This document shows positions 1 to 64,000 of a DNA stretch of 64,000 bases, in pieces. A program made the position numbers and the translations under genes. The DNA comes from Candidatus Desulfofervidaceae bacterium (GTDB taxonomy: Bacteria > Desulfobacterota > Desulfofervidia > Desulfofervidales > Desulfofervidaceae). The notes beneath the pieces are model-generated. The model made no database searches and was not told the DNA's origin. It saw only the letters and a list, made by a program, of their open reading frames with translations. The stretch covers positions 1 to 64,000 of the forward strand of contig JALWFG010000016.1 in NCBI GenBank assembly GCA_027038965.1, written 5' to 3'. Position 1 is the stretch's first letter; the number at the start of each line of letters is the position of its first letter.

Positions 1-1126
1 TGCCGTATATCAGGGCCTCAATCACCTGCCGTATGGCCGGGACAAACGTCTTGGCCAGCGAGGCGCTGACGGCCAGAGTATTGTGTGCCTGAAGCTGGGC
101 CGCCGTTTTGGCCAGAATGTAGGCATCGGGGTTGTTCGAATACTCCGCCAGCACATCCTGACTGGCGTTGTTCAGCACATTGACCATCACGGCCTGCCGC
201 AGGAGGTCAAGACTGGTCCCGCTGGCGTTCAGATATCTCTGGGCAGCGGTCTGAAACCTGTCCATCACATTGCTGATTGTCCAGGAGGACACTCCGCCTG
301 CCGTGGCAAACCCCGCATCCCCCATCACACGGTAGGCATACTGTTTTCTGATTGTGTTCATGTCATTTATGAGGTCTGTCTTTATTCTATTGTAGTCGCT
401 GCTGCACACAACGTGTGTTCTTTCACCTGTAGGTCTAATGTAGATGGTGTAGAGTGCCCCGCTTGTGTTTTGTAAAGTGTCATGCCCGATTATGTCGTCG
501 TCCTTTTCCAGAGCAAATTCGCTGATGTCGCCGTGCAAAATAGCAGGGATAACGCAGTCAACGATGTAGAAGTGCCAGTTTGCAGCCGTCCTGGGAGAAT
601 AGGTGGCCACATGGGAAACATCGGCCAGGGAGAGAAGCCCAAAGCCGTAGCCTGACTGTGTATATGATAGAGAAGGCACGGAGAAGAATGTGTCGGCCGC
701 CTTCGCAATGCCCTCCTCAGCGGTGGTGGTGATGGAGGCCAGTTTGGCCAGACCGGCAGGGACATCTGAAATCAGCCCATCGGTGTTCAGAATCTCATCA
801 TGAACATTGACATCAAGAGGAGTGCGGAAGACCAGGCCGTAAACGACCACCGCCGCAAGCAGCCATGCAGCAAAGATTCTCCACCCGGACACACCCCTTG
901 CATGGGCAAAGGCGGCCCGTATAAGGGCCCCAAACCCGCCGAACATAATCATCATGGACAGAAAGGTTTTGTAATCGCCGCTGGTGCGCATGTTGGCCAC
1001 GGACTGAAGAATGCCCCGGATCAGGTCCCCGTTCCCAAAGGTGTGGACCGTCTCCACGGCATGGGCCGCGTGAGGAGCTATTAGGACCCCTGCTAAAGCG
1101 AGGAGAAAGGGGTTAGGCCTTTTCAT
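1..1126 (-). CDS. traG: TraG-like conjugation protein, N-terminal part (cut by window edge)
   Basis: The frame is open from an ATG at 1126 to the left edge (about 375 codons, 3' end missing). The start has a strong ribosome site (AAAGGAGG). The N-terminus is a signal or membrane segment (MKRPNPFLLALAGVL) followed by the stretch VHTFGNGDLIRGILQSVAN, which is typical of the TraG N-terminal domain of F-type and SXT/R391-type conjugation systems. Further membrane segments follow around residues 40-80, and the visible end reads VIEALIYG, like the start of the next hydrophobic part of TraG. The family acts in the inner membrane in mating-pair stabilisation and, in some elements, entry exclusion. 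It overlaps the preceding gene by 14 bases, so both are probably co-transcribed. The segment is GC-richer than the defence genes to its right. This gene is the main reason to call the left 31 kb conjugative. Confidence is limited only by the missing C-terminus. Confidence 0.82.
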   Translation of the reverse strand, partial: MKRPNPFLLALAGVLIAPHAAHAVETVHTFGNGDLIRGILQSVANMRTSGDYKTFLSMMIMFGGFGALIRAAFAHARGVSGWRIFAAWLLAAVVVYGLVFRTPLDVNVHDEILNTDGLISDVPAGLAKLASITTTAEEGIAKAADTFFSVPSLSYTQSGYGFGLLSLADVSHVATYSPRTAANWHFYIVDCVIPAILHGDISEFALEKDDDIIGHDTLQNTSGALYTIYIRPTGERTHVVCSSDYNRIKTDLINDMNTIRKQYAYRVMGDAGFATAGGVSSWTISNVMDRFQTAAQRYLNASGTSLDLLRQAVMVNVLNNASQDVLAEYSNNPDAYILAKTAAQLQAHNTLAVSASLAKTFVPAIRQVIEALIYG

Positions 1127-1586
1127 CTTCTTCCTCCTTTTTGAAATTCTGCACTCTCCAGGAAAGCCAGGGGGAGCCAAGCATGCTGCATACCTGAGCT
1201 GCTACATCTCCAAAGGCCCTCAATGCCTTTGGGTTTTTGTACACAGCTACCAGGAAGTCTTGCATGGCCCTGTCATAGCGGCTTAACTGCTCTTGGCTGG
1301 CCCCGTGGGCTATGAGAATCTGCCTGATGGGCTCATCGATATAAGCATGGAAATCGCCTACCGTTTTTCTCCATTTGAGAAATTCCGTCCACCACATCCT
1401 GACCTGGATAAGAACAAACCAGCTCAGGCCTGCAAACATACAGGCCCATGCAAAGCGAGATAGATTGTATGTGCGGCTTCCAATTCTAACAGGTCCGGCT
1501 ACAGCCAGTGAAAGTAAATAGCAAAGGATAATCATTCCCACTGCACCCAGAGCAAAACCAATTTTTTTGCCCCTTGCCTTTGTCAT
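1113..1586 (-). CDS. Small membrane protein upstream of traG
   Basis: A 157-residue protein with two hydrophobic segments near the N-terminus (about residues 10-31 and 44-62) and a charged C-terminus ending KKEEEDEKA. The start ATG at 1586 has a strong ribosome site (AAGGAGG), and the gene overlaps traG by 14 bases, so the two are likely translated together. I do not recognise a family. Position suggests a conjugation-associated inner-membrane protein, but this is inferred from context only. A TTGCAC-type motif shared with other genes of the element lies about 30 bases upstream. Confidence 0.7.
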   Translation of the reverse strand: MTKARGKKIGFALGAVGMIILCYLLSLAVAGPVRIGSRTYNLSRFAWACMFAGLSWFVLIQVRMWWTEFLKWRKTVGDFHAYIDEPIRQILIAHGASQEQLSRYDRAMQDFLVAVYKNPKALRAFGDVAAQVCSMLGSPWLSWRVQNFKKEEEDEKA

Positions 1587-1614
1587 TCATTACCTCCTTA
1601 TTCTTTCTTCACTC

Positions 1615-1632
1615 CTATTTTATATAGTGCAA
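1615..1632 (-). promoter_or_regulatory. Element-wide TTGCAC...TATAAA motif, copy 1
   Basis: On the minus strand this reads TTGCACTATATAAAATAG and points at the membrane gene that starts at 1586. Closely similar sequences precede four other genes of the element (1685, 24719, 28985 and 29191), each pointing toward its gene. The TATAAA part could be a -10 element, with TTGCAC as an upstream contact or operator. This is seen by eye; function is inferred. Confidence 0.5.
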
Positions 1633-1684
1633 TCATTTTTGCTTTAGGCAGAGGCTAAAAGAAGGGCTGGAGGCAAAGCCTGTT

Positions 1685-1702
1685 TTGCACTTTAAGATAT
1701 AG
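1685..1702 (+). promoter_or_regulatory. Element-wide TTGCAC motif, copy 2
   Basis: Reads TTGCACTTTAAGATATAG, upstream of the small gene that starts at 1743. With copy 1 it forms a divergent pair in the 156-base gap between the minus-strand conjugation genes and the plus-strand gene. The match after TTGCACT is looser than in copies 1, 4 and 5. Confidence 0.42.
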
Positions 1703-1742
1703 AAGGGGTTAAGGCAAAAAAAAACAAAAGGAGGCAAGAGAA

Positions 1743-2003
1743 ATGAAACGGTATTCCTTTACTTTAAAAAATAAACTCGCTCGGCAACTCTGGGAGGCCA
1801 TCCCCCGGCCGGCCAGAGGGGTTTTTATTGAAAATGCTTTGATAAAGAGCTATGAAGCAGGCAAGCTTGATTGTTGTATTCCCCCTTCCCGGGTAATTCC
1901 CATTTACCAGACCTGGCGGGAGTTTAGAAGGAAAAAAGAAGTTACCCCTTCTAAAAGATGTCATCTAAAACTTGTCACTAAAGAAGATTTAAAGAAATGC
2001 TAA
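1743..2003 (+). CDS. Small basic protein, possible ribbon-helix-helix regulator
   Basis: An 86-residue protein with a good ribosome site (AAAGGAGG) before its ATG. The N-terminus can be read as a beta strand (KRYSFTL), then helix (KNKLARQLWEAI), then helix (GVFIENALIKSYEAG), which is the layout of ribbon-helix-helix DNA-binding proteins. The gene starting at 28830 has the same layout (KIVFNCQ then two helices). The C-terminus is lysine- and arginine-rich. No family is recognised for certain. It is divergent from the traG pair, and both directions carry the TTGCAC-type motif, so a role as regulator of the conjugation genes is plausible but inferred. Its 3' end overlaps the end of a converging cassette ORF. 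Confidence 0.6.
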   Translation: MKRYSFTLKNKLARQLWEAIPRPARGVFIENALIKSYEAGKLDCCIPPSRVIPIYQTWREFRRKKEVTPSKRCHLKLVTKEDLKKC

Positions 2004-2243
2004 GCGAGACTGCTGTTTAGATTTAAGTTTAGTAAGCTTGAGCCCAATGGTCGTAGTTGAAAGTGTCCAAGTTAAACTAGCAATTACTGCAATTAACAGT
2101 GAGATTCTAAGCTCTATCGGTATTAATCGTCCAACCTCGAAAAAGGCATGGATGGAGTCATCCAATAACAAAACAATTAATCCACCATATACAACCAAGC
2201 TAGGAACTATACAGAAAATTCTTTCAAGTAACTTAGTACCCAT
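1989..2243 (-). CDS. Small two-helix membrane protein, last cassette of the left array
   Basis: An 84-residue frame that starts 20 bases after the attC core site at 2263. It has two clear hydrophobic segments (about residues 9-28 and 47-64) and a basic C-terminus (KLTKLKSKQQSR). No family is recognised. It is in line with the other minus-strand cassette genes, so it is probably the most distal cassette. Its stop lies inside the end of the converging plus-strand gene and no attC follows, so this cassette is truncated or fused to the element backbone at about 1.99-2.0 kb. Expression is uncertain because there is no clear ribosome site. Confidence 0.5.
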   Translation of the reverse strand: MGTKLLERIFCIVPSLVVYGGLIVLLLDDSIHAFFEVGRLIPIELRISLLIAVIASLTWTLSTTTIGLKLTKLKSKQQSRLAFL

Positions 2244-2262
2244 CTTCGATAATCTACTTAAT

Positions 2263-2334
2263 GGCTAACGACCAAGCTCACCTGCCGCTATGGAGCGTAG
2301 CGGAATAGCGGTCAGGTGGAGCGATTTGTTAGCT
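2263..2334 (-). repeat. attC recombination site 1 (integron cassette)
   Basis: On the minus strand the site opens with AGCTAAC and closes with GTTAGCC. Between these cores is an imperfect palindrome (CACCTGACCGCTATTCCGCT against AGCGGCAGGTG). Length is 72 bases. The stop codon of the upstream cassette gene (2329) lies inside the first core, as is usual for integron cassettes. Confidence 0.8.
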
Positions 2335-3258
2335 GCTGTACTTTTCATCAATTTCTTTCAATATTTGAACAATCTCCTCGTGTTTCCTTTCTACAAAGTG
2401 AGCAAAGATATTTGCATCTTTGTCATTTAACTTAGAGCTTTTTGATTCATCAAAATATTTAATTAGCTCGCCAATTGCGTAATCGATTTCATCAAGCTCG
2501 TAAACCAGAACTTCATTAGCGGGATATTCACCCCTTACTTGAAGTTCGCTTTTCAGCTTTGAATAAAGCTTAGAAATACATTCAATATTTATTTGCCCGC
2601 TGGTCTTATTGTGCTTTGAGTGGATACCTTCAAATACCTTTGAGAAATGGTAAGACATTGTTTGTGGGAATATATCCATCAATTTCATATGGCTATATTT
2701 CTCCTTATGCTGTTTTTCTCTGTCTTTTAGCTCTTTAACAACCTGTGACAATAAAAACTTAACCGACTTAATTTGTTTTTCAATAATTGATATTAGATCA
2801 ATATTCCTAAATATAGTAGAATCATTTATTGTTGAACTCATCAGAGTAAAGCCGTCCTTATGTATACTCATTCTTGAAATAAAATGTGAAGTTTGCTTTT
2901 CACCTGCTCTTCTTTTTGTTGGATGCCCAATTGAATCATTTCTCAAATTTCTTATACTTCTGAGTTCTGCATCAAGCTCTAAGTCAATATCTAATGCTTC
3001 TGCTATATGTTTTAGTGCATCTTGCTGAATAAAAATTGCCTGGAGCAAACCATAGATAAGCAGGTACTGCATGCCTGTATCTGAAGGCCATTTACCGTTA
3101 TAATATGATTCTATTGCAAGTGTTGTATCTCCAATAATATCAAGAGAGCTACATAGCTGGTTCCATCTTTTATTATCTCGAATAATATTATATTGATGTC
3201 TTGGAGTATTAATAAAGTTTCTAATTTCGTTTTCTAATGTTGTAATTTCTTTGAACAT
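2329..3258 (-). CDS. Cassette protein with HEPN-like RN...GHP motif
   Basis: A 309-residue soluble protein with no signal peptide. Around residues 102-114 it reads RSIRNLRNDSIGHP, close to the R/N...H pattern seen in HEPN and DUF4145-like all-helical proteins, many of which are RNases or belong to toxin and defence systems. The C-terminal half is charged and helical. The start ATG is 8 bases from the cassette core, without a clear ribosome site, which is common in cassettes. The stop lies inside attC 1. I cannot assign a function. HEPN-like is a tentative fold guess based on this single motif and the helical composition. Confidence 0.6.
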   Translation of the reverse strand: MFKEITTLENEIRNFINTPRHQYNIIRDNKRWNQLCSSLDIIGDTTLAIESYYNGKWPSDTGMQYLLIYGLLQAIFIQQDALKHIAEALDIDLELDAELRSIRNLRNDSIGHPTKRRAGEKQTSHFISRMSIHKDGFTLMSSTINDSTIFRNIDLISIIEKQIKSVKFLLSQVVKELKDREKQHKEKYSHMKLMDIFPQTMSYHFSKVFEGIHSKHNKTSGQINIECISKLYSKLKSELQVRGEYPANEVLVYELDEIDYAIGELIKYFDESKSSKLNDKDANIFAHFVERKHEEIVQILKEIDEKYSS

Positions 3259-3265
3259 ATTTTGC

Positions 3266-3326
3266 AGCTAACGCCCAAACTCAGCGGCCGGCGGTTACGC
3301 CGGTCCGCTGGAGAGATTCGTTAGGA
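3266..3326 (-). repeat. attC recombination site 2
   Basis: A 61-base site bounded by core-like TCCTAAC and GTTAGCT on the minus strand. The GC-rich arms (CCAGCGGACCGGC and GCCGGCCGCTGAG) form the expected extrahelical hairpin. The upstream cassette gene reads into it and stops at 3281, inside the site. Confidence 0.85.
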
Positions 3327-3904
3327 AATTTTTCCTTATATTTTTGAATTATTTCATCTAATGCTGCCAGGATTTTTGGCCCATATGTGAATGCCCAATC
3401 CGCTATTGTAGGTTCTACTTTAGCTCCATGGGCTGCTTGATTGCCTGCCATAATAATTTCCTGTAATCCACTAAAAACTGAAGAAGTTAAAATTTCTTTT
3501 CTTTGCAATTCCCTTAATAATTTTGATAATGGCATTCTAAAATTTTCAATTTTTGCTAATTTTGCCAATTCTCTCAATCTTTTTTCGATTTCTATCCTTA
3601 ATGCTACTAAAGCTATGTTTGGATCATATTCTGCTATTTTGACAAAAGATAAAGATTCGTCTAATTCTTCAGCTAGTTCTTCTTTTGGTGAAATTTTTTC
3701 TGCAGCCTCTTTTAGATCTCTAAATTTTATTTCCCAACCACCAGGGAATTTTGCGCTTTCTATTATTGAAGTTATCCATGGTAGGATTGCAATTATGAAT
3801 AAACCTAGTGTGATAGAATCTATTTTGATATTTGGACATATAGCGTGCACAATTATTGCGCCTATGGCACTTATTGAAATAAAAATTTTAAGTTTATTGT
3901 TCAT
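3281..3904 (-). CDS. Membrane-anchored DUF4145-like (HEPN) cassette protein
   Basis: A 207-residue protein with two N-terminal hydrophobic segments (about residues 5-22 and 30-45) and a cytosolic helical domain. The C-terminal part has the DUF4145-type pattern: LRIEIEKRLREL, then a helix, then GNQAAHGA at about residue 155. The family often occurs in defence or toxin contexts, with no known general activity. The last 13 residues (ESLQRTGVTAGR) are encoded by attC 2, showing that the cassette junction created or extended the C-terminus. It starts close to the attC 3 core. The fold call is from the motif; the function is unknown. Confidence 0.68.
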   Translation of the reverse strand: MNNKLKIFISISAIGAIIVHAICPNIKIDSITLGLFIIAILPWITSIIESAKFPGGWEIKFRDLKEAAEKISPKEELAEELDESLSFVKIAEYDPNIALVALRIEIEKRLRELAKLAKIENFRMPLSKLLRELQRKEILTSSVFSGLQEIIMAGNQAAHGAKVEPTIADWAFTYGPKILAALDEIIQKYKEKFPNESLQRTGVTAGR

Positions 3905-3914
3905 TATTATTAAT

Positions 3915-3986
3915 TTCTAACGCCTTGGGTTACTTGCCGCCAAGGAGCGTAGCGAATTGGCGGTCAAGTGCACCCGCTTGTTAAGT
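3915..3986 (-). repeat. attC recombination site 3
   Basis: A 72-base site bounded on the minus strand by ACTTAAC and GTTAGAA. The inner arms CACTTGACCGCCAATTCG and CTTGGCGGCAAGTAAC pair imperfectly. The stop codon of the upstream cassette gene (3981) lies inside the first core. Confidence 0.8.
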
Positions 3987-4841
3987 GCCTTTCTCCATTT
4001 CTTTCATTTTAAAATAGTCATCCCATGAGCAGGTTGACCACGATAAATAGTCCATTACATGAGCCCCAATTTCTGAAAATGAAATGTCACGACTACCCAG
4101 AGTATAATAACTGTTTTGAATTATCTCGTAATAAAGGTCAGAAAGAGGATTGTAGCATGCTCTGCATGTTGGGATATAACCATCTAAAGAATCTTCGTAA
4201 TCTTCATCTTCTTCATCAATAGGCTCAAAATGCAACACTGCTCCAATATTTTTACTTTGAACCTGATCGCTTGGATGGAGCCTAAGTAGGTAAATATCAA
4301 GGCTTGTTATTTTTGGACAGGCAAATTGAATATATTTATCCTCTAAAGTGTTCAGCTTGTTAGCGCATTTATAAGCAAATCCATATGACATAATGGCTCC
4401 CCATTGTCCTGCTTGGCCATATGACGGAATTTCTGAAGCAAGAAGCATGACTTTTTTGCTGTCATCCCACATTTTTTTCATATCATTAGAAGTTATATTT
4501 GTCTTAACTTCAATTACAGATATAACAGAGTGGAGCATGGCTAAAACAGAACCATCTTCATTCTCTGCCAATAAAGGATATCTTGAATCAAGTATAATTA
4601 TATCTAGTTGGGGGGACAATGTGCCACTTGGCGCAAGAAAATGTCCGGTCTCTGCCCGAAGTGTAAAAGGAAGATATCTTTTGAAGAATTTCAGCAATGG
4701 AATTTCACCATTTCTCCCAATTATTTGAGGATTTGAGGTTGAATTTAATGTTTTTTCAATCTGAGCAATCATAAGGTCTTCTTCTTTTATAAGAATATGA
4801 TTAGGTGTCCCATGTTTATGTTTTATATTCTTGATAGACAT
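3981..4841 (-). CDS. DUF6602-like PD-(D/E)XK nuclease-type cassette protein
   Basis: A 286-residue protein if the ATG at 4841 (MSIKNIKHKHG) is used. The frame is open further upstream to 4880, but that part is attC sequence. The pattern matches restriction-like nucleases: SPQLDIIILDSRYP, then about 20 residues later SVISVIEVKTN. This gives the D...ExK set of a PD-(D/E)XK active site, as in DUF6602 proteins. It is cytosolic. DUF6602 proteins are often found in defence islands and cassettes, and their substrate is unproven. The stop lies in the core of attC 3. I am fairly sure of the nuclease-like fold and less sure of the family name. Confidence 0.7.
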   Translation of the reverse strand: MSIKNIKHKHGTPNHILIKEEDLMIAQIEKTLNSTSNPQIIGRNGEIPLLKFFKRYLPFTLRAETGHFLAPSGTLSPQLDIIILDSRYPLLAENEDGSVLAMLHSVISVIEVKTNITSNDMKKMWDDSKKVMLLASEIPSYGQAGQWGAIMSYGFAYKCANKLNTLEDKYIQFACPKITSLDIYLLRLHPSDQVQSKNIGAVLHFEPIDEEDEDYEDSLDGYIPTCRACYNPLSDLYYEIIQNSYYTLGSRDISFSEIGAHVMDYLSWSTCSWDDYFKMKEMEKGT

Positions 4842-4861
4842 ATTGTTGATGGTTTGTTTCC

Positions 4862-4934
4862 ACTTAACGACCAAGCTCACCTGACGCTATGAAGCGCCAG
4901 CGGAATAGCGGTCAGGTGAAGCTTTTTGTTATAT
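4862..4934 (-). repeat. attC recombination site 4
   Basis: A 73-base site bounded on the minus strand by ATATAAC and GTTAAGT, with arms CACCTGACCGCTATTCCGCT and AGCGTCAGGTGAGC. It is closely similar to attC 1 and attC 5, which suggests these cassettes came from one integron lineage. Confidence 0.82.
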
Positions 4935-4936
4935 TT

Positions 4937-5971
4937 TTATTTTTCCAATAATGCTTCTGGTTTATCACAGAAAACGATTTCATCAAATTCTATATTTGAT
5001 TTCCTTAAATAATCTTCTAAATCTTTTCTTAAATTAGTTTCGTAATATTTTTTGGGCATAGAGATTGAACCTGATATGTGCCATTGTGATTCGTTTTGAG
5101 CACTTTGAAATAGTGGTTTCAAATATTCGTTTATCAGATAAAATTGCCATGAATATAATATTGCACCATTATGAATATGATAGTTTGCCCAATAAAATAT
5201 TTTTTTCAATATACTCTTTTTAAGATCAGGAAATTTTATACTATTATTCATATAAACAAAATCTACGAAACGATCAGATGTGATTTTAACTTGTTTTCTA
5301 TTTTTGATAATGGCGTATATCCCCAAAGCTCTTTTAAGCCTTATTTCAATTGATTGCCTCAATAAAAAAGCGTAAGTAAAAAAATATGTTTGGTTAGAAA
5401 AATCCAAGATCCCATTTGCATACAAATTGGTAAACCAGAAAATTTCATATCCATCTAAACTTCTATTCATATGCAGTGAAGATTTTGGAGTATTGCCAAA
5501 CAACTTTTCTACTACTGGTAACAGTTCTTCTATATCAAGCAATACCCTCTTTAACAACTGCAATTTTGAACGAAAAATTGCATTATTAAAATCTACTTTT
5601 TTATTATCAATTAATTTTTTAATTGCGTCACTTAATGAGTCATAAGTAACAACAAAAGCATAAAAATGATATTTTATGTTATTTTTTATATCTTTCTCAT
5701 CGACATCAAAATTTATTATTTCAGAAATAACATGCTCATTTGAGTATTTTTTATTTAGGAACTTTGGATAAAGCTTTTTTATTCTTTCAACTTTTTCCTT
5801 TCTAAAATTTTCTAAATGATTATAAAATACAACTTGAAAATCTTCCTCCGAAATTATTTCTCTATAATGTTCTAAAAATTGAATAAAATTTGATTCGATC
5901 ATAGATCGAACATAAATTCTATTCATATTTGAAGGATATTTTATATTTAATTTCCTTAAATCAACTGCCAT
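4937..5971 (-). CDS. Cassette protein of unknown function, 344 residues
   Basis: A helical, lysine- and aromatic-rich soluble protein with no signal peptide. The start ATG has an excellent ribosome site (AAAGGAGG) just inside the cassette end, so it carries its own translation signal. Around residue 205 it reads LLRQSIEIRLKRALGI, reminiscent of Abi or HEPN-like helical toxins, but no catalytic motif is convincing. AT content is very high compared with the element backbone. I do not recognise the family. As part of a cassette array otherwise rich in nuclease-like genes it may be a defence protein, but that is only context. Confidence 0.6.
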   Translation of the reverse strand: MAVDLRKLNIKYPSNMNRIYVRSMIESNFIQFLEHYREIISEEDFQVVFYNHLENFRKEKVERIKKLYPKFLNKKYSNEHVISEIINFDVDEKDIKNNIKYHFYAFVVTYDSLSDAIKKLIDNKKVDFNNAIFRSKLQLLKRVLLDIEELLPVVEKLFGNTPKSSLHMNRSLDGYEIFWFTNLYANGILDFSNQTYFFTYAFLLRQSIEIRLKRALGIYAIIKNRKQVKITSDRFVDFVYMNNSIKFPDLKKSILKKIFYWANYHIHNGAILYSWQFYLINEYLKPLFQSAQNESQWHISGSISMPKKYYETNLRKDLEDYLRKSNIEFDEIVFCDKPEALLEK

Positions 5972-5989
5972 GCATTATCCTCCTTTGAA

Positions 5990-6063
5990 ATATAACGACT
6001 AAGCCTCACCTGACGCTATGGAATGTCAGCGGAATAGCGGTCAGGTGAAGCGCATTGTTCGCT
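5990..6063 (-). repeat. attC recombination site 5
   Basis: A 74-base site bounded on the minus strand by AGCGAAC and GTTATAT, with arms CACCTGACCGCTATTCCGCT and AGCGTCAGGTGAGG, nearly the same as attC 1 and attC 4. Confidence 0.82.
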
Positions 6064-6065
6064 GA

Positions 6066-6533
6066 TCATTTCTGACTATCAAAACCCTCAAACCTCGGCC
6101 TTAACCTACACTGAAGAAATGCCTCCAGTAGCGATAAAATTGGCATTCCCAATCTTTCATCTAAAATAATGTTCAGTCTATCAGTATCAGACTTAATCCA
6201 ATTGCCAACGGTTGATTCAGAGAGATCGTGCAGTCCAAGTTTTATTTTGTCTTTGAGGATGGATTTCGCAAGGTTGCTGTTCGAACTGTTTGGATTGTAG
6301 TGTTGGCTCGTATATCGTGCTTGACTTTTGGGACCTACTTTACCGATCTTCAGGCAGTCATCACCCCAAAGAAATACATATACCGCCATTTTGCCTGAAG
6401 GGAGAGTTTTCGGGGGGATATGTGGTGCTTTCAATAATTCTGTAGTGATACTTCCGTCGGGGATATTGAGCCTAGCCAATTGGGCTACCTGAAGGAAATC
6501 TTTAATAAGTTGATCTATTTCTTTTTCTTCCAT
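6066..6533 (-). CDS. GIY-YIG-like nuclease cassette protein
   Basis: A 155-residue protein. The core reads AVYVFLWGDDCLKIGKVG (about residues 50-67), followed by ARYTSQHYNPNSSNS. This is the strand-Tyr-x-Lys-x-Gly pattern of GIY-YIG and T5orf172-type endonuclease domains, with a downstream Arg and Tyr. The acidic residue expected late in the domain could be E136 in LLEAFLQ. The whole protein is little more than the nuclease domain. The start codon lies 10 bases after the core of attC 6 and the stop lies just before attC 5, a minimal cassette. The DNA target is unknown. Confidence 0.65.
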   Translation of the reverse strand: MEEKEIDQLIKDFLQVAQLARLNIPDGSITTELLKAPHIPPKTLPSGKMAVYVFLWGDDCLKIGKVGPKSQARYTSQHYNPNSSNSNLAKSILKDKIKLGLHDLSESTVGNWIKSDTDRLNIILDERLGMPILSLLEAFLQCRLRPRFEGFDSQK

Positions 6534-6536
6534 TTT

Positions 6537-7339
6537 TCATCCAGCGAACAAAAAACTAACCAGCTCCGAAACATGCAGCGAAGCTGCGGGTTTCGGAGTC
6601 TGTGTTGAGTGATAGGTTATAAAACTATTTTTCTTTTTGATTAAAAACATTCCAAATATTGTTGAACCTAATAAAATAAAAGTTGATGGTTCAGGAGTAG
6701 CTGTTACTGAAATAAGCTGTGTTACCTTCGCATCGCGGATTTGGTTGTTAAAACGATATTTAATATGCATATATCCATCAGTATCAATTGTATAATCATA
6801 TTCTTGTTCGTTTTGTCCTGGAAAATTAGGATCATGAACAACAAATTTGTTAGGGTTGGTTTTCTTAGAAAATCCAGCAAGCCAATGGCCACCCCCTTGC
6901 CACTGTATTAGAATTAGAATCTTTTCTCCACGGTCAAGTTCTGAATCATAGAAGTCCCATTTTGGTATTTCGTCATCATATAAACCTTGCTGATTCCGAC
7001 GTAACCCAACGGATCTATTCTTAAACCAATTCTCTATCCCCTTCCACATCTCCCAATTATCAACCTCCCCTGGACCAAGATAATCCGTATGTTGGAGTGC
7101 CTGACTTAACTCATCTGCTTGATTCTCTGCTTGGTTAGGCTCAAGGTTCTGTGGGACCAACGAATTAAATTTTTCATCCCAATAGTCTAATATATTTGCT
7201 AATGCAATATGACCGCAGCTCTCATTGGTTTGCGTAGGATCAGACCAGTCATAGTCAAAATTCGGAATTGCAACTGAATATTGAGGGCTAACCAAAATCA
7301 TAATCAGTATTATCATTAATAAGAAAAAAATTTCTTCAT
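6537..7339 (-). pseudogene. PEP-CTERM protein with C39-like peptidase fold, frameshifted in the signal peptide
   Basis: The natural start is the ATG at 7339, which has a perfect ribosome site (AGGAGGT). From there the frame stops after seven codons because of a run of seven T (7324-7330). One more T would give a continuous signal peptide, MKKFFFLLMIILIMILVS. The frame resumes at 7316 and is otherwise intact to 6537. The mature part has NESCGHIALANILDYW (Cys) and GGGHWLAGF (His) followed by VHDPNFPG, the arrangement of C39/papain-like domains. The C-terminus reads TPEPSTFILLGSTIFGMFLI then KKK, a PEP-CTERM sorting signal for exosortase cleavage. The last 28 residues are read-through of attC 6. 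It is the first cassette after the attI-like site. Either a real inactivating indel, phase variation or a sequencing error in the homopolymer. Confidence 0.7.
6543..6622 (-). repeat. attC recombination site 6
   Basis: An 80-base site bounded on the minus strand by TTATAAC and GTTCGCT. Inner arms CTCCGAAACCCGCAGC and GCTGCATGTTTCGGAG form a long stem around the loop TTCG. The sequence family differs from attC 1, 4 and 5. The upstream cassette gene reads through it. Confidence 0.78.
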
Positions 7340-7427
7340 TTATCCTTACCTCCTATATGTGACGTTTAATTAATAGTATGAACAGAATTATATAAATACT
7401 TATCCCAAATCTTTAATTTTGTAAAAT

Positions 7428-7513
7428 CCTAACTTATTCTTATATATTATATCCATCCTCACATTTATTTTAAATTAAGCCATATTTTCACTTCAAAATC
7501 AAGAAGCAACCTC
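7428..7513 (-). other. attI-like site B with leader promoter of the left cassette array
   Basis: This 86-base stretch matches 26976-27061 at about 72 of 86 positions, with no gaps. In both copies the similarity ends exactly at the motif GTTAGG, after which the two first cassettes are unrelated. That is the behaviour of an integron attI site, where cassettes join at GTT. It includes GATATAATATATAA close to the junction and a TTGATT/TTGACT element upstream, which could form the cassette promoter. No intI gene is found beside it. Confidence 0.62.
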
Positions 7514-7890
7514 TTTCTTTTTAAATCTCCAAAGTCAATTTATTCAATATAATCTCATATCTTTCTACACAAACAATTTATTCTTTTTTCAACATCCCTA
7601 AATTACATGATTTTAAAGAACCTCCGAAATCGCCCTATCTTTAAGGATTATTTGCAAATGTGTAGAAAGCTATGTTTAAAATACAATTCCATTTTTTCAT
7701 GGTTCGCTGATAATGCTTTCCACTTTTGGTTTATATCAGCAAATATTTTCTCTTGCTCCATTTTTATCTCCATCAAACTTCATCGTATCACGGCATGGCG
7801 TATATGTCTGGCGGGTATCTGAAGTCCTCGCAAGAGGATTTGGGCGAAGTGAAACAAAGCCAGATGCCCGCTTGTTAGGCGATGTTGGTT
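7514..7890. other. Non-coding spacer with an attC-like palindrome
   Basis: About 380 bases without a convincing gene. The left part is AT-rich and shows nothing. The right part (7809-7880) on the minus strand starts with GCCTAACAAGCGGGCATCTG and contains CAGATACCCGCC further on, around an inner hairpin TCCTCTTGCGAGGA. This resembles an attC directly behind the helicase stop at 7891, but I cannot find a closing GTTRRRY core, so it may be a decayed site. Confidence 0.42.
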
Positions 7891-9486
7891 TCAATCTATA
7901 TCACCCTTCAAATATACTAATTCAATTCCTATTGCTTCTTTTTCAAAATCTCTAAGGTCTTTTTGTGTAAAAACATCCTGTTCAATCATGTCCACAAGCA
8001 CTACATATATCTTTGAATACTCTTTTGATGGTGCCCTTCTCAGTATTCTACCCATTCTTTGTATCCATTGCCTTACACTGCTTGTGCCAGCCACAATAAT
8101 CCCTGTTTCCGCAGCAGGAACATCAAATCCTTCATCCAGGGCTCTGCATGCTATGAGGACGTTTGTCTTTCCATCTTTAAATTCGGATATACTCGCCAAT
8201 CTTTCTTTTACAGGCATTTTTGAATGGTATATCCCAGCAGCAAATCCAATCTCCTTTAAGTATTTGAAGATGTGTTCGGCAATTTCAATTCTCTCGTGAA
8301 ATATGAGAACCTTTTCTTTGTCAAGCCTTTCTCCATTAAATAACCATTTAAGAGCATACAGTTTGGATTTTGATGAGTGTATTACTGATTTTCTCTGATT
8401 TAAAAGGGCAATGTATCTCGTTATAAGTTCATCTCTGTTTTTTTCGTGAAGTTTATTCAACTGCTTAACAAAATGGGCAGGAGATGCTTTTTTCAGCTCT
8501 GGATACCTGGATATTAAAACTCTCGTAAGCTTGTTTATTTTTCCTGCCAACTCTTCATAGGTAAACTCCTCTGATGGGGTAAGATGCACCATCAACCTTA
8601 TGATCTTATACGAGGGAATAATCCCATCCCTCAGAGCATCACTGTATGTGTAGGTGTATATCATATTGCCAAGATTTGGCACGAGTTTTTCTTCAAATCC
8701 ATAGTCTCCATACCTTTCTGGAGTGGCAGAAAGTCCTAAGGTGTATGAAAAAGGTATTTCAAATATTCTTGAATTTTCTTTACTCCCATACCTGTGACAC
8801 TCATCAGCAATCAGAAATAAATCATCGTGTTTGAAAAATTTTTCATAATGATTTTTCAAGTGAATTCTTGCCGAGTTAATAACATATATCAGTATGTTTT
8901 TATCCTTCACATTTTGCTTTTCTTTTCCATAAAAAACACCTATATTTTTTCTTGGTATATGAAGTTTATCAACTGTTTCAATGAGCCATTGGTCAAGAAG
9001 AACGGTGGTGGGAACGATTATGATAACTCTTAGGCCTCCATCTTTGTATGCTTCAGAGTTAAACAAATCGGAAATTAAAGAAAGGGCAAAAATTGTTTTT
9101 CCAGCACCGGTAACAATTTTGACAATCCCTCTTCCTCCATTTTCCCACCATGCTTTTTTAGCCTCTTTCTGCCATCTGTAAAGTTCAACTGAGAGTTTCC
9201 AGGGCAAATCCAGAAATTCGCCAGAGAAGAATTCAGCCACAACTCTTCTGCATATCTTGCAATCAAGCCTATCGCAGGTTTTGTCAAAATTTTTTATGGA
9301 GGCTATTTTTGTGAGGGCCTTTTCTAAATCAGGAATGATTTCTTCAGGGATGTTTTCCCTTTTTGTTAACTCCCAGCCAGCTTTTTCCAGCAAGTGAGCT
9401 ATTCTATCTAATCCAAATGTTCTGGCTCTTCTTGCTAAGTGGTGGAAATGCCAGCCTTCCCATCCATTAAGTTTTATTCTAACCAT
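7891..9486 (-). CDS. SF2 DEAD/DEAH-box helicase of the defence operon
   Basis: A 531-residue XPB/Rad25-like helicase. Seen motifs: Walker A VTGAGKT (about residue 130), motif II DECH, motif III LSATPER, motif V DEGFDVP and motif VI QRMGRILRR. An N-terminal 90-residue region holds a CKIC-type cysteine pair (DRLDCKICRRV), perhaps a metal site. In BREX and related systems a helicase of this class (brxH-type) accompanies the methylase and PglZ. It is the last gene of the nine-gene operon, starting two bases after the stop of the preceding gene, so it is translationally coupled. An attC-like palindrome follows its stop codon. Helicase class is sure; the BREX role is inferred from neighbours. Confidence 0.85.
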   Translation of the reverse strand: MVRIKLNGWEGWHFHHLARRARTFGLDRIAHLLEKAGWELTKRENIPEEIIPDLEKALTKIASIKNFDKTCDRLDCKICRRVVAEFFSGEFLDLPWKLSVELYRWQKEAKKAWWENGGRGIVKIVTGAGKTIFALSLISDLFNSEAYKDGGLRVIIIVPTTVLLDQWLIETVDKLHIPRKNIGVFYGKEKQNVKDKNILIYVINSARIHLKNHYEKFFKHDDLFLIADECHRYGSKENSRIFEIPFSYTLGLSATPERYGDYGFEEKLVPNLGNMIYTYTYSDALRDGIIPSYKIIRLMVHLTPSEEFTYEELAGKINKLTRVLISRYPELKKASPAHFVKQLNKLHEKNRDELITRYIALLNQRKSVIHSSKSKLYALKWLFNGERLDKEKVLIFHERIEIAEHIFKYLKEIGFAAGIYHSKMPVKERLASISEFKDGKTNVLIACRALDEGFDVPAAETGIIVAGTSSVRQWIQRMGRILRRAPSKEYSKIYVVLVDMIEQDVFTQKDLRDFEKEAIGIELVYLKGDID

Positions 9487-9487
9487 C

Positions 9488-9895
9488 TTATGCTTGTAGG
9501 TTTAATGGAGCTATGAAGTGCTTCAGATCCACTTGTTTAACTCTGCCAAATATGGGATAGGGTAAAATCTGCTTATCCTTATAATTTATTCTTGGTCTCT
9601 CAGAACTCTCCACAATTTCAATTTTTCCATCAACAACAATCTGAATTATGTAGTTTCCTCTCACGAGAAAGTTTGCAGCATCCTGAAGGAGATTTCTTAT
9701 TTTTCTTGAGATTGTTTTGGGTTCTTCGGAATAGTAAAGCAGGCTCTCTATGCCAAAAACGGCAAGGTTAAGTGGAAGTTTCTCCTCTTTGTAAACCTGC
9801 CTTAGAAATTCAACTATGCTCATTCTGTCTTTGAATATCTGAGTAAGATATTCCCTTTTTTCCATGATATTAAAGCCTATATCCATGCTTGCCAT
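9488..9895 (-). CDS. Small protein of the defence operon, unknown family
   Basis: A 135-residue soluble protein between the DUF1156 methylase and the helicase (gaps of 21 and 1 bases). The N-terminal half is helical (REYLTQIFKDRMSIVEFLRQVYKEE). The C-terminal half looks like short strands (NYIIQIVVDGKIEIVESSERP). It does not look like DUF3780, the small partner in some DUF499/DUF1156 loci, though it occupies a similar place. The start could be M1 at 9895 or M4 at 9886. It could be a specificity or adaptor subunit; there is no direct evidence. Confidence 0.65.
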   Translation of the reverse strand: MASMDIGFNIMEKREYLTQIFKDRMSIVEFLRQVYKEEKLPLNLAVFGIESLLYYSEEPKTISRKIRNLLQDAANFLVRGNYIIQIVVDGKIEIVESSERPRINYKDKQILPYPIFGRVKQVDLKHFIAPLNLQA

Positions 9896-9916
9896 TATTT
9901 ACACCCCCAGATGTTT

Positions 9917-12658
9917 TCAAAACCATCTGGTTTTTAAAAATGTTATTAATTCCCTATAAGTTTTGTCATTTTCAATTTCGTAAAGATATTCAAGGGTTCT
10001 GAGAACTGATTCCGAAGCCCACAGATTTTTTTCGTTTTTATCCAAGTTTGCTAAAAACCTGATGATATGCCCTTCCTTCCAGAGGTAATAGAGATAATGA
10101 ACTTTGTCTATGGCAGAAAGCTTTCTTTTTGATTCTATGATCTCTGCCCTATCATTTGGTTTCAGGATTGAAAGCTGGCTCCCTTCTTTTTCAACAAGCC
10201 CAGATTCCAGAACTTCCTTTATTGGAATATTTCTCATCTTTAGGGCCTTGTTCAGGGAATCATAGGATATGCTCGTTTTTCCAGCCATGTAGAATAGATA
10301 GACCGCCGTTATGGTGTCAGTCTCTGCTGCAACCTGATTAAAGCGTGTGTGCATTAGCTGGGAATCAACAATCTCTCTGATTGAGGATAGGGCTTCATCA
10401 ATGGATACTTTTTTACCGTTTCTGTAAACTTCAGGATAGTATTTGGAGTAGAGTTCAAGACACTTTCCTATGGTTATGACGAATATATCCTCCTGTGAAA
10501 GATTTCTCCTTCGTGTTTCAAGCCTTTTTATCTCATCCTGAACTTTGAAGTAGATCTCATCTTCTATCTGTGACCAGTATCTTTTTTCTGGCTTTTCTTT
10601 TCTCTTTCTGCAAACAACAACCATGTCATAGCGAACATTGGCTTTCTGGAAGATGTGAGGACTAACACCAGATTCTGATTGAACAGGATAAATGGCCGAG
10701 ATGTAAAAGCCTGCATTCAGAACAGATTGAAGCACTGCTCCCCAGGCTTTTTCTTCCTGATGGTGGAATGTAAAGACCATTAAGCCATCATCTTTTAACT
10801 TTCTTCCAGCTTCCTTGAAAACAGCAGTTAATCCTTCAATGAAGTCCCTTTCCTCTTTTTCCTGAACCTTATTTACTATAACTTCTGTTGCGTTTGGCAC
10901 ATGCTCACTCCTGAAGTATTCGTATTTGTCCTTCAATGCCAATCGAAGCCATGCGTAATAAAACTCTGAAAGCTCAGAATACATCACATTGCCGTAATAA
11001 GGTGGATCAGTTATAACAGCGTCAACGGATTTGTTTGGAATGTCAAGATAAGAAGAATCTCCGCAGGTTATCATGGCGTTTGCATTGTCGCTGAACACAT
11101 TGCCGAGTTTTCCAATTATCTGCATTTGCATGGGCTTTTCGTGAGTTTTGCCATTCTGGATGTATTTTTCGAAGGGTTTTATGTTGAATCGTTTTCCTTT
11201 TATTATCTTATTGACTTCATTTTTAAAAATGCCTCTCCCACCACCTTCAGAGTCCCAAACATTATTTTCTACAGGATTAAACGTTGTATGGAAAGCATGA
11301 ATCTTAAATAAATTATATAAATGCAATTTGTCTCGAGCATAATCACAAAGCATGTTCTGGAACTCTAAAAATTCAGAAAACGTAATCACCAACAACTCCA
11401 TCACATTCTCATCCACATCCAATTCTAAAATCGCCTTCAAAAGCTTCCCAAGGCTCAAAAGCTGCCTCTCATTAAACATGTCTTTCCAGTATTTGTAGCC
11501 ATGATTGATCATCTCCTTTGTCTTAATTCCGAGCGGAATCTCGGTATCCGGTATATACTTCCCAAGCCATTCCTCCTCCACACTTTTGAACTCTTCCTTG
11601 GCTCTCTCAAAAAGGACAAAATCAAACTCATCCGCCTGCTTGTAATCCTTTCTTCCACAGTGCGGGCAGTAATATTCAACAGCATAAAGCCTTTCTTCTG
11701 GCTTTCCTGTCTTCTGAATAGCCTCCACAATCACATTCTTCTGTCCGCAATGAGGATTTGTGCAGATGTAATATTTTCCTTCAACATTTCCATCGTTATC
11801 TGGATTAAACTTTTCTCCACATTTTGGACATTCTGTATCCGTTCTATAATCGCTAACGACAAAAATATTTCCACATCCGGGGCAGATCACATGATAACCT
11901 TTCTTATCCCTCGTTCTTGCAAGCATATAGCCTCTGAAAAGCGGGACTTTTGTTCCACAGGCAAGGCAGGGAACTCCCTTTATCCAGAAATAATACATTG
12001 TGTCAGCAAAAATATTTTTTTTGCCATGAAGTTTTGATTTGTCCTCAAACCAGTACTGCTCATAAACTTCCCTTGGGTCATTTGCAACTTTTAACTTCTC
12101 AACAACTTCTTTTAAAACATCCTTAGGTTTTCTGTTGTGAATCCTTGCGTATTCTTCTAAACAATGCGGGCATATCGTCTTGTAATATTTTTCTATTTCG
12201 TCAGCAACTTGGCTTTCCAGTTTCTTGAATGCATCTTTCAATTCATCAATATTCACCGGCTCCACAATCTTCTTCACCAAAAACCACGCAACTGGATTCA
12301 AATCCTGAGCAACAACCTTACAGCCTGTTCTCAACGCCTCAACAACAGTAGTTCCACCACCCATCATTGGATCAAGAACGATTTTTCCGCCAAAATCAAC
12401 ATCTCTGAGATACAAAAGCCACGGATTTTCCAGCTCTTCCTTCGTTATTTTTCGCCATTTACCCGTTCTCTCGTCTAAGACCTTGGTATTTTCATCAACA
12501 AGCGTATAAAGAACAATGGTTCTAAAGACACTTCCAAGCCTCCTTGCCCACCATTTGTGAATAAAAAGCACAGGTCTATACTTTTCCTTGGCATGGGCTT
12601 CTCTTTCTGCAATTTCATTCACATGCTCTATAGGAAAATCTTTTTCAATAGGCTTCAT
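9917..12658 (-). CDS. DUF1156 DNA methyltransferase (PglXI-like)
   Basis: About 913 residues from the ATG at 12658, which has a GGGAGGG ribosome site and overlaps the stop of the UvrD gene by 14 bases. The longer frame from 12748 would be inside that gene. The protein opens with KPIEKDFPIEHVNEIAERE and HKWWARRLGSVFRT, typical of DUF1156. Motif I is DPMMGGGTTVVEALR (AdoMet binding); motif IV is TDPPYYGNVMYSE (DPPY, amino-methylating). Between them are several zinc-ribbon cysteine pairs (CPHC, CLAC, CPGC, CPKC). DUF1156 adenine-type methylases are the modification enzyme of BREX type 3 and of DUF499/DUF1156 defence loci, marking host DNA as self. The domain call is strong; target site and base are unknown. 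Confidence 0.88.
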   Translation of the reverse strand: MKPIEKDFPIEHVNEIAEREAHAKEKYRPVLFIHKWWARRLGSVFRTIVLYTLVDENTKVLDERTGKWRKITKEELENPWLLYLRDVDFGGKIVLDPMMGGGTTVVEALRTGCKVVAQDLNPVAWFLVKKIVEPVNIDELKDAFKKLESQVADEIEKYYKTICPHCLEEYARIHNRKPKDVLKEVVEKLKVANDPREVYEQYWFEDKSKLHGKKNIFADTMYYFWIKGVPCLACGTKVPLFRGYMLARTRDKKGYHVICPGCGNIFVVSDYRTDTECPKCGEKFNPDNDGNVEGKYYICTNPHCGQKNVIVEAIQKTGKPEERLYAVEYYCPHCGRKDYKQADEFDFVLFERAKEEFKSVEEEWLGKYIPDTEIPLGIKTKEMINHGYKYWKDMFNERQLLSLGKLLKAILELDVDENVMELLVITFSEFLEFQNMLCDYARDKLHLYNLFKIHAFHTTFNPVENNVWDSEGGGRGIFKNEVNKIIKGKRFNIKPFEKYIQNGKTHEKPMQMQIIGKLGNVFSDNANAMITCGDSSYLDIPNKSVDAVITDPPYYGNVMYSELSEFYYAWLRLALKDKYEYFRSEHVPNATEVIVNKVQEKEERDFIEGLTAVFKEAGRKLKDDGLMVFTFHHQEEKAWGAVLQSVLNAGFYISAIYPVQSESGVSPHIFQKANVRYDMVVVCRKRKEKPEKRYWSQIEDEIYFKVQDEIKRLETRRRNLSQEDIFVITIGKCLELYSKYYPEVYRNGKKVSIDEALSSIREIVDSQLMHTRFNQVAAETDTITAVYLFYMAGKTSISYDSLNKALKMRNIPIKEVLESGLVEKEGSQLSILKPNDRAEIIESKRKLSAIDKVHYLYYLWKEGHIIRFLANLDKNEKNLWASESVLRTLEYLYEIENDKTYRELITFLKTRWF

Positions 12659-14591
12659 TAACATTCCCTCCCAACAGTCCCATTTCATACAAAAATTGAG
12701 ATGGCTGAACCGGTTGTTGCCCAGAACGGGTATATTTAAAATTAACATAACTAATAAATAGTTTCTCCTTTGTCCTCGTAATTGCTACAAAGCAATTTCT
12801 TCTTTCTTCTTCGAGATTTCTTATATTCCCAGAATTAGCTTCCCTAATTGCCCTATAATCTGGCCAAATCCCCTGATTCAGGGAAATAATAAACACATAA
12901 TCAAACTCCAACCCTTTGGATGCATGTCCTGTTAAAATTGCAACACCTTTTCCTTCTTTTTTAGACGACATAGCAAGAAAATTCAAAAATTCTCCCAAAT
13001 CGTCGGTCTTATGCTGCTTTTTAAAGTCCTTATATAAAGTTTCAATAAATTCTATATCTTCCATAATCTCTTCGGAATCCTGACTTTTGACAATTTCAAA
13101 AATTTGATTAAGGTAATCTTTTAAATTACCATTTTCATCTTTTTCTATTGCTTTTGCCAGTTCAGGGTCTATATCTCTCAATTCTTCAATGGCTACATCA
13201 AATAAAGTAAGATCTGTAACTTCCACCAGGTCTTCGTAATTCAAACCAAGATTTTCACATATTCTGTAGAACGAAATTTTATTGTTTCTACTCACCTTTA
13301 ATTTAAGAAAGTCAAGTACAAGGTTAATGTCTTTACTTATAATTTTCTCCTGTAACATTGGAACATAATACGGTATATTTTCCTTATCCAATTTTTTGAT
13401 TACTTCATTTAACACATATCTATTCCTGGCTATAACGCAAAATTTATTGTTTTGCTGAATAGGTATCCATTCAATTTTTTGAGAAATTTCTTTTATTTTC
13501 TTTACGACAAATTCGGCTTCTTCTGATTGGGTCTGAAAATTATTCAATTCAACTGCTTTTTTATCCGTATAGATATCACTTTTAGTGGCACGAATAGGTT
13601 CCTTTCCACTTAATCTAAGCTTATTATGGCTTATTAAATTATTGGCGATTTTTAGAATTTCTTGAGGGCATCTAAAACTTTCATAAAGTTGGATAACTTC
13701 CATATTGTAATGTTCTTTGAGTTCAACGAGATATTCAAACTTAGCATCGTTCCATTCAAATATCAGTTGGTCTTCGTCTGCTACTATAAAGAGATTAAGG
13801 CATTCTTGACCACATAAAAGCTTGATAAGCTCTAACTGTGCCCTGTTTGTATCCTGTCCTTCATCTATCAATATGTGTTTGTAAACCCTTCTTTGAAGGT
13901 CAGCTACAAAGGGATTTTCCTTAAGCAAACGAATAGAGTAATAAAGAAGATCGGAGAAGTCCAGCACATTGTTTTTTCTTAAAGTTTGCTGGTATAATTC
14001 AAAGATAAAAATAAAATCTTCAAAGTATTTTTTTTCTGAAAAGAAACTCTGTTTTAACTCCTCTGGGCCAATTAGGTTGTCTTTCAACTTCCTATAGGCA
14101 TAGTAAAACCCTGGGATTGTATTTTCAATTACTCTTGTATTTGCAAACCTTTCAATGAGAATAGGCTCTTTTTCTCCTTGCATTTCTTCCGATACTCTCT
14201 CCTTGACAGCATCAATCAGAAGAGCTATCAAGTCCTCGTGTTTATCAAAAATTACAAAATCAGGGTTTAATCCCACATATTCTCCATAAGCTCTCAGCAA
14301 ATCGTGACAATAACTATGGAATGTCCCAATGTATGTTCTTTTTATCTGTTCATTGACAAGAGATTCAACTCTTTCCCTCATTTCTTTAGCAGCTTTGCTT
14401 GTAAAGGTTAAGGCAAGGACTTTAAATTTCTCTTTGGGCGTTTGATTTAAAATATAAGCGATTCTTAAGGTTAGAACCTTTGTTTTCCCCGCGCCAGGTC
14501 CTGCAAGCACAAGAAGAGGGCCTTTTGAATAAGTAACGGCTTCTTTTTGTTGTGGTGTTAATCCCTCTAAAAAGTTATCCTTAGTTTTCAT
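12645..14591 (-). CDS. UvrD/Rep-family SF1 helicase (GajB-like)
   Basis: A 648-residue SF1A helicase. Motifs: Q motif LTPQQKEAVTY, Walker A AGPGAGKT, motif Ia LTFTSKAAKEMRERV, IGTFHSYCHDLLR, motif II IDEGQDTNRAQ, motif III VADEDQLIFEW, motif IV ESFRCP, motif V TGHASKGLEFDYVFI and motif VI ERRNCFVAITRTKEKLF. It starts 7 bases after the OLD-nuclease stop. An OLD nuclease directly followed by a UvrD-like helicase is the layout of Gabija (GajA-GajB). At 648 residues it is longer than common GajB. A generic repair helicase is possible but the gene pair makes Gabija-like the better reading. Confidence 0.85.
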   Translation of the reverse strand: MKTKDNFLEGLTPQQKEAVTYSKGPLLVLAGPGAGKTKVLTLRIAYILNQTPKEKFKVLALTFTSKAAKEMRERVESLVNEQIKRTYIGTFHSYCHDLLRAYGEYVGLNPDFVIFDKHEDLIALLIDAVKERVSEEMQGEKEPILIERFANTRVIENTIPGFYYAYRKLKDNLIGPEELKQSFFSEKKYFEDFIFIFELYQQTLRKNNVLDFSDLLYYSIRLLKENPFVADLQRRVYKHILIDEGQDTNRAQLELIKLLCGQECLNLFIVADEDQLIFEWNDAKFEYLVELKEHYNMEVIQLYESFRCPQEILKIANNLISHNKLRLSGKEPIRATKSDIYTDKKAVELNNFQTQSEEAEFVVKKIKEISQKIEWIPIQQNNKFCVIARNRYVLNEVIKKLDKENIPYYVPMLQEKIISKDINLVLDFLKLKVSRNNKISFYRICENLGLNYEDLVEVTDLTLFDVAIEELRDIDPELAKAIEKDENGNLKDYLNQIFEIVKSQDSEEIMEDIEFIETLYKDFKKQHKTDDLGEFLNFLAMSSKKEGKGVAILTGHASKGLEFDYVFIISLNQGIWPDYRAIREANSGNIRNLEEERRNCFVAITRTKEKLFISYVNFKYTRSGQQPVQPSQFLYEMGLLGGNVNEAY

Positions 14592-14598
14592 GGCCTAC

Positions 14599-16428
14599 TT
14601 ACTCTTGTTCTATCCTATCAAAAAGATTTTTTATAATTTCGGGTAGTTCCAAATTGTGCTCTATTATATATTCTGCTAAGGCTTCAGAGAATAAGATTTT
14701 GTGTTCCTTCAAAAAGTTCTTAAGGATTTCGTTAACGGATAAATTCTTATTATTAGGCTGTTTTTTATATTTTCGCCATAAAGAATTTAATCGGCTATCA
14801 TTTTCTAATATTTTAATAATTTTATCTTTGCCATAAAAACCAATCATATATTTTTCAAAATTCATACTTTTTGGAAGTGAATATAAATATCCTTGAATTA
14901 TTGATTCTACAAAGGCTTTACCAATTAAAGAGTTCTCAATCTTGATTTCCCTAAGCTCATAGCCGTTGTTTGATATGGCATTTTTTACTTCATCTATTGC
15001 ATCGCCATCTGATAAAATTACCCATTTTATATTAAAGGTGTCAGGTTGAGCAATCTTAAGAAAGGGATCATAAGTTTTTCCGTCACATGGTATTATAGTA
15101 ATTCCCAACTCTCCAGAGGTTCTCTTCAAATAATATGGAATAATTCTTTCCAGAAAAATTTTTTCTGTATCTCCTTCACAAAGCAAAAACAAAGAAGCAA
15201 AGAAAAGTTCAGGATTTCGGTATTGGACAAATCTGTTAATTTTTAATTCTTCCTCTTTATTCAGAAACTTATTGTGCTCATAGGCTTGTTCAGGAAGACC
15301 GTATCTAAATTGAAAGTTCTTTTTAAATCTGGGAATCTTAGATAATTTCGTAAATCCGTTATCTAAACGAAATACTATATAATCATAAATATCCGCCTGC
15401 TCCACGATATACGGAGAATGGGTACTTATTATTTTCTGACCTTTTATTTGTGAAATCTGATGGAAAAGAGCCCTCTGAACATGGGGATGAACATGAGCTT
15501 CAGGCTCTTCAATTCCAATGATTGGTGTTGCTTCTTCATTATCAAGTATCTTAGGAAGCAATATTTCAAGATATGCAGAAAATATGAGTAGAACAACGAT
15601 ATTCTGTGTTCCAGCTCCATGCTTTGCTATTGGTAACGATAAATTCGTGTTAGGCAATTTTAGATAGATGTTCAAGTCATCAAGAATTTCCCAGCTTCTG
15701 CGGGCAAAAGCTTGGAGGAAAATTGCATCTTGCGTGATTTTAATACTTCTTTCAAGATTTTTTAACTTTGTCTTAAGTTGTTCAATTGTTTCATTGTCTG
15801 AAAGTACAACATCATCTATTTTACGAATTAGCTCTTCTATTTGGTCTTTCTTCTCTGAATAATCAATAATTGATTTTATCCTTCCCCAAAATGACCCTTT
15901 TGTTTTTATTTCTTTATTGATATCCCTTAATGCGGGTATGTAAAAGAACGGGAAAAAACTCAGATGTTCTTTTTTAACTTCTGGATTCCTTGCAAGTTTC
16001 TTGTTGTTTTCATCAACAAAATATCTATCTTCTGTAAATCTACCTTTTTCTTTGTCAAACCTACATTCATAACAGATACGAAAAAATTTAATCGGATCGT
16101 CCGGGTATTGTGCTTTATCAAATCTAATGGCTTTATCAAAAGTGCTTACAATACTGTCTGAAAATCTTTCATCTAAGGTTTCCCTGAATTCTATAATTAT
16201 TTTTACAGGCTCTGCGTTTTTAGGATCAAAATTGTCCCCTTCTGCATAGAAGTCGTCTTCAGTAGGAACTGTTCTTCTTTCCCAACCAATTGCCAGATTC
16301 AATGCATGTAAAAAGGAAGTTTTACCCGCATTGTTAGGCCCAATTAACACATTGATATTATCTGATAATTCAACTCTTGTTTTTTTGTGACTTCTAAAGT
16401 TATATATTTCAACTTTGTATATATGCAT
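14599..16428 (-). CDS. OLD-family ATP-dependent nuclease (GajA-like, AAA + TOPRIM)
   Basis: About 609 residues from the ATG at 16428, 8 bases after a GGAGG site; the GTG at 16437 is too close to that site. The N-terminal ABC-type ATPase has Walker A GPNNAGKTSFLHAL, signature-like LPIAKHGAGTQN, Walker B IGIEEPEAHVHP and the switch ISTHSPYIVEQAD. The C-terminal TOPRIM nuclease has LLCEGDTEKIFL (catalytic Glu) and VILSDGDAID (metal-binding acidic pair). This two-domain order and length match GajA and class 2 OLD proteins. Followed by the UvrD-like helicase, as in Gabija, where GajA cuts phage DNA when nucleotides fall. Here the pair is embedded in a larger operon. Confidence 0.86.
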   Translation of the reverse strand: MHIYKVEIYNFRSHKKTRVELSDNINVLIGPNNAGKTSFLHALNLAIGWERRTVPTEDDFYAEGDNFDPKNAEPVKIIIEFRETLDERFSDSIVSTFDKAIRFDKAQYPDDPIKFFRICYECRFDKEKGRFTEDRYFVDENNKKLARNPEVKKEHLSFFPFFYIPALRDINKEIKTKGSFWGRIKSIIDYSEKKDQIEELIRKIDDVVLSDNETIEQLKTKLKNLERSIKITQDAIFLQAFARRSWEILDDLNIYLKLPNTNLSLPIAKHGAGTQNIVVLLIFSAYLEILLPKILDNEEATPIIGIEEPEAHVHPHVQRALFHQISQIKGQKIISTHSPYIVEQADIYDYIVFRLDNGFTKLSKIPRFKKNFQFRYGLPEQAYEHNKFLNKEEELKINRFVQYRNPELFFASLFLLCEGDTEKIFLERIIPYYLKRTSGELGITIIPCDGKTYDPFLKIAQPDTFNIKWVILSDGDAIDEVKNAISNNGYELREIKIENSLIGKAFVESIIQGYLYSLPKSMNFEKYMIGFYGKDKIIKILENDSRLNSLWRKYKKQPNNKNLSVNEILKNFLKEHKILFSEALAEYIIEHNLELPEIIKNLFDRIEQE

Positions 16429-16433
16429 ATTGC

Positions 16434-17579
16434 TCACCTCCTCGGTATAACCACTATAAACTCCGTTTCCGTCTCTTTTAACTCAACATCCTTTCCAACA
16501 TGCTCTTTTACAAGCCTTATTATCCTCATAACACCGCTTCCAAGGTCTGTAACAAGCCCCATTTTTGAAAGCAGGTTGTATATGGTTGGGTTTCTCAAAA
16601 CATGGGCACCACCAATTTTAATGCTCTCAATTGTAACAGAATTTGGAAGCTTACCTGGCGAATGGAACTCAATTTTGTCTCTGAATATGAATACTCTTAT
16701 GGGCGCTCTCACGGTATAATCTCTGTGAGCAACAGCGTTGACTATTGCTTCTCGGACAGCCTCCTCAGGTATCTCAGGATATACTTCAGGTTCAAGTGAT
16801 TTTATCCTGTGTTCTTCTCTCAGATAGATTCTTAAATACTGCATGAGTTTTTCAAGCATTTCAGGAATTTTGCCCTCAAAATCTTTTTTATCAGCAGGTG
16901 GCACTGAGATGTCCTCACCAGGTATGTAAGCAGCAGTTATTTTTACATAGGGCAAATAACTTTGAGGATTTATGCCAAAAAATAAAAGCCCAGCTAAAGT
17001 GGGTTTCCTATTTTCTGTAATGGTCTTAAGGTTTTTAAGGTAATTAAAAATCTGGTCTCCTTCTGGTCTGAAACCATAAAAACGTTCCATAAATTCCTCA
17101 AAGTAATCAATATCAATATCATCAAAGGACGCCTTTGCAATTTCTATTTCATCGTAAAAAATACTTTCTGTGGCTTGAAAAAGTCTCAAGAGTTCTTCCC
17201 TTGAAGCTCGCCTAACTCTATTTGCGCTCCTTATGTAAAAAAATCCACTACTTGTTCTGTAAGGTCTCTGATCACCCTTAGGAACATTAATGACTATTAC
17301 ATGCCTATTACCCACTTTTACTGTTTCAGGAAGCACTGTAATTGGCGGTTCACAGCGGTTATAGGCAACATCATCTACCCTTCTTAGAACTTCATCCGGA
17401 TTTGATACACCAACGATTTCTCCTTCGTCTGATACTCCTATAATAATTTGCCCACCGTCTGTATTGGCAAAGGCAACTATCTCCTTGGCAAGGTCTTCAT
17501 TACTGGGAAGGTATTCCTTAAATTCTGTGTGTAAATCTTCTTTTTTCTCAATTCTTTCAAATAGTTCTTCACTATCCAT
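16434..17579 (-). CDS. Schlafen AlbA_2 domain protein with C-terminal HATPase_c_4-type domain
   Basis: A 381-residue protein. The N-terminus is the AlbA_2 nucleic-acid-binding fold: ESEE-like start, EDLHTEFKEYL, LAKEIVAFANTDGGQIIIGV and RPYRTSSGFFYIRSAN. The C-terminal half contains EAVREAIVNAVAHRDY and FRDKIEFHSPGKLP, then GSGVMRIIR, the pattern of the ATPase-like domain in RecG-like transcriptional regulators. Such proteins are frequent in defence islands and may regulate the operon or act as a nucleic-acid sensor. Its ATG directly abuts the stop of the PHP-ATPase gene and its stop overlaps the ribosome site of the nuclease gene. Domain call strong; role unknown. Confidence 0.84.
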   Translation of the reverse strand: MDSEELFERIEKKEDLHTEFKEYLPSNEDLAKEIVAFANTDGGQIIIGVSDEGEIVGVSNPDEVLRRVDDVAYNRCEPPITVLPETVKVGNRHVIVINVPKGDQRPYRTSSGFFYIRSANRVRRASREELLRLFQATESIFYDEIEIAKASFDDIDIDYFEEFMERFYGFRPEGDQIFNYLKNLKTITENRKPTLAGLLFFGINPQSYLPYVKITAAYIPGEDISVPPADKKDFEGKIPEMLEKLMQYLRIYLREEHRIKSLEPEVYPEIPEEAVREAIVNAVAHRDYTVRAPIRVFIFRDKIEFHSPGKLPNSVTIESIKIGGAHVLRNPTIYNLLSKMGLVTDLGSGVMRIIRLVKEHVGKDVELKETETEFIVVIPRR

Positions 17580-20264
17580 CTAAATTCCCCCGTATTTTTC
17601 AGCTCTTAATCTGAATGCTTTTTCTCCACCTTCCATAATGTTTTTAACAAAATTCCTGATTGATACTTTATCAACAGAGCCTGTATCAACTATTTTACAT
17701 ACACCTTCCTCAGATTCCAGCACAATTATCTGTTCCGAATCTCCTATTACAGGAATATTTGCATTATGTGTCGCTATAACAAACTGTTTTCTTGATTTGT
17801 AATCTCGCAGTATTTTAACAACATCTTCATAAATGAATCTGTTATCAAGATCTTCTTCTGGCTGGTCAAGGACGAGGATTCTATCTTCTTGAGCGAATAA
17901 TAGAAGGAGTAAAGCTGTTGCTTTCTGCCCGTCTGAAAGTCTTTCTATGTCTTTAAAATCGTTATCAACTTTGAGTTTAATTATTATCTTATCTTCTGGA
18001 AATAGAGTTTCCAGTTCAAAAAGCTTTTTCTCATCACTAAACCAAGAAACAAATTTTTCAGCCATGGTATCAGTAAGACTGAACCTTTCAATTATTTTTT
18101 CCTTCCCCTCTTGGATATATTCAGAAAGGAGTAACCCATCAACCGCAAGCTTAGAGGAAACAACATTATTTATTGCATTTTTGTGAATTCCTGAACTTAT
18201 CAGCAGGCTTTTCAGTCTTTTTTCAAATTCAGTTCTATCTTCTTCAAATTTAACCTCAAGTTTAAGTCTTCCTTTCAGCTTTTCGTTAATCTCTTCGACT
18301 CTCTTTTGTCTAATAGCAAAAAGCTCATGTTTTTTCTCTTTGAGCTGGTTTTTTAATTTTTCCCTATCTTTTAATTTTGTATTAAACCTCTCTTCAGCCT
18401 TTTTAAGTTCCTCAATTTGAGGTTCAAGTACAGCTTTCCTTTTTGTCAGTTCTTCCAGCCTTTCTGGCTTTAATCTTTGGCTACCAAGTTCTCTTTTTAC
18501 TTTTTCAATTTCAGTCTCTACTTTTCGTTTATGTTGTTGCCATTTATTTATTTCATTGTCATAATCTTTTTTAAACTCCTCAAGTCTATTCAGTAGAGTA
18601 GCCAACATGCTGTCTTCATACTTTTTAAATTCTTCACATATTCTCTGCATTCTTTCTATGCTCTCGTGATGAGTCTTAGACCTTTCCAGTCTCTCTTTCA
18701 AACCGCTTAGCTCTTCATTTAAATAACTCTTCACTTCTTGCACTCTATCTATGGCTTCTTTTATTTTCTCAAAACTATCTTTGATCAGTTCGTCATCAGC
18801 AATAGTGTCTGTAAGCCGTTTTAGCTTATCTACCACTCCAAGGTCTTCAAAAATTTTTATCTCGTCCTCTATGCTCTTTAATTCCTGTTCACATTCATCT
18901 TTCTTAAAAATCTTTTTCTTAAGCCGAATTACTTCATCTCCATTGACCTTAAGCTTTTCAACCAGCTCATTAAATTCCTTATGTTTGTCTTTTATGCTCT
19001 CGCCTATTAGTTCATCAACAAGTTTGAGTCTAAAGTTATGATCTCTTGCTACATAGTAAAGTTCTTTTTGTCCGATTATGATCGGTAATTTGCCATCAAA
19101 TAGGGTTCCCACATCAATATTGAGCCTATTATTATTTTCATCGTAAATCTCTACTTCTTTACCTACTGTCCTGCGAATAATATAGTTCCTCTTTTGATCT
19201 CCATAGTGTCTCTGCACATATATCTCTACGATTCCACCGCTTCCTACAACATCATGAACAAAATTAGTCCTGTATTCAGGATCGCTGTAAACCTGAAGAC
19301 CTAAGCCGTACCTTATTGTTTCAATAATGGCAGATTTCCCAACACCACGCCCGCCTATTAGGGTGTTCATTTCGGGATTGAAGTAAATTGATAGATCCTT
19401 CAGAAAACCGGAGCCATTTATTTTTACACCGGTGATCCAGTCGTGGGTCATTTCGGGCGGTGAATAAATGGCAACCCTGACAGAAGGGTCGTGGAGGGCA
19501 AGCTTTATGGCATCTAAGGAAAAGTCGCTTAACTTAAGATAAGTAGCTCTTGCTTTTCCATCTCTTTTTTTATTTCCTATCTCTTCAAGGCATTTGGGGT
19601 CAGAGTTTTCAATTTGAGCAATTCGTTCAAGTTCCTCTTTTGTTAACACGCCAGTAGAAAGTAACTTATTCTTGGTAGAGTCGCTAAATTGTTCAATAGC
19701 ATCGGGCTTTATGTTTTTTATGTATTTTGCGGCCTGCTCTGGGTTAAAACTTTTAAAAATTCCTTTATCATCTTCTGGATGGGCGAAGATGACAAGACAG
19801 TTAAATTTACTCCTTATCTCCGAGATGAGTTGTTCAAGTTCATACTTACTTTCCAGTCTTCTATGAGTTCTACCTTTAACAAGATTATTTTGAGGATTTT
19901 TATCTAAGCTATGGATAAACCTATTTATTCCTTCTAGATTTTCTCTTTCATCAAAAATCAAAAGTAGGTGCAGTCCATATTTGCCTCCTGTAAATTCCAC
20001 ATCAAGTTCAACACCTGGTAAAATAATGATACTATATTTGTTAGCTTTTTCCTTTATTCGTTCAAACCAATCCTCTCTTATAAGATTGTAATCTGTAATT
20101 GTGGCGATTTTTATATTTGCATCTCTCAACTTTTTTACATACTCCTCAGTAAGCTTTTTAATATCTGAGTCTGAATCCAAATTTAAGCCAGATGGAAGCA
20201 AAAAACTTGACGATGCTGGGCTATGTAAATGAAAATCCACTCTTACCCACTCAGCTCCCCTCAT
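17580..20264 (-). CDS. TrlF-like PHP phosphoesterase fused to SMC-type ATPase
   Basis: About 894 residues from the ATG at 20264, which follows GGAGG and overlaps the PglZ stop as ATGA. The N-terminal PHP domain shows VDFHLHSPASS, ITDYNLI, GVELDVEFTG, HLLLIF and IFAHPEDD, the metal-binding histidines and acids of PHP hydrolases. From about residue 305 an ATPase begins (Walker A GGRGVGKSAIIETIRYG), then about 350 residues of coiled coil rich in K and E, then FERLSDGQKA-like signature (ERLSDGQKATALLLLLF) and Walker B ILVLDQPEEDLDNRF with IATHNANIPV. TrlF-type proteins are known from defence islands and plasmids; a phosphoesterase or nuclease acting on DNA or tRNA is possible. Confidence 0.86.
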   Translation of the reverse strand: MRGAEWVRVDFHLHSPASSSFLLPSGLNLDSDSDIKKLTEEYVKKLRDANIKIATITDYNLIREDWFERIKEKANKYSIIILPGVELDVEFTGGKYGLHLLLIFDERENLEGINRFIHSLDKNPQNNLVKGRTHRRLESKYELEQLISEIRSKFNCLVIFAHPEDDKGIFKSFNPEQAAKYIKNIKPDAIEQFSDSTKNKLLSTGVLTKEELERIAQIENSDPKCLEEIGNKKRDGKARATYLKLSDFSLDAIKLALHDPSVRVAIYSPPEMTHDWITGVKINGSGFLKDLSIYFNPEMNTLIGGRGVGKSAIIETIRYGLGLQVYSDPEYRTNFVHDVVGSGGIVEIYVQRHYGDQKRNYIIRRTVGKEVEIYDENNNRLNIDVGTLFDGKLPIIIGQKELYYVARDHNFRLKLVDELIGESIKDKHKEFNELVEKLKVNGDEVIRLKKKIFKKDECEQELKSIEDEIKIFEDLGVVDKLKRLTDTIADDELIKDSFEKIKEAIDRVQEVKSYLNEELSGLKERLERSKTHHESIERMQRICEEFKKYEDSMLATLLNRLEEFKKDYDNEINKWQQHKRKVETEIEKVKRELGSQRLKPERLEELTKRKAVLEPQIEELKKAEERFNTKLKDREKLKNQLKEKKHELFAIRQKRVEEINEKLKGRLKLEVKFEEDRTEFEKRLKSLLISSGIHKNAINNVVSSKLAVDGLLLSEYIQEGKEKIIERFSLTDTMAEKFVSWFSDEKKLFELETLFPEDKIIIKLKVDNDFKDIERLSDGQKATALLLLLFAQEDRILVLDQPEEDLDNRFIYEDVVKILRDYKSRKQFVIATHNANIPVIGDSEQIIVLESEEGVCKIVDTGSVDKVSIRNFVKNIMEGGEKAFRLRAEKYGGI

Positions 20265-21157
20265 TTCTCTACCTCCAGCACAGGTACAAAACATTCCATC
20301 AGGCTCAAACCGCCATGAATATAGATGCTGTATCTTCCCGAAACAGGCCATAAATAGCGGGACTTTGCTATGTAATAGCCATTAAATTCTTTGACGTATC
20401 CTTCATTTATCAAGTCTTCAACGTTAATGCTATCTATTTTCACATATCTTTTGCTACCAAAAAACTGCTGGAATTTTCTCTTTGCTTTATCTGATACGGA
20501 AAAAACAAAGCCTGCTTCCGTCCTTATATATCCGTGATCAGATGTGATGACTATCCTATCAGCCCTAATCTTTGCTAAAATTTCAAGGACTATTTTCTCC
20601 ACAACTTTATACATCTCTTCAAGCGATGAAATTACAGCATGACCCGTTTTTATCTTATCCAGCATCACATCCGGGAAGCATGACCAGATATATTTCTCAT
20701 CACCGGCAAGTCTTATGCTCTTTGGGTTATTTATCTGAGAAAACACACTCAGTGGCTTTTTAATCTTCTCTCTGAAAAATTCAGTATCAGAAGGTATGGC
20801 AGAAAAGTTAAGTTCATAATTTACATTGTATCCCTCGTCCTTTAGAAGGTTATACAGCAATGTGCTTTCCCTTAGGCTCATTCCGTCCATTATTACTATC
20901 GTTGCATCCGGGTATAACTGAAAAACATCCTTCTCCTTTAAACATGCTTTTGCAAGCAGGTCATAAAATTCCCAGTATGATTTCAAAATAAACTCTTCAA
21001 AATCTCTTGCTTCTTCTTCACCCTTGTAGTAATAGTCGCCAATTTTCTTTTCCTTTTCAGCAATACTCAACCATAACTTCAAAAGCTTGTCACTTGCAAT
21101 AGCAACTGGATTGGTGCTTTCAATAAGCTCCATCACAAAATTGGTTTCAACTTTCAT
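20261..21157 (-). CDS. pglZ: Short PglZ-domain protein
   Basis: A 298-residue protein consisting almost only of the PglZ (alkaline-phosphatase-like) domain. Metal and core motifs seen: ATIVIMDGMSLRES (about residue 89), SAIPSDTEFF, VITSDHGYIRTE and IHGGLSLMECFVPVL, the hallmark HGGxSxxExxVP end. Typical BREX PglZ proteins are around 800-900 residues, so this is a short form, as found in some DUF499-associated loci. It overlaps the upstream ATPase gene by 11 bases and the downstream gene by 4. In BREX, PglZ is essential and interacts with the methylase and the large ATPase. The domain is certain; the reaction is not known. Confidence 0.88.
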   Translation of the reverse strand: MKVETNFVMELIESTNPVAIASDKLLKLWLSIAEKEKKIGDYYYKGEEEARDFEEFILKSYWEFYDLLAKACLKEKDVFQLYPDATIVIMDGMSLRESTLLYNLLKDEGYNVNYELNFSAIPSDTEFFREKIKKPLSVFSQINNPKSIRLAGDEKYIWSCFPDVMLDKIKTGHAVISSLEEMYKVVEKIVLEILAKIRADRIVITSDHGYIRTEAGFVFSVSDKAKRKFQQFFGSKRYVKIDSINVEDLINEGYVKEFNGYYIAKSRYLWPVSGRYSIYIHGGLSLMECFVPVLEVEK

Positions 21158-23570
21158 CTTTTTCCCTCCAGAGTATCACTTCTGCCTCAATTTCACACTC
21201 TTCCTTATGAGGAAGTTGCTTGACAAATTTCATGATTTCCTGTTTGGTGAGCTTTTGTTTAAAGCTGTATTTTACACAAATTTCCTCAAATTCATCTTTC
21301 TCGCTTGTTCTGGCTTCAATCTGGCTGAGGATGACTCTGGGGGAATTTCCAGCAAGAGATAGCTCCTTTTTCTCTTTTCTTTCTACAGTAACTTTCGGCT
21401 TCCCTTCAATTTCGGGTATCTCTCCTTCTACCTCCACTCCTTCAGCTTCTACAGAAATTTTGGGTTTCTCAAGTTCGGGCGTATATTTTGGATGAACAAT
21501 ACCAAAAGAAAGCTCTATGCTTCTCGGAGATTCATCAATATACCATTTCCCCCTTTCACCTTGAATAATTACCCTTTTATCCCTGTGCAGGTCTCTTATA
21601 GCTGTGTAAATGACTTCATCATCCAGAATAAAAGGATATTTTCTATATTTTTTGAAATCATTTATCAATTCTTCCATCCTTATACCGCTTGGTTTATCCT
21701 CTATTAACTTAACAATGAAATCACCGATCACTCCAAGATCACTCTTAGCTTTCTCCCTTATAGCATTTATATCTGCACTTGCATTTATCAACCTGTAAGT
21801 TAAATCTCCTTTACGTTCTACCCATTTCACAATATAGCCATAGTAGGCTTTTATTTTATCTGCAAGAGCTTTTTTTTCTTCCTGAATGATCTTGCTTAAT
21901 CTTCCTTCCTCTTTTACTTGGTTCATTAAATTCTCAGCAGCCTTCAACCTCTTGCCTTTCTCCATACTCTCAAATGAAAATATTGTGTTCACCTCTGGTA
22001 GCACGAGAATGTAAGTATTCTGCCATGTTTTTCCCTTGTAAAATTCGTTTAACTTGCCTTTTAACTTATCATTCACTCCCCATGATTCTGGCAATACAAC
22101 AATCTTGACCTTACTATGGTCTGGTATCTCATCAAAACCAAATATAAAGACTCTATTCTCGAAAATATCCTTTTTTACTATTTCAGCGATTTTCTTTTTA
22201 ACTTCCTCCTCGGAGAGTTTGCTCTTTTCTTTTTCAAGCAATGCATAAATATTGAGCTCATGCTTGAATAAGTAAATACCATTTTCCCTGTGGAGGTAGT
22301 GAGGTTTGCCGTAAATATTTTCAATATCCATGAGAATGGAGTTCAAAGTATGTCCTTCTGTCGGGCTAAATATTGACAACAGGATGTCTGATTCCGTTGC
22401 GCCATGAGTTTTCTCATTCAATGAGAAAATCAATATCGTTTTAAGTATCTCTTTAGCAAATCCGATATCTTTCACTCTCTCCAGGTCGAACTCATATTTC
22501 TCAATCAGCTTCAAATCTATGCCTCTAAAAGCATTCTCATCAACATCACTGACTAAAACGAGGTCCTTTCTTTCATATGTATCTTTTACAGCATCAGCAA
22601 GCACATTCAACATGCCCCTTATATCTTGCCTTTCAGATGCAGCTTCATATATCTGGAACAGGGTATCTAAGAGTAGAGGATGGAATGGGTATGTTCTGAT
22701 CATTCTCCGCTTATAATTCTGTTTATCGTCAATTTTTATGGGTTCGGAATATGCGTTAATGTATTTTTCCACCACAGTCCCAACTTTACTGTCATTCACA
22801 CTTTCCACATCCTCAAAAAGCCGGTGCAGTATCACCTTCTCTCTGTCCTCAACCGGGCTTACATCTATCCTGACTGGCTTTGTTCTGTTAAAAACTTTCT
22901 TCAGCCCCTCTTTTTCCTCCAAAAACGTTATGAAGACAAATAGCTTTTTTGTAGGGTCTGTAGCAACCTCTAATAGGTGTTCTAAAAACGTCTCATTCTG
23001 TTCGATAAGATGTGCTTGTTTTTCTGGATCAAAAGCACCATACCAGTTTTCTATCTCATCTATAAATATTGCAACAGTATCATCGCCAATCATTTCTTCA
23101 ATTTGATCGGTTGTCGGGAATCTCTTGATTTCACCAAGTATGTCCTCTCTCCCCAAAAGCTTGAAAATAGGGTCCCATAAATGGTCAACATCGTACCTTC
23201 TTGTAGATACTATAACTGACCGCGATTTTTCGGGTATTTCAAAATCTATTTTCCACTGTTTCCCCCAATCTTTTGCTAATGAAGGGTTGTTAAACAGGTG
23301 GTAAAGAGTTATCAGAGTATGAGATTTTCCTGAACCATAAGGACCTACAAGTAAGAATCCCCCCTGGTTAGATTTTTTAGAGAGTTTTTCTTCTATCCTT
23401 TCAAGAGTTCTTTTTATTGCTGAAGAAGGGTAAGTAATTTTCAGAAATTCTTGAGGATTGTTTTCAAGCCGTTTTTCTTTTACATCCACCTTATGTGTTT
23501 GTATTACGCCTTGAAATGTCCCTTCAAGCACATCTTTTCTGGGTTTCAAAATATCACTTATCTTATACAT
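21147..23570 (-). CDS. DUF499 / BrxC-like AAA+ ATPase
   Basis: An 807-residue P-loop ATPase, first gene of the defence operon, with ribosome site GGAGG 9 bases before ATG. The N-terminus (SDILKPRKDVLEGTFQGVI, then PQEFLKITYPSSAIKRTL) follows the DUF499 pattern. Walker A is LVGPYGSGKSHTLITLYHLF (about residue 80) and Walker B is VAIFIDEIENWYG (about residue 165). The C-terminal 150 residues contain a winged-helix-like part and a proline/glutamate-rich linker. DUF499 ATPases are the large ATPase component in BREX-like and DUF499/DUF1156 systems and may scan DNA or assemble the complex. A 21-base perfect palindrome lies 47 bases upstream of the start. Confidence 0.86.
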   Translation of the reverse strand: MYKISDILKPRKDVLEGTFQGVIQTHKVDVKEKRLENNPQEFLKITYPSSAIKRTLERIEEKLSKKSNQGGFLLVGPYGSGKSHTLITLYHLFNNPSLAKDWGKQWKIDFEIPEKSRSVIVSTRRYDVDHLWDPIFKLLGREDILGEIKRFPTTDQIEEMIGDDTVAIFIDEIENWYGAFDPEKQAHLIEQNETFLEHLLEVATDPTKKLFVFITFLEEKEGLKKVFNRTKPVRIDVSPVEDREKVILHRLFEDVESVNDSKVGTVVEKYINAYSEPIKIDDKQNYKRRMIRTYPFHPLLLDTLFQIYEAASERQDIRGMLNVLADAVKDTYERKDLVLVSDVDENAFRGIDLKLIEKYEFDLERVKDIGFAKEILKTILIFSLNEKTHGATESDILLSIFSPTEGHTLNSILMDIENIYGKPHYLHRENGIYLFKHELNIYALLEKEKSKLSEEEVKKKIAEIVKKDIFENRVFIFGFDEIPDHSKVKIVVLPESWGVNDKLKGKLNEFYKGKTWQNTYILVLPEVNTIFSFESMEKGKRLKAAENLMNQVKEEGRLSKIIQEEKKALADKIKAYYGYIVKWVERKGDLTYRLINASADINAIREKAKSDLGVIGDFIVKLIEDKPSGIRMEELINDFKKYRKYPFILDDEVIYTAIRDLHRDKRVIIQGERGKWYIDESPRSIELSFGIVHPKYTPELEKPKISVEAEGVEVEGEIPEIEGKPKVTVERKEKKELSLAGNSPRVILSQIEARTSEKDEFEEICVKYSFKQKLTKQEIMKFVKQLPHKEECEIEAEVILWREKDES

Positions 23571-23616
23571 TTTAGCACACCTCCATTTCTATGAGACCCA
23601 TGTTTCCTGACTCATT

Positions 23617-23637
23617 CATATCCGCATTGCGGATATG
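23617..23637. promoter_or_regulatory. Perfect 21-base palindrome upstream of the defence operon
   Basis: Ten-base arms (CATATCCGCA and TGCGGATATG) around one central T. It lies between the first operon gene (start 23570) and the upstream gap. Its arm length and place fit an operator for a dimeric regulator better than a terminator, as no T-run follows on either strand. The AlbA_2 protein in the operon could be the regulator; that is a guess. Confidence 0.5.
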
Positions 23638-23962
23638 CCCAATATTTTATTTCTCTGGGCGTCCTCTTCATGCACACAGTAGGAAGCCACCAATATTTAA
23701 ACCCTCTATCCCTCTTGCCGCCTCATCCACCATCAACCTAAAGTCAAACCAGCCCCTTCTTCTCCCTGTAGGCTCATTTGCTTCCTACTCTTGCCATTTT
23801 AAGATAACCCTCTGAGGTTGTCAAAATATTAATGCCCACCACAGCAGAGCAAAACAAAAAGCTCAAAAAAAGACGGGGAAAGAACTTTACAGACGGCATT
23901 TAACACGCTCAGGCAAGGGGGCAATTTATGCCTTTTGAATTGCTTTTATACCTTTGTTTACA
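23638..23962. other. Gap between divergent defence operon and RelBE-like module
   Basis: About 325 bases without a convincing gene. It holds a 10-base inverted repeat, AGTAGGAAGC at 23678-23687 and GCTTCCTACT at 23780-23789, separated by 92 bases. I see no clear -35/-10 pair for the defence operon. Confidence 0.4.
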
Positions 23963-23991
23963 TTGACCTTTTCAAAAAATAATACTATGAT
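23963..23991 (+). promoter_or_regulatory. Sigma-70-type promoter of the RelBE-like module
   Basis: TTGACC at 23963-23968, a 17-base spacer, TATGAT at 23986-23991. The start codon of the antitoxin is at 24025. This is one of the best promoter matches in the window. Confidence 0.62.
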
Positions 23992-24024
23992 TAGTGCCAT
24001 AAAGTGTCCATTAAGGAGGTCAAA

Positions 24025-24273
24025 ATGCTGGTCACTGCGAGCGAGCTTAAAACAAAAGGTATATCGTTTATAGAGAAGATGATAAAGAGGCACAAAGAGG
24101 TGTTTATCACTGTAAGAGGGAAAAAGAAATTTGCCGTGCTCCCTATTGACGAGTATGAAAGACTCAAAGAAGCAGAGCTTGACAGGCTGATCTATGAAGC
24201 TGAGAGGGATTATGAAGAAGGTAGGTATGTTAAGGAAACGGCTGAAGAGCATTTTAAAAGGCTTGGAATTTGA
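24025..24273 (+). CDS. Phd/RelB-type antitoxin
   Basis: An 82-residue protein starting MLVTASELKTKGISFIEKMI. The ATG at 24025 has AAGGAGG 5 bases before it; the frame is open upstream to 24004, but that start lacks a ribosome site. The N-terminus has the Phd/YefM fold pattern, with VFITVRGKKKFAVLPIDEYERLKE in the usual place, and the acidic C-terminus would wrap the toxin. Its stop overlaps the start of the toxin gene. It represses its own promoter in known systems. Confidence 0.82.
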   Translation: MLVTASELKTKGISFIEKMIKRHKEVFITVRGKKKFAVLPIDEYERLKEAELDRLIYEAERDYEEGRYVKETAEEHFKRLGI

Positions 24274-24545
24274 TGTACAAGCTGGTATTTACCCATACAT
24301 ATTTAAAAAGAGAAAAAGAGTTTTTAAAAAGGCACAGGGACCTTATTGAGAGATATAAAAAGACTTTAAAGCTTCTGGAAATAAACCCCAACCACCCCTC
24401 ATTACGACTTCATGGGCTTAAGGGACAGTTAAAAGGTAAATATTCTGTTTCTATTACAATCACTTACAGAATTATAGTAACCTTTGCAATTAAGGATAAT
24501 GAAATTATCCTAATAGACGTTGGCCATCACAAAGAATCCTATTAG
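24273..24545 (+). CDS. RelE/YafQ-type toxin
   Basis: A 90-residue basic protein (MYKLVFTHTYLKREKEFLKR) starting at the ATG whose first base is the last base of the antitoxin stop. The middle reads HPSLRLHGLKGQLKGKYSVSITITYRIIV and the end is ILIDVGHHKESY, with the C-terminal His/Tyr pattern of YafQ/RelE mRNA-cleaving toxins. It would cut mRNA at the ribosome when free of antitoxin. It may stabilise the mobile element. Confidence 0.83.
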   Translation: MYKLVFTHTYLKREKEFLKRHRDLIERYKKTLKLLEINPNHPSLRLHGLKGQLKGKYSVSITITYRIIVTFAIKDNEIILIDVGHHKESY

Positions 24546-24607
24546 TTACATGACAAAATCAATGCTTTAATGGTTTTCTTTTGAGCTGTTTTTAGGTTTA
24601 AAAGCAG

Positions 24608-24637
24608 GCCCCGTCAAAGATTTTTCTTTTACGGGGC
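24608..24637. terminator. Hairpin behind the RelBE-like module
   Basis: GCCCCGT and ACGGGGC enclose a second stem AAAGA/TCTTT with a four-base loop; one mismatch separates the stems. A T-run does not follow the stem, so it is a weak candidate for an intrinsic terminator. The 14-base stretch AGGCCCCGTCAAAG occurs again in inverted orientation near 27.24 kb. Confidence 0.35.
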
Positions 24638-24718
24638 AAGCCTCTCATCCTTGTTTTTCACTTCCTGTTTTTAAAACAAGGGATAAAGGGGCTTTTCATT
24701 CAAAACCACCTGTCCTCA

Positions 24719-24736
24719 ATGCACTTAAAATGATGA
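24719..24736 (+). promoter_or_regulatory. Element-wide TTGCAC motif, copy 3 (weak)
   Basis: Reads ATGCACTTAAAATGATGA, just upstream of the gene starting at 24760. The first position deviates (A for T), and the TATAAA part is less clear than in the other copies. Confidence 0.35.
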
Positions 24737-24759
24737 ATAAAAAAGACAGGAGGCAAAAG

Positions 24760-25137
24760 ATGAACTGCCGATATTTCGTTAAATGTAACGCCCCTTTTTG
24801 CCCTCTGGACAGGGAAAGCTTAGACGGCGTTTGGTATCCAGGCGAGGAAATCTGCCGCAGAAGAGACTTTGCCAACCTTGACTGGATTAGGAGACAAAAG
24901 AAGATTGCTAAAAGGGCACAACAGGGATATTTCACGATACAAATGCTTAAGAGGGACTGCGTGATAAGAAAAGGCATAAAAGGCCTTGACCCTGACAGGG
25001 GCAGAGAAGAGCAGCTTAAGAAATGGCTTAAGGAGCATCCACCCCAGAAGAAGCTAACAGCCCAGCAGAAAGAGCAGATTGCCCGGAGGCTCAAACAGGG
25101 CAGGTTGGCCCTTAGCCCCACCTCTCAAACGCCCTGA
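24760..25137 (+). CDS. Small cysteine-containing protein of the mobile element
   Basis: A 125-residue protein from the ATG at 24760 (AGGAGG 6 bases before it). The start reads NCRYFVKCNAPFCPLDRES, then WYPGEEICRRRDFANLDW. The four cysteines (C-x5-C-x3-C, then one about 25 residues on) could bind a metal. The rest is strongly basic and helical (KKLTAQQKEQIARRLKQG), which suggests nucleic-acid contact. The family is not recognised. The reverse-strand frame over the same DNA is a shadow. It belongs to the element backbone and shares the TTGCAC-type upstream motif. Confidence 0.62.
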   Translation: MNCRYFVKCNAPFCPLDRESLDGVWYPGEEICRRRDFANLDWIRRQKKIAKRAQQGYFTIQMLKRDCVIRKGIKGLDPDRGREEQLKKWLKEHPPQKKLTAQQKEQIARRLKQGRLALSPTSQTP

Positions 25138-25553
25138 ATTGAGTCCCGTAAACGGGACGGCCTCTCCCAATCGTTTTTTGACCCTCAGAAGAAAACAGAT
25201 AGTTTTATATGCCCCTGGTTACCATAGGCCCATTTCGGGTATTGTTTTGGGCCGTTTTCAATTCAATTTCAAGGGCACAAAATGAGCCCTTGATTAACTT
25301 CTCTCCAAAATGGGAAAAAGTTGACTTGGCCCTTTGAAGATTCAGTTTTCATTTTGAAGACTTGATAGAAATTTTGGGGTGGGTAAATTTATCACCCCAA
25401 AACAGTGGAACTGGTAGGAAGAAAGTTCACCAACAACCAGAATCAAGGTGGCAAATTGACATATTATATTTTAGGCCAACTTTAAAAGGAGGTTTTCAAC
25501 GACCTAGTAAGAATCAACCCCCCTCACTTTTTTGTCAGGCAAAATGTCAGCTA
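25138..25553. other. Gap with a short palindrome and a possible decayed cassette end
   Basis: About 415 bases without a convincing gene. It holds a TCCCGT palindrome (25143-25158). Near 25.53 kb there is GTCAGGC, which resembles a cassette core on the minus strand after the PIN-domain gene, but no matching palindromic site follows, so the end of that cassette is unclear. Confidence 0.35.
25143..25158. repeat. TCCCGT/ACGGGA palindrome, copy 1
   Basis: GTCCCGT-AA-ACGGGAC. The same 7-base arms with different loops occur at 28511, 29062, 29149 and 29471, all inside the right part of the mobile element. Confidence 0.5.
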
Positions 25554-26447
25554 TCAAGAAAAATTAGTTTTTTTGTAAAATTCTTCAGTTCTGATGATCT
25601 TAGCGTTTTTTGTATCAATGAGGTCGTGCAATATATGGTAAACCCTAGAATCATTTGTCACAAAATAGTCCGAAATCCCAACGTAGAAAACATGCTGCAT
25701 ATCTGGCAAGTCCCCTCTATCGGGTTTTCCAAGCTTTTTGAATTGCGAATCGATAAGAAACTGTAAAGCAGCATAGAACTCGATACCTACTGATAAACAG
25801 GTCAAATTCTTATAATCAAGATTCATTATTTCTTCAGAAGTAAACCGGCTGGATAAGCCGTATGTTACTACCATCTTGTAAAGGATTTGATTGAAATACT
25901 TTCTCTGTAACAATAAAGGATAGAATTCTTGCCATTCGGTAGGTAGCATTTTGCTCCCTTTAAATTTCGAAAACCACTCCCTTCTATGCTGACGTTCCCA
26001 TAATAAAATTTTTTCCTTTTGCTTGGTGATAGCAGCCCTCAGAAAAACTCGTGTTTGATTGGGCGTCCTTCCGTTCTTTGCTTCTCTTAAAGCATCAAGA
26101 TACGATTGATCAGAATCGAAATAATCTGAAATTGATAACGTATTTCCTTTTAACAAGGCATTAACTTCCAGGAAAGTTAAATCTTTAATGTTCAGAAGTA
26201 TTTTTCTATTTGAGACATCCCAGACAAATTTGGCCAAATCGCTGCTGCGAGCGAAAGAAGAATTGCATTCTATTTCATCCACCAAAGGCCACGAAAGCAA
26301 AATTTCATAATTTCTGAATGATCTTTTTGACCTCCCTTTAAATTTATCACAAAAGAAATTTAAAGCATTTGTATCGAAATAGACTTTTGGTTTTGTATCC
26401 GTTTTAGTATTGTGCAAAAATGACTTTTTTACTTTACGAATTTGCAC
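25554..26447 (-). CDS. PIN-domain-like protein in the right cassette array
   Basis: A 297-residue protein read from a GTG at 26447, 15 bases after the attC core. It has PKVYFDTNALNFF (about residues 20-32), the first Asp of PIN nucleases, a conserved acidic region in the middle, and DLPDMQHVFYVGISDYFVTNDSRVYHIL near the end, giving the D...TND pattern of PIN domains. It is likely a metal-dependent RNase-like protein. It is longer than single-domain VapC toxins and has no visible antitoxin partner. It is the second cassette behind attI-like site A. No clean attC follows it. Confidence 0.68.
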   Translation of the reverse strand: MQIRKVKKSFLHNTKTDTKPKVYFDTNALNFFCDKFKGRSKRSFRNYEILLSWPLVDEIECNSSFARSSDLAKFVWDVSNRKILLNIKDLTFLEVNALLKGNTLSISDYFDSDQSYLDALREAKNGRTPNQTRVFLRAAITKQKEKILLWERQHRREWFSKFKGSKMLPTEWQEFYPLLLQRKYFNQILYKMVVTYGLSSRFTSEEIMNLDYKNLTCLSVGIEFYAALQFLIDSQFKKLGKPDRGDLPDMQHVFYVGISDYFVTNDSRVYHILHDLIDTKNAKIIRTEEFYKKTNFS

Positions 26448-26461
26448 AACTTTATTCCATT

Positions 26462-26528
26462 ACCTGACGCCCGGGTTCAGGCGCGGTGGCGCGTTAGCGC
26501 CGACATCGCTTGGGACCCGTTGTTAGGC
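26462..26528 (-). repeat. attC recombination site of the right array
   Basis: A 67-base site bounded on the minus strand by GCCTAAC and GTCAGGT. Arms AACAACGGGTCCCAAGCG and GCGCCTGAACCCGGGCGT pair, with the inner stem TCGGCGC/GCGCCA. The closing core has C for T (GTCAGG instead of GTTAGG), which could impair recombination. Confidence 0.82.
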
Positions 26529-26537
26529 AAAACTTCT

Positions 26538-26957
26538 TCATTGCGGATTAATGTATGTTGGCATCTGACCGGGTGTCTGGACAGTATAGCCTTCGCCATA
26601 GTTCGGCGTGACATACGAAGGCATTTGTCCAGGAGTCTGAATCGTATAGCCACCACTGTAGTTAGGTGTGACGTAAGTTGGCATCTCTCCGGGTGTTTGA
26701 ATCGTATACCCACCACCATAGCTAGGCGTTACATAGGATGGCATCTGACCAGGTGTTTGGATTGTCGCGCCACCACCATAATTCGGTGTTACGTAGGTTG
26801 GCATTTGCCCCGGCGTTTGGATTGTGTAGCCGCCACCACAATTCGGAGTCGCATACGACGGCATCTCACCGGGAGTCTGGATCGTGTAGCCCCCCGCAAA
26901 CACCGCGGTCGCAAATGCGAGTAATGGAATGACTAATAGCTTTCGGATTGTCTTCAT
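26538..26957 (-). CDS. Secreted 20-residue-repeat protein, first cassette of the right array
   Basis: A 139-residue protein with a signal peptide (MKTIRKLLVIPLLAFATAVFA), followed by six near-perfect repeats of 20 residues based on GGYTIQTPGQMPTYVTPNYG. The repeats vary at few positions (G/E, T/S, V/A). The DNA shows 60-base tandem repeats. The ATG has a GGAGG site, and the cassette begins with GTTAGGCAAC only 15 bases upstream of that site. The mature protein is just the repeat array, rich in Gly, Pro, Thr and Tyr, likely extended in the periplasm or outside. I know of no function. Slippage may change the copy number. Confidence 0.75.
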   Translation of the reverse strand: MKTIRKLLVIPLLAFATAVFAGGYTIQTPGEMPSYATPNCGGGYTIQTPGQMPTYVTPNYGGGATIQTPGQMPSYVTPSYGGGYTIQTPGEMPTYVTPNYSGGYTIQTPGQMPSYVTPNYGEGYTVQTPGQMPTYINPQ

Positions 26958-26975
26958 TGCGATGTCCTCCTGTTG

Positions 26976-27061
26976 CCTAACTTATTTTTATATATTATAT
27001 CTACCCTCATACTTGTTTTAAGTTAAACCCTATTCCCACTTCAAAGTCAAGAGACAACCTC
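26976..27061 (-). other. attI-like site A with leader promoter of the right cassette array
   Basis: An 86-base partner of 7428-7513 (about 72 identical positions). On the minus strand it has TTGACT, then, 17 bases on, TTTAAC, and later GATATAATATATAA, giving possible cassette promoters. It ends at GTTAGG, where the first cassette begins. No integron integrase gene lies on the far side. Confidence 0.62.
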
Positions 27062-27598
27062 ATATACACAACAAACAGGCCTCCGTCAAAGTCGGAATTT
27101 CCAAAATCTTAACACCCCTACTTTTAAGCAAATTCAGTAATACATGTAATTGGAAGCTAAAAACTCTTTTACCTTGTCCCTTAGCTAAATTTAGCATTTG
27201 CCCTTGATTATCTCAAGCCTTTATGACTACCCTGAGGACTTTGACGGGGCCTTGCTTCTTCCCTTAAAAATTTCCTTGTTCTTCTTATAGCAATTTCAGC
27301 ACTACCCTATCTTTGCCTAACGTTGACAAGATTGTCAACATATTTTAACTCAGCCTGCTAGCTTCATCTAAGTGTGAGTGTGAAAGGCAAAAGGCACCGG
27401 GCAAAAGGTGTGAAAGGTGAGAAGTGAAACGGAGTTGTCGGTTGTCAGTCTTCGGTTGGCAGTTTCCAATCTTCAGTTCACATCTCACGTTTTACTTTAC
27501 ATTGTTCACTATTATAGTGGCAAGTATTATATTCCATCTTATAGGATAAAACTATATTGGAATTGACATAAACAGTTTTTACCACAATGCAGTTGTAT
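27062..27598. other. Gap behind attI-like site A
   Basis: About 540 bases with no convincing gene, and in particular no trace of an intI frame. It contains the palindrome GTTGACAAGATTGTCAAC (27322-27339) and a purine-rich slippage-like region around 27.38-27.50 kb with repeats of GTGAAAGG and CAGTTTTC-type words. Confidence 0.45.
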
Positions 27599-27874
27599 TT
27601 AAATCAACTCTATTCTCAGTTTTTTCCCTAAAGCATTAGCTATCTTTTTGAGGGTAGAGAGCTTAATGTCTTCAGCGTGGTTTTCTATCCTTGATATTGA
27701 AGTTTTTTTGGTGTTAATTAGTTTAGCAAGCTCTTCCTGGGTAAGGCCAGCATTTTGCCTGGCCATTTTTAGTAAAATACCTATCTTGAACTCCTCATAG
27801 CCAGAGTCAAAACCCTCTCTAAACTCTTTATCTCTTGCCTTTCTTTCTTCTATGTATTTTTGCAGATCACTCAT
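27599..27874 (-). CDS. HigA-like HTH antitoxin
   Basis: A 91-residue protein with an XRE-type helix-turn-helix in its second half: [33 protein letters not shown]. The charged N-terminal 35 residues may contact the toxin. It follows the toxin gene with an 8-base overlap, the toxin-first order typical of HigBA. It probably represses the module through the palindrome at 28233-28256. Confidence 0.84.
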
Positions 27875-28226
27875 TATTAACCCCCTTTCTTGAGAAGTAA
27901 TCCTTTTTTCTTTCCTGGGCTATTTTAATAGCCTGTTTTGGTGTCTTTTGTGTTTTCTTGACTATGGCATGGGCAAGGACAATTAGGTGATCTCCGTCTA
28001 AAAAGCCCAAAATTCTGATAGCTTTACCTCCCACATTTATTCTTACTTCCCAGATATCATCTGTGTTTGTTAATTTTTTAAAGAATTGCCTGGGAACTTC
28101 CTTTAAATCTTCAAATAACTTTAATACCCATACAACTTTTTTAGCTTCTTTGGCTGACAAAGAATCCAAAAACTCTTTAACAGGCTTTTTACCGTTAGCT
28201 GTCTCATAAAAAATTACTTCTCTCAT
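27867..28226 (-). CDS. HigB/Gp49-type toxin
   Basis: A 119-residue protein of the RelE-related Gp49 family: [22 protein letters not shown] at the start, then [37 protein letters not shown] and a C-terminal [18 protein letters not shown]. This matches host-inhibition mRNA-interferase toxins that pair with a downstream HTH antitoxin. The second toxin-antitoxin module of the element; it likely supports maintenance. Confidence 0.84.
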
Positions 28227-28232
28227 TGCATA

Positions 28233-28256
28233 AAAGTTAACATAAATGTTAACTTT
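28233..28256. promoter_or_regulatory. Operator palindrome of the HigBA-like module
   Basis: A 24-base palindrome with 11-base arms (AAAGTTAACAT and ATGTTAACTTT) around AA, 7 bases upstream of the toxin start. A TTGACA element adjoins it on the minus strand, so a bound repressor would cover the promoter. Autoregulation by the HTH antitoxin is inferred. Confidence 0.6.
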
Positions 28257-28353
28257 GTCAAGATTAAAAATTTGTTGAAAACCGCTTTGGGCATCAGATG
28301 ATTTGCGGATAGCCTCATTTCAGGGCAGAGAGAAAGCTTAGTCCTCAGCTTCT

Positions 28354-28830
28354 TTACTTCCCCGACATCATCCTGTTCAACTTTGCATACATTTCTTCCA
28401 TCCAGTCAAAACGCACTTCTTCTTTCTTGCTGCCTTCACTCCTTGCACTGGCAGAAGCAGAACTGCCCTGAACTTTTGGCCTGTTATCTGCTGCCTGCTT
28501 TATCTCCTGCGTCCCGTTGTGACGGGACATGGGCTTCTTCTGCTGAGACTCAGGCCGGGGCACAGGTTGAGGCTGAGACACGGCAGGGGCAGGCACACCA
28601 GCAGGCATGGCAGAGGGAGACATAACAAGAGGAAAGCCCTTCCTCTCAAGTAAAGCTCTGATCTCCTGCCTTGCCCTGTCATCACCAATAAGACCCAGCA
28701 GTATGTCCCCACACCCACGCATCAAACAGCACCGGATAAAGCTCTCCAGGAACCTGGCCTTAAGCCTGTCAGGAAACGTCCGCCAGATAGTTTCTAAAAG
28801 CTCATCTTGACAGTTAAAGACGATCTTCAT
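28354..28830 (-). CDS. Element-borne protein with ribbon-helix-helix-like N-terminus
   Basis: A 158-residue protein from the ATG at 28830 (GGAGG 8 bases before; the GTG at 28839 is too close to it). The N-terminus reads KIVFNCQDELLETIWRTFP, then FLESFIRCCLMRG: a strand followed by two helices, as in ribbon-helix-helix proteins and in the gene at 1743. A middle linker is rich in Pro, Ala, Gln and Ser and the end is DWMEEMYAKLNRM. It contains one of the TCCCGT palindromes inside the frame. Not recognised as a known family; possibly a regulator or plasmid-type partition accessory of the element. It has the TTGCAC motif upstream. Confidence 0.6.
   Translation of the reverse strand: MKIVFNCQDELLETIWRTFPDRLKARFLESFIRCCLMRGCGDILLGLIGDDRARQEIRALLERKGFPLVMSPSAMPAGVPAPAVSQPQPVPRPESQQKKPMSRHNGTQEIKQAADNRPKVQGSSASASARSEGSKKEEVRFDWMEEMYAKLNRMMSGK
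28511..28528. repeat. TCCCGT/ACGGGA palindrome, copy 2 (inside a gene)
   Basis: GTCCCGT-TGTG-ACGGGAC, translated as part of MSRHNGTQE in the linker of the 28354-28830 gene. This shows the palindrome can sit inside coding sequence without breaking it. Confidence 0.5.
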
Positions 28831-28984
28831 TAAACTCACCTCCCCTCATATAAGGTATAAAAACAAATAAATATAAAAAGAAAAAACCTATATAATTTAT
28901 ATAAACAGCTCTTTTGTTTGAACTGCTTTTAATTTACCACCAGCCCAACCACTAACCCCACCAATGCGGTTTATTGTTTTACCT

Positions 28985-29002
28985 CTACTTTATATAGTGC
29001 AA
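28985..29002 (-). promoter_or_regulatory. Element-wide TTGCAC motif, copy 4
   Basis: On the minus strand TTGCACTATATAAAGTAG, pointing at the gene that starts at 28830, about 155 bases away. It matches copy 1 at almost every position. Confidence 0.52.
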
Positions 29003-29061
29003 AGGCAGACTAAAGGCAGACTTAACCACTGTATGAACCATAGCTTAAACCTAAGCGGTAA

Positions 29062-29079
29062 ATCCCGTCTCAACGGGAC
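29062..29079. repeat. TCCCGT/ACGGGA palindrome, copy 3
   Basis: ATCCCGT-CTCA-ACGGGAC, in the control region between two divergent genes. Copy 4 shares its loop. Confidence 0.5.
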
Positions 29080-29148
29080 CCGACAACCCATCATAACCCG
29101 AATGAACCCAGGTGAACCTCAGCGGTGGATACAAGCTAAACCGTACTG

Positions 29149-29166
29149 GTCCCGTCTCAACGGGAT
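29149..29166. repeat. TCCCGT/ACGGGA palindrome, copy 4
   Basis: GTCCCGT-CTCA-ACGGGAT, 70 bases after copy 3 and 24 bases before the TTGCAC motif at 29191. Confidence 0.5.
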
Positions 29167-29190
29167 GTCTTTTGCCCTGTTTTGTTCTGA

Positions 29191-29207
29191 TTGCACTTAT
29201 AAAGTAG
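29191..29207 (+). promoter_or_regulatory. Element-wide TTGCAC motif, copy 5
   Basis: TTGCACTTATAAAGTAG, pointing at the excisionase-like gene starting at 29235. TATAAA would place transcription start just before the ribosome site. Confidence 0.52.
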
Positions 29208-29234
29208 AAAAAAAACCAATAAAGGAGGTTTAAG

Positions 29235-29468
29235 ATGGCACTTATCAGGATTGAGGATGAGGAATTACGGCGGGCGGGAATTCCTTTCAAGGCCTCTACG
29301 CTTTACCGATGGAGAAAGGACAAAAGAAACCTTGAGATTTTCGTCAAGGTTGGCGGCCGGGTGTTTGTGGATTCTGAGGCATGGGAAAAGTTCGTTGAAA
29401 AGGCCCGGGAGAAAAGCAGGGCAGAGGCAGAGAGGGTTGAGAGACTTAAAAGGGGCATCCTGCAGTGA
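29235..29468 (+). CDS. Excisionase-like small DNA-binding protein
   Basis: A 77-residue protein with a strong ribosome site (AAAGGAGG). It reads GIPFKASTLYRWRKDKRNLEIFVKVGGRVFVDSEAWEKFVEKA: a helix-turn-helix followed by a strand pair and a last helix, the winged-helix arrangement of AlpA/Xis-type proteins. It is convergent to the integrase gene 77 bases away, the usual place for a recombination directionality factor. No catalytic part. Function inferred from size, fold and position. Confidence 0.68.
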   Translation: MALIRIEDEELRRAGIPFKASTLYRWRKDKRNLEIFVKVGGRVFVDSEAWEKFVEKAREKSRAEAERVERLKRGILQ

Positions 29469-29470
29469 TA

Positions 29471-29488
29471 GTCCCGTTGGGGCGGGAT
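29471..29488. repeat. TCCCGT/ACGGGA palindrome, copy 5
   Basis: GTCCCGT-TGGG-GCGGGAT (one arm mismatch), two bases after the stop of the excisionase-like gene. It could serve as a transcription stop there, although no T-run follows at once. Confidence 0.42.
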
Positions 29489-29545
29489 TTGCCCCTTAAC
29501 CGCCCCTTGACCGCCCCTTAAGCTTCTACCCTTGGCCTTTTGCCT

Positions 29546-30702
29546 TTACCCCTTTGCCTCTTGCTTTTTAGCCTCTTGTTTTTGCCCCTGAATGCTGCTT
29601 ATAATTTTATCCATCACCCCGGCTCCCTCTCTCAAGGCCCCTTCCCAGAGGTGAGAATACCGCTGGGTGGTTTTGAAATCCTTATGAGTCATCAATCTTT
29701 GCAGGACATAGGGGTTGACCTGTCCGCTTGAGGCAAGCAGTGAGGCGTAGGTGTGTCTTAACCCATGAAAACGGAAATCGGGGGGTAAGCCTGCAAGCTT
29801 TTTGATCCGCTTCCAAGGAGATTTAAAGTCTTTTCTCATCTGCCCATCTTTGCCCGGAAACACATAAGGGCTTCCTTCAACCTTTGGGTGGTTTTGCAGG
29901 ATAGACAGGGCCGTATTGTTGAGGGGTAAAATCTGATCCCTGCCGCCTTTGGGATCATGAAGCCTCAGCCAGCCCCTTTCCATGTCAATGTCGTTCCACT
30001 TAAGCTTAAAAATTTCCCCACGCCTCAAGCCCGTGGCCAGGGCAAAGAGAACAATATTTCCTGCCTGTCTATTAGGATAATTTTGGCACACTTCAAGTAA
30101 GGCTTTCAACTGCTCAGGCTCAAGGTATTCGGTTACTTCATTATTGGGCCTGGGTAACCTAACTTTAGAAACAGGATTTTCTCCCTCAAACATGTCCCAC
30201 TTTATGGCCAGATTGAAGAGCCTTCTCAAAAGGGCGAGATATTGTAAAATGCTGGCCTCTGCATAGGGTTTGCCCATCGCATTTGGTATTTTCTTTAACT
30301 CCAGCTTGAACCGCTCAATTTCAAGAGGACTGATTTGATCAAGCTTTTTTTACCAAACCTTCCTTTCAAGAGATAATTCCAGCGGATTTCATCAGTGCGC
30401 CATGACTTTTTATTTTCTTTTGCCCATGGTAGATATCGGGCCCAGACCTCATTCAGGGTATGGCTTTGCTTCCGTCTGTCAAAAAAATCTCCTGACACCA
30501 ACTCCGCTTTGATTTTGGCCTCAATCCTCTTTGCCAGGGAAAGAGAATCCGGGACCATCTTCTGCACCCGACGGCCCTGATAGACCACCACCACTTTGTA
30601 GATTCTGCCTTGCCTTGGCAGGGGCCTGCCGCAGTTTCGGCAGGTGGTGTTTTTCACAGATTGATCGGTTTTGCAGTGAGGGCACCTAATATAAACCGGC
30701 AT
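29546..30702 (-). pseudogene. int: Tyrosine-recombinase integrase next to tRNA-Sec, single frameshift
   Basis: Two adjoining frames (30702-30295 and 30277-29546) make one integrase of about 385 residues. The first starts with a zinc-ribbon (CPHCKTDQSVKNTTCRNCGRPL), then the SAM-like N-terminal domain (NEVWARYLPWAKENKKSW). The second has the catalytic domain: ATGLRRGEIFKLKW (Arg), HGLRHTYASLLA (His-x-x-Arg), MTHKDFKTTQRYSHL (His and nucleophile Tyr). The break is at a run of seven A in the sense strand; eight A would restore KKLDQISPLEIERFKLEL between the two frames. This is a real indel, recoding or a sequencing error. The gene starts about 200 bases from the tRNA 3' end, as in tRNA-targeting integrative elements. 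Confidence 0.82.
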
Positions 30703-30908
30703 TTTTCTTTACCCCCTTTTTAGACATTTGGATGAAAATCCATCGTTTTTACCCCGGGTAAAGGGTAAATATAAGGTAAACCTTTTTACCCATTTTAGTC
30801 AAGAGAGATGTCCTAAAAATGTCCCAGAGATAAAAAACAGATTTTTAATTAACCTTGACAAAACATTGCATTTTATGTAACTTACGAACGATTAGAAGAA
30901 AAAAATAA

Positions 30909-31006
30909 TGGCGGAAGCGCATGGGAATCGAACCCACCACGGACACCTCTCCGTGCCCGCCACTGGATTTGAAGTCCAGGGGCCCCACCAGGGACCGTCC
31001 GCTTCC
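30909..31006 (-). tRNA. selC: tRNA-Sec (UCA)
   Basis: On the minus strand the gene runs from GGAAGCGG to CGCTTCCG plus an encoded CCA, 98 bases. The anticodon is TCA (30970-30972) in the loop GACTTCAAATC. The extra arm is very long (GGCGGGCACGGAGAGGTGTCC), and the T arm reads GGTGGGTTCGATTCCC. The length, long extra arm and UCA anticodon mark selenocysteine tRNA, so the host makes selenoproteins. The integrase lies directly downstream of its 3' end, making this gene the likely attachment site. I found no second copy of the 3' end inside the window, so the other att site should be beyond the left edge. Confidence 0.93.
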
Positions 31007-31472
31007 ATGCCAAATGATATTATTTTCTGATAAGGTTGTCAATTAACCCAAAATCTACGCTTGCCCTAAAAGAACTTACGGAAGTTCTTATTCCTTAATC
31101 CCTTGCTCTTACTCCTTGGTACCTAGTTAAGTAAAAAGGCTTTATCTCTATTTTTCTCTCCTATTTCTTTTTCTCATTCCCTTGTCAAAATTAGTTGATG
31201 GTTTAGAAGGAAGAACACCAAGAGCTTACAAATTTGGGAATTTGCCTCCCATTCGGAAACTAACTAAATAAAAAAATGGCTAAGAAAAGGCATATTAGAA
31301 AAGCATTATTTTAAAAAATATTGGTTTATACGAAAATTAGCTTCCTAAAATGGACAACAGTGCGTTTTGAAATTCATTTTTTCCTTGACAAAAAATGTCA
31401 ATAAGGTTAAATAACCCCTGAAATCTATATGTGTCTTTGGGTAATAAAATTAGGACTGTAGGAGTTGAAAGG
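31007..31472. other. Gap between tRNA-Sec and qrcA
   Basis: About 465 bases with no gene seen. The left half shows nothing recognisable. The right half carries the qrc promoter (31385-31413). Confidence 0.5.
31385..31413 (+). promoter_or_regulatory. Sigma-70-type promoter of the qrc operon with overlapping palindrome
   Basis: TTGACA at 31385-31390, 17-base spacer, TAAATA at 31408-31413. The -35 element is also the left arm of TTGACA-AAAAA-TGTCAA (31385-31401), so a dimeric regulator could block it. Start codon at 31473. Confidence 0.6.
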
Positions 31473-32054
31473 ATGGCTGAACATAATGCGTCACAAACAA
31501 AAAAGGGCGGATGGGGATCTTTTTTATTAGGTTTTGCATTTATGTTTGCTGTAGGTTGGTTCTTTTTTGGAAATCACTTTGCCGTTCCACCCCTTTATGG
31601 CAAAAAAATTCAACCAGTGGCCTTCAGTCATAAGGTGCATGTAGAGGATGCAGGAATGGCCTGTAAAGATTGCCACTATTTAAAGGCAAATGGCCGCTGG
31701 TCAGGAATTCCTAAGATTGATAAATGTGCCGAGTGTCATCAGGAACCTCAAGGGGAAACCAAGGAAGAAGCAAATTTTATAAAAAATTATGTCAAGCCAC
31801 ACAAAGAAGTGCCATGGCTTGTTTATTCCCGTCAGCCTAAAAATGTCTTTTTCTCTCATGCCGCCCATTTAAAAATTGCCAGATTTAATTGTAAAGTGTG
31901 TCATGGGAAGATGGGATATAATGATACCCCCCCGGTATACGTCTATTCGCGACTTTCGAAATATCCCCAACATACAGTGATTGTCATGGAAGCCTGTATG
32001 GATTGTCATAAAAAGTATGATGCGCCAAACTACTGTTTTACTTGCCATAAATAG
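31473..32054 (+). CDS. qrcA: QrcA, multihaem cytochrome c subunit of the quinone reductase complex
   Basis: A 193-residue protein from the ATG at 31473, 8 bases after AGGAG; the GTG at 31431 has no ribosome site. One N-terminal membrane anchor (SFLLGFAFMFAVGWFFFG), then a periplasmic part with five CxxCH haem sites: CKDCH, CAECH, CKVCH, CMDCH and CFTCH, plus separate histidines as distal ligands (FSHKVH, FFSHAAH). QrcA takes electrons from the periplasmic type I cytochrome c3 pool and passes them toward menaquinone. The described Desulfovibrio QrcA has six haems; I can see five. First gene of qrcABCD. Confidence 0.86.
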   Translation: MAEHNASQTKKGGWGSFLLGFAFMFAVGWFFFGNHFAVPPLYGKKIQPVAFSHKVHVEDAGMACKDCHYLKANGRWSGIPKIDKCAECHQEPQGETKEEANFIKNYVKPHKEVPWLVYSRQPKNVFFSHAAHLKIARFNCKVCHGKMGYNDTPPVYVYSRLSKYPQHTVIVMEACMDCHKKYDAPNYCFTCHK

Positions 32055-32065
32055 GAGAGGGAGAA

Positions 32066-34240
32066 ATGCTCACAAGAAGAGGTTTTCTACAGTTTGTAGT
32101 TGGAGGGGCCTTAGGAGCCGTTTTTTCACCATTGCCCTGGCGAATTGCAGATGAGTTAGTGTTGTTTAGCCAACGATGGACACCTCAAGGGGCACCTGGC
32201 GATGAAAGCTGGTGTTACTCCATATGTCAACTTTGTCCCGGTGGATGTGGATTAAAGGTAAGGAAGATTAGTGAGAGGGTTGTTCAAGTAGAAGCCAATC
32301 CTTTAAGCCCTATCAATCGGGGCGTTTGCCCATTAGGAGCAGCAAGCGTTCAGTATCTTTATGGAGATAAAAGAAGAATCAAAAAACCTTTGAAAAGGAC
32401 AGGCAAGAGGGGAGAAGGTAAGTGGCAAGAAATTGAATGGGCCGAGGCCCTGAATTTGCTTACAAGTAAGTTAAACGATCTCAAAGGCTCTGGGGCCACA
32501 GAAGGGTTGCTTTGTATAGACGGCTCTGTATCTAAGGTGATGTCTGGCTTGTTGAAGAAGTTCTGTTATGCCTATGGAACGTCCAATTACTTTCATGTTA
32601 ATGCAGATGTGGGAGCTAGTATAGCCATTAAAGAAATGCAGGATTTTAATGGCTGTGTGGGATTTGATTTAGAAAATGCCGATTATGTTTTGAGTTTTGG
32701 GAGTCAATTGTTAGAAGGTTGGGGCGCACCAGGCAACTTGCAAGCTTTATATAATTATTGGTTTGAAAATCCGCTTAAACCAAAGGTCAAAGTTGTTCAG
32801 ATTGAACCCCGCATGTCGGATACGGCTGCTAAAGCTAGTGAATGGTTACCTAATTTGCCTGGAACAGAAGCCCTAGTAGCCTTGGGGTTGGCATGGGTAA
32901 TCTTAAAGGAAGGTAAATATAACCCTCGTTTTACAGGAGATGCTGATTTTGAAAGATTCAAACGGGCAGTTTTAGAAGGATTTAATCCAGACAAACTTGA
33001 AGAAAAGACAGGGCTCTGCAAGGACGATTTCATCAGAGTTGCAAGAGAATTTTGCAACGCCAAACACCCAATAGCCGTTTGGGGTAGAGGAAAGGGATTC
33101 AATTCTACAGGCGCCTTTGAAGTCTTGGCAATTCACTCCCTTAACGCCCTAGTTGGAAATATCAATCGTAAGGGTGGAACTGCCTTCTTTAAGGATGTTG
33201 TTGACGAAGTTTGGCCTGAAATTTCTACCCGTCAACCTAGAGATTTAGGAAAGTTTATAGAAAGTGTGGGTGCTAAAAAGGTCTATGCCGAAATAGCTCT
33301 TGTCTGTGAGGCTAATCCCGCTTACAAATATCCCGTGAGTTTTGGGAATGCCTTACAAAATGTGCCTTTCGTAGTAACCTTCACTCCTTTTATGAATGAC
33401 ACCGCCTTGGTGTCCGATTTGGTCTTGCCTACCCCGTTTTATATGGAGAAATGGGAAGCTATAACTACCCCTCGGGGGTTTTCATATCCTGTCTTTGGCC
33501 TTAGCTGTCCGGTTTGTAAATCTTCCTATGGGGTTAAACACCCCGGCGATGTTGTTTTGGCTGTAAGTAAAACCTTAGGACTAAAAGGCCTCCCATGGGA
33601 CAATTATAGAAATTTGCTTCAATATCTAGTTGAGAAAATTTGGTCCAAGGGAAAGGGATGTCTTTTGAAGGGCAACAAAAAGGTTGCTCTCCCCTCTAGT
33701 CCCCGACAGATGTGGAGTGAACTAACCACCTGTGTTTGGGCTAACCCAGAAGCTGTAAGCGGAGGAATTAAGAAATTTGATTTCGCTCCCTCAGTCTTTG
33801 CTGAAGGGATAAAGAGGCCTGTTTGGTCGGTTGAAGGAAAATCGGAGGATTATCCCTTTACCCTCATTCCCTGTGAATATCTTATTTTGCCTCAAGATTT
33901 AGGAGCGGCACCTTTCTTGGTAAAGCAATTGCCAGATACGGTTTTAAAGGGGTCTGACTTATGTGTAGAGGTTCATCCAGAGACGGCTTCTCAATGTGGT
34001 GTCAAAAATGGGGAGCTGGCCCTGCTTCAAACTCCATTAGGGCAGGCCAGAGTAAGGGTTTTCTGCAATGAATGTATCCGTCCGGGTATTATTGGTATTC
34101 CTGTAGGATTGGGACATAAGGGATACGATGAATACTTGGCCGGTAAGGGTATAAACGCTTACACAATTTTAGGTTACAATGAGGAAGCAACAGGGGTTGC
34201 TTCGTATGTTATGAATAAAGCAAACTTGGTAAAAATATAA
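32066..34240 (+). CDS. qrcB: QrcB, molybdopterin-oxidoreductase-like subunit
   Basis: A 724-residue protein of the molybdopterin oxidoreductase family with an N-terminal twin-arginine-type signal (MLTRRGFLQFVVGGALG), so it is exported folded. A 4Fe-4S site follows (CQLCPGGCGLKV ... GVCPLG), then domains for the cofactor (RDLGKFIESVGAK; DLVLPTPFYMEKWEAITTPRGF; the C-terminal VHPETASQCGVKNGELALLQTPLGQARV). In Desulfovibrio vulgaris QrcB has no detectable Mo or W, so a structural or electron-transfer role is known for the family. The gap to qrcA is 11 bases; the two genes are co-transcribed. Confidence 0.87.
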   Translation: MLTRRGFLQFVVGGALGAVFSPLPWRIADELVLFSQRWTPQGAPGDESWCYSICQLCPGGCGLKVRKISERVVQVEANPLSPINRGVCPLGAASVQYLYGDKRRIKKPLKRTGKRGEGKWQEIEWAEALNLLTSKLNDLKGSGATEGLLCIDGSVSKVMSGLLKKFCYAYGTSNYFHVNADVGASIAIKEMQDFNGCVGFDLENADYVLSFGSQLLEGWGAPGNLQALYNYWFENPLKPKVKVVQIEPRMSDTAAKASEWLPNLPGTEALVALGLAWVILKEGKYNPRFTGDADFERFKRAVLEGFNPDKLEEKTGLCKDDFIRVAREFCNAKHPIAVWGRGKGFNSTGAFEVLAIHSLNALVGNINRKGGTAFFKDVVDEVWPEISTRQPRDLGKFIESVGAKKVYAEIALVCEANPAYKYPVSFGNALQNVPFVVTFTPFMNDTALVSDLVLPTPFYMEKWEAITTPRGFSYPVFGLSCPVCKSSYGVKHPGDVVLAVSKTLGLKGLPWDNYRNLLQYLVEKIWSKGKGCLLKGNKKVALPSSPRQMWSELTTCVWANPEAVSGGIKKFDFAPSVFAEGIKRPVWSVEGKSEDYPFTLIPCEYLILPQDLGAAPFLVKQLPDTVLKGSDLCVEVHPETASQCGVKNGELALLQTPLGQARVRVFCNECIRPGIIGIPVGLGHKGYDEYLAGKGINAYTILGYNEEATGVASYVMNKANLVKI

Positions 34241-34255
34241 GGAGAAAGGTAAGCC

Positions 34256-35047
34256 ATGGGACACGAAGAGAAGGAAAATTGGAGTCATGCTGAGAAATAT
34301 GTCATGGTAATTGACATTGATAAATGCACGGGCTGTGGGGCCTGTGTGGTCGCCTGTTCACAGGAAAACAATATTCCTGTTAGGACAGACGAAACGGATA
34401 AGTATATGTCTCTGAACTGGTTGGTGATTTATCGGGTAACCAATGCCCAACCCTTTCCTAAGACAAAGGTAGTTTATGTTCCCAGGCCTTGCATGCACTG
34501 CGATGATCCCATTTGTGTTCATGTATGTCCAGCCTCAGCCACAGATAAAGATGCTAAAGGGATTGTCAGTCAAATTTATCCCCGTTGTTTTGGGTGTCGG
34601 TACTGTATGGCCGCTTGTCCCTATCATGCCAGGGTGTTCAATTGGTATGACCCGGTTTATCCTAAAGGCACAGAAAGGGGATTTAATCCCGATGTTTCTA
34701 CCCGGATGAGAGGGGTAGTAGAAAAGTGCTCCTTTTGCAATCACCGCTATCAGCATGCTAGGGATAAGGCCATTGCTGAAGGAAGGGTCTGTCTGGAAGA
34801 TGGAGAATATATCCCTGCTTGTGCTGAGGCCTGTCCTACCAAGGCAATTTATTTTGGTAATATAAAGGATCCCAATAGCCAAGTTTCAAGAATTTTGAGA
34901 GAGGAAAGGCCCCATGTTTTCCGGCTCTTGGAAAAATATGGTTCGGAACCTAGTGTTTATTACATTAGCCGTCAGGATTGGGTCAGGCCTCGTTTAGATT
35001 GGGTGTTAGAAGAAGAACATAAAAAGTATAAAAACTCAATGAAATAA
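34256..35047 (+). CDS. qrcC: QrcC, four-cluster ferredoxin subunit
   Basis: A 263-residue periplasmic-side iron-sulfur protein related to DmsB/PsrB. Cysteine groups in order: CTGCGACVVACS, CMHCDDPICVHVCP, CFGCRYCMAACP and CSFCNHR with a later CAEACP, giving up to four clusters. It has no signal peptide of its own, as expected if it travels with QrcB through the Tat path. It hands electrons to the membrane subunit QrcD. Fifteen bases separate it from qrcB, with ribosome site GGAGAAAGG. Confidence 0.87.
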   Translation: MGHEEKENWSHAEKYVMVIDIDKCTGCGACVVACSQENNIPVRTDETDKYMSLNWLVIYRVTNAQPFPKTKVVYVPRPCMHCDDPICVHVCPASATDKDAKGIVSQIYPRCFGCRYCMAACPYHARVFNWYDPVYPKGTERGFNPDVSTRMRGVVEKCSFCNHRYQHARDKAIAEGRVCLEDGEYIPACAEACPTKAIYFGNIKDPNSQVSRILREERPHVFRLLEKYGSEPSVYYISRQDWVRPRLDWVLEEEHKKYKNSMK

Positions 35048-35059
35048 AGGAGAGGTAAA

Positions 35060-36298
35060 ATGGATGCTGCTTTGATTCCTCCCGGAGTGCAAAGGTGCAG
35101 CTTTAAGAAGTTTATGGTATGGATTGGTTTTGTTTTGCTTTTATTACTCTGGGGTCTATACGGCACCGCCTTATGTCTAATTAAGGGCTTAAATCAAACC
35201 CACATGAATAACTATTATGGATTTGCCCTGTGGATCTTTCTTGACCTCGGAGTCATTGCTTTAGGCGCAGGTGCCTTTTTCACAGGGTTTTTGCGTTACA
35301 TTGTTGGTATTGATAAGCTCAAAAATATAATAAACATCGCTGTTATTATTGGATGGTGTTGTTATGGTGGTGCCCTTTTAATCCTGGCCATTGATGTAGG
35401 ACAACCTTTGAGGGCTTGGCATATATTCTGGTATCCCAATGTCCATTCTATGCTTACCGAGGTGTCCTTTTGCATTACCTGTTACTTTACAGTGCTTTGT
35501 GTTGAGTACTTGCCTATCATTCTGGAAAATCCCCAGCTTGATAAGAATCGTTTCATCCACATCTTAAGCCATAATTTTCATGAGTATATGTTTATCTTTG
35601 CCGCCCTAGGAACCTTTCTTTCCTTCTTTCATCAGGGGTCTTTAGGTGGTACCTTTGGTGTCCTTTTCACTAGGCCTTTTGCCTATCGGACTGGTTTTTT
35701 CGTTTGGCCATGGACGTTCTTCCTCTTTATTCTTTCGGCCATTGCTTCAGGTCCAGCCTTGACCCTCTTAATCACTTGGTTTATGCAAAAGGTAACTGGC
35801 AGAAAATTGGTATCTTACGATGTTTTGGAATTAATGGGCAAGATTGCAGGAACGCTTCTTTTTATTTACATGATATTTAAACTGATTGATACTTGGTATT
35901 GGATTGAACACGTGCTTCCTTCCAAGGGTATGACTTTGGCCGATTGTTACAAGGGTTGGTTTGGCTCTTATGGTTATTGGCTGTTGGTGGCTGAGTTGGG
36001 TGTATTTGGAGTAATTCCTGCTCTCATTCTCGTCTGTCCTGCCTTGAGAAAAAGGGAGTTTTGGCTTATTCTTGGAGCATTGATGGATTGCACGGGTATT
36101 GCTCTCAATCGTTTTGTGATGGTGCTTCAAAGTTCAGCCGTGCCTACTTATCCTTTTGACAAGTGGCCCTCTTATATGCCCAGTTGGCAGGAATGGGCAA
36201 CCTTCGGAATGGTATTAGGAATAACTCTACTAGTAATTTCTCTTTCATATCGCTATTTGCCTCTCTTCCCTCAAGAGAAAGAACTTAATAGGAATTAA
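35060..36298 (+). CDS. qrcD: QrcD, NrfD-like integral membrane subunit
   Basis: A 412-residue protein with about ten hydrophobic segments and the NrfD/PsrC pattern (GFALWIFLDLGVIALGAGAF near residue 55; FSFFHQGSLGGTFGV around 195). It binds menaquinone in the membrane and has no cofactor. Together with QrcABC it reduces menaquinone with electrons from periplasmic hydrogenases and formate dehydrogenases via c3, and contributes to proton motive force. Last gene of the operon; a bidirectional terminator follows. Confidence 0.88.
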   Translation: MDAALIPPGVQRCSFKKFMVWIGFVLLLLLWGLYGTALCLIKGLNQTHMNNYYGFALWIFLDLGVIALGAGAFFTGFLRYIVGIDKLKNIINIAVIIGWCCYGGALLILAIDVGQPLRAWHIFWYPNVHSMLTEVSFCITCYFTVLCVEYLPIILENPQLDKNRFIHILSHNFHEYMFIFAALGTFLSFFHQGSLGGTFGVLFTRPFAYRTGFFVWPWTFFLFILSAIASGPALTLLITWFMQKVTGRKLVSYDVLELMGKIAGTLLFIYMIFKLIDTWYWIEHVLPSKGMTLADCYKGWFGSYGYWLLVAELGVFGVIPALILVCPALRKREFWLILGALMDCTGIALNRFVMVLQSSAVPTYPFDKWPSYMPSWQEWATFGMVLGITLLVISLSYRYLPLFPQEKELNRN

Positions 36299-36308
36299 GA
36301 CATTATAT

Positions 36309-36339
36309 GAGGCCTGGGGGTGTCTTTCAGGCCTCTTTT
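36309..36339. terminator. Bidirectional terminator between qrcD and mfd
   Basis: GAGGCCTG and CAGGCCTC (8-base arms) enclose a 10-12-base loop and are followed by TTTTA on the plus strand. The minus-strand side runs into the end of mfd, so the hairpin overlaps the mfd stop codon region and can end both convergent transcripts. Confidence 0.65.
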
Positions 36340-39300
36340 ATCTCTAACAAGGCCTTAATCACTCGACTTGCCTTTTCCAAGGGCGTTTCCTTCTTTAAGG
36401 GCACAGTTAGTTCCCCTTGGGGGGTTAAGCGGTAACTTGGTCGTTCAGCCAGAAATTTAATCATTTTTTCGGCTTCAATAGGGCTTTTAGCAGAAAAGGA
36501 AAGTCGCAAGTAGCCGTCTTTCACATCCAACCGCTCAACACCTAAATCCCGACACCAAATTTTTAGTTTGAGGAGCTGAAAGGCCGTTTCCACCGGATTA
36601 GGAAACCTCCCATAGCGATCTATCATCTCTTCCTTTAAATCTTCTAATTGGTCTTTTTCCTTTATTTGGCTTAATCGCTGGTAAAAGACCAGTCGTTGCC
36701 TTTTATCAGGAATATAATCAGGAGGAATGTAAGCCGCTACTCTCAATCTAATTTCAGGCTCTATTTCCTCCCGGGCTGGTTGCCCCTTAAGCTCTTGCAC
36801 GGTTTTATGAAGCAGTTCTAAATACATTTCATATCCCACAGCAGCAATATGCCCTGATTGGGCCATACCTAAGATATTCCCTCCACCTCTCATTTTGAGA
36901 TCGTGCATGGCCAATTTGTATCCTGAGGAAAGCTCTGTGTGTTCTAAGAGGGCCTTGAGACGCCTTTGGGCTTGCTTGGTAATAATTTGCCTGCCAGGAA
37001 CCAAGAGATAGGTATAAGCTTGACGCCGACACCTCCCTACTCGGCCCCTAAGGTGATAAAGCTGTGCCAACCCAAACATATCGGCCCGATTGATAATAAT
37101 GGTATTGGCATTAGGAACATCAAGCCCAGATTCAACAATACTCGTACATAAAAGAACATCAATTTGATGGTGCAAAAATTGAAACATCACCTTTTCAAGC
37201 TCTGTTTCAGGCATTTGACCATGGGCAATACCTATTCTCACCTGGGGCAAAAGTTTTCCCAAAAAGCGGCCTAGGCTAGGCAAACCTTTAATACGGGGAT
37301 GGATAAAGAACACCTGTCCACCTCGCTTTAATTCTTGAGTAATAGCCTCTTTTATTAAAACAGGGTTGAACTTGGCAAGATATGTTTTTACAGGTCTTCT
37401 CCCTGGGGGAGGTGTTTCTATCAAACTCATATCTCTAATGCCCAAAAGGGATAGATACAAAGTTCTGGGAATAGGGGTAGCACTTAGGCTTAAGACATCT
37501 ACGGTGGTCTTAAGCTGTTTAAGGTGTTCCTTCTGCCTTACTCCAAAACGATGTTCTTCGTCTATGATAATCAAGCCTAGATCCTTAAAAGTGACATCCT
37601 TTTGCAAAAGGCGGTGGGTCCCCACCACAATGTCAATCTTGCCTGTTTTAAGGCCTTCTAGAATTTCCTTCTGTTCTTTGCGGGAGCGAAAGCGATTAAG
37701 ACAGGCAATATTTAACCCAAATTCCTGAAGGCGAGATTTAAAGGTCAAGAAGTGCTGTTCGGCCAAGATGGTAGTGGGCACTAAAACTGCCACTTGTTTG
37801 CCGTCCAACACGGCCTTAAAGGCAGCCCTGACAGCAACCTCGGTCTTTCCAAAACCTACATCTCCACACACAAGCCTGTCCATAGGGGCAGGACGCATCA
37901 TGTCGGCCAGCACATCATTAATGGCCTTCTGCTGGTCTGGAGTTTCGGTGTAAGGAAAACTGCATTCAAATTGGTAAAACATGTCATCAGGAGGAGAAAA
38001 AGAATAGCCTGCTTGAGACATACGCCTGGCATAAAGCTCAAGTAACTCTTTAGCAACCCTTTCCACCGCCTTCTTAACTCGGCGTTTGGTGCGACTAAAG
38101 GTTTGGCCCCCCAATCGGTCCAAGGATGGAGGGGCATCAGAAACCCCCCTATATTTATGGACCATATAAAGCTTATCTACCGGCAAATACAGCTTGGCCC
38201 CTTCTTCATATTCCAAAACCAAAAAATCCGTAGTAATACCACCCGTGGTAAGGGTTTGCAGCCCCAGGTAACGTCCAATTCCATGTTCTTGATGGACCAA
38301 ATAATCCCCTATATTTAAATCCTCAAAGCTACTTATCGGTAAAAGGTCTTTATAGTCCCCTTTCTTAAGGGTTGGTGGTTCAAAGGATTGTCCAATCTGC
38401 CAGTCCTTCTCTCCAAGGATAATCAATTTATCCTCTAAATCCAAAAGACCGGTGTCCAACTTCCCTTTATAAATCCAGATGCCCGGAACCATTTTTAGGG
38501 GAGGGGATTTGGCTTCAGCAGAAAACCCCCACGAGTTCAAGATTCCCTTAATTTTCCTTTGGTTAAATGAACTGGAAGCAGCAAACACCAGGCATAAATT
38601 CATCTGCACCCATGTGCCAAGACTTTCTTTAAGAAAGCGGGATTTTTTTTCAGGTTCAATGCCTTCTTCAAAAGGCCTTTTAAAAGAGAAGATAACACTT
38701 TTATGGCCATCTAAAACAGGAAGGCTGGTGCCCAAAATTGTCTTTTTAAAGGCCCGTTTTGCCTCAGACCAAGGGATAAAGAGATAATCAAAGGGTAAAA
38801 ATGGCCTTTTTTCTGCTTGGAGGTCTTCTAAGTGAAGTTTAATTGCCTTTTCTTGTCCCAAGGCCTCTTTTTGAAGAGCCTCATCTTCTACCAACAAAAA
38901 AATGGTTTTTGGGGGTAGATAATCAAACAAAGTGGCGGAATCTGAAAATAAGGGGAAGAAGTCTTCTATTCCTGGCTGATGAATAGGCAGCGAAAGAAGA
39001 CCGGAGATCCTTTCTTTGTCCCAGATTGGCAACGCCAAATCTTTCAATCGGTTCTGGGCTTGACTATAAGCCTCTTCTTCTTGAGGGATGGGATTGGCAG
39101 GTATGAGAATAAATTCATCAAGGGAGACCTCTGAACGTTGAGTAATAGGATTAAAAAGGCGAATAGACTCAAGGAAATCACCAAAAAACTCAAGCCTCAA
39201 TGGGAGATGATAAAGGGGGCAAAAAATATCTACAATATCACCTCTCAGGCTAAATTCCCCTATTCCTTCTACCAGGGAAACCCTTTCATATCCTGCCCTC

Positions 39301-39758
39301 TGAAGATAACGAATTAAGCCCTCTCGAGGGATTTCTTCTCCTTTCTCATATATTTGGGTAAATCTATTTAAGTGATTTTTAGAAGGATACCGTGAAGTTA
39401 TTCCCTTAGGCGTAGTAATAAGAATGGAATTGGGGACATTTAAAAGCCCAAAGAGGGCTGCAAATTGCTTTCCCAAGATTTCTGGTCTAGGACTTAAACC
39501 ACAAAAGGGTAAAAAATTCTCCGTGGGCAAAAATTGAACCCTTTGAGAAAGGGGTAAGGTCTGAGGTGTTTGAATGAAAAAACTTATAGTCTCAAACCAG
39601 GTTTGAAGGTCTTCACTAGAAGGCAAAATGATTACTAAGGGCGTCTTTACCTTTTGACTTAACCTATAAACCACATAGCCTAGGGCGGTCCTGTGAACAC
39701 CACCTAGACAAACAGTAGAATACTGATTTAAATACGCCCAAAGCTTGTCCAAATCCAT
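36327..39758 (-). CDS. mfd: Mfd, transcription-repair coupling factor
   Basis: An 1143-residue protein, normal length for Mfd. The N-terminal UvrB-like part has LQRAGYERVSLVEGIGEFSLRG and DIVDIFCP. The RNA polymerase-interacting domain has YLVHQEHGIGRYLGLQ and VDKLYMVHKYRG. The motor domain has Walker A LVCGDVGFGKTEVAVRA, DEEH box IIIDEEHRFGVRQKE, motif III LSATPIPRTL, motif V ESGLDVPNANTIIINRAD and motif VI LRGRVGR. It removes stalled RNA polymerase and recruits UvrA. A housekeeping gene; convergent to qrcD and likely outside the mobile element. Confidence 0.94.
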   Translation of the reverse strand: MDLDKLWAYLNQYSTVCLGGVHRTALGYVVYRLSQKVKTPLVIILPSSEDLQTWFETISFFIQTPQTLPLSQRVQFLPTENFLPFCGLSPRPEILGKQFAALFGLLNVPNSILITTPKGITSRYPSKNHLNRFTQIYEKGEEIPREGLIRYLQRAGYERVSLVEGIGEFSLRGDIVDIFCPLYHLPLRLEFFGDFLESIRLFNPITQRSEVSLDEFILIPANPIPQEEEAYSQAQNRLKDLALPIWDKERISGLLSLPIHQPGIEDFFPLFSDSATLFDYLPPKTIFLLVEDEALQKEALGQEKAIKLHLEDLQAEKRPFLPFDYLFIPWSEAKRAFKKTILGTSLPVLDGHKSVIFSFKRPFEEGIEPEKKSRFLKESLGTWVQMNLCLVFAASSSFNQRKIKGILNSWGFSAEAKSPPLKMVPGIWIYKGKLDTGLLDLEDKLIILGEKDWQIGQSFEPPTLKKGDYKDLLPISSFEDLNIGDYLVHQEHGIGRYLGLQTLTTGGITTDFLVLEYEEGAKLYLPVDKLYMVHKYRGVSDAPPSLDRLGGQTFSRTKRRVKKAVERVAKELLELYARRMSQAGYSFSPPDDMFYQFECSFPYTETPDQQKAINDVLADMMRPAPMDRLVCGDVGFGKTEVAVRAAFKAVLDGKQVAVLVPTTILAEQHFLTFKSRLQEFGLNIACLNRFRSRKEQKEILEGLKTGKIDIVVGTHRLLQKDVTFKDLGLIIIDEEHRFGVRQKEHLKQLKTTVDVLSLSATPIPRTLYLSLLGIRDMSLIETPPPGRRPVKTYLAKFNPVLIKEAITQELKRGGQVFFIHPRIKGLPSLGRFLGKLLPQVRIGIAHGQMPETELEKVMFQFLHHQIDVLLCTSIVESGLDVPNANTIIINRADMFGLAQLYHLRGRVGRCRRQAYTYLLVPGRQIITKQAQRRLKALLEHTELSSGYKLAMHDLKMRGGGNILGMAQSGHIAAVGYEMYLELLHKTVQELKGQPAREEIEPEIRLRVAAYIPPDYIPDKRQRLVFYQRLSQIKEKDQLEDLKEEMIDRYGRFPNPVETAFQLLKLKIWCRDLGVERLDVKDGYLRLSFSAKSPIEAEKMIKFLAERPSYRLTPQGELTVPLKKETPLEKASRVIKALLEIKEA

Positions 39759-39799
39759 AACTACGCTGTGCTTCTATCTATTGGGAATCAGCAGCCCTT

Positions 39800-40591
39800 T
39801 TAATCTCTATAGCGATAGTAGTATAGAGGAATGTCTTTCACAATAGCCGAAACGGCGTTTTTAATCATTACATCCAATGCCTTCGCCAAAGGGGTATTCT
39901 GGTAGATATCAATCCCGGTCCCTGTAGCCTTGGTCTTTCCAATTTTACCTCCCCCAGCCATTACCCTCCAGTCCTTGGCCCTACCCTCTACAGTAACGGC
40001 CTTGATGACTCTTCCCGTACGAACATCAATTAATCTGATTTCCATAGCCAAATAGGCCTTTTTTTCTACCAAGATTCCTCCGGTTACATTCTGGTCACCA
40101 TGATGCTTCCAAGGCACAACGATAGGAACAATAAGCCCGGATTCATTTGGCTTTAATGCTGTAATGACACCTAAAATGAGCACATCTGCTCCTTCTAAAA
40201 GTCCTTGCGGAACTGCCCTTTTGATATTTACGTACTGTCCTTGATTCAAGTCTATTTCCTGCTTTAGGAATTGAAGTCCAATACCCCGTTCAAGCAAGAT
40301 GAATCTACCAGTTTGAAAAAGACTGGTAGCAAGCATATCTGTAGCGGCATCGGCCAAGGTATTATCACACTGTTTGGTCTTACACAAAATGTCAGCAATA
40401 GCAATTCTGGCCTTTGGACCATGATATTTAATTACCTGCTCTGCCTTAGGCCCTTGGCTCTCAATATTGGCCTTGATAGAAGGCCCACATCCACAAACAA
40501 GACATAAAAAGACGAAAAGGTTAATGAAGTTTAGGAAGCAATAAATGAGATTTCCTCTCAAATATTGACAGTCCACTTTAAATATCCCCAT
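39800..40591 (-). CDS. CsgG-like secreted lipoprotein, short paralogue
   Basis: About 263 residues from the ATG at 40591 (GGGG upstream; the TTG at 40627 has no clear ribosome site). N-terminal hydrophobic segment with a lipobox-like end (FLCLVCGCGPS). The body matches CsgG-type domains: ARIAIADILCKT, TDMLATSLFQTGRFILLERG, LLEGADVLILGVITAL and AMEIRLIDVRTGRVIKAVTVEG. CsgG-family proteins sit in the outer membrane or periplasm and some form export pores. Similar over its full length to the first half of the protein at 41429-42880, so the two are paralogues. Whether it forms a pore is unknown. Confidence 0.75.
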   Translation of the reverse strand: MGIFKVDCQYLRGNLIYCFLNFINLFVFLCLVCGCGPSIKANIESQGPKAEQVIKYHGPKARIAIADILCKTKQCDNTLADAATDMLATSLFQTGRFILLERGIGLQFLKQEIDLNQGQYVNIKRAVPQGLLEGADVLILGVITALKPNESGLIVPIVVPWKHHGDQNVTGGILVEKKAYLAMEIRLIDVRTGRVIKAVTVEGRAKDWRVMAGGGKIGKTKATGTGIDIYQNTPLAKALDVMIKNAVSAIVKDIPLYYYRYRD

Positions 40592-40627
40592 TGAATGCAA
40601 TTTACCCCTATATAAGAATACTCGCAA

Positions 40628-40864
40628 GATGGAGTAGCGCTTAAGCTACTTATTATCCATCTATAGTAAAATCTTGCCAAGGGGGTTTGATTTCCCACTT
40701 TCTAAAAGAAACGGAAACCCTACTTGTCTTTCTACACTATCAAGAGATTTGAGGCAAAAACTGCTAGCACTTCGTCTAGGCTTACAATCAACACCAATAC
40801 TACGGTTGGCCCCCACCTCGGATAGAAAAAACTGAACTAAAGATAAAAAAATGATCCAAAGATT
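40628..40864. other. Gap between the CsgG-like gene and the small secreted protein
   Basis: About 240 bases. I see no gene or strong terminator here. Confidence 0.3.
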
Positions 40865-41401
40865 TCATTGCTTGAGTAGCTTTTTCATACCTTCCCAGTC
40901 AAACTTTTTGGCTATTTCTAAAGCTTCTTGCCAACTCATGTTCTCAAAGCTTAAAACAAAAACACCTCTAACCATTTGAGATGCCTGCAAATCTTTATCC
41001 AGACAAACGACAATGGCGCCATGTCTGTCCTTTTTGTGATAGTTAATGCCCACAGGAAAACCATTGATGGTGGTGGTTTTTATGAATTCTTCTGTTGAAT
41101 CCATCTGAAAGTTGGAAGCAAAAGGGGCCCAAGTTCCCATTGCCCATTGTATGCCACAAAAAATCTGGGCTTCAAGGTGTTTGCCTCCTTTACTATAAGC
41201 CCGATGAGCTGAAGCCAATTCCCCCATTGGACTGCCTGTCATATTCATTCCTTCACACTTTTCTGCCTGCCAACCAGCAATACTTTTGAGCAAAGCACCT
41301 AGCTTTTGATAAGGAGGGCACTGACCAGCTATGAGGCTAACCGAAAAAAACAAAATGATTGTTATTATAATTCCTGAAAACCATTTTATGTTTCTTCCCA
41401 T
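40865..41401 (-). CDS. Small secreted protein between CsgG-like paralogues
   Basis: About 178 residues from the ATG at 41401. A clear signal peptide (IKWFSGIIITIILFFSVSLIAG) ends near a Gly-Gln site. The mature part starts CPPYQKLGALLKSIAGWQAEKCEG, with two more cysteines later (QIFCGIQWAMG and VVCLDKDL), so disulfides are possible. No family recognised with certainty. Its place between two CsgG-like lipoprotein genes on the same strand suggests a shared transcript and a common envelope job. Confidence 0.65.
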   Translation of the reverse strand: MGRNIKWFSGIIITIILFFSVSLIAGQCPPYQKLGALLKSIAGWQAEKCEGMNMTGSPMGELASAHRAYSKGGKHLEAQIFCGIQWAMGTWAPFASNFQMDSTEEFIKTTTINGFPVGINYHKKDRHGAIVVCLDKDLQASQMVRGVFVLSFENMSWQEALEIAKKFDWEGMKKLLKQ

Positions 41402-41428
41402 TCTCAAAATGCTCCTTCACTTAAGTCT

Positions 41429-42880
41429 TTAATAGGCCGTAACCCTTATATTGGTAATCAAAATTTCTTTATGTTCTGATGGATTAGCTCCCCAAAGACC
41501 GAAACTAATAGCATTCCTATTAGGCAAATTGCCACCTACTATCCCACCACCAATTGGTTCTTGGTATATCCGCTGCCCATCTACAAAGATTTTTATCATA
41601 CCATTTTTTTGTTGCACAGCAAAATGATGAATTTCCCCTGCCCGAATTTTTGTAGTCCTAATCTCCTTTCCACTCCAGCGGGGGTACTCCCAGTCTGAGG
41701 CCCAATGAAGGACATCAGGGCTATTTGGATCTCTCGGCTCTCCCAAAAACATAGCATGTGCCATTCCCCAAACACTTTTGCTGAAATAAACATCCCATTC
41801 CACCGCAAAGTTTTGAGGCAATCTTAATTTCGCTTGGACATCTACATTTTTACTCAATGCCCGTAACCATTTCCTTCCACTAAAACTAGCTACTTCAACT
41901 TGGCCCTTCATAAGATGGATTCCAGTAGGAATATCTCCGATGTTGTATTCGGAAAAATCCTCTTGAAAAAGCACTTTTTTACCAGCTACAAACCGCTCAC
42001 CTCCACCGATTATCCCTCCAGACGTTAGCTGTCCTCCCACAATGCCTCCAGTCGGCGCAGGGGAGGCAGATGGCGTTTGTTGGTTATAAGAAGTGGGGTG
42101 TACCTCCTGACCCGTGGCCGAATACCGATAATAATTCTCAGGCACCATCTGAGCAATGGCCTTGACTGCATTTTCAAGCATTACCCTAATGGCCTTCTCC
42201 ATTGGGGTGTTTTTATACGCGCCCAATCCACCACCTAAGGCAACGGTGCCGAGGACCAGTCCTGCACCACCACCCACCTTCCACTGGCTGGCCTTGCCTT
42301 CCACCTTAGTGGCGTTGATGACGCGTCCTGTTCTGACATCTACCAACCTTATATCTGCCGCGATATAGGCCTCTTTCTTTTTTATTGCGGCCCCGCCCAA
42401 TATGGGAACATTGAAGGGGATAATCACTCCGCCTCCACCAATCCCAGAGGCATTGGGTTCAAAGGCAGTAATGGCTCCGATAACCAATATATCAGCCCCT
42501 TCCAAAAGACCAATTTGAGGGGCTTTGCCCTGCTGCACATATCCAGACTGTCCCAAATTCAGTTCTTCCTGAATGGCCTTTAGCCCCTCCCCCCTCTCTA
42601 ACACTACAAAACGGCCTGTTTGAAAAAGGGCAGTAGACAGCATATCTGCCAGCCCACTACCAATCTCACCGTTGCATTTAGCCGCTTTACATTTGAAACT
42701 GGCTACTGCAATACGGGCCCGCGGGCCTTGGTAAGTAAGGGCCTGCTGTACCGTCGGACCGCTAGTTTGAACAGTAGTGCTAATTTCAGGTCCACAGGCA
42801 CCAAGGGAGACAACAAGAGCTAAGATTAAACCGAAATTTAACAAACGACTCAAATTATTAAACCAACTCTGGAATCGCAT
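41429..42880 (-). CDS. CsgG-like lipoprotein with C-terminal lectin/glucanase-like domain
   Basis: A 483-residue protein. N-terminal lipoprotein signal with lipobox VSLGAC (Cys about residue 29). Residues 55-255 are CsgG-like (RARIAVASFKCK, GSGLADMLSTALFQTGRFVVLERGEG, LLEGADILVIGAITAF, ADIRLVDVRTGRVINATKVEG). A Gly/Ser/Pro linker follows (TGGIVGGQLTSGGIIGGG), then from about residue 305 a beta-rich domain of concanavalin-like type (LFQEDFSEYNIGDIPTG, VEWDVYFSKSVWGMAHAMF, IKIFVDGQRIYQEPIGGG). This extra domain, missing in the paralogue at 39800, probably binds sugars or surface polymers. First gene of the three-gene minus-strand cluster. Confidence 0.78.
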   Translation of the reverse strand: MRFQSWFNNLSRLLNFGLILALVVSLGACGPEISTTVQTSGPTVQQALTYQGPRARIAVASFKCKAAKCNGEIGSGLADMLSTALFQTGRFVVLERGEGLKAIQEELNLGQSGYVQQGKAPQIGLLEGADILVIGAITAFEPNASGIGGGGVIIPFNVPILGGAAIKKKEAYIAADIRLVDVRTGRVINATKVEGKASQWKVGGGAGLVLGTVALGGGLGAYKNTPMEKAIRVMLENAVKAIAQMVPENYYRYSATGQEVHPTSYNQQTPSASPAPTGGIVGGQLTSGGIIGGGERFVAGKKVLFQEDFSEYNIGDIPTGIHLMKGQVEVASFSGRKWLRALSKNVDVQAKLRLPQNFAVEWDVYFSKSVWGMAHAMFLGEPRDPNSPDVLHWASDWEYPRWSGKEIRTTKIRAGEIHHFAVQQKNGMIKIFVDGQRIYQEPIGGGIVGGNLPNRNAISFGLWGANPSEHKEILITNIRVTAY

Positions 42881-43074
42881 GGTTATGCCTCCTCCCAGTC
42901 AAGGAATTTGGTGAAAAGAAATCTGGCCCAAAATATAACATTGCTTCCTTTTGGATGTCAAGAAAAATCTACATAAATCTAACCTTCTTTACTTAACAAA
43001 AGACCAATAAATAATGCAGGCATTAAGGACTGAAATTCAAAGTTGTTATACATTTTACATATAAGGTTGGCAAA

Positions 43075-44850
43075 CTATCTTCCTAAATAGGCATCTATTT
43101 GTTTTCTTAAATCAGCCAAACTAAAGCCTGTAATCTCACATGCTTCCTTTGGACATGTGGCTTGGCAAGAGCCACAGCCACGACATTTTTGAGTGTCCAC
43201 TACCGCAATTTTCTTCGTTTCTCCATCTTTTTCATATTCTCTCAAGGTAATGGCTTCAACCACACATACCTCAACACAATACCCACATCCATCACATTTG
43301 TCTTCTATAACGTGCATTTTGCAAATATCTTCTCTAAAACCAAGAGTAACGCAAGCTCGGCAATTTTCACATCCTCCACAATGTAAGCATCTACCCGTTT
43401 CTTGAATAAGCTCATCTAGAGTCAGCCCCCCTTCTTCTAAAACAAAACCTCGAAGTCGTTCTTTGACAGGTAAGGTAGGGGGTTTTACAGGTGCCTTGAG
43501 GGGAATTTTTTCTTTAGCGTAGGGCAGAGAAGTAGGAATAAAGGCTTGCTCGCGTCCTTCACTTAAATCTTTGCCTTCTAAGTATCGTTCGATAGAAATG
43601 GCAGCTTCCTTTCCAGCCCTAATGGCCTCTGGGACGCGACCAATACGCATGACATCCCCAGCTACAAAAACACCTTTATGTGAAGTCTCCAAGGTAAGCG
43701 GATTGGCACTAATGCGCCCGTTTTCGTCAAGGATATCCTTTAGGTATTCCCTATCAGGAAGCTGTCCAATGGCGAACACAAGAAAATCGGCCGAAAGGGC
43801 CACAGTATCCTTGGAATCAAACTGAGGGTTAAATATTTTTCGGCCATCAACCAAGTCATATACAGAGGTACATTTTATAAAGGTTAACAATAAGCGATTC
43901 TCAACTTGCTCTACATTCTGAAGCCCTCGCGAGTAATAAAATTTAATACCTTCTTCCTTTCCCCTTTGTTCGTCTTCTATGTTGGCCAAGATACCATCTT
44001 TTGAATTTCTATCTTCAGACTCTAAACAAGCCAATGATACCCTTGCCCCAAACCGCCGTAGGGACCTGGCGGTATCTATGGCCACCCCACTTCCGCCGAT
44101 GACTATTACCTCTTTTCCAGCATATTTATTCCTATCTAACGTCCCCTTACTAATGCCTTTCAGAATATCAATGGCGTTTTCTACCCCTTGTTTCCCTTGG
44201 GCAAAAGGAGGTACAGGTCGAGGAGATTGAGTCCCAGTGGCTACCAATACCGCATCATATTCTGATTTTAGGGCCAACAGAGGAGGACTACATCCCAGAC
44301 AAATTTTTATACTTAAAGGGGTAATAATTTGGTCAATGGCAAAATCAGTTACATTTTTTGGTAGCCGAAAGGAAGGAATTAATCGCAATGCCCCTCCCAA
44401 ACGGTGTTTTTCATATAATTCAACCTTGTATCCAGCCCTAGCCAGGAAAAAGGCCGCTGTAAGACCCGCTGGTCCAGCCCCTACAATGGCAACCCTTTTA
44501 TTTCTAACACCTTGAGGGCCAATGGGGCGATATGGAGGCAATAGTCCCCTTTCCACATGCTCACGATACCAGTCAAAAATAAAACGCTCTATAAATCTGA
44601 TATGCACCCGCTCATCTACTTCCTTTCGGTTGCAAAAATTTTCACATAGCCCACAAACATAGCCACATATTCCAAAAAGGGGATTAAATAGAAAAATTTC
44701 ATCAAAAACCTTAATGAAGGCCTCTTCTGGAACCACTCTCCCTTTAACTAACTGACCTATATAGTGAAGTAAAACATTGTGGCGTTGGATTTGCCTTCCT
44801 AACGGGCATGCATTACGACAAGGCGCTATTAACACAGGCTCCATTTCCAT
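43075..44850 (-). CDS. GltD/NfnB-like FAD-NAD(P)H oxidoreductase with C-terminal ferredoxin domains
   Basis: A 591-residue flavoprotein. The N-terminus is the Fer4_20-type cluster domain (CRNACPLGRQIQRHN; CGYVCGLCENFCNR). Then a pyridine-nucleotide disulfide-type part with FAD site VAIVGAGPAGLTAAFFLARAG and NAD(P) site VIVIGGSGVAIDTARSLRRFG, and ATG-type VFVAGDVMRIG near residue 400. The C-terminus adds CLHCGGCENCRACVTLG and two 4Fe-4S motifs, CDGCGYCVEVCVV and CRGCGSCQATCPK. Proteins of this layout link NAD(P)H to ferredoxin or to partner dehydrogenases. Divergent from the rTCA operon with a 398-base gap, so it may feed reductant to it; that is inference. Confidence 0.82.
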   Translation of the reverse strand: MEMEPVLIAPCRNACPLGRQIQRHNVLLHYIGQLVKGRVVPEEAFIKVFDEIFLFNPLFGICGYVCGLCENFCNRKEVDERVHIRFIERFIFDWYREHVERGLLPPYRPIGPQGVRNKRVAIVGAGPAGLTAAFFLARAGYKVELYEKHRLGGALRLIPSFRLPKNVTDFAIDQIITPLSIKICLGCSPPLLALKSEYDAVLVATGTQSPRPVPPFAQGKQGVENAIDILKGISKGTLDRNKYAGKEVIVIGGSGVAIDTARSLRRFGARVSLACLESEDRNSKDGILANIEDEQRGKEEGIKFYYSRGLQNVEQVENRLLLTFIKCTSVYDLVDGRKIFNPQFDSKDTVALSADFLVFAIGQLPDREYLKDILDENGRISANPLTLETSHKGVFVAGDVMRIGRVPEAIRAGKEAAISIERYLEGKDLSEGREQAFIPTSLPYAKEKIPLKAPVKPPTLPVKERLRGFVLEEGGLTLDELIQETGRCLHCGGCENCRACVTLGFREDICKMHVIEDKCDGCGYCVEVCVVEAITLREYEKDGETKKIAVVDTQKCRGCGSCQATCPKEACEITGFSLADLRKQIDAYLGR

Positions 44851-45248
44851 TCTCTTTTCTCCAAAGTTTTTTACTTGAAGCTATTACCAAAAAAAACGCA
44901 AAAAAGCAAGTAAAGCTGCAGTCTAAGACAGCTACCGTTTGACCGTTTATCTCTTTTATAAAAGCGTTGACCATCAGTATGTTTACCGTTAAACTCTATT
45001 ATGTTTTTCTTATCCCCTAAAATGAACCATTAATCCATTTTAAATAAGAAATTTTTAGACGATTTTTATGGCTTTTTATACCTTTTTGTCCTATTTTTCT
45101 CTTTTTATCATTCCCATGATGCCATTTATATTTTTGATGTTTCCTTTCACCGATTTGCCTCTAGCTATTTAAAACAGGATGTGTTAGGCAAAGCTTAACA
45201 AGTTTGACAAAGTATTAGGCTCAAATAGATAGAGCAAGGAGGGAAGCA
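44851..45248. promoter_or_regulatory. Divergent gap upstream of the reductive TCA operon
   Basis: About 398 bases with no gene. AT-rich, with a T-rich block at 45.06-45.11 kb. A TTGACA at 45203 with TAGATA 16 bases on is too close to the start codon at 45249 to leave a normal leader; the true promoter may lie further up. Control of the whole rTCA operon should reside here. Confidence 0.4.
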
Positions 45249-47186
45249 ATGGGTAAAACTTTAACCCAAAAGGTCTTAGAACCTCATCTTATTGTAGGAA
45301 AGTATGTGCCAGGAGAGGAAATTGGTATCAAAATTGACCAGACGCTGACGCAGGATGCTACAGGAACGATGTGTTATCTCCAATTTGAAGCCATGGGAAT
45401 CCCTAGAGTAAAAACGGAAGTTTCAGTAAGTTATGTGGATCATAATACCATTCAAGCTGGATTTGAAAATCCTGACGACCACAAATATCTCCAAACCATC
45501 GCAGCTAAGTATGGCATTATTTATTCCCGTGCGGGTAATGGTATCTGCCACCAGGTCCATTTAGAAAGATTTGCTCAGCCAGGAAAAACCCTGCTTGGCT
45601 CTGATAGTCACACCCCTACTGCTGGCGGAATGGGCATGGTCGCCATTGGAGCAGGCGGTTTGGATGTCGCTGTGGCCATGGCTGGAGGACCATTTTACCT
45701 CACTTGTCCCAAGGTTATTCGGGTTAATCTCACTGGAAAACTTCAGCCGTGGGTAAGTGCCAAAGATGTGATTTTAAAGGTGCTTGAAATCTTCGGTACT
45801 AAAGGAAATGTAGGTTATGTCTTTGAATACACAGGTGAAGGTGTAAAAACTCTTACGGTACCTGAAAGGGCCACGATTACCAATATGGGGGCTGAATGTG
45901 GGGTAACTTTTTCAATTTTTCCAAGTGATGAAATTACTAGGGCATTTCTAAGGGCTCAAGCCCGAGAGATGGATTGGGTGCCGCTTACGCCAGACGAAGA
46001 TGCCACTTACGATAAAGAGGTGGAAATCAATCTTAGTGAACTTGTACCCATGATTGCCTGTCCCCATAGCCCGGGTAATGTTAAACGAGTAGAAGAGGTA
46101 GCTGGAATACCTGTAGACCAAGTTTGCATTGGTAGTTGTACCAATTCGTCCTATAGGGATTTGATGATTGTGGCAGAAATGTTGGATGGCAAGAAATGCC
46201 ACCCTGATGTAAGTTTTGTAGTAGCCCCTGGGTCCAGACAGGTGCTTCGGATGCTGGCCGAAAATGGTGCTTTAGATAAATTAATCGCAGCCGGAGCGAG
46301 AATAGCAGAGTGTGCCTGTGGTTTTTGTATTGGCAACAGTCAGGCCCCAAGGAGTAACGGTATTTCTTTGCGCACAAATAACCGCAATTTCTTAGGAAGA
46401 TGTGGCACAAAGAGTGCTCAAGTTTATTTGGTAAGTCCTGAAACAGCAGCAGCAGCGGTAATTACAGGTAAAATTACTGATCCGCGTAGTTTGGATTTGT
46501 CATATCCAGAAATCAAATTGCCAGAGCAATTTCTGATTGATGATAGCATGTTTATCCCCCCGTCTCCTGAACCCGAAAAGATAGAGATTTACCGAGGCCC
46601 CAATATTGGTGAGCCACCAAAGAACGAACCTTTGCCAGAAAAAATTGATGGTGTAGTCACCATAAAGGTCGGTGATGAAGTTACTACTGACCATATCATT
46701 CCTGCAGGAAGTCGCATGAAGTACCGTTCTAATGTGCCCAAGTATTCAGAGTTTGTCTTTGAGGTGCTTGACCCCGAGTTCCATAAGCGGGCCAAGGCAT
46801 ATAAGGAGCAGGGGAAACATAATGTTATTGTTGGCGGTTTAAGTTATGGTCAGGGTTCTTCAAGGGAACATGCAGCTATTTGCCCAATGTATTTAGGTGT
46901 AAAAGCCGTCATTGCCAAATCCTTTGAGCGGATTCATGCAGCCAACTTAGTCAATTTTGGAATCGCCCCGTTGATCTTTAAAAATGAGGCAGATTATGAA
47001 AAAATTGAACAGGGAGATGAACTAGAAATACCAGAAATCAGGGAAAGATTGAAGGCTGGAAAGGATATTGCTGTCATAAATAAGACAAAGGGAAATAGTT
47101 TTGAAGTTACCTACAGCTTGTCTGACCGTCAAAAGGAAATTTTGTTGGCAGGCGGGACCTTAAACTATATGGCCAATCGGCAATAA
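45249..47186 (+). CDS. acnA: Aconitate hydratase
   Basis: A 645-residue single-chain aconitase of the bacterial/mitochondrial-like family (shorter than AcnB). Ribosome site GGAGGG before the ATG. Cluster cysteines: VCIGSCTNSSYRDL and ECACGFCIGN. Active-site parts: GSDSHTPTAGGMGMVAIGAGG, TDHIIPAGSRMKYRSN and YGQGSSREHAA. It interconverts citrate and isocitrate; in the reductive cycle it makes citrate for ATP-citrate lyase. First gene of the operon. Confidence 0.93.
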   Translation: MGKTLTQKVLEPHLIVGKYVPGEEIGIKIDQTLTQDATGTMCYLQFEAMGIPRVKTEVSVSYVDHNTIQAGFENPDDHKYLQTIAAKYGIIYSRAGNGICHQVHLERFAQPGKTLLGSDSHTPTAGGMGMVAIGAGGLDVAVAMAGGPFYLTCPKVIRVNLTGKLQPWVSAKDVILKVLEIFGTKGNVGYVFEYTGEGVKTLTVPERATITNMGAECGVTFSIFPSDEITRAFLRAQAREMDWVPLTPDEDATYDKEVEINLSELVPMIACPHSPGNVKRVEEVAGIPVDQVCIGSCTNSSYRDLMIVAEMLDGKKCHPDVSFVVAPGSRQVLRMLAENGALDKLIAAGARIAECACGFCIGNSQAPRSNGISLRTNNRNFLGRCGTKSAQVYLVSPETAAAAVITGKITDPRSLDLSYPEIKLPEQFLIDDSMFIPPSPEPEKIEIYRGPNIGEPPKNEPLPEKIDGVVTIKVGDEVTTDHIIPAGSRMKYRSNVPKYSEFVFEVLDPEFHKRAKAYKEQGKHNVIVGGLSYGQGSSREHAAICPMYLGVKAVIAKSFERIHAANLVNFGIAPLIFKNEADYEKIEQGDELEIPEIRERLKAGKDIAVINKTKGNSFEVTYSLSDRQKEILLAGGTLNYMANRQ

Positions 47187-47209
47187 ATAAGGAATAATAG
47201 GAGGAAAGG

Positions 47210-48481
47210 ATGGCGCAAAGAGGAATTAGGGAATATGATGCTAAAAGGCTTCTGGCCCAATATTTAAAAAAATATATGCAGGGTTTAAGCTATGATTTTA
47301 AAGCAGCCCTAGTTACTCCGGAAACAGATTGGGCCCTATTAGTCAAGGAAAATCCTTGGTTAAAGAAAAACAAGCTTGTAGCCAAGCCCGACCAACTTTT
47401 CGGCAAAAGAGGGAAACATGGGCTTGTTCTGGTTAATGCTACCTTGGATGAAGTTAAAAGTTGGATTGGCGAAAGAATGGGGAAAGAAGTTACGATTGGA
47501 AAAATTACGGATGCCCTCAATTGTTTTCTGATAGAACCGTTTATTCCTCACGATAAGGAATATTACTTGGCCATTACTACCGAAAGGGAAGGAGATAGGA
47601 TTTATATGTCTGCCGAAGGTGGTATGGAAATAGAGGAAATGTGGGATAAGGTCAATGAGGTTTTTATTCCTATTTTGGGAGACAACAAAGAAGTTCCTAA
47701 GCTTATTAAAAAGGCTATACCTAAAGGCATTGAAGAAAGGGAAAAGTTTGCCCAATTTGTTGAGCTTATTTACCAATTTTTTGTGGAATACCACTTCACT
47801 TATTTGGAATTCAATCCCTTTACCATAAAGCACAATCTTATTTATCCTCTAGATGCCGTCGCTCGCTTGGATGATACGGCCTATTTTGAATGTGCTGAAA
47901 AGTGGGGAGATATTGAATTCCCTACCCCGTTTGGTCGTAGGTATACCAAGGAAGAGGCCTATATTAAACAACTTGATGCCAAAAGTGGCTCCTCTTTAAA
48001 ACTGACTGTACTTAACCCCAAAGGAAGAATTTGGACAATGGTAGCAGGTGGTGGTGCTAGCGTAGTCTATACCGATACCATTTCCGACCTTGGTGGAGCC
48101 CAAGAACTTGGCAATTATGGTGAATATAGCGGCAACCCTACTACTGATGAGACTTATGAATATGCCAAGACCATTTTGGATTTGATGACCAGAGAAAAAG
48201 ACCCTCAGGGAAGGCCTAAAATACTGATTATTGGAGGTGGAATCGCCAATTTTACTGATGTGGCTAAGACCTTTGATGGTATCATTAAGGCCTTAGATGA
48301 TTATAAAAAGAAACTAAAAGAAGTGAACGCCAAAATCTATGTGCGCCGGGGTGGTCCCAACTACGAAAAAGGGCTTGAGAAGATGAAAGAAGCGGGTAGC
48401 AAGCTGGATTTACCTATAGAGGTTTATGGGCCAGAAACCCATATGACAAGGATTGTCAAATTGGCCCTAGAAGAAAAGTAA
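47210..48481 (+). CDS. aclB: ATP-citrate lyase, small (ATP-grasp, citrate-binding) subunit
   Basis: A 423-residue protein matching the N-terminal half of eukaryotic ATP-citrate lyase: [65 protein letters not shown] and [15 protein letters not shown]. The C-terminal part has [17 protein letters not shown] and [18 protein letters not shown], which bind citrate. With aclA it cleaves citrate to acetyl-CoA and oxaloacetate using ATP, the key reaction of the reductive TCA cycle. Chlorobium nomenclature is used. The gap to aclA is 13 bases, which holds an AAAGGAGG ribosome site. Confidence 0.93.
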
Positions 48482-48494
48482 AAAGGAGGAGGAA

Positions 48495-50357
48495 ATGGCA
48501 AAGCCAAAACCAGATTATCTTTTGTTTGACAGAAATACCCAAGCAATTGTCTATGGATATCAAGTTAAGGCAGTCCAGCGGATGTTGGATTTTGATTACA
48601 TTTGTCGCAGAGAGACACCTAGTGTAGCGGCCATTGTGGCGCCAACAAGGAGTAATGGCTATCATAAGTGCTTTTGGGGCAATAAAGAAATTTTAATTCC
48701 TATTTATAGGCATTTTGAAGAGGCTGTAACTAAACATCCTACAGCAGATGTGATGATTAATTTTTCCTCTTATCGCTCTGCCTATCCTACTACCTTAGAG
48801 GCATTAGAGGCTGAAACCATTCGCACCATTGCCATTATCGCTGAAGGTGTACCTGAAAGATATGCCCGTAAATTAGTGGCTTTGTCCAAACAGAAGAAAA
48901 AATGGATCATTGGACCAGCAACGGTGGGTGCCATTGCAGCAGGGGCGTTTAAAATCGGTAACGCTGCAGGAACCTTAGAAAATATTATTCGCTGTAAGCT
49001 TTACCGTCCTGGGAGTGTAGGGTTTGTTTCTACTTCGGGCGGATTATTTAACGAATTAAACAATATCATTTCTCAGGCCACAAATGGTGTTTTTGAAGGT
49101 GTAGCCATTGGAGGAGATCGTTATCCGGGCACAACTTTTATTGATCATTGCTTAAGATATGAGGCCAATCCCGATATTAAGATGATTGTGCTTTTGGGCG
49201 AATTAGGAGGAACAGATGAATATGAGGTAATTGAGGCCATCAAGGCCGGTAAGATTACCAAACCAGTAGTGGCCTGGTGTATTGGAACTTGTGCCAAACT
49301 CTTTGCCAGTGAAGTTCAGTTTGGACATGCGGGTGCCCGAGCTGGAAGCGATAGAGAAACCGCTGATGCCAAAAACAATGCCTTTAAAGAAGCAGGCGCT
49401 ATTGTGCCCAATTCCTTTGATGAACTGCGAAGGGTTATCCGGGAAACCTTTGAAGAGTTGAAGGCCAAAGGTGAAATTCCAGAAATAGAGGAACCAAAAG
49501 TGCCACCTGTGCCTGAAGATTTTGCCACAGCTCGGGCCAAAGGTAGGGTAAGAAGACCAACTAACTTTATTTGCACCATTAGTGATGATCGGGGTGAAGA
49601 AGCAACCTATGTGAATGTACCTATTAGCGAAGTGGTAGAAAAAGGATATTCCCTGGGTGATGTTATTGGTCTTTTATGGCTTAAATGCCGTTTACCCAAG
49701 TGGGCCAGTGAGTTTATAGAAATGTGCCTAAAGATTGTGGCAGATCACGGGCCTTGTGTTTCCGGAGCCCACAATGCCATCGTAGCCTCTAGAGCAGGTA
49801 AAGACCTCGTTTCCTCTCTGGTGAGTGGACTCTTGACCATTGGTCCCAGGTTTGGTGGGGCAATCGATGGAGCAGCCTACTACTTCCGCAAGTTCTGTAA
49901 CGAAGGAAAAAGCCCACGTCAGATGGTAGATGAAATGAAGGCCGCAGGGATTCTCATTCCAGGTATTGGACATCGCATTAAAAGTGTTACTAATCCAGAT
50001 AAAAGAGTGGAATTACTTAAAAACTATGCCAAAAACAATTTCCCCCAGACAAAATACCTAAATTATGCCCTAGAAGTAGAGAAAATTACTACTTCTAAAC
50101 GGGGTAATTTAATTCTTAATGTAGATGGTTGCATTGGAGTGCTTTTTGTAGACATGCTTAATAGTTGTGGTTTTAGTCCTGAGGAAGTAGATGAAATTGT
50201 AGAGGCCGGCACCTTGAATGCCGTTTTTGTGCTTGGCCGAAGCATTGGCCTAATTGGTCATATTTTAGATCAAAAACGTTTGAAGACTCCGCTTTATCGT
50301 CATCCTTGGGATGATGTTTTATATGCCATTGAGCCAGCGAGGACAGTAGGGAAATAA
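48495..50357 (+). CDS. aclA: ATP-citrate lyase, large subunit with citryl-CoA lyase domain
   Basis: A 620-residue protein. The N-terminal CoA-binding/ligase part includes the phospho-histidine loop [18 protein letters not shown] (about residue 277). The C-terminal half is citrate-synthase-like ([53 protein letters not shown] and the catalytic-region YALEVEKI). This two-part build is typical of the large AclA subunit. Its presence together with aclB proves a citrate-cleaving, not citrate-synthesising, cycle by established knowledge. Its stop codon is followed directly by the start codon of the next gene. Confidence 0.93.
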
Positions 50358-50918
50358 ATGCTACTTACACCAAAACAGGTAGAAAAAAGATATGGTGTTA
50401 GCTATGAACAACTGTCAAAATGGAAATCTCAAAAGAAGTTGGTAGTGCATTTGACCCCTAGAGGTAAAGAGCGATATGCGAAGCAGGATATCGAGCGTCT
50501 GTTAGCTGAAGAGAGAGGAAAGGAAAACACAGAAATACCGGTGGCTATTTATACTCGAATTGCAAGGAAAAAGTATTTGTCTTACTTAGAGAAACAGACA
50601 GAAGAGTTAGAAGAATATTGTAGAAAGCGTAATTATAAAGTGGCTTTGGAGATTTCAGAGATTGCTAGTGGCTTGAATGAAAATAGAAAGGGAATTCAAA
50701 GGTTGATAAACGTAGCTAAACAAGGATTAATAAAAAAGATAATTGTGGAAAACAGGGAAAGATTGGCTCGGTTTGGATTGACTTATCTTTTAAAGCTGTT
50801 TGAGGCCTATGGGGTAGAGGTAGAAGTAGTTGGTGAAAAGGAAAGTTGTGACTTAAAGGAAGAAATTGCCGATGAGCTTGTAGCAATAGTAACAGCTTTT
50901 AGTCAAAAAATTAAGTAA
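50358..50918 (+). CDS. IS607-type serine recombinase with catalytic Ser replaced, inside the rTCA operon
   Basis: A 186-residue protein of the IS607 TnpA type: N-terminal MerR-like helix-turn-helix (LTPKQVEKRYGVSYEQLSKW), then a serine-recombinase domain (VAIYTRIARKKYLSYLEKQ, LEISEIASGLNENRKGIQRL, ENRERLARFGLTYLLKLFEAYG, DELVAIVTAFSQKIK). In active members the first motif is YARVSS, with the nucleophile serine right after R-V; here the position is Ala (YTRIAR, codon GCA). Other residues, such as the R-L-x-R pair, are kept. No tnpB and no element ends are visible, and the ATG touches the aclA stop while icd follows 10 bases after. Likely a domesticated DNA-binding protein, perhaps a regulator of the operon. 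A recently degraded insertion is the alternative. Confidence 0.8.
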   Translation: MLLTPKQVEKRYGVSYEQLSKWKSQKKLVVHLTPRGKERYAKQDIERLLAEERGKENTEIPVAIYTRIARKKYLSYLEKQTEELEEYCRKRNYKVALEISEIASGLNENRKGIQRLINVAKQGLIKKIIVENRERLARFGLTYLLKLFEAYGVEVEVVGEKESCDLKEEIADELVAIVTAFSQKIK

Positions 50919-50928
50919 GGAGGAAATT

Positions 50929-53139
50929 ATGCCTAATAAGGCAAAGATTGTTTGGACAAAAACGGATGAAGCGCCACGTCTTGCAACATACTCCCTTTTC
51001 CCAATTGTGAGGGCCTTTACAAAGTGCGCTGACGTTGAGGTTGAACTAAGGGATATTTCTCTTGCAGGAAGAGTCCTTGCCCAATTTGGCTATGCAGAAG
51101 ATGACCTTGCATACCTTGGAGAGCTTGTCTGGAGACCAGAGGCCAATATAGTAAAACTTCCAAACATATCTGCTACAGTTCCACAATTAGTTGATACAAT
51201 CAAGGAACTTCAGTCACAGAATCTTGGCCTTCCAGACTATCCTGAAGAGCCAAAGACGGAAGAAGAAAAAAAGATAAAAGAGAAATACGCCAAGTGTCTT
51301 GGAAGCGTCGTAAACCCTGTTTTAAGGCAGGGGAATTCAGACAGAAGAGTTGCTCCACCTGTTAAGGAATATGCCCAAAAAACTGCCCAAACGCGGAATT
51401 GGATGAAGGAAGTAAAGCCCTCTTGCCAAAGTTATGTGGCTCACATGATTTGCAGTGACTTTTACGAAAATGAAAAGTCGGTAACTCTAGAGAAAGATAC
51501 CAAAATAAGGTATGAATTTGTTGACCCAAACGGAAATGTAACGGTCTTAAAAGAGGCAGAAGTTGGCAAGGGTGATGTAGTAGATGGAACCTTCATAAAT
51601 AGGAAAAAACTAAGGGAGTTTTATGAACTTGTCCTCCAGGACGCCAAGGGAAAGGACATTCTTTTTTCTCTCCATGTAAAAGCAACGATGATGAAGGTCT
51701 CAGATCCTGTCATTTTTGGAGATGCTATCAGAGTGTACTTTAAAGACCTCTTTGAGAAGCACGCTAAAGAGCTTGAGGAAATAGGATTTAACCCCAACTT
51801 TGGGCTTGTAGACCTTGAGAAAAAGCTTGAAAGACTACCAAAAGAACAGCAAGAAGATATTAAAAAGACAATTAAGGAAATCTACAAAAAGCGTCCCAGG
51901 CTCTATATGGTTGACTCAGACAGGGGTATAACCAACCTTCATCGGCCAAACGATGTCATCGTTGACAATTCTGTCCCCACAATCATCAAAAATGGCCTTC
52001 AGGGCTGGGGACCAAGTGGTGAAACAGACGATTGCGTAATTACCATTCCTGACAGGTGCTATGCCACAATGTATAGGGAAGTAGTTGAAGATGTGAAGGT
52101 AAACGGACAGTTTAACCCGACCAAGGTTGGAACTGTCCAAAATATTGGACTTATGGCAATGAAAGCCGAAGAATACGGAAGCCACGACAAGACATTTTTT
52201 GCACCAGATAATGGCATAATGAGAATTGTTGATGAAGAAGGAAACCTTCTTGTTGAGCATAAAGTCTCTCAAGGAGACATTTATCGAAGTTGCATAACAA
52301 GGGATATTGCCATTCGCGACTGGATCAAGCTTGCCGTGAGAAGGGCCAAGGAAACAGGCCTCCCAATTGTGTTCTGGCTTGACCAATTTAGGGCCCACGA
52401 TAGGGAAATTCTTAAGAAAGTCACAGAAGAGCTTTCCCAACATGATCTCTCAGATGTTGATTACTATATCAAGCCACCTCAAGATGCAATGAAGTTCACC
52501 CTTAAGCGGTTCAGGGAAGGAAAGGACACCATCGCCGTTACAGGAAATGTTTTAAGGGATTACTTGACAGACCTCTTCCCAATCATTGAAGTTGGGACAA
52601 GCGCAAGGTGTCTTTCAAATGTTCCCCTTATTACAGGTGGAGGAGTTTTTGAAACAGGAGCTGGTGGAAGCGCCCCTAAACATGTTCAGCAGTTTCTAAA
52701 AGAAGGACACCTGAGGTGGGATAGTCTTGGTGAATTCCTTGCCCTGGTAGAGGCCTTAAACCTTGCTTATAAGCAGGCAGGTGATAGAAAACTTTTGATT
52801 CTTGCTAATGCCCTCTCAAAGGCAGTTGGAAAGTATCTTAAAAATGACAGGACACCAAAGAGAAAAGTAGGTGAACTTGATACGCGGGGAAGCCACTATT
52901 ACCTAGCTCGTTACTGGGCAGAAGAACTGGCCGCCCAGACTGAAGATAAAGAACTGGCCGAAAAATTTACCCCGATAGCAGAGGCCCTGGCTAATAATGA
53001 ACAAAAGATACTTTCCGAAATTGACGCAACTCAGGGTTCTTCAAAGGACATTGGTGGTTACTATTACCCTGATGATGACAAGGCCGAGGCGGCCATGAGG
53101 CCAAGTAAGACGTTTAATGAAATCATTGATTCTATTTGA
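50929..53139 (+). CDS. icd: Monomeric-type NADP-dependent isocitrate dehydrogenase
   Basis: A 736-residue protein of the monomeric (IDH-II) family, full length: KIVWTKTDEAPRLATYSLFPI at the start, DRRVAPPVKEYAQKT, MVDSDRGITNLHRPNDVI, GWGPSGETDDCVITIPDRCYA and KRKVGELDTRGSHYYLARYWAEELA. In the reductive cycle it would carboxylate 2-oxoglutarate to isocitrate. Leucine is mostly encoded by CTT here, while the flanking genes prefer TTA and TTG, so this gene may have a different origin. The ribosome site is AAGGAGG. Confidence 0.92.
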   Translation: MPNKAKIVWTKTDEAPRLATYSLFPIVRAFTKCADVEVELRDISLAGRVLAQFGYAEDDLAYLGELVWRPEANIVKLPNISATVPQLVDTIKELQSQNLGLPDYPEEPKTEEEKKIKEKYAKCLGSVVNPVLRQGNSDRRVAPPVKEYAQKTAQTRNWMKEVKPSCQSYVAHMICSDFYENEKSVTLEKDTKIRYEFVDPNGNVTVLKEAEVGKGDVVDGTFINRKKLREFYELVLQDAKGKDILFSLHVKATMMKVSDPVIFGDAIRVYFKDLFEKHAKELEEIGFNPNFGLVDLEKKLERLPKEQQEDIKKTIKEIYKKRPRLYMVDSDRGITNLHRPNDVIVDNSVPTIIKNGLQGWGPSGETDDCVITIPDRCYATMYREVVEDVKVNGQFNPTKVGTVQNIGLMAMKAEEYGSHDKTFFAPDNGIMRIVDEEGNLLVEHKVSQGDIYRSCITRDIAIRDWIKLAVRRAKETGLPIVFWLDQFRAHDREILKKVTEELSQHDLSDVDYYIKPPQDAMKFTLKRFREGKDTIAVTGNVLRDYLTDLFPIIEVGTSARCLSNVPLITGGGVFETGAGGSAPKHVQQFLKEGHLRWDSLGEFLALVEALNLAYKQAGDRKLLILANALSKAVGKYLKNDRTPKRKVGELDTRGSHYYLARYWAEELAAQTEDKELAEKFTPIAEALANNEQKILSEIDATQGSSKDIGGYYYPDDDKAEAAMRPSKTFNEIIDSI

Positions 53140-53274
53140 TGCTTTGCCTTTAAGGGGGTAAAGGAAGCTCAAGTAATGCGGAATATATAAAGTTGCGAAT
53201 TGGCAAAAGGGTTATTTGATGATATTGACTAATGAGATATTTTAAAAACACATAGACTGATGAGGAGAGGTAAA

Positions 53275-54207
53275 ATGAGACGATACAAAGTAAGTATTAT
53301 CGGATCCGGGATGGTAGGTTCTACTACCGCCCAATGTATTGTTCAAAAAGATTTGGCAAATGTGGTTTTAATAGACATAAAGGAGGGTATTGCTCAAGGT
53401 AAGGCCCTAGACATTTGGGAGGCCTCTCCTTTAAATGGCTTTCAAGGCTATATTAAAGGTGGAAGCGATTATGCCCTGACTGCGGATTCAGATGTGGCAG
53501 TTATTACTGCAGGCATTCCTAGAAAGCCCGGTATGAAAAGGGAAGATTTAATCGGCATCAATGGGGATATTGTCATTGGGGCGGCTCAAAAAATTCTTGA
53601 ATACTCTCCAGAAGCGATAATTATCGTAGTTACTAATCCTGTAGACACTTTAACTTATGGTGTTTATAAGAAGCTGAAAATACCTCGGAATCGGATTATA
53701 GGCATGTCTGGCATGCTTGATTCTAGTCGCTTGCGTAGTTTCATCGCAATGGAAGTAGGTATTTCTCCCCAAAACATCACGGCTATGGTCATTGGAGCCC
53801 ATACAGAAAGCAATATGATCCCCCTTTTACGCCTAGCCAATATTAATGGGGTGCCTCTGAATAAGTTCTTAGGTCAAGATAAAATGGAGGAGCTTGCCAA
53901 GAGAACTCGGCTGGCAGGGGCCGAGATTGTAGGCCTTCTTCAAACAGGAAGTGCTTATTATGCCCCAGCCATGGCTATTACCGAAATGGTAGAAGCCATC
54001 TTAAGGGACAAAAAGGTAATCATTCCCTGTTCGGTATGTCTAGAAGGAGAATATGGGCTTAAAGATTGTGCCTTGTGTATCCCTGTAGTTTTGGGTAGAG
54101 AAGGGGTAGAAAAGATTATAGAGTTAGACTTGACTCCAGAAGAAGTAAGATGGATGAATGAAGGGGCCAAAGTCATAAAAGAAATGATTGGGTGTATGAA
54201 AATATGA
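53275..54207 (+). CDS. mdh: Malate dehydrogenase
   Basis: A 310-residue protein from the ATG at 53275, which has AGGAGAGG before it; an in-frame ATG 15 bases upstream overlaps that site. LDH-like fold: NAD-binding VSIIGSGMVGSTTAQCI, VVLIDIKEG (Asp for NAD), VTNPVDTLTYG and DSSRLRSFIA. The loop around the catalytic histidine is IGAHTESNMIPLL, where most family members have GGHGDxMVP, so the Gly-Asp after His is replaced by Thr-Glu-Ser-Asn. It reduces oxaloacetate to malate in the reductive cycle. Stop overlaps the next start as ATGA. Confidence 0.88.
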   Translation: MRRYKVSIIGSGMVGSTTAQCIVQKDLANVVLIDIKEGIAQGKALDIWEASPLNGFQGYIKGGSDYALTADSDVAVITAGIPRKPGMKREDLIGINGDIVIGAAQKILEYSPEAIIIVVTNPVDTLTYGVYKKLKIPRNRIIGMSGMLDSSRLRSFIAMEVGISPQNITAMVIGAHTESNMIPLLRLANINGVPLNKFLGQDKMEELAKRTRLAGAEIVGLLQTGSAYYAPAMAITEMVEAILRDKKVIIPCSVCLEGEYGLKDCALCIPVVLGREGVEKIIELDLTPEEVRWMNEGAKVIKEMIGCMKI

Positions 54208-55043
54208 GAGAGATTAAGGTAGAAGAACTAACTCATACAGTAAAAAGGCTATGTCAAGAGGCGTGTGTGTACCTCAATGAAGACGTTGAGGCGGCCTTAG
54301 AAAGGGCTTATATCCTAGAAAAATCTCCTATAGGGCGGGAGGTAATCAAACAGCTCCTCAAAAATAGAGATGTGGCTAAGGAAACAGGATTGCCCATTTG
54401 TCAGGACACAGGAATAACTATTGTCTTTTTAAAAGTTGGCCAGGATGTGCATTTTGTAGGTGGGAATGTAGAAGAGGCCATTAATGAGGGTGTAAGAAGG
54501 GGCTATGAGGAAGGATATTTGCGAAAATCTGTTTGTCATCCTCTTACGAGAGAAAATACTAAAGATAATACTCCTGCCATCATTCACTACGAAATTGTGC
54601 CCGGCAACGAGGTAGAAGTGATTGTGATGCCCAAGGGTGCAGGCAGTGAAAACAAGTGCACGGCAACGGTCTTAACCCCAGCCGAGGGCTTAGAAGGTAT
54701 TGAAAGGTTTCTTTGTAAAACAGTAGAAGAGGCTGCGGTGAATACCTGTAGCCCTTTAATTGTAGGTGTGGGTATTGGAGGAACAATAGATAAGGCAGCC
54801 CTTCTGGCCAAAAAGGCCATCTTGCGCCCTTTGGGAGAGTGGCATAAAGATAACAAATTGGCTGCCCTTGAAATGAAGTGGCTTGAGATGCTCAATAAAT
54901 TGGGTTATGGCCCTTTGGGATTGGGTGGTAGGGTGACATGTTTAGATGTACACATAGAAATCTTTCCTTGTCACATTGCGAGTTTGCCGGTGGCAGTAAA
55001 CGTGCAATGTCATGCCCATAGGGTAAAGAAGGCGGTGTTATAA
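54204..55043 (+). CDS. fumA: Fumarate hydratase class I, alpha subunit
   Basis: A 279-residue protein from the ATG at 54204, which overlaps the mdh stop by 4 bases. Features of the two-part iron-sulfur fumarase: GLPICQDTGITIVF, KGAGSENKCTATVLTPAEG and CSPLIVGVGIGGT, with three cysteines to bind the 4Fe-4S cluster, and GGRVTCLDVHIEIFPCH near the end. Works with the beta subunit to dehydrate malate to fumarate. Tartrate dehydratase is the related alternative, but the operon makes fumarase clear. Confidence 0.9.
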   Translation: MREIKVEELTHTVKRLCQEACVYLNEDVEAALERAYILEKSPIGREVIKQLLKNRDVAKETGLPICQDTGITIVFLKVGQDVHFVGGNVEEAINEGVRRGYEEGYLRKSVCHPLTRENTKDNTPAIIHYEIVPGNEVEVIVMPKGAGSENKCTATVLTPAEGLEGIERFLCKTVEEAAVNTCSPLIVGVGIGGTIDKAALLAKKAILRPLGEWHKDNKLAALEMKWLEMLNKLGYGPLGLGGRVTCLDVHIEIFPCHIASLPVAVNVQCHAHRVKKAVL

Positions 55044-55078
55044 GGTGTATGGAAGATAATTGTTTAGAGGGTAAATTA

Positions 55079-55645
55079 ATGAGTGAAGTGAAACATTTGC
55101 AAACTCCTCTTTCGGAGGAAGTCATTGCGGGCTTAAAAACAGGGGATAGGGTGTTGTTAAGCGGAGTGGTTTATACCGCCAGAGACGCGGCCCATAAACG
55201 CTTAGTGACCTTGATTAAAGAAGGGAAAAACCTTCCTTTTGATATTGAGGGACAAATTATCTATTATGTAGGTCCTGCACCGGCCCCGCCTGGTCGGCCT
55301 ATTGGGGCGGCTGGGCCAACGACTAGTTCTCGGATGGACCCCTATGCCCCGATTCTCTTGGCCCATGGGCTTAAGGGTATGATTGGAAAGGGCAAGAGGA
55401 GTCGGGAAGTAATAGAAGCTATCAAAAGGTTTAAAGGTATTTACTTTATCGCCCCTGGTGGAGCAGGGGCCTTACTTGCTTTATGTGTTAGGCAAGCTGA
55501 GGTAATTGCCTATCCTGAATTGGGCGCTGAAGCTGTTTATAAGCTTGTTGTTAAAGATTTGCCATTGTTCGTAGGTAATGATATATATGGAAATGACATC
55601 TATGAAATAGGAAAAAAGGAGTTTCAAATTGCGTCTTGTCCTTAA
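55079..55645 (+). CDS. fumB: Fumarate hydratase class I, beta subunit
   Basis: A 188-residue protein from the ATG at 55079 (GAGGG upstream), giving MSEVKHLQTPLSEEVIAGLKTGDRVLLSG, the usual family start; a longer start at 55049 is possible. Other parts: YTARDAAHKRL, YYVGPAPAPPGRPIGAAGPTT, SRMDPYAPILLAHGLKGMIGKG and IAPGGAGALLA. It supplies much of the substrate pocket. The following hdrC start lies inside its last 17 bases. Confidence 0.9.
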   Translation: MSEVKHLQTPLSEEVIAGLKTGDRVLLSGVVYTARDAAHKRLVTLIKEGKNLPFDIEGQIIYYVGPAPAPPGRPIGAAGPTTSSRMDPYAPILLAHGLKGMIGKGKRSREVIEAIKRFKGIYFIAPGGAGALLALCVRQAEVIAYPELGAEAVYKLVVKDLPLFVGNDIYGNDIYEIGKKEFQIASCP

Positions 55646-56021
55646 GAAAAACGATGGTCTTCTAAAAAAGATAAAGGCAATTAGCGGTGAAGATATTTAT
55701 GCATGTTATCAGTGTGGCATGTGTTCCGCGGGTTGTCCAATGGGACAGGAAATGGACCTCTTGCCTAACCAAGTAATACGTCTTTTACAGATAGGAGCAG
55801 AAAGGCAGGTGCTTCATTGTCGGACAGTTTGGCTTTGTGCTAGCTGTTTTACCTGTACGGCTCGCTGTCCCAAAGGAGTCAATTTAGCCCGCCTGATGGA
55901 GGGAGTACGTTTATTCCTTTTGCGAACGCAAAAGGAGGACCACTTTTCTCCTCAACAAATGGTCAAAGAGCCCTTGCCACCAATCGCTTTGATTGGGGCT
56001 CTACGGAAGTTTACAACTTAG
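55629..56021 (+). CDS. hdrC: HdrC-like iron-sulfur protein
   Basis: A 130-residue protein read from TTG at 55629, with AAGGAG 7 bases before it. Two 4Fe-4S sites: CYQCGMCSAGCPMG and CASCFTCTARCPKG, the standard HdrC pattern with a helical linker between. Cytosolic. In HdrABC complexes it passes electrons between HdrA flavin and the HdrB site. It overlaps fumB by 17 bases, so its synthesis is tied to the fumarase. Confidence 0.86.
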   Translation: MRLVLKKNDGLLKKIKAISGEDIYACYQCGMCSAGCPMGQEMDLLPNQVIRLLQIGAERQVLHCRTVWLCASCFTCTARCPKGVNLARLMEGVRLFLLRTQKEDHFSPQQMVKEPLPPIALIGALRKFTT

Positions 56022-56044
56022 ACTTTACAAAACTAAGGGGAACT

Positions 56045-56890
56045 ATGGCAGAAAAAGGAAAACAGACGATGGAGATTGCTTATTTTCCAGGCTGTACTTT
56101 AAAGAATACGGCGAAAAGATTGGAAACCTCGGCCCTGGGCGTAGCCAAATTATTAGGTTTGGATTTGAGAGAACTGCCTAACTGGACATGTTGTGGAACG
56201 TGTTTTTCTCTGGCTGAAGATAATTTAATGAAACAAGTTGCTCCTATTCGGACTTTATCCAGGGCAGCTAGTTTGGGCTATTCGGTCATCACTACCTTGT
56301 GCTCTGTTTGTTACAACACCCTTAAACAAGCGGACTTGTTTGTTAAATCTGACCCTAAAAGGCTAAAAAAGATTAACACCTTTATGGAAGAAGAGGCTAA
56401 TTATGAGGGACAAATAGCCGTTAAACATTTCCTTACCCTTTTGGATGAATTGGGTGAGGAAAAAATAAAGGAAGCGGTAAAACACAATTTAAATGGATTG
56501 AAAGTAGGCTGTTACTACGGCTGTCTGCTTTTGAGGCCACAAAGTATAGCCATAGATGATTGCGAACAACCTCAAATCATGGAGCGGCTTATGAAGGCCT
56601 TGGGGGCAGAACCTGTATATTTTCCATACCAAGTTGAGTGTTGTGGGAGCTATCATACGGCTGTCCATCCGGAAATTGTGGCCAGACGTGCCTATCGCAT
56701 CTTGGAAAATGCTAGAGAAAATGGGGCAGAGATAGTAGTAACAAGTTGTCCCCTTTGTTATTTTAACCTCAAGGACAGACAAAAAAACATAAAAGAAATT
56801 TATTCTGGTTTTAAGCCTATGAAGGTATCATATTTTACTGAAATTATGGCTGATGCCTTTGGTTTGACAAAAATATTGGAGAACGGCTAA
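56045..56890 (+). CDS. hdrB: HdrB-like CCG-domain protein
   Basis: A 281-residue protein with two CCG cysteine motifs: YFPGCTLKN ... NWTCCGTCFS ... LCSVCYNTL and VGCYYGCLL ... VECCGSYHT ... SCPLCYFNL. These hold the two non-cubane 4Fe-4S clusters that reduce disulfides in methanogens and act on other acceptors in bacteria. Its last base is the first base of the hdrA start (TAATG). Confidence 0.88.
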   Translation: MAEKGKQTMEIAYFPGCTLKNTAKRLETSALGVAKLLGLDLRELPNWTCCGTCFSLAEDNLMKQVAPIRTLSRAASLGYSVITTLCSVCYNTLKQADLFVKSDPKRLKKINTFMEEEANYEGQIAVKHFLTLLDELGEEKIKEAVKHNLNGLKVGCYYGCLLLRPQSIAIDDCEQPQIMERLMKALGAEPVYFPYQVECCGSYHTAVHPEIVARRAYRILENARENGAEIVVTSCPLCYFNLKDRQKNIKEIYSGFKPMKVSYFTEIMADAFGLTKILENG

Positions 56891-58932
56891 TGCGGATTGG
56901 GGTATTTATTTGCCACTGTGGCAGGAATATCGCTGGGGTTGTAGATATTAAGGCCTTGGTAGACCGGGTTTCTACCTTGGAAAACGTAGTTTATGCTACT
57001 AATGAAATGTACCTGTGCAGTGACCCTGGTCAGCGCAAGATTCAAGAAGTAATCAAGGAATTTAAGCTTGACCGGGTGGTAGTAGCTGCTTGTAGCCCTA
57101 AGATGCATGGGGCCACCTTTGCTCGGGCCATTGAAGAGGCTGGGCTAAACCCTTACTTGATAGAAATTGCCAACATCCGGGAGCAATGCTCTTGGGTACA
57201 TCAAGATTTGCGAAAAATAGCCACCGAAAAGGCATTTAAACTTATTAAGGCTGCGGTAGCCAAGGTGGCCTTGGCCAAACCTTTAGAGCCCGTTTATGTT
57301 CCTCTTACTCGAAAGGTCTTAATAATCGGAGGGGGCGTAGCTGGAATACAGGCAGCGCTGGACATTGCCAATGGAGGATTTGAGGTTTATTTGGTAGAAA
57401 AGAGTCCTACTATAGGTGGACATATGGCTCAACTAGATGAGACCTTCCCTACTTTGGATTGCTCGGCCTGTATCCTTACTCCTCGAATGGTAGAAGCGGC
57501 AAGACATCCCAATATTCACCTTTATACTTATGCCGAGGTCAAACAAGTAGAAGGGGTTGTGGGAAGCTATAAGGTAACAATTGAACAAAAGCCCCGCTAT
57601 GTTGATCCTGAAAAGTGCACGGGTTGTGGTGACTGTGCTGAAGTATGCCCAGTAATTGTGCCCAATGAGTTTGATCAAGGGTTGGGGGGGCGCAAGGCCA
57701 TCTATATCCCATTTCCTCAAGCGGTACCGGCTGTTTATACCATAGACCTAGAGCATTGTTTGAATACTGAGAAGTTGATTGTCTGCGAACAATGTTACAA
57801 GGCATGTGGGCCTAAGGCCATTAACTACCTGATGGGACCCAAAGAAATAGAAATAGAGGTTGGAGCCATCGTTTTGGCCACTGGATACGATCTGTGGCCC
57901 ATAGAAAATTTAAGGGAATATGGAGGAGGCGAATATCCTGATGTAATCAATGGCTTGGAGTTTGAAAGATTACTTTGTAGCTCTGGACCTACAGGTGGGG
58001 TGGTAAGGCGTCCTTCAGATGGGAAAATTCCCAAAAGAGTAGTTTTTATCCAATGTGCTGGCTCTCGGGACCCGAAACACGGCTGTGCCTATTGCTCCAA
58101 GATCTGTTGCATGTATACGGCCAAACATGCGCTTTTATATAAACATGCCGTGCCTGATGGAGAGGCCTATGTCTTTTTTATAGATGTGCGTGCGGCTGGA
58201 AAGCGCTACGAAGAGTTCGTCCAACGGGTAATGGGAACAGACGGTATCAAATACCTGCGAGGCAAGGTATCCAAGGTCTTTCAAAGAAATGATAAGCTAG
58301 TGGTTTGGGGTGTGGATACCTTAAGTGGCGTGGCGGTAGAAATAGAGGCCGATATGGTAGTGTTGGCCTTGCCCATTGTTCCAAGCCAAGGCACAAAGGA
58401 ATTGGCCCAAATGCTTAAGGCCCCTACTGATGAATATGGCTTCCTTTCGGAAATTCATCCCAAACTAAGACCTGTAGAATCTTCTATGATGGGAATATAT
58501 CTGGCAGGGGCGGTTCAGGCCCCTAAGGACATTCCTGATAGTGTTTCTCAGGCCAGTGCGGCTGCAAGCAAGGTGTTATCTTTATTTTCTAACAAGCAAC
58601 TTGCCCTTGACCCTATTAAGGCCGAGGTGGATTTGGAAAAGTGTGTAGGGTGTGGAGAATGTGCCAAGGTCTGTCCATTTGGGGCTATTACTATGAAGAA
58701 ACGACTAGATAAAAAGAAAAGGAAATATGCAGAGGTTAATAAGGCCCTTTGTCAAGGCTGTGGATGTTGCATGGCTGCCTGTCGCAAGGAGGCTATCCAA
58801 GTAGAGGGCTTTACACTGCCCCAATTGAGGGCCCAGATTTATGCCATTTTAGATGCTAAACCGACAAAGGTTGAGATTAAGAAAAAGGAAGGCGGAAATG
58901 AGGACAAAACGGCGATTGTTAAACCTAGATAA
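56890..58932 (+). CDS. hdrA: HdrA-like flavoprotein
   Basis: A 680-residue protein of normal HdrA length. N-terminal cluster part [16 protein letters not shown] site [21 protein letters not shown], the HdrA cysteine loop [15 protein letters not shown], and ferredoxin motifs [26 protein letters not shown] and [13 protein letters not shown]. HdrA can split electron pairs at its FAD between a low- and a high-potential acceptor. In this operon it stands between fumarase and 2-oxoglutarate synthase, so it may make reduced ferredoxin for the carboxylation step or drive fumarate reduction. Partner dehydrogenase not in view. Confidence 0.9.
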
Positions 58933-59191
58933 ACTTACAAAGCCAAAGGGCAAAGTGGTATTTATACCTGAAAGATGCAAGGAATGTGGTCTATGCATTG
59001 AATATTGCCCCACGCAGATATTAGAATATTCAACAGAATTTAACGAAAAGGGCTACCATTATCCTATTATAAAACCAGGGAAAGAAGATGAATGTGTCGG
59101 GTGTGGCTTTTGTCAGGAGGTATGCCCTGATTTTGCTATTTATGTGGAGCTAATAGAACCAAAACTTCAAAGCAATGACGCCAAGGAGTAA
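58898..59191 (+). CDS. korD: Ferredoxin-like delta subunit of 2-oxoglutarate synthase
   Basis: A 97-residue protein from the ATG at 58898 (GGAAGGCGG upstream). Two 4Fe-4S motifs: [13 protein letters not shown] and [13 protein letters not shown]. It overlaps the end of hdrA by 35 bases in another frame. It feeds electrons from ferredoxin to the TPP subunit. The next gene starts at its stop with AAGGAG inside its last codons. Confidence 0.87.
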
Positions 59192-60346
59192 ATGATGGGA
59201 AAGGATATTTTAACAGGCATTCATTTTTTGAGTGGCAACCATGCTTGTGTAGAAGGGGCCATTGCGGCCGGATGCCGTTTCTACGCTGGTTATCCAATTA
59301 CCCCTTCTAACGAAGTTGCTGAAAGGGCCTCGGTAAGACTCCCCCAAGTAGGAGGGATCTACATTCAGATGGAAGATGAATTGGGTTCCATGGCCGCTTT
59401 AGTAGGGGCCTCTTGGGCAGGGGCCAAACCTATGACTGCCACTTCAGGCCCGGGCTTTAGTCTAATGCAGGAAAATTTAGGGCTGGCCGTCATGATGGAG
59501 GCCCCATGTGTAGTAGTCAACGTGCAACGGGGGAGTCCCTCTACAGGTCTGCCCACAGCCGTAGGCCAAGCCGATGTTATGCAGGCCAGATGGGGAAGCC
59601 ATGGGGATTATGAAGTGATTGCCATTGCCCCTGCTTCGCCTCAAGAATGTTTTGACTTTATCATTAAGGCCTTTAATCTAGCCGAGAGATGGCGGGTTCC
59701 TGTTGTATTTTTAACCGATGAAAGCGTAGCCCACATGTCTGAGCGGGTCGTTATCCCACCAAGGGAAGAAATTATTAAAAGGCTGGTTTCCCGAAAGAAG
59801 CCCAGTTTGCCTCCGGAAAAGTTTCTTCCCTATAAACCCGGCCAGGACTTGGTCCCTGAGATGCCTATTGCCGGCGAGGGATATCGTTTCCATACCACAG
59901 GCCTGACCCACAACGAGAAGGGTTATCCTGATTTAAGCCCTAAGGCCCAGGATAAACTTGTCAGGCGACTGGTAGATAAAATTCGCAAAAATGCCGACCA
60001 AATTGTAGAATATGAAGAATTTATGACCGAAGATGCTGAGGTGGTTCTAGTAACCTTTGGTGTTTCTTCTCGGATCTGCAGGGCCGTGGTTAAACGGGCC
60101 AGGAAAGCAGGTCTAAAGCTGGGTATGCTTCGTCTAATCGTTGTCTGGCCATTTCCAGAAAAGAAAATTGCAGAATTGGCAGGGCAGGTAAAGGCCCTTG
60201 TTTCTGTAGAAATTAATTTGGGACAGGTGTTCTTAGAGCTTGAACGCATAGTAAAGGAGCGTGCTAAGGTCTTTCTCATTCCAAATGCAGGTGGCGAGGT
60301 CCATGATCCAGATAAGGTATTTGAAGAAATTAAACAAATTGTTTAA
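59192..60346 (+). CDS. korA: 2-oxoglutarate:ferredoxin oxidoreductase, alpha subunit
   Basis: A 384-residue protein: GCRFYAGYPITPSNEVAE, EDELGSMAALVGASWAG, ATSGPGFSLMQENLG and the C-terminal LRLIVVWPFPEKKIAELAG with VSVEINLGQ. It belongs to the OFOR alpha family that carries the 2-oxoacid-binding part. With KorB it fixes CO2 onto succinyl-CoA to give 2-oxoglutarate, using reduced ferredoxin. Two start ATGs are adjacent; the first fits the ribosome site. Confidence 0.9.
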   Translation: MMGKDILTGIHFLSGNHACVEGAIAAGCRFYAGYPITPSNEVAERASVRLPQVGGIYIQMEDELGSMAALVGASWAGAKPMTATSGPGFSLMQENLGLAVMMEAPCVVVNVQRGSPSTGLPTAVGQADVMQARWGSHGDYEVIAIAPASPQECFDFIIKAFNLAERWRVPVVFLTDESVAHMSERVVIPPREEIIKRLVSRKKPSLPPEKFLPYKPGQDLVPEMPIAGEGYRFHTTGLTHNEKGYPDLSPKAQDKLVRRLVDKIRKNADQIVEYEEFMTEDAEVVLVTFGVSSRICRAVVKRARKAGLKLGMLRLIVVWPFPEKKIAELAGQVKALVSVEINLGQVFLELERIVKERAKVFLIPNAGGEVHDPDKVFEEIKQIV

Positions 60347-60357
60347 GGGAGTAAACA

Positions 60358-61827
60358 ATGGGAAGTAAAAGACACCCAATGGGAGAACTAATTAGAGAAG
60401 ATAGAATGCCTCATATCTTTTGCTCGGGTTGTGGGATTGGAGCAACTATTAGCAATATCGCTGAGGCGTTAACAGAGATAAAAAAAGAAATTGATCTAGA
60501 TAAAGTAGCCGTTGTTTCCGGAATTGGTTGCTCAGGACGGGCCGCTGGATATTTCAAGCTGGACGGCTTTCATACCACTCACGGCCGTCCCATCGCCTTT
60601 GCCACAGGATTGAAGTTAGGCAATCCCGATTTAAAAGTAATTGTCTTTAGCGGCGATGGGGATTTGAGTACTATTGGTGGTAATCACCTCATTCATGCCG
60701 CCCGAAGAAATATGGATTTAACCGTGATATGCATTAACAACTTTAATTACGGTATGACTGGGGGGCAGATGGGGGGAACTACTCCTACCAGAACTTGGAC
60801 TACAACTTCTGTCTATGGCAACTATGAAACCCCCTTTAACCTGCCTCTACTGCTTTATGCCTGTGGGGCTAATTATGTAGCTCGTTGGACCTCAGCCCAT
60901 GCCCATTACATCAAAAAATCGTTTTTAGAGGTTCTAAATAAGGAGGGCTTTTGCTTTATTGAGGTGATTTCGGCCTGCCCTATTAACTGGGGAAGAAGAA
61001 ATAAACTCAGAACTGGAAAGGATATGGTTAAATTCTTCTTAGAACATACGGTCATTCAAGAAAATCCTGATCCCAAAGATGCCCTTATCCAAATGGATTC
61101 TCCTATTCTATGTGGAGTTTTTGTTAATCAAGACAAGCCAGGGTATCTGCGGGCTATGAAAGAGGTGTTAAGTCCCAAACTGGGCATTGAAGAATTTCGT
61201 GGAGATGGTAAGGCCAAGCTGCCTGAAACTGAAGCAAGGGCAGAACTCAAAATTCCCAAACCCAAACAGATTGAAGAGGTAAAGATTAAAATGGGTGGCA
61301 TTGGAGGGCAGGGAATTGCCCTTCTAGGGCTGATTATGGGGCGGGCAGCCTCTATTTTTGACGGCAATGAGGCCGTTTACACCCAAGAATATGGGGCCGA
61401 GGCCAGAGGTGGAGCCTCTGCCTCTTCGGTAATTATTTCCTCTGAGAAGATTGATTTCCCTTATATAAAATCGCCTGATGTGATGGTAATTATGGCCCAA
61501 GGTGCCTTTAGAAAATACCGAAAAGAAATTCGTTCAGGTAGCACCCTTTTCATTGATAAGGATTTGGTAAGGCCTTACGACTTGCCTGAAGGCGTAAACA
61601 TCTACGCCGTTCCTGCTACTCGGATTGCCGAAGAGGTAGGCCGCAAGCTGGTGGCCAATATAGTGATGTTGGGATTTATTTCGGCCTTGACGGACCTCTT
61701 CAGTCTGAAGGCAGTCCAATCGGCCTTGAAGATGTCCGTCCCTAAAGGGACAGAGGAGTTTAATTTAAAGGCCTTTAACGCCGGTTATGAATATGGACAA
61801 AAGGTAAAAAGGGGAGAAATTGCATAG
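60358..61827 (+). CDS. korB: 2-oxoglutarate:ferredoxin oxidoreductase, fused beta-gamma subunit
   Basis: A 489-residue fusion. Residues 1-280 are the TPP-binding beta part (IFCSGCGIGATISNIAEAL, CSGRAAGYFKLDGFHTTHG, VFSGDGDLSTIGGNHL, NNFNYGMTGGQ). After a charged linker (AELKIPKPKQIEEVKIK) residues about 305-489 are the gamma part (MGGIGGQGIALLGLIMGRA, EYGAEARGGASASSV, PDVMVIMAQGAF). In most bacteria these are separate korB and korC genes. The reading frame is continuous with no break at the joint. TPP and the CO2-fixing chemistry lie in the beta part. Confidence 0.9.
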   Translation: MGSKRHPMGELIREDRMPHIFCSGCGIGATISNIAEALTEIKKEIDLDKVAVVSGIGCSGRAAGYFKLDGFHTTHGRPIAFATGLKLGNPDLKVIVFSGDGDLSTIGGNHLIHAARRNMDLTVICINNFNYGMTGGQMGGTTPTRTWTTTSVYGNYETPFNLPLLLYACGANYVARWTSAHAHYIKKSFLEVLNKEGFCFIEVISACPINWGRRNKLRTGKDMVKFFLEHTVIQENPDPKDALIQMDSPILCGVFVNQDKPGYLRAMKEVLSPKLGIEEFRGDGKAKLPETEARAELKIPKPKQIEEVKIKMGGIGGQGIALLGLIMGRAASIFDGNEAVYTQEYGAEARGGASASSVIISSEKIDFPYIKSPDVMVIMAQGAFRKYRKEIRSGSTLFIDKDLVRPYDLPEGVNIYAVPATRIAEEVGRKLVANIVMLGFISALTDLFSLKAVQSALKMSVPKGTEEFNLKAFNAGYEYGQKVKRGEIA

Positions 61828-61837
61828 GAGGAAAGAA

Positions 61838-62617
61838 GTGGCAGAGTGTAAATATACTGTAGGTGACAAGACGATTGTCCCTCCAGGCACAAAGATGATT
61901 CCTATTTATATTATGGGTAAACGCTATGAAGTGCCAGAGGGATTGACAATTCTCAAGGCCTTAGAATACGCAGGTTATCGGGTAATTAGGGGATGTGGTT
62001 GCCGAGCGGGTATTTGTGGGGCCTGTGCGACAGTCTATCGTTTAAAGGACGATTATCGCCTCCGTTTTGGACTGGCCTGTCAGACCACCGTAAAACCAGG
62101 TATGTATCTGACTCAAATTCCCTTTGTGCCAGCCAACAAGGCGGTTTATGATATTAACCAGTTAACTGCTGATGTTTTCACTATTGAAAGGCTTTATCCT
62201 GAAACCTTTCGCTGTCTCGCCTGCAACACCTGCACTAAGGCTTGTCCGATGGATATTCCAGTGATGGATTATATTCAAGCCTTAATCCAAGGGGATATTA
62301 AAACAGCCGCTGAAATATCACACAGTTGTATTATGTGTGGTATGTGTACGCTTCGGTGTCCCGCTGAAATTCAACACTTTCATGTCGCCATGTTGGCCAG
62401 AAGGCTATATGGAAAATATATTCAACCTAAAGCAAGACACTTAGAAAAGCGGGTAGAACAGATCAAGGCCGGTAAGTTTGATTGGATGATGGATGAATTA
62501 ATGGGTTTGTCAACCGAGGAACTAAAAAAACGATATAAAGAAAGGGAATGGGAACCTGAGCCTTATGACCCCCATTGGAAACCTAAAGAAACAAAATATT
62601 TGATTATAGAGGAGTAA
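61838..62617 (+). CDS. frdB: Iron-sulfur subunit of a soluble fumarate reductase-like complex
   Basis: A protein of about 260 residues. The frame begins at 61820, inside the end of korB, but AGGAGG precedes the GTG at 61838 (GCAGAGTGT follows), giving VAECKYTVGDK as a better start. The 2Fe-2S domain has GCGCRAGICGACATV and FGLACQTT; then CLACNTCTKACPMD and CIMCGMCTLRCPAE form two 4Fe-4S sites. Normal FrdB has a 3Fe-4S site as its last cluster; here both look like complete 4Fe-4S sites, as in HdrC. No membrane anchor. It pairs with the flavoprotein that follows, five bases after its stop with its own GGAG. Confidence 0.82.
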   Translation: MAECKYTVGDKTIVPPGTKMIPIYIMGKRYEVPEGLTILKALEYAGYRVIRGCGCRAGICGACATVYRLKDDYRLRFGLACQTTVKPGMYLTQIPFVPANKAVYDINQLTADVFTIERLYPETFRCLACNTCTKACPMDIPVMDYIQALIQGDIKTAAEISHSCIMCGMCTLRCPAEIQHFHVAMLARRLYGKYIQPKARHLEKRVEQIKAGKFDWMMDELMGLSTEELKKRYKEREWEPEPYDPHWKPKETKYLIIEE

Positions 62618-62619
62618 AA

Positions 62620-64000
62620 ATGAGTGGATATCCAGAAAGTCTTCAAGAAAGTTTGGCCAAGGTAGAAGAAACCAGACCTCAAAGGTTAGAAGAGGCCAGA
62701 AAGCAAAGATATTTTCTCAAGCTTTCTCCAGATGAATATGACGCCATTTTACAAAAATATCATCCCGATTATCAGCCTGAGGGACGTAAACCCTTACAGG
62801 TAGGTCCTAATAAGGGAGAATTTCTCCAAACAGAATTGGTGGCAATTCTGCAGGGTGCTCCTTGGATAGACCCTGGCAAGTTTTGTGGCAGGTTGAAAAC
62901 TCCTGACATGAGCACGGATATCCTTGTAATCGGTGGAGGTGGGGCTGGAAGCGCCGCGGCCCTTTTGGCCTCTGAACAGGGATGTGAGGTAATCTTGGCC
63001 ACCAAACTGCGTCACGGGGATGCCAATACAGTTATGGCTGAAGGAGGGATTCAAGCAGCCGATTTACCCTATGATTCTCCTTATTACCATTTTTTAGATA
63101 CAATAGGGGGCGGTCATTTTACAAACGACAAAAACCTTGTCCGAGCCTTGGTCATGGACGCCCCTATTGTGATTAAATGGCTGGAAGATTTGGGGGTAAT
63201 GTTTGATAAAGAGCCTGATGGCACCATGAAGGAATTGAAAGGTGGTGGTTTGTGTCGGCGCCGCATGCACTCTTCGGCCGATATGACTGGCTCTGAAATT
63301 ATGCGGGTATTAAGAGATGAGGTCAGAAATCATCCTGACAAAATTAAGGTTTTAGAATTTTGTCCTGCAGTTGAGCTTTTGTTAGATGAAGAAGGACAGA
63401 TTGGTGGAGCCATCTTATATAATATGGACAATCAAGAATTTCTGGTAGTTCAGGCTAAGGCCGTCATCTTAGCCACAGGTGGTTATGGTCGCTTACATCT
63501 TCATGGCTTTGCCACTACCAACCATTATGGGGCTACTGGAGATGGTCTAGTGCTCGGTTATCGAGTAGGAGTAAGGCTTCAAAATCTAAAATACGCCCAG
63601 TTCCATCCTACTGGGGCGGCCTTTCCAGAACAGTGTGCCGGAATGCTCATTACCGAAAAGGTGCGCACTTTGGGAGCAGAGCCAATTAACCGTGATGGAG
63701 AGCGTTTTTGTCATCCTTTAGAACCCCGAGATGTTGAAGCGGCTTTAATAATCAGGGAGTGTTTGGAGCGAGAAAAGGGGGTCATTACGCCTACAGGCAG
63801 GCTTGGGATTTGGCTTGATTCGCCAATGATAGATATGATTTGGGGGGAAGGCACAGTAGCCAAGGCCTTGGCAGGTAAATATCTGCAATTCAAGCGGTAC
63901 GGAATTGATATTGCCAAAGAACCCATGCTTGTGTTTCCTACCCTCCATTATCAAAATGGAGGATTGGCCATTAATGAATGGGGAGAAACAACCGTGCCTG
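62620..64000 (+). CDS. frdA: Fumarate reductase / succinate dehydrogenase flavoprotein (cut by window edge)
   Basis: Open to the right edge, 460 codons seen. The first about 95 residues are an extra N-terminal segment (RYFLKLSPDEYDAILQKYHP, LVAILQGAPWIDPGKFCG) not found in standard FrdA. Then the FAD site DILVIGGGGAGSAAALLAS, MAEGGIQAAD, CRRRMHSSADMTGSEIMRVL, ATGGYGRLHLHGFATTNHYG, TGDGLVLG and QFHPTGAAFPEQC, as in the FrdA/SdhA/aspartate-oxidase family. No signal peptide, so it is cytosolic. With the preceding subunit it should reduce fumarate to succinate in the cycle, perhaps with HdrABC as electron source. Confidence 0.87.
   Translation, partial: MSGYPESLQESLAKVEETRPQRLEEARKQRYFLKLSPDEYDAILQKYHPDYQPEGRKPLQVGPNKGEFLQTELVAILQGAPWIDPGKFCGRLKTPDMSTDILVIGGGGAGSAAALLASEQGCEVILATKLRHGDANTVMAEGGIQAADLPYDSPYYHFLDTIGGGHFTNDKNLVRALVMDAPIVIKWLEDLGVMFDKEPDGTMKELKGGGLCRRRMHSSADMTGSEIMRVLRDEVRNHPDKIKVLEFCPAVELLLDEEGQIGGAILYNMDNQEFLVVQAKAVILATGGYGRLHLHGFATTNHYGATGDGLVLGYRVGVRLQNLKYAQFHPTGAAFPEQCAGMLITEKVRTLGAEPINRDGERFCHPLEPRDVEAALIIRECLEREKGVITPTGRLGIWLDSPMIDMIWGEGTVAKALAGKYLQFKRYGIDIAKEPMLVFPTLHYQNGGLAINEWGETTVP

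Follow-up and report, generated by a model that had tools for sequence, protein, structure and literature searches.

Among published systems, the DUF499-centred Type-3 BREX-Related (BR) system described by Rakesh & Krishnan 2026 (PMC12839542) is the best fit to the operon reported here. That system has an iSTAND component in 82% of taxa and backup nucleases in limited instances only, and the effectors associated with BREX/BR include OLD-ABC in at least 1242 taxa and Schlafen in at least 1017 (PMC12839542). PglZ of type I BREX is described as a metal-dependent nuclease (PMC12205998; PMC12839542). There are also precedents for an additional effector inside such loci: BrxU, within the E. fergusonii BREX operon, is an independently acting layer (PMC8565348), and PrrC, whose gene lies within a type IC locus (EcoPrrI), acts as a guardian (PMC12707154).

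The window analysed here is a stretch of 64,000 nucleotides from a Candidatus Desulfofervidaceae bacterium. Positions 7891–23570 of its minus strand hold a defence operon of nine intact ORFs, whose families were assigned from profile matches (Pfam, PADLOC and NCBIfam). The raw ORF starts of the TrlF and methylase genes (20351 and 12748) lie too far upstream, and ATG 20264 and ATG 12658, both backed by homology, were taken instead. With these starts the junctions from the first gene to the last measure -11, -4, 0, -4, +7, -14, +21 and +1 bases. The preliminary description, made from the letters alone, had given nine genes on one strand with gaps between -14 and +21 and had placed a Gabija pair and a TrlF/AlbA pair between PglZ and the methylase of a BREX-type core; this layout of a tightly coupled operon holds, as do the family names, with the refinement that the PHP-SMC protein belongs to the TrlF family and the last helicase is nearest to TIGR04095/PbeA. 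The five-gene core consists of the DUF499 ATPase, PglZ, the adenine methylase, a small conserved protein and an SF2 helicase, and the four-gene cargo of the TrlF-like, AlbA_2, GajA and GajB genes. Other genomes hold counterparts of the five core genes in matching order. In the order of transcription the features are:

23796..23824, minus strand: the strongest promoter-like site, 5' of the first gene: TTGACA-17-TAAAAT (11/12), a consensus match only
21147..23570, minus strand: core gene 1, P0001, DUF499/HmaC-type AAA+ ATPase, 807 aa (PADLOC HmaC 9.5e-24, DUF499 3.3e-11)
20261..21157, minus strand: core gene 2, P0002, stand-alone PglZ, 298 aa (Pfam PglZ 3.2e-7)
12645..20264, minus strand: nested cargo block at the PglZ/methylase junction, where DNA homology to locus L040 is interrupted
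17580..20264, minus strand: cargo gene 1, P0003, TrlF-family PHP plus SMC-like ATPase (NCBIfam NF045780 3.8e-143)
16434..17579, minus strand: cargo gene 2, P0004, AlbA_2/Schlafen-core plus HATPase_c_4 protein, 381 aa (Pfam 4e-26, 5e-19)
14599..16437, minus strand: cargo gene 3, P0005, GajA (OLD ATPase plus TOPRIM), 612 aa (PADLOC 5.4e-104)
12645..14591, minus strand: cargo gene 4, P0006, GajB UvrD-like helicase, 648 aa (PADLOC 1.2e-154)
9917..12658, minus strand: core gene 3, P0007, DUF1156 N6-adenine methylase (Pfam DUF1156 6.8e-6, N6_N4_Mtase 2.5e-13, PADLOC HmaB 2e-45)
9488..9895, minus strand: core gene 4, P0008, conserved 135-aa protein (alignments)
7891..9486, minus strand: core gene 5 (clade-specific), P0009, SF2 helicase, 531 aa, TIGR04095/PbeA-like

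With Type-3 BR the operon shares the DUF499 ATPase, a stand-alone PglZ with conserved catalytic residues, the DUF1156 methylase, a helicase and a small conserved protein, as well as a Cys-rich zinc-finger-like insert in the methylase and a distribution over archaea and bacteria. The small conserved protein is here P0008, which may correspond to the iSTAND of the published system. The operon differs in carrying a large nested cargo where the survey reports limited cargo, and in its helicase: that of Type-3 BR is a BrxHII-like Tudor-Swi2/Snf2 protein without nuclease, whereas P0009 is ResIII/TIGR04095-like and without that architecture. Because of this last difference we class the operon as a variant of Type-3 BR and not as a member. 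The label "BREX type 3-like" in the preliminary description was close but imprecise; the logic of methylase, PglZ, ATPase and helicase is common to both, but here BrxC/DUF6079 is absent, PglZ stands alone and the SF2 helicase is of another family. Hma/Type-1 BR likewise has an HmaB-like methylase and an HmaC-like ATPase, but there a helicase-nuclease fusion is present and PglZ is missing, whereas here PglZ is present and the ATPase is without HEPN.

The P0001 ATPase matches HmaC/DUF499 far more strongly than BrxC (PADLOC), and its NCBIfam match to DUF499_antiphage (2e-19) falls below the cut-off of that family. P0009 is nearer to TIGR04095 (DNA phosphorothioation restriction; best NCBIfam match, 5.6e-64, below cut-off) and to PbeA (PADLOC, 7.7e-79) than to the BREX helicases, with ResIII among its best matches and weak matches to SNF2. 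It is common only to a close clade (L040, L041 and L043, 59–77% identity), and other loci in the phylum have SNF2 helicases of 929–950 aa. Alignments show that distant loci, archaeal as well as bacterial, have counterparts of P0008 in the equivalent place; in haloarchaeal plasmids the DUF499, PglZ and methylase genes are contiguous with one for a 132-aa protein that aligns to P0008 at 35–37%. The model of P0008 (pLDDT 87.8) gives weak RecA/AAA-like fold matches only (E > 0.1), and a profile comparison with the small protein (166 aa) found in canonical loci likewise gives a weak match (E = 0.15).

The nearest relative of the operon, found on two contigs of another bacterial genome (L040 and L161), has core proteins 76–85% identical overall to those of the window (PglZ 82%, methylase 85%, 135-aa protein 79% and helicase 77% in L040; DUF499 protein 84–85% in L161). 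In it PglZ overlaps the methylase by 11 bases and the cargo is absent. The L040 contig breaks within PglZ, and L161 carries the DUF499 gene and the remainder of PglZ; the end of L161 is an exact 127-base overlap with L040, so that the relative's operon is continuous and the empty site is confirmed. DNA homology between the window and L040 ends at ~20288, the end of PglZ, and restarts at ~12658, the start of the methylase. From this clean break at both ends, the window holds a 7.6-kb four-gene block at a junction that is otherwise closed. The junction of L042 (61/47/67%) is empty also, and the many empty loci favour a gain of the block by insertion. The exact block was found in this genome only, within the sets searched.

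Both halves of the cargo have lives of their own. GajA with its ATPase and TOPRIM domains (OLD-like_TOPRIM, 1.1e-14, Pfam) adjoins the GajB helicase, and the composition of Gabija is thus complete, as the preliminary description had proposed from the OLD nuclease and UvrD helicase side by side; the difference is that the pair is nested here inside the operon of another system, and not free-standing as on two plasmids (L123 and L124). A search of 117 further genomes from the phylum gave no GajA match at E <= 1e-40. P0003 scores 479 bits against the TrlF family NF045780, above the curated cut-off of 350, and the host's phylum contains 19 TrlF loci (in 17 of 395 genomes), 15 of which have an adjoining AlbA_2 gene. 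TrlF and AlbA_2 are, as judged from their sequences, a co-evolving pair: over 14 loci their pairwise distance matrices correlate with r = 0.96, a value reached in 0 of 2000 permutations. The pair lies between the methylase and restriction subunit (Res) of type III systems (L126, L127), between PglX and PglZ of BREX-1 (L129), between PglXI and PglZ of BREX-3 (L158), within an Hma/BR-1 locus (L155) and next to a Gabija pair and methylase (L156), and it is without visible defence neighbours in five loci (L152-L154, L157 and L160). The two closest TrlF homologues (L125 and L148) are without AlbA_2, and on a Listeria plasmid TrlF is alone.

These observations bear on the suggestion, made in the preliminary description, that the nine products form one composite system, a single interdependent machine in which the core activates GajAB and TrlF-AlbA_2. 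The gene overlaps are tight along the entire operon, the cargo sits between essential core genes and not at the edge, and the number of promoter-like sites, internal ones included, is not above that in shuffled sequence. Since no separate promoters were found for the modules, shared expression remains likely. However, a close relative keeps the core without the cargo, unrelated cargo fills the equivalent junction elsewhere, both modules occur away from a DUF499/PglZ core, and a search for the nine-gene order, which the preliminary description had proposed, returned no second locus in the host's phylum, the GTDB species genomes, plasmids or IMG/VR. That description had also stated that a single system would be contradicted by separately moving units with their own promoters; this is largely what is observed, in that the separate units are there, but no separate promoters were found. 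On balance we regard the interdependent machine as unlikely.

The PglZ/methylase junction is not occupied in this genome alone. Among core loci picked by methylase or PglZ similarity, with coding inserts counted by hand, it is occupied in 10 of the 27 that bear PglZ, against 0/26 for the DUF499/PglZ junction and 1/24 for that between the methylase and the 135-aa protein (or iSTAND). The bias, 10/27 against 1/50 for the other two combined, gives a Fisher p = 6.5e-5, or 1.2e-4 once related loci are thinned, values that are indicative since the loci were picked in this way and are not fully independent phylogenetically. The inserts are varied: HD, HD_assoc and DarG-C-like (L043), MNT and HEPN (L113), an HSDR_N-like protein with a 400-aa partner (L054), a 148-aa protein (L049), Fic (L184 and L185), PIN (L186) and an ABC ATPase with a 190-aa protein (L188). 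In one further genome the PglZ side (L162) has HEPN and a RAMP protein, and the methylase side (L041) has three genes, two of which encode RAMP proteins. This insert probably represents a type III-B CRISPR effector set of Cmr-like proteins, its two pieces being joined by inference, as no contig-end overlap links L162 to L041. Cmr2 was considered as the bridge and rejected, the sole Cas10-type match of the genome being on a contig that resembles a separate type III-A locus. Given that backup nucleases are reported in limited instances only for Type-3 BR, the slot may be common chiefly in certain lineages.

The repeated use of one of three junctions is difficult to reconcile with passive clustering, in which the block landed there by chance and its placement has no functional meaning. 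Defence genes do generally group in islands, and an integrase gene and a tRNA-Sec lie 6–7 kb upstream of the operon; no direct repeat of at least 14 bases of the tRNA-Sec region was present in the window to mark an island boundary. Against chance placement there are also the intact reading frames and coupled starts, and the finding that several unrelated systems have TrlF-AlbA_2 with the methylase on one side and PglZ or Res on the other. We consider chance placement distinctly improbable.

The 298 residues of PglZ, a length correctly noted in the preliminary description, are natural for the protein. Homologues elsewhere have 296–322 aa, D91, D207, H208 and H281 are invariant in the alignment (n = 12 sequences), and the fold of the AF2 model (pLDDT 88.8) matches PorX and BREX PglZ; a truncation is ruled out by these three lines together. 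The shortness of PglZ and of the helicase compared with classical BREX could suggest that the principal system is Gabija, with the BR genes as decaying remnants, but with every core ORF intact, and a PglZ whose length and catalytic residues are kept in homologues and whose model is well folded, this is hardly credible.

Considering the anatomy and coupling of the operon together with the relative's empty site, the alternative occupants and the occurrence of the modules elsewhere, the best explanation, to which we give a probability of roughly 0.7, is a BREX-related modification-restriction core with an exchangeable internal cargo slot, the modules being functionally separable layers. We infer all the biochemical activities, and the backup role, as follows. 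From homology, recognition of a DNA motif and the marking of self DNA would fall to the DUF499 ATPase and adenine methylase, and scanning or remodelling of DNA to DUF499 and the helicase. PglZ and the SF2 helicase would act on unmarked invader DNA, with PglZ attacking it. The 135-aa protein may be an adaptor, perhaps the counterpart of the BR iSTAND. TrlF-AlbA_2 would combine a PHP-ATPase sensor with a Schlafen-type RNase as a PrrC-like abortive backup when restriction is challenged, and the Gabija pair would provide an independent nuclease layer. Translational coupling would ensure that cargo is made together with core. The cargo modules are probably functionally separable from the core, though the overlapping genes and the absence of a separate promoter could mean that the two are more tightly integrated than the exchangeable-slot explanation assumes.

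A broader proposal, which we put forward tentatively, is that TrlF-AlbA_2 may serve as a two-gene guardian in type III restriction, BREX-1, BREX-3, BR-1 and BR-3, firing when the host system is inhibited, and that the PglZ/methylase junction of BR may be a dedicated cargo dock giving co-expression with the methylase. PrrC in EcoPrrI, BrxU in the E. fergusonii BREX and PARIS are likewise extra effector genes inside or beside a restriction or BREX operon, but here the protein families are others, two modules are found together and one junction is reused. The nesting of OLD and Schlafen backup effectors in BREX/BR loci is already published. In the limited literature searched, a concentrated slot in Type-3-BR-like operons appears to be unreported, as does a TrlF-AlbA_2 module across restriction types, and no paper that deals with TrlF together with phage was found.

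The finding suggests that a BREX-related operon can serve as a chassis, with one internal junction reused for varied effector modules; it hosts Gabija here and an apparent type III-B CRISPR effector set in another genome. A second outcome concerns TrlF-AlbA_2: this co-evolving pair recurs inside several restriction systems that are unrelated to one another, so that its possible guardian role lends itself to direct testing.

The modules of the cargo block recur in other arrangements in comparison loci from other genomes:

L156 1302-11104, Gabija pair, TrlF-AlbA_2 pair and methylase gene
L126 4744-13115, TrlF-AlbA_2 pair in a type III restriction system
L127 4039-12878, TrlF-AlbA_2 pair in a type III restriction system

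The Gabija pair of L156 directly precedes the TrlF-AlbA_2 pair upstream, the reverse of the module order in the window, and the methylase gene is adjacent. In L126 and L127, the TrlF-AlbA_2 pair is enclosed by the methylase and restriction genes of the host system.

Core operons also carry other genes, at the PglZ-methylase junction and elsewhere:

L162 13967-14960 with L041 3-2207 (both from one genome), a HEPN gene plus RAMP genes
L189 9621-11365, ABC ATPase and DUF4276 pair in a Type-3 BR locus
L040 3689-4747, 352-aa protein without family match

The HEPN and RAMP genes flank the PglZ-methylase junction of L162/L041, which suggests a type III-B CRISPR effector set within a BREX-related operon, its middle part absent from the assembly. 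The pair in L189 separates the methylase from the small protein. In L040, the nearest relative, the insert sits where the 135-aa protein gene meets that of the helicase, a junction that may thus be a second insertion point.

Downstream of the operon lie six ORFs on the same strand (window 2329-7316, -). One of them encodes a DUF6602 protein, another a DUF4145 protein, and a third a 259-aa product that ends in a PEP-CTERM-like tail. Two adjoining genes lie 6-7 kb upstream:

window 29546-30277 (-), phage-type integrase gene
window 30909-31006 (-), tRNA-Sec gene

No attachment-site repeat was found within the window; the operon probably lies inside an integrated island.
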